NCBI GenBank assembly: GCA_001275005.1
Contig: JWZX01002816.1
Location: 1-31,604 of the forward strand
Length of the DNA stretch: 31,604 bases
From: Chrysochromulina tobinii
Taxonomy: Eukaryota; Haptophyta; Prymnesiales; Chrysochromulinaceae
Direction: 5' to 3'
Shown in pieces: positions 1 to 31,604 of this stretch (positions are counted from its first letter, which is position 1; each line of letters opens with the position of its first letter). Made by a program: the position numbers and the translations under genes. The notes beneath the pieces are model-generated. The model ran no database searches and was not told where the DNA came from. It saw only the letters and a list, made by a program, of their open reading frames with translations.

Positions 1-96
1 GCGGAATGCCCGAATGAGGTGGCGTGGGATGCAGAGGTTTTGAGGTTCAATGCTATGTCGAGGGAGCTGGAGGCGAGGGAGCTGGAGGTTCAATGA
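1..96 (+). CDS. Possible C-terminal tail of a gene truncated by the window edge
   Basis: Frame 1 is open from the first base to a TGA at 94-96 and gives 31 residues with a charged, internally repeated end (RELEARELEV), plausible as the tail of a helical protein. The piece is too short to recognise a family. Nothing independent shows that it is coding, such as a splice site or a homologous domain. It could be chance. Confidence 0.25.
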   Translation, partial: AECPNEVAWDAEVLRFNAMSRELEARELEVQ

Positions 97-739
97 GTCC
101 GGGGGCCTTGGGACTCATTGATTTATGTAGGGCTGATTTCCAAAATTAGTAATTACCCTAATGAGTGCGAGCGGACTACCTTAAGCGGCCGTGAACCAAC
201 GTGTGAAGAGACAGACAGCGGAGCCATCAGTAGCATACATGGGGATACCTATCGGGAGATCTGCTGCTCAGGTTTCGAGACCCAAGGGGGACCCTCGAAG
301 CTAGTCGATGCGCATCCTGATTAACCCTTACGGGAGATACACGGGGAAGATCGTGTGCTACTCGGCATCTCTGCACCTCATTGGGGGGGAGTTCTCGATG
401 CGCAATGTCGCGCATGTCGTCGAATCCTCCGATGAGAGTTGAGTGTCCCGCCCAGGCCCACCCACCGCGATGTAAGCCTGGTCTAGCTTTAGCAGGGACT
501 GGAGGGTTGTCGCGCTCACCAGGATGCGTTTGTGTAGCTTTGATGAACCGCAATTCAACGGTTCAACGCGCGACCAGGTTTACACCTGGAGGCCAGGATA
601 GTTACATTCATTGTAGATTGTTATTAATCTCCTTTATTATTTTGCGTGAATTTATTATTTGGAAGTTCATCATGGCGTCCATAGCGGCTACATGTAGATG
701 TACTGCTGCTATTTTACTTTTTAGTGGCCTCCTATTTAT
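97..739. other. Intergenic stretch, no gene recognised
   Basis: Several overlapping short frames exist on both strands (for example 381-743 + and 227-553 -), but none carries a recognisable domain and they overlap one another antisense. The right end is AT-richer (about 600-740) and lies just downstream of the helicase stop codon, so it probably holds that gene's 3' untranslated region. I looked for rRNA and tRNA signatures and saw none I could support. Confidence 0.4.
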
Positions 740-3700
740 TTAGTGGCCCTGCGCGACGTAGAAGCCCTCCTCCTCCTGGAGCAGCTGCACGATCGCCCCA
801 ACGGTCCTACCGGTCAGGTCGGCCTCGGCTGTGGGCGCCGCAATCTTGGCCAGCAGCAGCTTATCGAGCTCGACCCGCAGCTGACGAAACAGCACCGCCA
901 CGCGCGGCGGCGCCTCAAACTCCATCCAACCATCGATGGTGATCGTCTGCTCCGCGTGGCGCACCTGACGGGGGAGATGGTCTGGGCGCCGTCGTGAGCG
1001 CTTGCATGCGGGGACATGCGGGGCATTAGCGGCAAGGGCATTGACGAACCTTGAGCTCGCCTCCAAATAAGAGGAGCGGATAGGGCGTCACCATTGACGA
1101 ATCTCGCAGGTACACGCGCCCGGTGCGCACCTGTCCGTAGAAGCACGTGCCAAGATCAGAGGCTCATCACAGGCTCATCAGCGGGTCAGAGGCTCATCAT
1201 AGTCTCATCATAGTCTCATCAGAGGCTCATCAGAGGCTCATCATAGGGTCATCAGTGCGAGCGCACTTTCTCGTAGTACACGAGCCATCGCGATTCGAAG
1301 AGAGGTAGGCCCGAATTCACCGAGGATGGGTGGATCTCGACGGGAGCTCCGCCGTACCTGCAATCAGCCACAATCAGCCGTGATCATCCGCAATCATCCG
1401 CAATCAGCTGCAGTTCGTATCCGAGGCGGTTCGCGGACATCAGAGGCAATCAGCCGCAATCAACTGCCGTACCCTTCGAGGGAGGGGGTGCCACCCCTCC
1501 CCCCTTTGCCGCCGCCCTTGCCTCCCTTGCCTCCTTTGCCTCCCTTGCCGCCGCCCTTGCCTCCCTTGCCGCCTTTGCCGCCAATGCCACCGCCCCCCTC
1601 GGCATCCGCGAGCGTCGACGCACGCACCACGTTCGGGTACAGCCCCGCGCACAACACGGCGCGCACGCACGGTATCGAGGCGGCGTGAGCGTTGTAGTGG
1701 GCACCTCCCAACGGCCGTTGCTTCATGATCGCCTTCACACTCGCCTGAGAGGCTAACGGCTCCACCTTGGTGGACGGCTCAGCCTCCTTCCTTTTTTGGA
1801 GGCTTCCTTTTGTGGAAGACTCCTTCGCCGCCTCGACCTCGTTGACCTGATGTCGTTGACCGCGAACTTCGACCTCGTGGACCTGATGTCGGCCCGATAT
1901 TTCCTTTCTTGGATCCGCGAGGTCCCATTCTCGCGTGCTCCCGAAAAAGTCCACAAACTCGTTGCGCGTGTACGCCGCGCCGTCCGGCGCCACCCGCCGC
2001 TCGGGAATTTGAGCCGGTGCACCTTCCTGTTGGACGACGGGCATGGGCGTCGTAGTGGGCGTCGTCGTGGGCGTCGTCGTGGGCGTCGTCGTGGGCGTCG
2101 TCGTGGGCGTCGTCGTGGGCGATGATGGCGTCGTGTCGGGCGCGGGGGCACGTCGGGTGGGCGGCGGCGGCGGCAGGGCAAGCTGCGGCTGCACGAATCC
2201 GATCTCGAGGAGCATCTCGAGGAACTGTCCCATCACCTGGTCCATTTGAGTCAGAGTGTCATCAGAGACACATCAGAGTGTCATCAGAGTGTCATCAGAG
2301 TGTCATCAGAGTGTCATCAGAGTGTCATCAGAGTGTCATCAGAGGCTCATCACCTGGTCCATTTGAGTCAGAGTCTCCCAAGAAAGGAAGTTGGTGCGGC
2401 AAAGCTCGCGCGCCGCCGCCGCGCCTCGCGCCGACGCCCGACGAAACGCTTCATAAGCATGCAAGATGGCGAGGTGGTCTGAGCGGAGCACGCCCGCGAA
2501 CCTAATGAGGGAGCCAATCAGCATGCCATCAGCATGCAAGATGGCGAGGTGGTTTGAGCGGAGCACGCCCGCGAGGGAGCCAATCAGCATGCCATCAGCA
2601 TGCCAATCAGCATGCACTCAACATGCACTCCGCATGCACTCCGCATGCAATCAGCATGCACTCGGCATGCACTCAGCATGCACTCAGCATGCACTCTGCA
2701 TGCACTCTGCATGCACTCTGCATGCACTCGGCATGCACCTCTTGCGTGCGGCGCGCGCCTCGTCGCGGTGGTCAAAGGGCTCGACGAAGGGTGAGCGGAG
2801 GGAGAGGCCAGCGGCGATGATGAGGATGGGGTGCAGGCAGCCGAGCATGCTGCGGGAGAGTGAGAGGCGATTAGGAGGCGATTAAGGGCAATTAGGAGGC
2901 GATTAGGAGGCAATTAGCTTCTACAAAGATACGGGGCAGTTGGCGTCTACCACGATGATGATGGCGAGGGCCCAAAGAGGGGCCATCAGATCTCCAAAGA
3001 GGAGCATCTGAATCTGAATCTGAATCTCAATTTAAATCCTCAATCTCAATCTCAATCTCCATCTGTAACTCGGTCTCGCACCTGCCAAAGAGGAGCATCT
3101 TGCCGATGCGAACGTCTACCGGTAGCGTCGCGAGGTGGTGTCCGAGGGGCGTGAGCTCCTGCTGAGGACCCTCGAGAGCCTGATGAGGGAGGCAATCAAG
3201 GTGATGAGGGAGGCAATCAAGGTGATGAGGGAGGCAATCAGCCTGATGAGGGAGGCAATCAACTGATGAGGGAGGCAATCATAATCGCACCTGCAGTTCG
3301 GCGAGCGTCGTGATCGCCTCCCGCACCGCATGTGCGGCAGGTGGGTTGAGTGCCTTCGACAAGAAGGATTCGATCTCGCCGAGGTCGAGCAGCTTGATCT
3401 GCGGGCGGAGATCGTGCGGCGGCGCGGTCATCAACGGTGATGAAAGATCGCCAATGATCATCAGCGGTCATCAGCGGTCATCAGCGGCCATCAGCGGTCA
3501 TCACCTGCAGACAGAGCTCGCGTAACGGTCATCAGTGGTCATCAGCGGTCATCAGCGGTCATCAGCGGTCATCAGCGGTCATCAGCGGTCATCACCTGCA
3601 GGCAGAGCTCGTGTAAAGGCACGCGGAGCATCTCGGGAGGTTGGAAGGGAGCCATCCCGTCCGAACGAGCCTTCGTGTACCTGTGGGGACACGGGGCGCC

Positions 3701-6700
3701 GTGGTGAGCGCTTGCATGCATGGCAGGGAGGTTGGAAGGGAGCCATCCCGTCCGAACGAGCCTTCGTGTACCTGCCGCAAACATGCTCCATCAGAGTGGC
3801 CGTCGGACAGCATCAGGCGCAATCAGGCGCAATCAGGCGAGGGCTCTTCGCAATCAGGCTCAATCAGGCGCAATCAGACGCGGGTTCGTCGCAATCAGGC
3901 GCAATCAGGCGCAATCAGTCGAGGGCTCGTCGCAATCAGGCGCAATCGGACGCAATCAGACGAGGGCTCGTCGCAATCAGCCGTCATTACATGTAGAACG
4001 CCTCGCCCGCCTGCACACGGCCTGCACGTCCGCGCCGCTGCCGTCGGTTCGCCGTTGAGATCCAGCAGTCGATCAGCTGCGGGAGCCTGTTAAGCGCGTC
4101 GTATCGGTTCTCCTTGGCACGCCCCGAGTCGATGACGATGATGATGTCATCAATCGTGATCGAGGTCTCGGCGATGTTGGTCGCAATCACGACCTTGCGC
4201 TGGCCGTTGGGCGGCTGTTGGAAGACGGCGAGCTGCTCCGAGATCGCAATTGAAGTGGTCATCAGTGGCCATCAGTGGTCATCAGTGGTCATCAGTGGCT
4301 ATCAGTGTTCATCAGTGGTCATCAGTGGTCATCAGAGGCCATCATGACCCATCAGAGGTCATCAGTGGCCATCAGTGGCACTCCCCTGCTTGGCCGAGGC
4401 TTGCAATGAGAGAGGTCATCAGAGGCCATCAGTGGTCATCAGTAGCACTCACCTGCTCCGACTGCGCAATCATCGAATGTAGCGGGAGCGGCAGCAGCGT
4501 TCGGCTTGACGGAACACCGACGGAGAGGGCTGCATGCAACGCCATGATCTCATGGGCGCCTGGGACGATATCACGAGAGGCGATCAGAAGGCCATCAGCA
4601 GTCAGCATGCAATCCGAGGCAACTCTGAAGGCAATCACGGCAATCAGAAGGCAATCAGCATGCAAACCGAGGCAACTCTGAAGGCAAGCACGGGTCCATC
4701 AGCAGGGTCGTCACCGGGCATGAACACAAGGATCGCGCCTGGCGGTCATCAGGGCGTCATCAGGAGGTCATCAGGGCGTCATCAGTCGTCATCAGGGTCG
4801 TCACCGGGCATGAACACAAGGATCGCGCCTGGCGGTCGATGCGCATCGAGATGAAACACGAGCGCCGCAATCGCGTCAATGTTCACTCGCTCCTCGTCCA
4901 TGATCTCGAGAGACTCGTACACGTGCCCCGGGTACGTCGCCGCACCATCAGCCACAGCCGCCGCCCGCGCCGCCTCCTTGGCCACCGCCGCGCTCAGGGC
5001 GTCTCGCATGGCGCCGCGCGCCTGTGGGGAAGGGCGGGGCGCCGTGGTGAGCGCTTGCATGCTGGAGCACTCGCCGCGCTCAGGGCGTCTCGCATGGCGC
5101 CGCGTGCCTTGCCAGAGCCGTCGCCCTTGCGCAAGTTCGCATGCATCGCGACCATCTCGGAGAAGCCGAGCCCTTCCCCTCCACCGCGCTGTGTTGGGCA
5201 AGGGCATGCGAGGAGGTGAGGTGGTGTTTGGCGCTCAGAGAGGCGCCGTGTCGGGCGCTCAAAGGTGGCACGAAGATGTTGGCGCTCATCGATGGTCTCT
5301 GGTGCCAAAGGAGGTCATCAGAGGTCATCAGAGGCCATCAGTGGGTCCTCAGAGGCAATCAGCGGCGCACCTCGGCCGAGCGCTCGCGTTTCGCGTACTG
5401 CGAGCCCGGCTCGATGATGAATCCGGTCATCATGAGAATCTCCTCAAGCCAATGCTCTTCCACAGGATGGGTGAAGCCGGGGATGTGCAGCGAAGGCGCG
5501 GGGGACGTCCGGATTTGGAACGTGGGTGCAACCATAATAGGCAAGCCCACCTCGGCTTCGTCATCCTGATTCGTCAACTTCGTCACCTTCGTCTCCTCAG
5601 CTTCGTCATCGAGGATTCGAACGGCGAAGTAGTTGGAGAACATGGAGGCATTGACGGTGGCGGACATGAGGATGATGCGGATGGAGGGGCGACGGCGCAC
5701 GAGATCGCGCAGGATGATGAGCAGAAAGTCGCTCTGCAGTGAGCGCTCGTGGACCTGATGATAGAGGCAATCAGCATGCAATCAGAATGCAGTCCGCATG
5801 CACTCAGCATGCACTCAGCATGCACTCAGCATGGCACTCGGAAGAAAGCCGCTCTGCAGTGAGCGCTCGTGCGAGTACCTCGTCCACGATCTGATGATGG
5901 AGGCAATCAGCATGCAATCAGCATGCAGTGAGCGCTCGTGCGAGTACCTCGTCCACGATCTGATGATGGAGGCAATCAGTGAGCGCTCGTGGACATGATG
6001 ATGGAGGCAATCAGTGAGCGCTCGTGTGAGTACCTCGTCCACGATCACGTGCGAGATCCCGCCGAGATCGGCATCTCCGTGCAATCGACGCAGCAGCACC
6101 CCCGTCGTGCAGAAGAGGAGACGCGTGGCGGCCGAGCGCTTCGACTCGAGGCGGATTTGATAGCCCACCTGCCAAATATGGACATCATCCAGCGCAATCA
6201 GGCGCAATCAGACGCAATCAAGGGCCATCCGACGCAATCTCAGTACCGTCTGGCCGAGTGGCTCGCATCGCTCAGCGGCCACCCGAGTCGCCACACCGAT
6301 AGCACTTAAGCGACGAGGCTGGGTGCAGATGATCGAGACGGCGCCCGCACGGCCGGACTCTATGGCGTCGTCCAGGATGAATTGAGGCACCTGCCAAATT
6401 AGGGAGCGGGTTTGGGGCGATCAGAGGCACTCCGCGAGGCCAGCAGAAATGGGGGCACACCTGAGTCGTTTTCCCACAGCCTGTCTCGCCACTGACCACA
6501 AGCACGGAGTGGCCCTCGAGGGCGCTCAATACGGCGCGGCGTTTGGCGGCGGCCGGTAGCTTGTCACGCGCCGCCTGCATCTCGTTCCATTTATGGGTGC
6601 CTTGCTTCGCGCGGTGCAAGGCATGCAGCTGCTGCCCCTGCGACTGCTGAGCCGCCGTTAGAGGCGCAGGTAGCAGAGCGGCGGCAAGGTCGGAGGCCTT

Positions 6701-9700
6701 CATGGGAGGCGGCGGCGGCGGAGCGGGAGCGAGAGGAGCTTCCATATCAGGCGATGCGGGAGGGAGAGGAGCCTCAGTGGCGGTGGACGCGAGGGTAGCG
6801 GCAGTGAAGGCTCCGGCCGCATTGCATGCCGAATCGGCAACGCCATCTGACGAAACGGCACCCACTCGACCCAAATTAGGCAATACGCCATCCGACGAAA
6901 TGGTACCGCCGTCGAGCGCCCTCGTGAGCACTTCCTCGTCGTCTGTGCCCAACCTTTCCATATTGGGTACTGCGGTGGTCACCTTTTCGTGAGCACTGGC
7001 GGAGGCGGTAGAGGTCTTGCCCGCTGCCAGCACCGCCGCCGTCGCCGTCGCCGATCCGCTCCCGCCATTTTGAAGGTGCTCGGGCCATTCGCCGAGAGTT
7101 CCTCGACCCCTGCCCATATTAGGCAGGTGACTCCCGCCATTTTGAAGGTGCTCGGGCCATTCACCGAGAGTTCCTCGACCCCTGCCCATATTAGGCAGGT
7201 GACTCCCGCCATTTTGAAGGTGCTCGGGCCATTCACCGAGAGAGCCTCGACCTCTGCCCATATTAGGCAGGTGACTCCCGCCATTTTGAAGGTGCTCGGG
7301 CCATTCACCGAGAGAGCCTCGACCTCTGCCCATATTAGGAAGGTGCTCGGGCCAATCAGCGAGAGTTCCACGCCCTCGACCTCTGCCCGTATTCGACGCT
7401 AAAACCACCCCTGTCGACGCTGAAACCACCCCTGTCGACATTGCCGACGCCGCCGGTGCCGCCGGTGCCGCCGGTGCCGCCAAGAGCGCCGTACCGAGCG
7501 CCGGAGCCACCATCGCCGCCGATGCTGCCGGTGCTGGTGCTGGTGCTGCCTCGACCGCCGCTGCCGCCGGTGCTGGTGCTGCTGCCGCTTGCGCTTGCGC
7601 TTGCTGCCTGGCCGCTCGCTTCGCAGCAGCCTCAGCCTCGTCCTTTTGGATCAGCGCTTTGACCTGCAATCCAGTGCTAATCAGAGCCCAATCAGAGTCC
7701 AATCAGAGTTCAATCAGTGGCGATCCGGTTCTAATCAAAGTCCAATGAGGACCCAATCAGAGTCCAATCAATCCTCTCATCACACCTGCTCCCGACGACG
7801 CTCCCTCTCCGCCTCCATCAGTGGTCATCAGTGGCCATCAGCGATCATCGGTAGCACTCACCTGCTCCCAACGACGCTCCCGCTCCGCCTCCTCCGCCGC
7901 CTCGCGTTCCCGCCGCACCTAATTAGGGAGAGAAGTGCGCCGTGGTGAGCACATGCATGCAAGGGCGCCTCCTCCGCCGCCTCGCGTTCCCGCCGCACCT
8001 CCGACTCGAGTAACGAGCGCATCGCAAGCGAGTCACGCGCATACGCCGCCGACTCGTGTGCCGTCGTGCCCACACGCGCCGTTGTGAGCGGGCGCGCCGC
8101 CCCACCGTCGGCCGCCGCCGCCGCCGCCGCCGCCGCCTCGGCGGCGCCCGCCTCGGCCGCCGCAGCCGCGACCTCCTCGACCGTTTGCGGCGGCGGCTTG
8201 ATGCATGCTAGCCGTTGGAGCAGATGAGGCAGCTCCTGTCGAAACCAGCTGAGCAGGTCGAAGAGCACAGGCGCCGCGCCGCTGCCGGAGGCCGCATTCT
8301 CGAGATGATCAGTCATCAGTGGTAATCAGCGGTCATCAGCGGTCATCAGCGGCACTCACCTGCCGGAGTCCGCATTCTCGAGGGCGAGCTGCAACCCCCG
8401 CCGCAGAAGGACCTTTGTAAGCTCGAGCTGCGTTTGGGGCAGGAGCTGTGGACAGCACACGGCCACCAGCGGCGGCGCTCGGGGGTAGGGCCACCACGGG
8501 CGCGCGGCGCGGGAACAGACGAGCAGCTCGAGTGATTCCACAGTGCTCGACGATCTCGCCTGATGAGGAGCGCAATCAGGCCGACGCAATCAGGAAGGGC
8601 GACTCAGGCTGGGAGATTCAATCTGGGAGATTCAATCTGGGAGATGCAATCCGGGAGATGCAATCCGGGAGATGCAATCCGGGAGATGCAACCACAGGGC
8701 TTCCACAGGGCTTCCCACAGGGCTTCCACAGGGCTTCCACAGGGCTTCCACAGACGTACCTGCTCGATGACGCCTGCCATCAAGGCGCCCGTTGGGAGTC
8801 GCGTGCCATCAGGGGCGAAGCCCGAGAGACGCGCCGCAAGGTGCCTGATGAGGGGTGCCATCACGAGGTGTCATCAGAGGTCATCAGGGGCGCCGCAAGG
8901 TGCCTACCCGAGCGGCACGCACTCGGGTTCGTCAGGGGCACTCGGGTTCGTCCGGGGCACTCGGGTTCGTCATTTGCACTCGGGTTCGTCAGGGGCACTC
9001 GGGTTCGTCCGGGGCACTCGGGTTCGTCATTTGCACTCGGGTTCGTCAGGGGCACTCGGGACGCATCCGGGTTCGTCAGGCAGGCACCCGTCCAAGGCGC
9101 CCTCGGCAGCGTGGGCCTTGGAGCAGTATGCCGAGTGCACGATGCGGTTGGTAGGCAGCGCGCAGCCCGGCAGCACGCAGTTCAGACAGCGTCCAGCGGC
9201 GGGCACGGCCGACGCGCCGCCCCGAGCACCAGCGCCTTCATCATCGTCGATCAGATGCTCGGAGCTAAATGTCCACGGTGCCTCACCTGCCAAGTTAGGA
9301 ATGCGTGTGGGGGCATCCGTGGCAAAGCAGTGGCCATCAGCGGAATCAGTGCCAGTCAGACGCAATCATACGCAATCATACGCAAACATACGCAATCAGG
9401 CGCAATCAGGCGCAATCAGGCGCAATCAAAGGCTCACCGGTCGATGCGTCCCAGAGCAGAGTGAGGACGGATCCGCCCGCGGTTTGACGAAACTCGGGCC
9501 CGAGGATCGCGCCGAGGGCGGCCTCCTCCTCCGCCTGCATCTCGCGCAGCTCAGATTGCATCTCGTGCGCCTCAGATTGCATCTCGTGCGCCTCAGATTG
9601 CATCTCCGGAGCAAGCACCAATCTCCGCAGGCGCTCGAGCCCCGCCAATCGCGCGCTCGCCGCCCGCGCGGCCGCCATGCGCCCCGCCGCCGTGGCGCTC

Positions 9701-10764
9701 GTCATGGCGCTCGTCGACGCGCCGTCTTGAGCGACCGTTGGCGCGACCTGACCCGGACCGTTGGCCGCGCTCGGCATGGCGCTTGGCAAGGTCGTCGCTA
9801 GTTTCTCGAGCGTTTCGCGTAGCAACGCCGCTAAGGCGACTTCCTCACAATCGCCGCCGCCGCCGCCGCCGCCCTCGGTTGCCTCCGCTAGACGCACTAT
9901 GCAACGTGAACGTGCGAAGCCAAAGGCACAGAGCCGCTGCAGCTGCGCACGCGCCACCGCCTCGGCCGCCTCCGCCTCCTCCGCCCGCATCGCCATCTCC
10001 GCACCCGAGATCGAACCCGAGATCGCATCTCCCTCCTCAGACGCGCGCTCGGGTTTCGTCAGCGGCGGAGGCTTGGGCGAGGTGCATATCTCGCATGAGC
10101 TCGCCTCCGCGCCGTTTTCGAACGTGCACGCGGAGCACGCCCACGGGCGCGGCGGCGGGGCGGGCGCTTGTGTCAGAGCGCCGCGCGCACCCGCCACTAG
10201 ACTGATCCCACCGCCGCTGTTCCCACCTCCGCTTCCGTCCGCGCTGATGCCGTTGTTCACACCACCGCTGTTCACGCTGCTGCTCGTCGCCAGCTTGGGT
10301 GCTGACGTGCGCGCGAGGCGCAGCTTGGGCCGGAACTGGAGCGGCAGCTCACCGATCGGCACGTGCACGCACAGCCAGTCCAAGCATTCGGAGAGCAGCC
10401 CTGGGCGGGCGAGCAGGGACGTGCCGCCCTCAACGCCTTCTCCCTCGCGTGCGAGCACGATGGCGACCGCCTGCCGAGCGAAGCGCTCGACGAATTTGAG
10501 CTCGGCCAAAGCTCGTAGCAGGAGCGTCTCGGTCCCGGCGTGCACGCTCGTCGTGGACGCCAGCGCCGCCGGCTCCTCGCGCAGCTCCTCGAGCAGATCG
10601 ATCACCAGCACCTCCATCTCCGCCGACATGCCGACCGAATCGAGCTGCGCCGCGCGCTTCTTTGCCCATTTCTGCAAGCCCTCCTTTTGGTGCTCGAGGA
10701 ACCGACGGTACGCGGCCTCCGCATTCGACTGCGGCGTCGCCTTCGCGGGTCTGTCTCGGCGCAT
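740..10764 (-). CDS. DEVH-box RNA helicase, DHX29/DHX57-like, 23 exons
   Basis: This is an ATP-dependent RNA helicase of the DEAH/RHA family; relatives act in translation initiation or RNP remodelling. The spliced product is 2,124 aa. Domains in order: a CLDWLC..ELP segment near residue 150 shared with DHX29/57 relatives; a RanBP2-type zinc finger near 204-225 (W-x-C-x2-C ... C-x2-C); a UBA-like segment near 262-305; an RWD-like segment from about 415; an Arg/Gly-rich repeat; then the helicase core. Motifs seen: [10 protein letters not shown] (1109-1118), DEVH (1210-1213), SAT (1242-1244), TNIAETSIT (near 1492) and QRRGRAGR (near 1539). The core is followed by the HA2 region ([26 protein letters not shown]) and the C-terminal OB-fold (FVHPSSVN-like, [17 protein letters not shown]). 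Start is the first ATG of the exon 1 frame; stop is TAA at 742-740. Low-complexity inserts (Ala-rich, TTTP, KGG) make it longer than typical relatives. Family is certain; DHX29 versus DHX57 is not settled. Confidence 0.93.
965..1049 (-). other. Helicase intron 22 with shared acceptor module
   Basis: The 85-nt intron starts GTTCGTCAATGC, which loosely resembles the start of the next exon (GTGCGCCACGCG). It contains the acceptor module at 985-1009 (CGCTCAC branch-like core between GCATGC and GGCGCC) and ends CCCCCGTCAG. The junction gives GGELK/VRHAEQ. Confidence 0.7.
1131..1266 (-). repeat. Helicase intron 21: CTGATGAGCC-type tandem repeat
   Basis: On the transcribed strand this 136-nt intron is largely CTGATGAGCCT and TATGATGAGACTA units. 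It begins GTGCGCTCGC, close to the start of the next exon (GTGCGCACCG). Its last 25 or so bases resemble the end of the previous exon (encoding LVYYEK), so both edges look like worn copies of flanking exon sequence. Confidence 0.6.
1498..1600 (-). repeat. Gly/Lys repeat-coding stretch in helicase exon 20
   Basis: Tandem triplets and hexamers (CTTGCC/CCTCC on the plus strand) encode a KGGKGG-type run between the conserved [12 protein letters not shown] segment and the C-terminal OB-fold. It is in frame and has no stop, so it is probably translated as a flexible, basic, Gly-rich insert. Length variation between strains would be expected. Confidence 0.7.
2044..2122 (-). repeat. 12-nt minisatellite coding for TTTP repeats, helicase exon 20
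   Basis: The plus strand shows a unit GGGCGTCGTCGT repeated about six times. On the coding strand each unit encodes T-P-T-T. It lies in frame between the segment ending in [10 protein letters not shown] and the segment leading to [10 protein letters not shown], and is likely a disordered linker. Confidence 0.75.
2237..2353 (-). repeat. Helicase intron 19: TGATGACACTC repeat ending in an exon-edge copy
   Basis: The 117-nt intron consists mostly of CTGATGACACT units. Its last 21 nt match exactly the last 21 nt of the upstream exon; a perfect 27-nt direct repeat (2231-2257 and 2349-2375) spans both splice junctions. Both junctions read GACCAG/GTGATG, so donor and acceptor contexts are identical. 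Confidence 0.8.
2502..2738 (-). repeat. Helicase intron 18: GCATGC-rich repeat plus copy of the next exon start
   Basis: The 237-nt intron holds many GCATGC-containing units (2583-2735). It also holds a 44-nt segment at 2531-2574 matching 43 of 44 bases of exon sequence at 2456-2499, that is, the start of the downstream exon. The acceptor is CCCTCATTAG. Confidence 0.75.
2850..3081 (-). other. Helicase intron 17 with internal copy of exon 17 end
   Basis: The 232-nt intron contains a 16-nt perfect copy (2994-3009) of the end of exon 17 (3085-3100, encoding MLLFG). It also holds GATTGA/GATTCA repeats near 3005-3060 and TAATCGCCT repeats near 2870-2915. A short open frame follows the copy but does not match the helicase family, which continues at 2849. 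Confidence 0.65.
3180..3290 (-). repeat. Helicase intron 16: GATTGCCTCCCTCATCA tandem repeat
   Basis: The 111-nt intron is about five copies of a 17-20 nt unit combining CTCATCA and TGATTGCCTCC on the transcribed strand, ending CCCTCATCAG. The junction gives [11 protein letters not shown]. Confidence 0.7.
3399..3595 (-). repeat. Helicase intron 15: CTGATGACCG repeat with exon-end copy
   Basis: CTGATGACCG and CTGATGGCCG decamers fill most of the 197-nt intron. Near 3500-3525 a 26-nt segment matches 24 of 26 bases of the exon 15 end together with its donor (3591-3616), so the intron carries a second, decayed copy of its own 5' junction. The acceptor GCCCGCAG joins LCLQ to IKLLDLGEI, a conserved helicase-family sequence. 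Confidence 0.75.
3681..3990 (-). repeat. Helicase intron 14: CTGATTGCGC repeats, exon copy and acceptor module
   Basis: The 310-nt intron begins GTAATG, runs through CTGATTGCGC/ACGAGCCCTCG repeats (about 3800-3985) to a CAG/GTACAC site at 3772/3771, then a perfect 46-nt copy (3726-3771) of the first 46 nt of exon 15 (3635-3680), then the shared acceptor module (3695-3719) and CCCCACAG. The AG/GT at 3772/3771 is both an acceptor and a donor in sequence. The splice joins GEAFYM to [19 protein letters not shown], a conserved helicase segment. Confidence 0.8.
4233..4452 (-). repeat. Helicase intron 13: TGATGACCAC repeats
   Basis: CTGATGACCA and CTGATGGCCA decamers fill the 220-nt intron. The last 24 or so bases (TTCAATTGCGATCTCGGAGCAG) resemble the end of exon 13, which also finishes CGGAGCAG. 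The junction gives [15 protein letters not shown], matching the family pattern before the TNIAETS motif. Confidence 0.75.
4560..4804 (-). repeat. Helicase intron 12: perfect 45-nt repeat of exon end plus donor
   Basis: Positions 4703-4747 repeat 4793-4837 exactly. The repeated block covers the exon 12 end (encoding AILVFMPG) and the donor with following intron bases, so the intron contains a second identical donor 90 nt downstream of the first. CTGATGACGCC repeats fill the space between copies; GATTGCCTTC/GCATGC repeats follow. The acceptor CGTCCCAG gives [16 protein letters not shown]. Confidence 0.8.
5022..5107 (-). other. Helicase intron 11: GC-AG intron starting with a copy of the next exon
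   Basis: The 86-nt intron begins GCACGC after AAG. Its first 36 nt match 35 of 36 bases of the downstream exon start. The remainder is the shared acceptor module (5038-5062) and a pyrimidine-rich CCCTTCCCCACAG. The splice gives [17 protein letters not shown] in frame. The duplicated text encodes the same [11 protein letters not shown], and reading straight through soon loses the family frame. Confidence 0.75.
5755..6033 (-). repeat. Helicase intron 9 inside the DEVH motif, with repeated junction copies
   Basis: The 279-nt intron separates DE from VH of helicase motif II. It contains at least two further copies of the junction region (near 5859-5890 and 5927-5959), each reading ATCGTGGACGAGGTACTCGC on the transcribed strand, plus an extra copy of the VHERSL-coding start near 5978-5993. 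Between them are GATTGCCTCCATCATCA and GCATGC units. Confidence 0.8.
7064..7352 (-). repeat. 72-nt coding minisatellite in helicase exon 7
   Basis: About four near-identical 72-nt units encode a 24-residue repeat containing PNMGRGRG and [12 protein letters not shown]. The repeats are in frame, upstream of the ATP-binding motif, and give an RG-rich low-complexity domain of a kind common in RNA-binding proteins. Each unit also contains CCTAATATGGGCAG on the coding strand, which looks like this gene's real splice acceptors (CTAAY shortly before GGCAG), although the frame stays open without splicing. Confidence 0.8.
7664..7861 (-). repeat. Helicase intron 6: TGATTGGACTC repeats with exon-end copy
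   Basis: The 198-nt intron has CTGATTGGACT-type units and, at 7786-7816, a 31-nt segment matching 29 of 31 bases of the end of exon 6 (7862-7892), followed by its own GTGTGATG donor-like sequence. The splice gives [17 protein letters not shown]. Confidence 0.7.
7919..7998 (-). other. Helicase intron 5: 33-nt perfect copy of next exon plus acceptor module
   Basis: The first 33 of 80 nt are identical to the first 33 nt of exon 6. The other 47 nt are the shared module (7936-7960, with GCATGCATGTGCTCACCACG) and TCTCTCCCTAATTAG. The intron starts GTGCGG and the exon starts with the same bases, so the junctions AG/GTGCGG are alike on both sides. Confidence 0.8.
8283..8359 (-). repeat. Helicase intron 4: CTGATGACCG repeats ending in an exon-end copy
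   Basis: This short intron starts GTGAGTGCC, contains CTGATGACCG and CTGATTACCA units, and ends with a 23-nt segment matching 22 of 23 bases of the end of exon 4 (CTCGAGAATGCGG.CTCCGGCAG). The last intron base is at 8282. Splicing gives [17 protein letters not shown]. Confidence 0.7.
8561..8758 (-). repeat. Helicase intron 3: two tandem arrays
   Basis: After the GTACGT donor come five copies of GGAAGCCCTGT (about 8695-8755), then six copies of GATTGCATCTCCCG and variants (about 8605-8690), then CTGATTGCG units and a CCTCATCAG acceptor ending at 8560. No exon copy was seen. Confidence 0.65.
8845..9087 (-). repeat. Helicase intron 2: CCTGACGAACCCGAGTG tandem repeat
   Basis: About eight copies of a CTGACGAACCCGAGTG-type unit (about 8925-9080), sometimes with GG or AAAT variants, follow the GTGCCT donor. 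Further on a 16-nt perfect copy (8890-8905) of the acceptor and start of exon 3 (8831-8846) is found. The acceptor is CCCTCATCAG. Confidence 0.7.
9287..9437 (-). repeat. Helicase intron 1: CTGATTGCGC repeats
   Basis: The 151-nt intron begins GTGAGCC, runs through GATTGCGCCT and GTATGATTGC units (9358-9428), and ends CCTAACTTGGCAG. The CTAAC lies only a few bases from the acceptor. The following exon starts GTGAGGC, like the intron. Confidence 0.75.
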
Positions 10765-11006
10765 TCCAGTCTCCTTGCCGCGCAGCGCACCGTGAACGCG
10801 CGGGACCCCGGCTGTGAAGGGTGTCTTCGTTCAGTTCACTCTCACCCCCACTGCTAGCCTCGAGAGCACATTCGATAGGCTTCCGTTAGGTTGTCTGTTG
10901 TTTATGTAGTAACTGAACAGAAACGGATAACGGAACTGAACTGAACTCGTCAAACACACAAAGTTTGCGAGTCCTACACTGTGACTCGCCGCTTCACCCG
11001 GACGGT
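10765..11006. other. Spacer between two minus-strand genes
   Basis: This 242-nt spacer separates the stop of the decapeptide-repeat gene from the ATG of the helicase gene. Both are transcribed leftward, so it should hold the first gene's 3' end and the helicase promoter and 5' leader. It is AT-richer than the coding DNA (10880-10975) and has a small GAACTGAACTGAACT repeat. I see no TATA box or polyadenylation signal I would defend. Confidence 0.4.
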
Positions 11007-14000
11007 TTAAACGAGCATCCCCAGGGCTTTGAGCGCATACGGCTTGAAGCCGACGGCCTTGATCTCTGCGGCTGCGAAGCCTCCATCCTTGAGCTCCTTG
11101 GCCGTCAACTTGAGCGCTTCGTGAAGCTCCTTGGCGCTAAAGCCAGCCTCTCGGAACTGATCCACTGTGAACGAGCAGGAAGCCATGTCCTGGATCGTGA
11201 AGCCGGCCCCCCGCAGCTGCGTCGCCGAGAACCCCACCTCCTCGAGGTCAATGGCCTTGAAGCCGACCGTGCGGAACTCGTCGGGGGCGAAGCCGACCGG
11301 ATGCAGCTGGGCGAGCGTGTAGCCGCCCTCGTATAGCTCGGAGAGGCCACAGCCGATGGCGTGCAACTCGACCGCGCTGATGCGGCCCGCAATGCGTAGC
11401 TCTTTCGCGCTGATGCCCGCCTCGTGTAGATGCAAAGTCGTGAAGTTGGCCGACAGGAGCTGCCGTACTTTGAAGCCGCCGTCGTAGAGCTGCCTCGCGC
11501 CAATGCCGCACGCGATCAAGTCCTCGATGGGGTAACCTCCCATCCTCAAGTCGGCGACCTTGAAGCCGTTTTCTACGAGCTTCTCGATCGAGAAGCCGGC
11601 ATGGCGCAGCACTTGCACCGGAATGCCTGCGAAGACCAGGTCGGGCAGCGCATAGCCTGCCTCAGCCACCTCCTCCTTTTTGTAGCCGCCCGCGCGGAGG
11701 TCGGCGGCGGAATAGCGCGCCGCTTGCATTTCCTTGGCAGTGAAGCCAGCCTGCCATAGGAATCAGCAGTGGCGATCAGCAGTGGCGATCAGTGGCGATC
11801 AGTGGCGATCAGGGGCGATCAAAGGACGTGAGTTGGCATTCGGTGGCACTCAGTAGGCGGGCAGTTTATCAGTGGCAATCAACGACACTCACCTGCCGCA
11901 TCTCGGACACGTCAAAGCCCGCGAGCTTAATCTCGGACGTCGTGTAGCCACCCGCCTTGATCTCGGCGGCGGTAAAGCCCGCTTCTCTGAGATCGGCGCA
12001 CGAGTACAAGTGCGCGTGGAACTCCTGCGCCGTGTAGCCCCCATTCTTGAGCTGGCTAGTCGAGTAGCCCGCCTGCTTCATCTTGAGCAGCTTTGTGCCG
12101 ATCATGCGGAGCTCCGAGAGCGAATAGAATTGCGCCAAGTCCTTGATGTCAAAGTGGTCCTTGAGCTCAAGAAGCGAGATGCCGCCGGCCTTCATCTCCT
12201 TGATTGAGAAGACGGAGGCGATGCGCAGCCCGCACGCGCGGATCTCCATCATCGAGAATCCTCCATCTCGAAGGTCGAACGCACTAAAGCCTGCCTCCTC
12301 CAGCAGCTTGGCGCTCACGTTTGCTTGGCGGAGCTCATTCACACGGAACCCACTCAAACGCATCTGTTGGATGGTGCACCCGATCCGAAGCAATTCCTCA
12401 ACGCCAAACCCGACGTCTTTGAGCTCCTTGACGGTGGCGCCATTCGTCTTCAGGTCTTCGGCGCTGCACCCGCCCTCTTTCAGATCGTGCCACTTGAACC
12501 CCGCCTCGAGCAGCTCCGGGGTGCTGATCTTCGCGTGCCGCAGCGCCTTGATGGGGAAACCGCCGGCCTTGAGGTCGGGTAGCGTATACCCGAGCTCGAG
12601 CAGCGCCTTTACCTTGTAATTCTTCTCGCGCAGCTGCGCCACCGTGAAGCCCGCGGCCGTCAGGTCGGCGGCGACGAAGCCGATATTGATGAGCTCGTCC
12701 ACGGTGATGTCGGCCGTCGCAAGCACCTTTGCGGAGAAGCCAGCTTGCTTGAGTTCGTCTGGGGCGAAGCCCTTGCCCTCGGCGTACAGTTCGCGTGCCT
12801 TGAAGCCTGCAGCTATCATCTGCTTGCAGTTGAAGCCCGCATCCTTGAGCGGCACGACCGCGAACCCTGCGGCCCGCAGCTCGCTCGCACCCAAATCTGC
12901 GGCCCGGAGCTCAGGCGCCGAGAAGCCCGCGTCCTTGAGCTGCACGACGGTGAACCCGCCGGCGAGCAGGTCTTCTGCCTTCAAGGCGAGCTTCTTGAGC
13001 GTGGCGGCGTTGAAGCCACATTCGCGCAAGTCGCGGACGGAGCACCCTGCTGCGGAGAGCTCGTGAGCGCTGAAGCCGCTCACGCGGCACTCTTGAAGTG
13101 TGATGCCTGTCCCCATCAGAGTGGCCGCATCGAAGCCCACCTGCCTCAGCTCTTGCGTGGTGTACCCAGCCGCCTTGAGCTCCAGAAGCGGGTACCTGAT
13201 GCAAGGTGCACTCGGAGCTCATCAGTGACGCCATCAGGGAGGTCATCAGCAAGGCCACTATCGAACCCATCAGGGAGGTCATCAGGGAGGTCATCAGGGA
13301 GGTCATCAGGGAGGCCATCAGGGAGGCCATCAGCGAGGCCACCATCGAACCCATCAGCAAAGCCATGAGTGAGGCAATCAGCGACCATGAAGAACAATCA
13401 GCGTACCCTGCCTCCTTGAGCTCCTTGAGCGGCAGACCCTCGGCCTTTAGGCCGATGACAGAGATTCCAGCCGCCTTGAGATCCGCGACGGACGAGCCAG
13501 CCATTGCGAGGTCGTTGAGAGAGACGCCCACCTTGCGCAGCTCTTCAGCGCCGTACCCGATGGCCTGCAGCTCCTGCGTGCTGTACCCGGCGGCGCGCAG
13601 CTCGACCAAAGTGAAGCCGACGGCCTTGAGAGAAAAGGCCGAGCATTTCGCGTCGCGAAGCTCGCCCGCCTCGTAGCCCGCCGACTTCAGCACCTCAACC
13701 GACCATCCAGTGCCGATGGCCTCGACGGCGGAGTAGCCGGCGCCCTTAATCTTCTTGGCGCCAAATCCCGCGTCCCGCAACTCGGAGGCGAGGTAGCCCG
13801 CGATGCGCATCTCGGCGCCGCTGTACCCCGCTGTGCGCAGGTCGGCGATCGAGAAGAAGCCCACCTCGCGCATCTCGGAGCAATAGTAGCCCGAATTCCG
13901 CAGATCCGCCGCCGGGTAGCCTCCATTGACGAGCTCCTCGAGTGTGAAGCCGGCGTCTCGCATCTCCTTGGCGCTGAACATGGCCTTTCGCAAATCGTCG

Positions 14001-16894
14001 GGCGTGAAGAGAGGCTTGAGCGTGCGGAGGTCGAAAGTGCCCTCCTTGAGCTGCGAGGCGTCGAAGCCATTGTCCTTGAGCTCGGCGGCTGAGATGCCCG
14101 CCTCCTTGAGCAACTTGGGGCTGAACCCACCCTCGGATAGCTCGATGGGCGTGAAGCTGGCCATCCGGAGCTCCTTGGCAGAAAAGGTTCCTAATCGGAG
14201 CTCGGCCGCTGAGAAACCGGCCACCTTGAGCTCATGGGCCTTGAGGCCAGCAGCTTTGAGGCCGTCGGCGGTGAACCCGCCAACCCGCAGCTCCGCCAGG
14301 TTGAAGCCGGCGCTCAACAGCTCCGATGCCGCGAACCCCACACTCCGAAGTGTCTCTGCATTCACCAGGGTGAACAAGTGGCCGCGTCGGCACGAGCCCT
14401 CGACGATCATTGAGCACAGCTCCTTCTTCCAGGCGTCCCGTTTCAACCGGCCAGTCTTGGCGGCCACGCACATGGTGATGGTGCGATCGCGCGCAATCTC
14501 TTCGTACGCTGTGATGGGCCCGTCGACGTTCTGCCGCAGCATGTCGGCAATGAAGAAGATCTCCTCACGCCACGCCCCCCCCGGAATGAAGAACGGGGTC
14601 GCCTTCAGTGCTTCAATCGCCTCGTCGCCGCCCTTTCGCAGGCGCGCGATCGGAATGATGCAGCCGCTCACCGCCGACAGCTTCAGGTGCTTGAGGGCGC
14701 TCAGCGTCGCCTGGCTCTGGTTGAGCTGCTCGAGCAGCGGCACCCCTGTCGCCTTCGTCCCGACCCACGTCAAGCCGCTCAAGGTCAGGTCGAGGCTGAT
14801 CAGGCTCGAGTTGCGAGAGAGCGCGTCGATCAGCGGGCTGATCTCGGCCCCATCGAGGTGGTATGGGCACTTCCACTCGACGATCGTGCCCTTCTTGAGC
14901 GCGTCGAGCGGCAAGCCCGCGCCCACCTCCCAGAGCTGGAGCGCTTTGGCGCCGATCGTGAGACCCGCCGCGCGCGCGCCCGCAATCACCTCGATCCACA
15001 GCTTCAGCATCGCGATGGTCGAAATGAGGATCGAAGTGGGAAGCACCGCCGCAAACTCGAGCATGGCCAGCTCCGAATCGGACGCGGTGCCCGCCTGCGT
15101 GCGGTAGATGACGACCACGTAGATGTACGACTGGAGGATGCACTGCGGTAGCGACTCGATGACCACCTCGGCGATGATGCGCGTCGCCTTGTAGGCCGGG
15201 ATGAACTGCCGCAGCCACTCGGGAAAGGGCAAGATGGCGAGCAGCCCAAAAGGCTCAAAGAACATCAAGCAGTCGAGCGCCAAGAGGCCCCACGGGAAGC
15301 CGAAGACGAGGAAGAAGAGGTAGATCGAGCTGTTCGAGCCAAACGTACTCTGCAAGTACGGCAGCACGCGCAGCTCGACGATGAGGAACTGGAACACCAG
15401 AAGGAAGATGCCGATGCCGGACCAGGTGTAGTTGCCCGTGGTCCAGAGCAGCACCGAGACCTGCACATCCGAGACGAGGTCCGCAAAGTAGAGGCCGACG
15501 GAGAAGATTCCGTTGGCCGAGCGCATTAGAATCTGGAGCAGAGCGCTCTTCATCAGGCGCCCGACAAAGCCCGGCGAGGTCGCCGAGCTGCCGGCCTGTT
15601 TCGGCGCCTCTTTGCCCCGAGCAAGCGCGTCGCCCGAGGCTTCCGCATGCGTCGTGACTGCCTTCCGGATGCCCATCAGCCCCGACTGGAGGTTCTGGCA
15701 CCGGGTCTGTAGCCGCTTGAGCTTCTCCGAGCACTCCTTCGCTTCGGTGGTGGTAGGATTCTTGCGGTACCGCACCTTGTATTGGACGTCAAGCTCATCG
15801 GCCTGGTCTTGCGTGGCTCTCAACTCCTCCTTCAAGTCCTCTTGCGATAAGGCGGTGTCATCAGCGATGGAGGGTTTGCCGGGCACGGCCGAGGCGGCCG
15901 CCTCCGGGACTCCAGCCTCGATGTCTTCACCCCGCGCCAGAGTCTCAAGCTGCTCCTTTTGCTCCTGCTTCTGATGCTGCGCTCTGGCATGGGCTGCCTG
16001 CAATAGCCCCCAAAAATGCTTGAACTCGTCGAGCTGGAGCTCCCCGTCGCCATTCTCGTCGACTCGAGCGATAGCGCGCGTGATGTCCTCCTCCGAGACG
16101 CTCCTGTTCAGGGCATCTCGAAGCTCTTTGGCATCCACGGTGCCGCTTTTGTCCTTATCTAAGACGGCGAATGCATCGACGTAGTTCATGGACATGTGCA
16201 GCTTGGAGCGCTTTGCAAAAGTCGCCTCCGTAAAGAATCCATTCAGCATACCCGAAGCCTCTTGCTTATCGATCTCAATATAGCCATAGCGCGAGAGGCG
16301 CACGAGTTTATCCTGCAGCCGCCTAATGCCTTTCCTAATCTCCTCGAGGTAGAGGAAGAAGGCTCCTATGGCGAATACGATGCCGAAGTTGAGGGAGAGA
16401 CAGAGAACCGGGTGAGCCTCATAGTAGGTGAAGACCCGATTCATGATGGAGGCGGAGTCTACAAGATCTACGTTCAGCGACTTTTGCAAGGTGTCAAGCA
16501 TGATTCGTATGAATTCGAAGGATGCGACGAGGATCGCACACGCGATTAAGAGCTCGACAGCGCCTTGGCGATGCAGCTCCACTAAGTACTCACGTAGGTC
16601 ATCGCACATCTGCTTGGGAGATGGGCATTGGCACGACGTAGCCCTCGCTGACACTGCCTCTGAAGGTGCATCTGGAGCGGGAGCCCCTTCAATGGCACCT
16701 CGATTGCCGACGCGACTGAAGTAGACCTTCGCAGACCGGCCCACCGGCGGAGGGCAGGACATCGGGGTGGTGAGCGCTCCATCGGTGCCAGCCAATATCG
16801 GCGGCGTGCCTGTTCGATCTGTCATATCTTCCGATCTGGTGAGCGCACTTAACCTTCGCGAGGCGATTTTGGCCAGGTTGCGAACGGAAAGCAT
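11007..16894 (-). CDS. EF-hand / XK-like membrane protein with about 99 decapeptide repeats
   Basis: Three exons (16894-13407, 13195-11893, 11750-11007) give 1,844 aa. Hydrophobic segments lie near residues 113-130 and 160-180. Two canonical EF-hand loops follow: DKDKSGTVDAKE (near 240) and DENGDGELQLDE (near 280). Residues about 455-630 carry several membrane segments with LYFADLVSDVQVSVLLW and IAEVVIESLPQCILQSY, which resemble the XK-related (scramblase-type) family. A leucine-rich stretch lies near 690-740. From about 850 to the end the protein is almost only ten-residue units, roughly [AG]-G-[FY]-[ST]-x-x-[ED]-L-[KR]-x. Both introns fall inside the repeat array and splicing restores its period exactly (EAGYPLLEL, EMRQAGFTA). 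The EF-hands suggest Ca2+ control of a membrane protein; the function of the repeat is unknown to me. The XK assignment is by eye. Confidence 0.85.
11751..11892 (-). repeat. Intron 2 of the decapeptide gene: TGATCGCCAC repeats
   Basis: The 142-nt intron begins GTGAGTGTC, has CTGATCGCCA decamers (about 11765-11820), and ends CTGATTCCTATGGCAG. No exon-edge copy was seen. Splicing restores the repeat text SEMRQ/AGFTAKEM. Confidence 0.85.
13196..13406 (-). repeat. Intron 1 of the decapeptide gene: CTGATGACCTCC repeats
   Basis: The 211-nt intron begins GTACGCTGATTG and is largely CTGATGACCTCC/CTGATGGCCTCC 12-mers (about 13230-13380), ending TTGCATCAG. Both the intron and the next exon start with GTAC. 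The frame is open through much of the intron, but the translation (SLMASLMTSLMTS) breaks the ten-residue pattern, which resumes at 13195. Confidence 0.85.
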
Positions 16895-17187
16895 TTCGGC
16901 TGTACTCTTAGCACGACGAGTGCATGGAGACTACCAGCGTGCAGCCAAGCAGTGCAGCTGGAAGCCTGAGAGGCACGCGACGAGAGAGCCAAAAAGGCAC
17001 CCCAGCACGTTTGGGATTTTGAAGGAGGACACATCTGAAACTTCCCCCATGCGGCAAGTTTTTCTCGCCGTGCCGTCAAAAGACATCCACGTTTGGGATT
17101 TTGATTGAGAAAACGTTTCACATCAACCGTCCACCCAAAGTGGTAAGTTTTTCCAAGGGGTCCTCCCAGCCCCATGGTTTTTCTCGC

Positions 17188-17211
17188 AGCAAGCATGCAT
17201 GCATGCTTGCT
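17188..17211. repeat. 24-bp perfect palindrome centred on TGCA
   Basis: The left half is AGCAAGCATGCA and the right half is its exact reverse complement. The core is ATGCAT/GCATGC, a hexamer also abundant in the helicase introns. It may be a binding site or cruciform; no function can be read from the sequence. Confidence 0.75.
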
Positions 17212-17666
17212 TGCTTCTCGCGATCTCGCCGCGCCGTCGTCCCTGGCCGTCGTCCTTTTTGTGTAATCCTTATCTCGCAAGCGAAACGGCCGGTCGACCG
17301 ATTGGCGCTTGTGCTCGACCGCTGCCATTGTGTGTGTCATGGACTTAACATTCTTCAAGACAGCCCCTTGAAGACAACCGCCCCGGAACCCCAAGATGAT
17401 CCAAGCATTCCAAGCCTAGGAACCAACTAGCGAACTAGGATTCAAGGGCCAACATGATCCCTACCTTGCCGGGTACCTTGCTTGCCCCGAACTGCACGAA
17501 AACTGCACGACGCACCTCGGAACCTAAGCACCAACCATTGGTTGCCCATTTGCCCTTGTGCCCGCCCTTGTGATTGCCTGGTTGGTCTTCCCAGCATTGC
17601 TTCCCAGCTACAACCTACAAAGAAACAAAGGGCCTACAAGGTACAGTCCATTATAGATGCCCTGTG

Positions 17667-17684
17667 TTACATGTGTACATGTAA
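17667..17684. repeat. Short inverted repeat TTACATGT-GT-ACATGTAA
   Basis: Eight-base arms are exact reverse complements around a two-base centre. It lies about 80 bp upstream of the decayed gene fragment. No function is assigned. Confidence 0.6.
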
Positions 17685-17747
17685 TTCTGTGTAGAACTAT
17701 TACAAGATCGAAGATGAAGTTCAATTTTCGATAGCCAGATGTCGACA

Positions 17748-17853
17748 GCGCCGCACAGACCGCGCGGATCGAGCCTCCAGAAGTTCAAGGCAGCCAGTTG
17801 CATACAGGATACAGCCGCCAACGAACACATCGTCTCGGCGTGCAAAGAAAGGG
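17748..17853 (+). pseudogene. Decayed copy of the 3' end of the downstream EF-hand gene
   Basis: The DNA reads GCGCCGCACA...ATCGAGCCTCCAGAAGTTC...ACAGCCGCCAACGAACACATCGT...GCGTGCAAAG, matching the end of the EF-hand gene at about 19001-19095 (GCGCCGCACAATCGAGCCTC; CTCCAGAAGTTC; AGCCGCCAACGAATGCATCGT; GCGTGCAAAG). The translation aligns as SLQKFKA..AANEHIVSACKE against RLQKFQIAANECIVSACKG. Insertions break the alignment, there are no EF-hands, and no stop occurs at the equivalent place. It is a partial duplicate, not a gene. Confidence 0.75.
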
Positions 17854-18175
17854 ATCAAACAAATATCAAACAAATGTTTAAAATAAGACGTGCGGGTTCG
17901 TGCGTTCAAATTTGGATTTTATACGCTTTACATATTCATACGCAAGGCATGTACGCTTTACGCAAGGGCTTTATATACGGGTCGGTTCCTTGGTTGGCAG
18001 GGCGCCTGATCAGGATCCTCTCACGGCATGCACGGCACGAGGGTGGGGATTTGTGTTAGTAACGTTTGTCGCACGTTCGGGTTTTGAAGAAGTTAGGGTC
18101 GGTACAAAACGCGCCGCGGTGAGCGTTCACTCCACAAGACTACCATTTCCGCATCGTCAAGAGCAAGTCTGACGA

Positions 18176-19118
18176 ATGTCCGGGATGTTCGATGGCGCTG
18201 GAGGAGGAGGTGGCGGCAATGACCCTGCGCCTTTTAGCCCCGGAGGAAAGCGCCGCCCGGGAGACGACGATTCCATGGATGGCGGCAAGTCCATCGGATG
18301 GTGGGTCAAAAATCAAGACTTAGTGAAATTCGATGGGCCGTTCCTGGTGGAGAACACCAAGAAGATGTTCGGACAGGTTTTCACGATTATCGACGACGAC
18401 AGCAACGGCGAGATCGATTCCGAAGACTTTGCAACCATGCCCGCGGCGATGGACAAGTGGGAGGAGCTCAAGATGGAGTTCTCCTCCGAGTCTGCTGTGA
18501 ATCCGAGGGACTTTGTGCTCGGAATCAAGAAGATGGCGTGGAAGAAGGCGGTCGACCAGACCAAATTCGGGCCGGCCGACTTGCAGAACTACAGCCGTTT
18601 CACGACGAAACTGAACAAGGCGCTCAACGATTCGATCGAGAACACGTTGCGCGACCTGCTCTGCGCCATGATCGTGTACTCTCGCGAGGTATGATGGCCC
18701 TTCTGACCGGCCCCTCTGATGGCCCCTCTGATGGCCCCTCTGATTGATTTGCATGCAGGCGATGGAGAAGATGCAGGAGGCATGGGCTGTGCTCGACTTC
18801 GACAAGGACGGCTCGATCACCGTAAAGGACTTCGAAACGCGGCCGGGCGCTACCGCTCAAGCGACCGAGTACTTCACGAAGCTTGCAAATATGCTCGACG
18901 AAGATCACGACGGCACGATCACGCAGGCGGAATTTGAGATCGGACTCAAGCGGCACGCCGTCAAGGCTCTCGACCCCTCCGTCTTCCCCTCGTTCCATTA
19001 CGGCGCCGCACAATCGAGCCTCGCGGGCGTGTCTTCTGGGCGCCTCCAGAAGTTCCAGATAGCCGCCAACGAATGCATCGTTTCGGCGTGCAAAGGGATT
19101 ATCGGCGCGATGCGTTAG
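18176..19118 (+). CDS. EF-hand calcium-binding protein, two exons
   Basis: Exons 18176-18688 and 18759-19118 encode 290 aa. Three canonical EF-hand loops are visible: DDDSNGEIDSED (from residue 73), DFDKDGSITVKD (from 184) and DEDHDGTITQAE (from 218). The N-terminus is Gly-rich (residues 8-15) with no signal peptide or membrane segment, so a soluble cytosolic or flagellar Ca2+ sensor is likely. The splice YSRE/AMEKMQ is phase 0; reading past the donor gives Val then a stop, which supports the intron. The C-terminus (LQKFQIAANECIVSACKG) is the part duplicated upstream at 17748-17853. The exact family (calmodulin-like, centrin-like or other) is not clear. Confidence 0.9.
18689..18758 (+). repeat. 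Intron of the EF-hand gene: CTGATGGCCCCT repeats
   Basis: The 70-nt intron runs from GTATGATGG to TTTGCATGCAG and contains one CTGACCGGCCCCT and three CTGATGGCCCCT-like units. Here the CTGAY units lie on the plus strand, the transcribed strand of this gene, opposite to the helicase introns. Confidence 0.88.
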
Positions 19119-19285
19119 CCCAATGGGCAGAGCGCTCGCCCAATTGGCAGTCAGCCCAATTGGCTGATCATTAGCCCCAAAGGCTGATCATTAGCCCAAT
19201 TGGCTGATCATTAGCCCAAAAGGCTGATAATTAGCCCAATTGGGCGATCTTTAGCCCAAAGGCTGATCATTAGCCCAATTAGCCG
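19119..19285. repeat. 20-bp tandem repeat with palindromic parts downstream of the EF-hand gene
   Basis: The unit AGCCCAATTGGCTGATCATT recurs about seven times with small changes (AATTGG to AAAAGG, GATCAT to GATAAT). Both AGCCCAATTGGCT and TGATCA are palindromic or nearly so, which makes hairpins possible in a 3' untranslated region. It begins directly after the stop codon. Confidence 0.8.
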
Positions 19286-19966
19286 GGGGCGGGGCGGGGG
19301 GTATTGCCGACGCGCGTGTGGGGGGGCGCATGGGCGCATGGGCGTAGGGCGCTGAGTCGGGCGCATGGCACATGGCGTAGGGCGGGGCTCCCGTGGGCCG
19401 CCGCCCCGGGCGTTTGCACGTATTCAGCTCACAAGGGTACGAAGTACGCAATCGAACGTGCGAAGCCGATGGGCGTGGAGGGGTCGGCGGTGCAAGCTGC
19501 ATGATGGTGCACACGTCCGCTCCCGGGCCCACGGCCACGCAGCGCGCTACTCGTCTCTGTTCTATCTCTCGTCGCTGATTCGCTCTCGCGCGGCGCCTCG
19601 CTGCCCGGGTCGTACACGATTAGTTGTGTGTGGCAACTGGCATCACTTTCGGGGCCAAGAAATGCGACGCCATGATCCGGCATGCGCGCTACTCGTAGAT
19701 GCATCTCTCGAAACTCGAAGGCCAGCCGCCCAATGGCCACTCCGCGCGCGGCCTCAGTCCCCGAGTCTTCCTAAAGTCTCCCCCCGTTCCCTAGCCGGTA
19801 ACATATTACTCGAGTCTCCCCGCCCTCTCCCTATCATACTTGATAGGCCCTTGCGGTCGGGGTGTGTGCGAGGTCAGAACAGCGGGAGCGACGGCTCCCT
19901 AGAGCCTAATTAGGCGACTCCCACGCGCCAAGGATTCTGCTCGAGGAATGTGTGCACCGCCTCTTC
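19286..19966. other. Intergenic region between convergent genes
   Basis: This G/C-rich stretch lies between the plus-strand EF-hand gene and the minus-strand CHIP gene. Overlapping short frames on both strands carry no domain. The right end holds an extra copy of the CHIP gene's 3' end (19906-19966). Confidence 0.45.
19906..19966 (-). pseudogene. Tandem duplicate of the last codons of the CHIP gene
   Basis: About 60 bp repeat the sequence at 19967-20026 (TTAGGCGACTCCCACGC, then CCAAGGATTCTGCTCGAGG and TGTGTGCACCGCCTCTT) with a single one-base insertion in the outer copy. The copy lies beyond the stop codon at 19967-19969, so it would be untranslated 3' sequence. Confidence 0.85.
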
Positions 19967-20875
19967 CTAATTAGGCGACTCCCACGCCCAAGGATTCTGC
20001 TCGAGGAATGTGTGCACCGCCTCTTTGAGCGCCAAGTTGGGTACCAGCTGGGACGACTCGAGAGGTCGGCGCGTTACCGGATCGAACTTGCCCACCTTTT
20101 GGAGGTGCTCGAGAATCACTGCCCTCTCATACGAGATTCCGTCTGGAGTCATCACGGGCTCGAGCATCGGTTCCATGGTGATCTTGCAGCAGAGGTAGTC
20201 GGGCACTCGGCTTGGGCCGCGTTTGGCACGGAGCGCGGCCATCGCCTCACCCAGGCACGAGCCTACCAGCTGCTGCTCCAGCTGCAGGTCGTGCAGACGC
20301 GTGCTGCTGCCGCTGCCGCTGCCACTGCCGCTGCCGCTGCCGCCGCTGCCGCCGCTGCCGCCGCTGCCGCCGCTGCCGCTGGCGCTCTCGATCACTGTCT
20401 GCTCACGCTCGTAGTGGCTCCTCAGCAAGCGCTCGACGAGCGCCTCGGATATGCCCACGTGCGCGGCGGCGACCGGATGCGCGACGGCCCACTGCCGCTT
20501 GCGCGCAGAGAGCATCGCACGCTGGATGTCGTCCCTGTATGAGATGGTCTTTCCTTTGCACAGGTCGATCGCGCGCAGCAGGTGGCTCGCAGCTTGTCCG
20601 TGCTGGCCCTGGCTATCGAGCGCGATGCCCAGCAGATAGTGCGCCTTGATGGAGGCATCGTCGAGCGAGAGCGCCGAGGTGCAGTCGGCGACCACAGCGT
20701 CCCACGCTGCCTTCTTCTTGTGACACTGCGCCCGGTTCGTAAAATAGACCGCCTCTGACGGCGCAAAGCAGATCGCCTCGGAGTAGGCCTCGATGGCGGC
20801 CTCGATCTTCCCCTTGGCGAAGCACTCGTTGCCGCGCTGCTTGCAAGCCTCTGCCTGCGCGCCCATCGCGAACAT
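19967..20875 (-). CDS. STUB1: CHIP/STUB1-like TPR and U-box E3 ubiquitin ligase
   Basis: The product is a 302-aa co-chaperone E3 ligase: TPRs bind the C-termini of Hsp70/Hsp90 and the U-box recruits an E2 to ubiquitinate misfolded clients. Three TPR motifs occupy roughly residues 4-108 (ACKQRGNECFAKGKIEAAIEAYSEAI, then FTNRAQCHKKKAAW, then AHYLLGIAL). A helical middle region carries a Gly/Ser repeat of about 25 residues. The U-box is near the C-terminus (VPDYLCCKITMEPMLEPVMTPDGISYER...FDPVTRRPL...LVPNLALKEAV). Length and order match animal and plant CHIP (about 300 aa). The frame runs open to 20896 with a TTG; I take the first ATG at 20875, with a second ATG three codons later. No intron is needed. 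The 3' end is tandemly duplicated downstream. Confidence 0.93.
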   Translation of the reverse strand: MFAMGAQAEACKQRGNECFAKGKIEAAIEAYSEAICFAPSEAVYFTNRAQCHKKKAAWDAVVADCTSALSLDDASIKAHYLLGIALDSQGQHGQAASHLLRAIDLCKGKTISYRDDIQRAMLSARKRQWAVAHPVAAAHVGISEALVERLLRSHYEREQTVIESASGSGGSGGSGGSGGSGSGSGSGSGSSTRLHDLQLEQQLVGSCLGEAMAALRAKRGPSRVPDYLCCKITMEPMLEPVMTPDGISYERAVILEHLQKVGKFDPVTRRPLESSQLVPNLALKEAVHTFLEQNPWAWESPN

Positions 20876-20973
20876 ATCAATGGTGAAAAAACTCAAGCGC
20901 CGCGGAGAGGAAGATGGACCCCAGCCATGGTGTTAAAACGTCGCGGGCTTGGTGTGAATATTGTGTCTATTGG

Positions 20974-21008
20974 GTGCTCACCACGGCGCTCCTCTCCCCT
21001 CCCCACAG
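20974..21008 (+). other. Orphan splice-acceptor-like module on the plus strand
   Basis: GTGCTCACCACGGCGC is followed by a pyrimidine run and CCCCACAG, like the acceptor module in helicase introns. It lies in the short spacer between two minus-strand genes, antisense to both, so it is not obviously part of a gene. Confidence 0.5.
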
Positions 21009-21018
21009 GCGAGTCGCT

Positions 21019-22590
21019 CTACGCAGCCCTGCAGGCGACCAGCAGCCGATCCTCGACCGAGCGCGTAGTGTAGCGGACGAGCCGCACGCTGTACCCGAGC
21101 TCACCCTGCAGCGCCGCCGCTCGGCTATAGTCGAGCATGCATTTGACTTGTCGGCCGAGACGAATCTTCTCGTCGCGCGGGAAGGTGCGCTCAAACTCGG
21201 ACGAGTCCATGAAAGCAGGTGGGGGCGGGCCCGACTGCAGCCGCGTGCGTGCGCTCCGTGCGAGCTCGAAGAGATCGGGCAGCCAGCGAGATTGCCCCGA
21301 GATTGTCTCGGGACGCTCAAAGTCGGGAAGCGACTCGCCTTGCACACCATCGCCGGACGCGGACGCCGCGGACGCGGTCACCTTTGCAGACGCGGTCGCC
21401 GCCTCTGCTGACGCCGGCATTGTGGCCACAGGGAGGGCCGCTGGACCGTCCGAAACGTCCAAGGCATCCTTCGGCTGCATGCATGCCCGCTGACTCTCCT
21501 GGGGCGCAGCTTCCTGATTTGGCGCAGCGCCTGGCTCCGGCTCCGGCTGCATGCATGCCCATTGGCTCGTGGCCACTGCGACCCGAAACTCCTCCTCGTC
21601 CAGCCCGCATGCATTCCAAAACGGGCGGCCCGAAAAGTCGTCCCAACGGCAGAGGTAGTGGCAGCACGTGGCGAGGCAGCAGGGCGGTCGTCGATGGGGC
21701 GGCGCCCGGCGCAGCGCCTCCACGGCCAGGTCGCAGGCCGGGCCGCACAGATGCTTCGACATGCAGAGCTGACGTCGATCCGCGCCGAAGTCGAACGCGG
21801 CGATGTCCTTCACGAGGCGCACGACGGCGTCCGGCGGCGCGTCGCTGGGCTGGCCCGAGGGCGAGGCACGCTTGCGCATCGCGTGGTCGCTGCAGGCACG
21901 CCCTTTGAACTGCTGCCGGTCGACGAGCACGTGGGAAAAGCGAGCGCCCGTTAGCTGCTGCAGGCGCTCGGATAGGCGAGCGGTCCCAGCGCCAAGCTCG
22001 ACCGCCACTGTCGTTGAATCGGATAGGCCGCCGATGCGCGCGAGATGGCGGACGATGGACACCTCCTGCTGCCAGTGCTTGCCGCCAACCTGTCCTGGCC
22101 GTCGCCGGCTAGTCTTGGTCGCCTGGCCGTCGTCGAGCAGCTCCTCCAGCGGAAGCGGCGGAAGGGACTGTAGCACGAGGTCGAGCTTCCAACGTAAGCG
22201 CTGCACCGTTATGCCAGTTGCCGCGGTGATGCGACTGGGTGCGGCGCGGCCAGTGCCAGCTGCTGCTGCTCCTACGGCTGAAGGCTCGGCTGCCGCTGGA
22301 GCTGCCGCTGGAGCTGACGCGTGAGGCTGGACTGCTGGCTCTTCCGAAGACGCACCGGAAGATGGGTTAGCATCGCCGTCCCCTGCATGAGCACCCCACG
22401 AGAACGGCGTATGTCCCGGCGGCACGGCGTCCGTGTGCGCCCGTAGCCATGAGAAACGCGTGTGGCCGCAGGGCAGCCAAGCCGCCACGTTTCCCATCGT
22501 GCACGGCTGCATGCAATTCGGCGCGCGAAGTTTCGGACACGCTCCAAAGGCGAACATGTAACCAGTATCCCAGCTTTCTTGGGCAGGCAT
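21019..22590 (-). CDS. TRM13: TRM13-like tRNA 2'-O-methyltransferase
   Basis: The family methylates the 2'-OH at position 4 of certain tRNA acceptor stems using SAM. The 523-aa product has an N-terminal Cys-rich segment (CPKLRAPNCMQPC...CGH) that may be a degenerate TRM13-type zinc finger. A SAM-binding start follows (VAVELGAGTARLSE), then the family signatures MSKHLCGPACDLA and CCHYLCRW, the segment ending FRVAVATSQWA, and a C-terminal GRQVKCMLDYSRAAAL...GYSVRLVRYTTRSVEDRLLVA. Between them sit Ala/Pro-rich linkers (about residues 60-115 and 375-430), absent from compact relatives. The frame opens upstream with a GTG at 22611; the first ATG is 22590. No intron is required. The start is head-to-head with the PC-esterase gene, so they may share a promoter region. 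Confidence 0.88.
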   Translation of the reverse strand: MPAQESWDTGYMFAFGACPKLRAPNCMQPCTMGNVAAWLPCGHTRFSWLRAHTDAVPPGHTPFSWGAHAGDGDANPSSGASSEEPAVQPHASAPAAAPAAAEPSAVGAAAAGTGRAAPSRITAATGITVQRLRWKLDLVLQSLPPLPLEELLDDGQATKTSRRRPGQVGGKHWQQEVSIVRHLARIGGLSDSTTVAVELGAGTARLSERLQQLTGARFSHVLVDRQQFKGRACSDHAMRKRASPSGQPSDAPPDAVVRLVKDIAAFDFGADRRQLCMSKHLCGPACDLAVEALRRAPPHRRPPCCLATCCHYLCRWDDFSGRPFWNACGLDEEEFRVAVATSQWACMQPEPEPGAAPNQEAAPQESQRACMQPKDALDVSDGPAALPVATMPASAEAATASAKVTASAASASGDGVQGESLPDFERPETISGQSRWLPDLFELARSARTRLQSGPPPPAFMDSSEFERTFPRDEKIRLGRQVKCMLDYSRAAALQGELGYSVRLVRYTTRSVEDRLLVACRAA

Positions 22591-22839
22591 TCGCGGGGCG
22601 GAGTTGCGCACAGCAGAACGTGCTCCTGGACCTCGCAGCCTCCTCCATCTTCACCACCAGCACAGTGCACCTCTCCCTTCCGCCATAGCTGCCTTGGCGC
22701 TTGCCGAAAAAGTCAAATTCAGCGCCTCCAAGAACCTGGTGCGTTCCGCGGTTCTTCAGGGACGTCCACCCCTGGTTTGGGAGTGTATGCGTCGTACGGC
22801 TGTGGATCGCAGACCGCGGAGCCGGGAAAAGGGCTCGCA

Positions 22840-24141
22840 ATGCTATTCGGCCACATGCAGCCTGGCAAGTGCCGCGTCACCTTTGTCGGCGACAGCACCG
22901 TCCACGATGTGTGGGCCGCGGCAGTAGCGGATGCGATGCACGAGCTTCGGCTGCCGCTCGCCTCTTGCGACTTCAACGGGGTGCATGGCGACTGGCTTAG
23001 GGAGGAGGGCGCCTTTTGCCAAGCGAACAAGAGCGTCGACGAACTGCGAAGGCTCCCGAAGGAATCGCTCCTCACGTGCAACGCCACGTTTGCGGAGACC
23101 GCCGTCGTCACTGGTGGCACGTGCACGAGTGTCGTCCTCGACTACTGGCAGTCCGCCATGCTCGTCGTGCCTCGCTACTTTCGTCGAGTGGAACCGCCCG
23201 CCCCCTTGCTCCTCATGCAGGCGTCCAGTTTCGTCTTTCTCGGAGGCGGCGTGCATGCCAACAGCGAGCGCGACCTCGAACGCATCGCCAACACGACGAT
23301 CTCACCGTTCCTGCTCACGGCCCTCCGCCAGGCTGACCGCCAGGTGGCTGACCGCCAGGTGGCTGACCGCCAGGTTATCCGACGGTCCGCGAGCGCCATG
23401 ACGAGCGCCAGCTGGAAGAAGAGCACCGTGGGGCGCGCGCCCGACACAGCGCCCGGCACTGCTCGTGCTGCTGGCGGGTTCGCCTCCCCCGGGGGCAAGG
23501 TAGGGGGCAAAGAGCGCCAGCTCGCCCGGCTGCCTGATATGGCAGGGCTCGCGCGTCTGCTGTGGCTGGAGACATTGCCACAGCACTTTCCTGGCGAAGA
23601 CGGCAGCGGCACTTTCCGGTGGTCAGCGATGGCGGCAAGCCCGCGGTGTGAGCCGATTCAAAACCAGACGGCCGCCAACTGGCGTAACCGTTACCTCGAC
23701 GGGTGGGCGGGCCGCCTTCTCGCTGGCTTTCATGGGACGAGCCTCGGCACGAGCCCGAGCCCTGCCGATTTAGAGCACCCTTCTGCCATATTAGGAAGCC
23801 TCGGCACGAGCCCTGCCCCCGTTTTAGAGCACCCTTCTGCCATGTTAGGCAGTCCCTCTGGATCTGCCATACTAGGCCGCACGTCTGCTCCACGATCAGA
23901 AAAGCGCCCAGCTCGACGCCCATCAGTGCAGCCTGCACCCCCGTGGGTTCGGCTGCGCCTCTTCCATCTCTTCCTGGACCGACACGACATGCACGGCTCG
24001 TCGACGGACCCAAAGACGCGGCGCATCCCGGGCGTGGGCGTCGACTGCACTCACTTCTGCTTCTCGCCCTGGTTGTATGCACCCGTCTGGGACGCGGCGG
24101 TCAACGCGGCACTCGGTCTCGCGGCCGTGCCCCTGCCGTAA
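22840..24141 (+). CDS. PC-esterase / TBL (PMR5)-like protein, 5' end uncertain
   Basis: The family are SGNH-fold acyltransferases/esterases of the secretory pathway that act on glycans in plants. The catalytic serine is in VTFVGDSTVHD (residues 13-23) and the Asp/His pair in DCTHFCFSP (D402, H405), as in DC-x-H-W-C of the family. LWLETLPQHF matches the conserved tail motif. The first ATG in the frame is 22840, giving 433 aa, but only 16 residues then precede the GDS block. The family normally has a signal anchor and more N-terminal sequence, and the frame is open back to 22462, so an upstream exon is likely. Repeats at 23331-23376 (DRQVA) and 23745-23880 (EHPSA) interrupt the domain and could hide unrecognised introns. 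Function is by family only. Confidence 0.75.
   Translation: MLFGHMQPGKCRVTFVGDSTVHDVWAAAVADAMHELRLPLASCDFNGVHGDWLREEGAFCQANKSVDELRRLPKESLLTCNATFAETAVVTGGTCTSVVLDYWQSAMLVVPRYFRRVEPPAPLLLMQASSFVFLGGGVHANSERDLERIANTTISPFLLTALRQADRQVADRQVADRQVIRRSASAMTSASWKKSTVGRAPDTAPGTARAAGGFASPGGKVGGKERQLARLPDMAGLARLLWLETLPQHFPGEDGSGTFRWSAMAASPRCEPIQNQTAANWRNRYLDGWAGRLLAGFHGTSLGTSPSPADLEHPSAILGSLGTSPAPVLEHPSAMLGSPSGSAILGRTSAPRSEKRPARRPSVQPAPPWVRLRLFHLFLDRHDMHGSSTDPKTRRIPGVGVDCTHFCFSPWLYAPVWDAAVNAALGLAAVPLP
23331..23376 (+). repeat. 15-nt repeat GCTGACCGCCAGGTG in the PC-esterase ORF
   Basis: Three units each contain CTGAC and CAG/GT, the same elements found in intron repeats here, but the frame stays open (ADRQVADRQV). 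It may be a real coding insert or a small unspliced intron remnant. Confidence 0.55.
23745..23880 (+). repeat. Imperfect repeat in the PC-esterase ORF
   Basis: Two to three copies of a unit of about 60 nt (CTCGGCACGAGCCC...TTAGAGCACCCTTCTGCCAT.TTAGG) encode an LEHPSA.LGS..TSP repeat. The CTGCCATATTAGG piece is, on the opposite strand, CCTAATATGGCAG, similar to the helicase exon 7 minisatellite. Confidence 0.6.
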
Positions 24142-24346
24142 CGTAAGAAAACGATATACACAAAACGTCGACAACGTAATAATCTGTGAGCTTATGGGAA
24201 AATATAAGAAAATCCCTACCAACCGTGTCCTGTGAGCTGTGTAGTACTCGAGTGTCGCTGGAACGAGAGCCGGGCGTCCGCTCTGCTCTTGCCACCTCGC
24301 TTTCATCGCCACCCATCATGCGACGGGGCAGAGCGGCAGACGAGCA
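24142..24346. other. Convergent 3' spacer
   Basis: This 205-nt, AT-rich at its left end, spacer lies between the plus-strand PC-esterase stop and the minus-strand plastid-protein stop. It should contain both 3' ends. No clear AATAAA signal is present on either strand. Confidence 0.4.
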
Positions 24347-25042
24347 TCACGACGGAGTCGCTCTGCGCTGGGCCTCGAGCGCTGCCCGCCGAGCTTGGGA
24401 CGCCGGCAGCAAGGAGCGCTTGAGCGACTCCACTCGCACTGCCTGCCTGAGGCCTGCGTTCTGAGCGTACAGGGTCTCGAGCTCGGCGCGCAGTTTGGCA
24501 TTCATGTCGGTCGTCTTGCGCAGCGCCGTCTCGGCCTTCTGGCGGTACGCCTTGATGATGGTGAGCCTCTCGTCGAACGCTGGGTTGCCCATCATGGGCG
24601 GCGGTGACTGGGGCTCTGGCACTGGGAGGGAGGGCAACATCGCCATTTGCGACGGCGTGGTGACGGGCGCCGCGGCTTCGTCGGATGGCTGACGTCGTCG
24701 GCTCTCTCTGGGCGGCGTCGGCTCAGACAGCACCTTGACACCATTTTCTGCGATCGCCGTCCCCGCCCAGACCGTCGCATCGACTGCAGCGCCGAAGATG
24801 GCTGCTCCGAAGTCCAAAATAGTGCTTGCCTCCGGCTCGGCCTTTGTCTCCGCATTTTTCCCACCTTTGCTCTCCAATTTCTTCTGCACCTCTTTCGGAG
24901 GCGGCTCCTGCGCCATTTGCACAACCGCTACACCTGCACGTGATCGCTGCGAGATCCCAGGGTGCCCGCACCAAATGCCCTGAGGACAGAACGCCGTGGC
25001 GCTGCCGACGAGGAGGACCAAAAAACACATCCTTACGAGCAT
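24347..25042 (-). CDS. Probable plastid-targeted coiled-coil protein, function unknown
   Basis: I do not recognise this 231-aa protein as a known family. It starts MLVRMCFLVLLVGSATAFCPQG: a hydrophobic signal peptide ending ATAF, with Phe right after the likely cleavage point, then a basic, Ser/Arg-containing stretch (RSRAGVAVVQM). That layout is the bipartite targeting used for plastids of secondary red origin. A hydrophobic Ala/Gly-rich segment follows (ILDFGAAIFGAAVDATVWAGTAIAENG), possibly membrane-associated, then a Pro-rich linker and a C-terminal coiled coil (about 160-228: DERLTIIKAYRQKAETALRK...). The frame continues upstream, but only this ATG (25042) puts the signal at the N-terminus. 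Confidence 0.7.
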   Translation of the reverse strand: MLVRMCFLVLLVGSATAFCPQGIWCGHPGISQRSRAGVAVVQMAQEPPPKEVQKKLESKGGKNAETKAEPEASTILDFGAAIFGAAVDATVWAGTAIAENGVKVLSEPTPPRESRRRQPSDEAAAPVTTPSQMAMLPSLPVPEPQSPPPMMGNPAFDERLTIIKAYRQKAETALRKTTDMNAKLRAELETLYAQNAGLRQAVRVESLKRSLLPASQARRAALEAQRRATPS

Positions 25043-25158
25043 GAAACCTGTTTCCAAAAATGGTTCGACGTTTAGTCCCCCATCGATCGTGAGAAGACCC
25101 TGCGTCAACCTCGGGAAGATGTCTTCACAACGTTTTCACACTATCGCGCCTTTTTCGA

Positions 25159-28100
25159 ATGGGCGATTTCACTTCTTCGCACTCGTTCGCCCGCCCAAAG
25201 GCGCAGCGCGGCAAGTTCCTTCCCGGGGGCCGCTCCCTCGTGGCCCATCAGAACACTGCCCCGGCCACGGGTAAATCGGCTCCATTTGCGTGGGCCTCTC
25301 CGGCCAAGCCGCAGCCTCCGCGCGCGCCAGTGGAGGTGCTGCCGCCGCAACCGGCCTTCGACGATATGGAGGACGACGAAGAGGTCATCGTCGAGGATCC
25401 AACACCGTTAGCAGAACAGCGTACCGAGGAATATCCCCTTGCACCCCGAGCACCGCCGCCTGAGCCCCCGCTAGCCGAGGCTGAGGTGCGCGCTGCAGCA
25501 CCTGCGCCAGCCGCGCCCGAGGCTGCAGCGCCGGTCGCCCCCGTGGCCGCAGCGCCCATCGCCCCAGCTGCTGCTGCTCCAGTCGAGCGCGCAGCTGCCG
25601 GACTGCGCAGTGCCCCAGCACCGACAGCGGCCGCGTCCGCCGCGCCCTTTGCCGGAGGTGCGTGGGAGCCCTCCCCCGTCAAGCGTGTCCGAGGCGGCCG
25701 CGGCGGCGGCGAGGCGGCGGCCGGCCGGCCGGCGGTGCACGAGCTTCCAGCCGCCGGGTGCCGCACTCGCGCTGGCGTGAGCTCCGCACCGGAGCCCACG
25801 GAGATCTCGAGCTCGACCACGCAGATCTCGAGCTCGACCACGGAGATCTCGAGCTCGACCACGCAGATCTCGAGCTCGACTGAGGCGACGACGGCCGTGC
25901 AGTCAGCACTGGCCCTGCCTTCAACGGCGCAGCCAGTCCCGCTGGCACGGCAGCACACGGCTGGACAGCCGACGGCCGCGCGCTTGGCCGCGGGTAAATC
26001 GGCCGCGGGCCGCGCGGCAGCTGAGCGCGCGAGCTCGTCGACCGTTGGCGGCAGCTGGTGGGGCGCGGCGCCAGAGGAGATCGCGGCGTTCACAGAGGCT
26101 CTGCGGGCGTCCGAACGGGCGCGCCTACCCACGCCGGCGCCCGCGACGGCGCTGGGCGCACCTGCTCTGCCGGTCCGTTCCCGCGCTGCGGATGCGTTCG
26201 CGGCGTCCCTCAGCTTCGCGCCGCCCTCCCCGGAGCTGACGAACCCGACGAACCCGGTGCGCTGTGTTGAGCGCGTCGCTCCGGAGCTGACGAACCCGAC
26301 GAACCCGGCGCGCTGTGTTGAGCGCGCCGCTCCGTGCCTTGCCTTCGTGGAGGTGGCCGCGTCGTCGGCGCCCACGTCGGCGCCCAGTACGGCGCCCACT
26401 GTCCCTGCGGCGGCGGCGCGCGCGCTGCCCAGTACGGCGCCCACGTCGCTGCCCAGTACGGCGCCCACAGTGCCTGCGGCGGCGCGCGCGCTGCTCCTCC
26501 GACTCGTAGAGCCGAGCGCGGCCGCGGTGCTCGCCGCGTGCGACGGCGACGAGCCGAGCGTAGCGGTGGTTCGCACCGCGCTGCTGGGCCAGCAATGGCC
26601 GTCGGCATGGGTGCATGCGGTTTCATCACCGCTGTGCGAGGCGCTGCTCAGTGGCGCGACGCTCGGCGAGGCGCTGATGACGATGGCCATCGGCTGTGGG
26701 GACGGGGAGGCGCTGACGACGATGGCTGCTGATGCGTGGTCGACGAACCCGACGAACCCGGTGCGCTGTGTTGAGCGCGGCGCTCCGGAGGCGATGGGCG
26801 CTGAGGCGATGCCTACGCAGCCCGCGCCGGTGCCGGCAACGAGATCCTCGGAGGCATTGGACGAGATGACGATCTCCGCCTCGGAGGCCTTGGACGAGAT
26901 CGATCGAGATCGAGATCGATCGAGCTCGATCGAGCTTCATGAGGTCTTCGTGCGCGACTATGACGACGACGACAGCGCCACTGTCCCCACAGCCGACGTC
27001 CCCACATCGCCACTTCCCCACAGCGCCTCCGTCCCACAGCCGACGACGCGGATGACGCGGGCGACGCGGGTGCGGGCGCGGGCATGATGGTCAGCCGCCT
27101 GAGCACAAAGGCGCTCATTGCAGGCTTGCTTTCCCCACAGATGCCCGCCGGGCTGCCCGCTCCGGCGCTGCCGACGCCGGCGGTGGTGCACGAGGCCGAG
27201 GCTTGGGTGGTGGAGTCACCCGTGCAGCTCAAGCCCCGCAAGCCCAAGACGGCGCGCGTGCCGCGGGAGGCGCCCACGACGGCGCGCACGGCGCCGCTCG
27301 CGCCGCAGGAGGCGCCCACGACGGCGCGCCGGTCCGACGAGGTGCCCGGGACGGCGCCGCTCGCGCTCGCTGCGTGCGCGCTCGGCTCGGCGCTCGGCTC
27401 GGCGCTCAGCGTCGCCGACGTGGCGGCGGCGGAGCAGGCAGCGGAGGCGGAGGCCAAGGCCAAGGAGGTCGAGGCGCGCGCGGCGGCGCAGGCGGCGGAG
27501 GCGGCGCAGGCGGCCGCGCGCTTAGCCGCTGCGGCGTGCGAGGCCAAGGAGGTCGAGGCGGCGCGTGCGGCCGTCGTGGCCAAGGAGGCCCGCTGGCTCG
27601 AAAAGGCCGCCAAGGAGGCGGCGAGGCAACGGGCGGCCACGGCGGCGGCGGAGGCGCTCGCGGCGGCGGAGGCGTACGTGGCGGCGACGGAGGCCTCCGC
27701 CGCCGCCGCGGCAGAGGCGAAGGCGGCGGCCGAGGCCATGGCCATCGCCAAGGAAGCCTCAGCGGCCGCGACGCAGGCGATGGCGGCGCGGGCGGCGGCA
27801 GCCGAGATGATCGTCGCGCGGGCGACCGAGGCCAAGGCGGCGGCCGTCGCCCGGGCGGCGGCCGTGCCGGAGCGTGCGGCGCTCAAACTTGCCGAGATCC
27901 AAGCTGCCGTGCGGAGCTCGCAATCTCGCGAGAGCCAAGCTCGCGTCCCCTTGGCTGTGGCCAACCGCGCGGTGCCCATCCTCGGAGGCGCCCAACACGG
28001 CGCCCAGCACGGCGCCCATCACGGCGCCCGGACGCCGGCCAAGGCCGTGCCGCCGCCGGCCGGCGCAAAGACCCCATCCAAGGGCACGGCGACGGTGCCC

Positions 28101-28409
28101 AACACGGCGCCCAGTGCGGTGCCCAACATGGCGCCCATGACGCCCGCGAAGACGCCCGCCAAGACGCCCGCGACGACGCCCGCCCGAGGCGCGCTCGTGC
28201 CACCGGCGCTCGATCTCCCCGGATCTCCCTCGAGCAGCCCGCCTCGCGCGCCGCCGGTTGTGGCTGTGACCCCAGGCGGGCGGGCCTGGGTGTTCGATGG
28301 TGCCCAGGACGGCGCCGACCAGGGCGTCGCGGCGAGCACGGCGCCGCTCTCGGCGCACAAGACCCCTGCAAAGACACCGGGCACCCGGGGAGTAGTCTGG
28401 GTGGCATGA
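25159..28409 (+). CDS. Ala/Pro-rich low-complexity protein with coiled-coil region, two exons
   Basis: Two consecutive open frames overlap by an ATGA at 27084-27087. I join them by a 71-nt intron (27070-27140, GTGCGGGC to TTTCCCCACAG) in phase 0, giving exons 25159-27069 and 27141-28409 and 1,059 aa. There is no recognised domain. The N-terminal half is Ala/Pro-rich with an acidic patch (FDDMEDDEEVIVED), an ISSSTTE/Q repeat and three copies of an LTNPTNPVRCVER unit. The second exon has a long Ala-rich charged helix (about 27410-27900: AEAEAKAKEVEARAAA), possibly a single alpha-helix or coiled coil. The tail holds TPAKTPAKTP-type and GAQHGA-type repeats, basic and disordered. A cytoskeletal or chromatin scaffold would fit but is a guess. 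Confidence 0.55.
25801..25882 (+). repeat. 21-nt repeat coding for ISSSTTE/Q
   Basis: Four units of GAGATCTCGAGCTCGACCAC plus one base, alternating GAG and CAG starts, encode a Ser/Thr repeat. It is in frame in the low-complexity protein. Confidence 0.85.
27070..27140 (+). other. Proposed intron joining two ORFs of the Ala-rich gene
   Basis: The 71-nt span starts GTGCGG after ACGCGG, contains CCTGAGCAC and GCGCTCATTG branch-like sites, and ends GCTTGCTTTCCCCACAG. Removing it deletes the in-frame TGA and joins TRATR to MPAGLPAP. Size and signals match the 70-nt intron of the EF-hand gene. Confidence 0.65.
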
Positions 28410-28426
28410 GGCATGCATCCGGTGGC

Positions 28427-28617
28427 GTGAGGCATGCATCCGTTGGCGTGAGGCCAGAGGGAGTTCCCCACAGCGTGAGGCATGCATCCGGTGGCGTGAG
28501 GCCAGAGGGAGTTCCCCACAGCGTGAGGCATGCAGCCGTTGGCGTGAGGCCAGAGGGAGTTCCCCACAGCGTGAGGCATGCAGCCGTTGGCGTGAGGCCA
28601 GAGGGAGTTCCCCACAC
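28427..28617 (+). repeat. 48-bp tandem array, four units
   Basis: Each unit begins GTGAGGCATGCA, continues with GTTGGCGTGAGGCC and ends GAGTTCCCCACAGC, so it contains GTGAGG donor-like and TTCCCCACAG acceptor-like sequences. A partial unit precedes it at 28407-28426. Units differ by a few bases (ATCCGG versus AGCCGT) and the last ends CCCCACAC instead of CCCCACAG. Confidence 0.85.
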
Positions 28618-28764
28618 AACACTCCATGACGTATGAGGCGCATGTTTGCGGCATGAGACCCTCTGATTTCGTTGGCATGTCGGATTTCGTTGGCACCGAG
28701 AAGTGAGGTGCATCGCGGTAGACAGCGCTGTGGGCCGTGGGCCGTGATACATGCGCGCGCGCGC

Positions 28765-28837
28765 GCGCGGCGTGCCGTGATGCATGCGCGGCGTGCCGTG
28801 ATGCATGCGCGGCGTGCCGTGATGCATGCGCGGCGTG
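28765..28837. repeat. 21-bp GC-rich tandem array
   Basis: Three complete units and one partial unit of GCGCGGCGTGCCGTGATGCA plus T are nearly identical. Each contains ATGCATGC at the unit boundary. The array follows a (CG)n run at about 28754-28768. Confidence 0.85.
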
Positions 28838-29523
28838 TGCGGTCGTCGCTCGGTCGGGTGTGGAGAGTGCTGCGTGCACGAGAGACGAGACTCGGGACCG
28901 AGAACGGTCGGGTGATCCGGTCCGGGGGGCGGGCGCGCAGGCCGTGATGATTGTGCAATGCACTGCGTCGCGTGTACCGCCACAGCGAGACAGCGTTTTC
29001 AATCACAAAGGCCGACGCCGCGCCGCGGGTCCAGCCGGGCCGCCTCCCAGCCGCTGGCGTTGCAGCAACCGGGCACGTGCGGGCGCTCCGTCGCGGCTCC
29101 GGCCGCGGTCGGACCGATTTTGGATTTAGACGCTTCGAATCTACGGTTGCTCGATATACGATAAAACGAAACAATAAAGACATCCTATGATGCCACGTCA
29201 TACGCCCACAAGTACACCCCATGGCCCTCCCCGCGGCGATTCACGCCTGACGACATCTTTAACAGGAACCACCAGGATCCTTGACGGTGGCTAGGTGGCA
29301 TGGTGGCTGCCAAGTCATGTGTGTACACGTACACCGCGGGCCCTTCCCGCAGCGATCGCGCCTGCCGACATCTCACCGCGCGCCCTCCCCGCGCTCACGG
29401 TCAGCCCGCGTCACGCCTGGCATCTCAGTTGCTCTCACTCTCCAAAGCAGGTTGGCGGCTGGGCCACGTAATGCCTTCCAGTCCTCGGGGCTAACCTCGG
29501 GGCTATTTTGTGGCATCTCGGGG

Positions 29524-31248
29524 CTATTTATCCTTCAGAGAGGCCACGTCTGAAGACGAGGGCGTCACAAGCACGATCGGGGGATCGATAGGGGGAAGAC
29601 CATACGAGGCCATCCACGGGTGCTGCAGCGCCTCCGCCGCAGTCGGGCGCACGTTGGGGTCGAGGGTCAGAAGCGTCTCGGCAAAGTGACTGAAGGAGAG
29701 CACGTCGCCAAAGATGGCGGGATCGAGATGTTGGGCGAGCAGCTCGACCAGTGTCGTGTTGGGCTCGGCGCGCAGCAGATAGGTGCCCGGGGCGGTGGCA
29801 GGAGGGTCGACCTCGTACACGTAGCCGGAGCCAGAGAAGTAGATGGATCCGAGTGGCCCTTCCATCATCCATGGCGGGAAGGGCCCGCGGGTAGCCTTAT
29901 GGGCCGCGAGGACGAGGTCCGTCGCCGCGAACTGGAAGGGCAAGAAGCCGAACGCGAGCTCGATGGCCACGCAGCCGAGGGACCACACGTCGATCTTGGG
30001 CGTCCAGCTGAGGCCGAGGATCACCTCGGGCGCGCGGTACCAGCGGCTCTGCAGGGCGGGTGGGTAGCGCATTGCACGTGAGGACCACCGAGCCGAGGCA
30101 ATCGGGAGGCACTCAGGGGGTACTTGGGAGGCAATCACCTGCAGGTAGGACATGTGGGCGTCGTACGTGAGGACGACCGAGCCGAAGTCGATGAGCTTGA
30201 AGATGCGACGTTCCGCGTTGACGATGCAGATGTTGGCCGTCTTGACGTCGCAGTGCGTGATGCCGAGGGAGGCAAGGAAGGCGAGCGCGTCGAGCATCTG
30301 GATGGAGAGGGCCCCGATCGAGCCCGCGTGCCAGTACTCAGCGCGCGCGCACGGGCCAAGTGTCTCGAGGTGCATGTAGTGCGCCAAGACGGACGCGTTG
30401 AGGCGCTCGTACACGAGAAAGAGGTGCTCGCGGTAGTAGAAGCAGTCGAGCAGCCGGACAATGTGCCGGCGGCCGTGTGGGTCATGCAGCCGGATCAGAG
30501 CTTGAATCCGGGCCTCGCCCAGCCCGGCATCCACCTTCTCCTTGTCGTTCTTCAGGCACTTGAGTGCTACGGGCCGGTTCTCGGCGCCGTCGTGCACGGC
30601 GCGGAAGACGGTGGCAAAGGAGCCCGAGCCGAGGATCCCGTCGACCGTGTAGCTGCGAGGTTAGAAGGGCGGCGGCAAGCAGACGGGATGAAGCCACGCG
30701 GCATGGAGACAGGGCGGGGTGAGGTGGAGCGCGCCTCGCGGGCATCGTTGCGAGGTGGCACGGTGCCTCGGGCAATCAGGGCGAGACGGGAGAGGGGCGC
30801 ACTTGAAGCCGACGGTCTCGTTCGGGCTGGGAAGGAAGTCGGGATTGGGCTCCATGCCGTTCAAGTTCGGATTGAAGATGGTCGGGATGGACATCATCAC
30901 GCACTGCTGGAGGAGCTCTGGCGGAGCCGAGGGCACATGCGATACTACAAGATGTTGAGCCGCCGCCTGCGAGCCTCGGCGTTCGCGCAACGCCGCGCTC
31001 GACGCGGCGTGAGAGACGAGCACGCGACTGGGCGCACACACAACCAGACCGCGCGTGTCAGGGGCTGCTGGGGGTACGAGGCGCGTGCTGGCGGGTCCGC
31101 ACTTGAGGATCGGAATGCGTTGCGGAGGCGCCCTTGTTGGCTGCGGCAGCTGCTCCTCGAGAGGAGTGACGGGCACCGTCCAGATCAGGTCTTCTGGCAG
31201 CGTGAGGTCCGTCAATCCGGCGCGGCGCATCGAGTTTCCAGACGGCAT
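29524..31248 (-). CDS. DYRK-like (CMGC) protein kinase, three exons
   Basis: Exons 31248-30803, 30652-30139 and 30048-29524 give 494 aa. The kinase domain starts NYTVDGILGSGSFATVF (glycine loop) and follows with VALK (K180), HCDVKTANI (catalytic D284) and IDFGSVV (D304). After the second intron comes YLQSRWYRAPEVILGLSW (the YxQSRxYRAPE activation segment of DYRKs), then DVWSLGCVAIEL. HCD and DFGS point to DYRK/HIPK relatives; the usual Lys-Pro-Glu-Asn is KTAN here. The domain ends at HPW, about 30 residues from the stop. The N-terminal 148 residues have no domain. The start is the first ATG of the upstream open frame, but 30897 (MMSIPTIF, 377 aa) is also possible, and an unseen intron may lie in 30900-31130. 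Confidence 0.85.
30049..30138 (-). other. Kinase intron 2: 90 nt, in frame, containing a copy of the upstream exon end
   Basis: The span starts GTGATTGCC and ends ACCCGCCCTGCAG. It is a multiple of three with no stop, so the gene also reads through, but removal restores YLQ/SRWYRAPEV. Its last 48 nt resemble the last 47 nt of the preceding exon: 19 of the first 20 bases match (TCGGCTCGGT then CGTCCTCACG or GGTCCTCACG) and both end CCTGCAG. Confidence 0.85.
30653..30802 (-). other. Kinase intron 1, 150 nt
   Basis: It begins GTGCGCCCC and ends CTTCTAACCTCGCAG, with CTAAC a few bases from the acceptor and CCTGATTGCC inside. It completes codon AAC across the junction (GFN/YTVDGIL), which gives a normal start of a kinase domain. 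Confidence 0.75.
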
Positions 31249-31604
31249 GGCGCTGTTGCAGGGTGCCTGGAATAGCTGGAATATTCCAGACGGAAAAGTC
31301 GAGATGAAGGCGGGTGAAAAAAGATTGTGAGAAGATCGAGTCAAGAGCACCCCAGATCATGTTAGTCAAGTCAAGTCAAGTCTTCGGGCTCCGGTCGCTC
31401 AGGCTGTCTTCCGCAGGCCTCCTCTCGATTATTTTCCCCAGGTTCATCATATGGAATCTTCTGGCGGGGGGCGCTACGCGGGAGGCAACAACCCGAATCC
31501 GGAATCCGCTGCCCAAGGGATTGGGGGAGTTTTCGATACAAGAAAAGGGAATTTTCGATACAAGATATCATTATATATCATCATATATCTTGATGCTATC
31601 ATTG
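31249..31604. other. Upstream region of the kinase gene, no gene seen
   Basis: The right end is AT-rich with two copies of TTTTCGATACAAGA (about 31531 and 31552) and TATATATCATCATATATC, and there is an AGTCAAGTCAAGTCAAGTC run near 31365. It should include the kinase promoter. No open frame here has a recognisable domain. Confidence 0.4.

Follow-up and report, generated by a model that had tools for sequence, protein, structure and literature searches.

How introns originate has long been an open question because new introns are rarely caught, and the introns of one DExH-box RNA helicase gene raise it at a single locus: do copies of the neighboring exon edges inside these introns record how the introns arose, and is tandem duplication of exon pieces containing AG/GT, as an earlier note on this DNA had proposed, the process behind them? 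The gene lies in a window that is an entire contig (C1658; 31,604 b, GC 63%) of a eukaryotic assembly of 53.15 Mb in 2253 contigs.

740..10764, minus strand: DExH-box RNA helicase gene, modelled with 23 exons and 22 introns, 2124 aa

Exon-edge copies in a helicase gene

The helicase product has the Pfam domains DEAD, Helicase_C, HA2_N and HA2_C plus a RanBP zinc finger, and Prymnesium parvum (63% over residues 1090-1600) is the best named organism among the 120 matches listed. The host is therefore probably a haptophyte, perhaps akin to Chrysochromulina; for a second gene, the 120 matches listed include no close one from a named organism. The gene was modelled by a simple codon-plus-splice-site dynamic programme whose first output had 24 introns; introns 7 and 8 of that model, located in a 72-bp repeat with an uninterrupted open frame, were discarded as probably false, leaving 22. 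The donor of intron 5 was shifted to 7998, the start of a 33-nt exon copy that the first model had taken for in-frame exon, which limits support, as this re-anchoring used the copy itself. Aligned with P. parvum protein P0007, the spliced protein is ungapped within 15 residues of junctions 6-9, 12-15, 17-18, 21 and 22 (12/22), and gaps lie near the other 10. Gap-free junctions are found for 7 of the 12 copy-bearing introns (6, 9, 12, 14, 15, 17, 18) and not for introns 2, 4, 5, 11 and 19.

To score the copies, 60 nt of each flanking exon edge was locally aligned to its own intron and compared with 300 Markov (dinucleotide) shuffles per intron, for which the lowest attainable p is 0.003. This floor was reached in 14 of 44 tests, compared with about 0.15 expected. 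The earlier note had claimed exon-edge copies in at least 12 of the 22 introns, and 12 of its 13 places bear this out, beating all 300 shuffles (p=0.003); the remaining one, at 4233-4257, is weak (9 identical nt, p=0.08). The copy starts or ends exactly at a splice site in 9 of the 12 introns and is 2-3 nt off in introns 11, 17 and 18. No convincing exon-edge copy emerged from the shuffle test in introns 1, 3, 7, 8, 10, 13, 16, 20, 21 and 22 (10/22); a 10-nt match at the p floor in intron 22 was discounted, being 42 nt away from the exon edge.

Between the exon copies lies a dispersed cassette with branch-site-like sequence. One version has the 27-nt core GCATGCAAGYGCTCACCACGGCGCCCC, followed by a pyrimidine tract and CACAG; in a mirror type, the cassette brings the donor and the acceptor is taken from a duplicated upstream exon end. 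The copy-bearing introns, together with intron 22, are as follows.

Intron 2, 8845..9087, minus strand: 14-nt copy of the downstream exon start at 8890-8903
Intron 4, 8282..8359, minus strand, mirror type: cassette GTGAGTGCCGCTGATGACC... gives the donor, 23-nt copy of the upstream exon end at 8282-8304 gives the acceptor
Intron 5, 7919..7998, minus strand: 33-nt copy of the downstream exon start at 7966-7998 gives the donor; the remainder is a core cassette with changes (7936-7960), then acceptor CCCTAATTAG
Intron 6, 7664..7861, minus strand, mirror type: 31-nt copy of the upstream exon end at 7786-7816; adjoins another CTGAT-repeat stretch
Intron 9, 5755..6033, minus strand: several copies of both exon edges (best 29 and 13 nt) with CTGATTGC repeats
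Intron 11, 5022..5107, minus strand: GC donor within a 33-nt copy of the downstream exon start at 5072-5104; core 5036-5062; acceptor CTTCCCCACAG
Intron 12, 4560..4804, minus strand: exon-end copy crossing the donor, 4699-4747 repeating 4789-4837; shuffle-test copy 4715-4747 (33 nt)
Intron 14, 3681..3990, minus strand: CTGAT-repeat intron (3772-3990) with a cassette added at its CAG/GT (core 3693-3719); identical 46-nt exon-start copy at 3726-3771
Intron 15, 3399..3595, minus strand: 21-nt copy of the upstream exon end at 3505-3525, in CTGATGACCG repeats
Intron 17, 2850..3081, minus strand: 16-nt copy of the upstream exon end at 2994-3009
Intron 18, 2502..2738, minus strand: 48-nt copy of the downstream exon start at 2527-2574
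Intron 19, 2237..2353, minus strand: 27-nt duplication across AG/GT (21 nt of exon end plus GTGATG) around an array of the 11-mer CTGATGACACT
Intron 22, 965..1049, minus strand: longer form of the cassette, including a donor of its own (GTTCGTCAAT), with core at 983-1009 and no accepted exon-edge copy

These introns differ in what the copy contributes. Both splice sites of intron 19 fall inside the duplication (shuffle-test copy 2237-2257, 21 nt). The copy in intron 12 seems merely to lengthen the intron, because its boundary is without AG. In intron 14, the CTGAT-repeat part (3772-3990) would be older than the cassette part. At window position 5107, the donor of intron 11 is apparently GC (AAG/GCACGC), and the exon copy reads GCGCGC.

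CTGAT itself is dense in the helicase introns, at 29.6 per kb against 1.1 in the exons, its reverse complement reaching 2.2 in introns. Each of the 22 introns has at least one of CTGAT and the core: introns 5, 11 and 22 lack CTGAT but have the core, and intron 14 also contains the core or a sequence close to it. Four tandem 72-bp units at 7059-7345 are open in the helicase frame; typical ones hold GTGAATGG...CCTAATATGGGCAG/G and also resemble a 54-nt intron plus mini-exon, so that they may be a coding repeat or stacked introns. A recurrent acceptor, CCTAATTTGGCAG or near variants of it, was seen in introns 1, 7 and 8 (window 9287-9300, 6391-6404 and 6169-6182), and related strings lie in 60-bp and 54-bp tandem duplications at 19905-20025 and 23740-23887; acceptors of this type are a possible further cassette family. 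Elsewhere in the window, 11869-16894 encodes a large predicted protein with many ELRAAGF-type repeats, whose close homologues (97% and 93% identity) have EF-hand Pfam domains.

The dispersed core and its flanking duplications

A cruder scan for in-register AG/GT within any direct repeat gave 8 cases in ten 5-kb contig starts, compared with 3-12 for control dinucleotides, and 12 compared with 3-12 in the window itself; neither is an enrichment, and genome-wide support therefore rests on tests anchored on the cassette. The earlier note had described the exon-edge copies across one gene; they are confirmed in the helicase, but the cassette is spread genome-wide. Near-copies of the core number 1293 at up to 3 mismatches, and a reversed-pattern control gave 0. 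Within the core, GCTCAC resembles a branch site. Exact core-to-CACAG stretches occur 596 times, and GT comes next in 498 of them, a count that is independent of any alignment. A second 3′ end, TGATTGCCTCCCTCATCAGGT, has 1697 genome copies at up to 1 mismatch.

In a profile of 137 copies, conservation is lost over roughly 5 nt on the upstream side of GCATGC, and each locus accordingly has a 5′ half of its own. Sequence-similar predicted introns occur in many genes, as they do in introners, but the sequence shared among these copies is limited to the core and acceptor tract and does not extend over the whole intron; a few copies are longer (L009, L016, L017, L056, L098, L176). One long element was considered as the usual mobile unit and set aside, as its 39-nt 5′ pattern has 2 genomic matches at up to 3 mismatches; related longer versions exist. 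Inspection of the core profile found no complementarity between its two ends of the kind that terminal inverted repeats would give. A core copy at position 1500 of L029 falls within an open reading frame, where it would be part of the translated sequence; some insertions may therefore come to encode protein.

Focusing on individual insertions, we took 228 loci from the list of core copies, for the most part those that match the core best, so the sample favors young copies (and early contig numbers). After removal, without a count, of core copies less than 100 nt from a locus end, 243 distinct instances remained. Arrays, in which a second core lies within 110 nt, made up 63 of these and were excluded; 180 single copies were analyzed. 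A duplication was defined as a match between upstream and downstream flanks with a score of at least 14, a limit below which shorter ones would fall. Such duplications flank 127 of the 180 single copies, compared with 16 of 3566 swapped pairs; the 53 copies with none at this score count against the explanation preferred below. Their length is variable, 14-49 nt with a median of 26, where 14 is about the detection limit. Most of them lie to the right of the cassette: 92 start no more than 4 nt from the acceptor boundary, with the exon copy as source of the donor, 8 span the boundary, 3 lie left of it, and 24 are without in-register AG/GT or AG/GC. A direct repeat of the terminal exon bases at the far intron end, a mark of break-repair intron gain, was thus found for 92 of the 180 copies at the acceptor, as well as for helicase introns 4, 5, 11 and 19. 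The combination of a variable-length duplication with a fixed 3′ end holds for this 3′-half type and not for the mirror type.

The duplications also differ in wear. Ungapped alignments were obtained for 119 of the 127, of which 45 are identical and 74 differ between copies (median identity 0.97), so that the side-by-side occurrence of fresh and worn cases, noted earlier for the helicase, extends to the sampled core loci. Right-side modelled introns measure 63-98 nt (93 introns; the upper end is limited by the 110-nt flank). At 72 sites, tabulated out of the first 137 single copies, the donor side has A at -2 in 37, G at -1 in 61, GT in 68 and R in 65. Homology of the target to the cassette end CACAG was considered as a targeting rule, but it is weak beyond AG (C in 25/72 at -3, A in 10/72 at -4); at most junctions homology does not exceed 2-3 nt, an extent that selection for splice sites would also explain. 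A correlation between duplication length and filler length (r=-0.46) was given no weight, since worn copies may be trimmed by the aligner.

These counts bear on two alternatives. Plain tandem duplication of AGGT-bearing exon pieces, with the cassette added later by gene conversion or present as convergent branch-site sequence, is a documented model of intron gain in the accessible text of PMC3443670, and it would suit helicase intron 19 and the 11 of 127 duplications that span the boundary or lie left of it. The proposal of the earlier note therefore stands insofar as exon-edge duplication accompanies the introns, but the derivation of both splice sites from an AG/GT duplicate fits only that minority. 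The 92 right-side duplications bring no acceptor of their own, and a near-identical 27-nt core stands between the copies at many different loci, which makes this an improbable general account. More improbable still is that the introns are assembly artefacts or coding repeats. One copy was indeed read as exon by the first model, and some stretches are identical on two contigs (L113/L117 and L142/L145), but the protein is gap-free against P. parvum around the 12 junctions given above, 74 of the 119 ungapped duplications differ between copies, and the cases come from many contigs. The identical stretches are 338 and 330 nt long, are perhaps haplotypes or redundant assembly, and are a possible source of empty-site alleles.

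Mirror sites, captured exon pieces and arrays

For the mirror type, the 5′ cassette GTGAGTGCYRCTGATGACCRCTGATGACC was found in 21 places at up to 1 mismatch, grouped into 16 sites. A copy of the upstream exon on the 3′ side of the cassette, with a score of 19-30, is present at 4 of the 16, compared with 0 of 234 swapped pairs (maximum 13). A match of at least 8 ending exactly at the donor is present at 8 of the 16 (including those four), compared with 3 of 234 swapped pairs, and the other 8 sites have no match ending at the donor. This control used one instance per site; an earlier one had been inflated by overlapping loci and arrays (95th percentile 30). Locus L055 holds both cassettes: it begins with GTGAGTGCCACTGATTACCACTGATGACC, continues into TGCCTTGCATGCAAGTGCTCA and then the exon copy, and ends inside the core. 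The joining of the two cassettes in L055 suggests that both types are portions of related introns.

Exon pieces captured in this way have also appeared in other genes, as recurrences of two of them indicate. In L106, a 39-nt copy of its own exon start (35/39 identical) abuts the core, and 18-23 nt of that copy lie beside the core in L099 and L103, with the same unusual pyrimidine tract, and in L087 without it; a genome search at up to 3 mismatches found the piece in these four places only. The exon version GATTGGCTC is retained in L099 and an altered intronic one GACTGGCTC in L103, a difference that may reflect an order of events. The second is a 70-nt unit whose 3′ part is the exon end of L053: it stands four times head to tail in L053 (C1990) and three times in L054 (C2146), a different gene, and all eight of its genomic matches fall in the contigs of these two loci. 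The L054 exon shares 8 nt (GATCCTAG) with the end of the unit. A captured exon piece likewise recurs between L138 and L159.

Eight putative parent-daughter pairs were chosen out of 25 rows whose flanks are similar; of the remaining 17, 3 are sibling pairs and 14 belong to a longer-element family. Two pairs share exon starts, L106/L099 over 8 nt and L134/L133 over 9 nt; sharing of at least these lengths occurs at rates of 0.25% and 0.08%, respectively, among 13,861 random pairs. The other six have no long common exon prefix, which counts against the preferred explanation: L106/L103 share 3 nt, L138/L159 3 (7/8 with one mismatch), L188/L231 2, L106/L087 1, window/L124 1 and L171/L203 0.

Loci L053 and L054 (70-nt units) and L010 (2 units) are head-to-tail arrays of whole introns joined AG/GT, which could be removed in one piece or by recursive splicing; similar arrays in L015 and L020 have no acceptor in their inner units. 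At position 265 of L033, a core without tail or nearby acceptor is accompanied by a 17-nt duplication, and the final 8 nt of the insert, ACGGCGCC, were already present in the target, so that 8 nt are common to insert end and target.

Origin of the composite introns and comparison with known systems

Judged from sequence, many of the predicted introns are composites of a dispersed cassette and a duplicated edge of the target exon. The cassette comes as a 3′ half (core, pyrimidine tract and CACAG) or a 5′ half (GTGAGTGCYRCTGATGACC...), with branch-site-like sequence and usually one splice site; the GT or AG of the duplicated edge is the second splice site, so the mRNA would stay unchanged. A recent or ongoing invasion by partial-intron cassettes is the best reading of these features.

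The best explanation overall is that the composites were probably made by DNA-level copying during repair of a break or fork. Synthesis would depart from the target exon at a proto-splice site, copy the cassette from another intron with the aid of short homology, and return 14-49 nt back, so that this stretch is written twice; selection would then retain cases with GT at the start or AG at the end, provided that their length allows splicing. The same kind of process would have produced the CTGAT-rich minisatellite introns, either earlier or in parallel. Points against this account are the weak junction homology, the mirror-type sites with no match ending at the donor and the unenriched direct-repeat scan. 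The variable duplication length, the absence of visible inverted termini in the core profile and the two mirror types favor DNA template switching or staggered-break repair, as do copies without acceptor (for example L033) and the exon sequence shared by parent and target in 2 of 8 pairs; insertion would thus have followed such a route and not fixed-duplication transposition. A more specific version, which is possible though we would not yet favor it over its negation, has a "half-intron" replicator, roughly 45 nt long and with a branch site and 3′ splice site as its sole splicing signals, spreading by DNA template switching without an encoded mobility function, its 5′ half rebuilt at each landing from a duplicate of the host exon and exon scraps being passed down intron lineages.

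Target-primed insertion gives variable-length duplications and 5′-truncated inserts. A fixed 3′ end at CACAG, a variable 5′ end and pyrimidine tail, and duplications of 14-49 nt would accordingly also suit an introner that moved via RNA, with intron RNA or pre-mRNA reverse-transcribed at nicks, or ligated into breaks and then converted into DNA; ligation of RNA into breaks is proposed for stwintrons in the accessible text of PMC12403724. The fixed 5′ end of the mirror type, copies without tail or nearby acceptor (L033 at 265, L083, L129) and the end of L055 within the core speak against it, and we consider RNA-based insertion a real rival, albeit an unlikely one. Less likely again, and already disfavored, is a nonautonomous DNA transposon whose target duplication was co-opted as a splice site. 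It would account for the high copy number and for one carried and one co-opted splice site, as in the Symbiodinium and Chrysochromulina families of PMC9860276; that paper gives duplications of 3-9 bp in earlier families and of 4-8 bp in its own examples, against a variable 14-49 nt here, and inverted termini are not seen in the core profile, and the left- and right-side types have related sequence (L055).

If DNA-level copying is correct, cassette copying together with duplication of the neighboring 14-49 nt of coding sequence is a rarely visible step in intron gain. This one genome offers many cases that look young and still show the inserted cassette along with its target duplication, in several instances with a likely parent intron as well. 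With them, the repair or transposition route by which introns are made can be tested directly, as can the reason for the location of new introns at AG/GT.

In the open-access passages and abstracts searched, we met no description of this architecture. As in introners (PMC9860276; Amoebophrya, PMC7789003), a repeated sequence makes introns in many genes, one splice site is carried and one comes from a target duplication, and carried-donor and carried-acceptor versions both exist. Introner families, however, have target duplications of 3-9 bp co-opted for splicing (PMC9860276), whereas the duplications here are variable and 14-49 nt long with no terminal inverted repeats seen, mostly only the 27-nt core and tail is shared in place of the whole intron, and every site has a newly made 5′ half. 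Recurrent hits at a single site and internal repeats recall the break-repair gains of Daphnia, whose new introns have exon repeats of 4-12 bp at staggered double-strand breaks (PMC4202315), but the insert here is a high-copy branch-site cassette. Tandem AGGT duplication, an accepted route of intron gain (PMC3443670), likewise reuses an exon-edge copy as a splice site (PMC3443670, PMC4974935), but here the copies are separated by a dispersed cassette, which usually gives one splice site. Direct repeats at intron borders are interpreted as insertion footprints in a set of 213 introns with repeats near the splice sites (4-30 bp, mean 11.4, 71-100% similar; PMC11782384); those described here are longer, at least 87% identical by our own threshold, and linked to a cassette. 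The stwintrons of Hypoxylaceae and Xylariaceae are also families of similar introns at new positions for which break repair is proposed, but the passages describing them report neither target duplication nor splice-site co-option (PMC12403724). The present case mixes features of these known kinds and lacks a defining feature of both the introner and the tandem-duplication kinds; its architecture is a variant of introner or break-repair intron gain.
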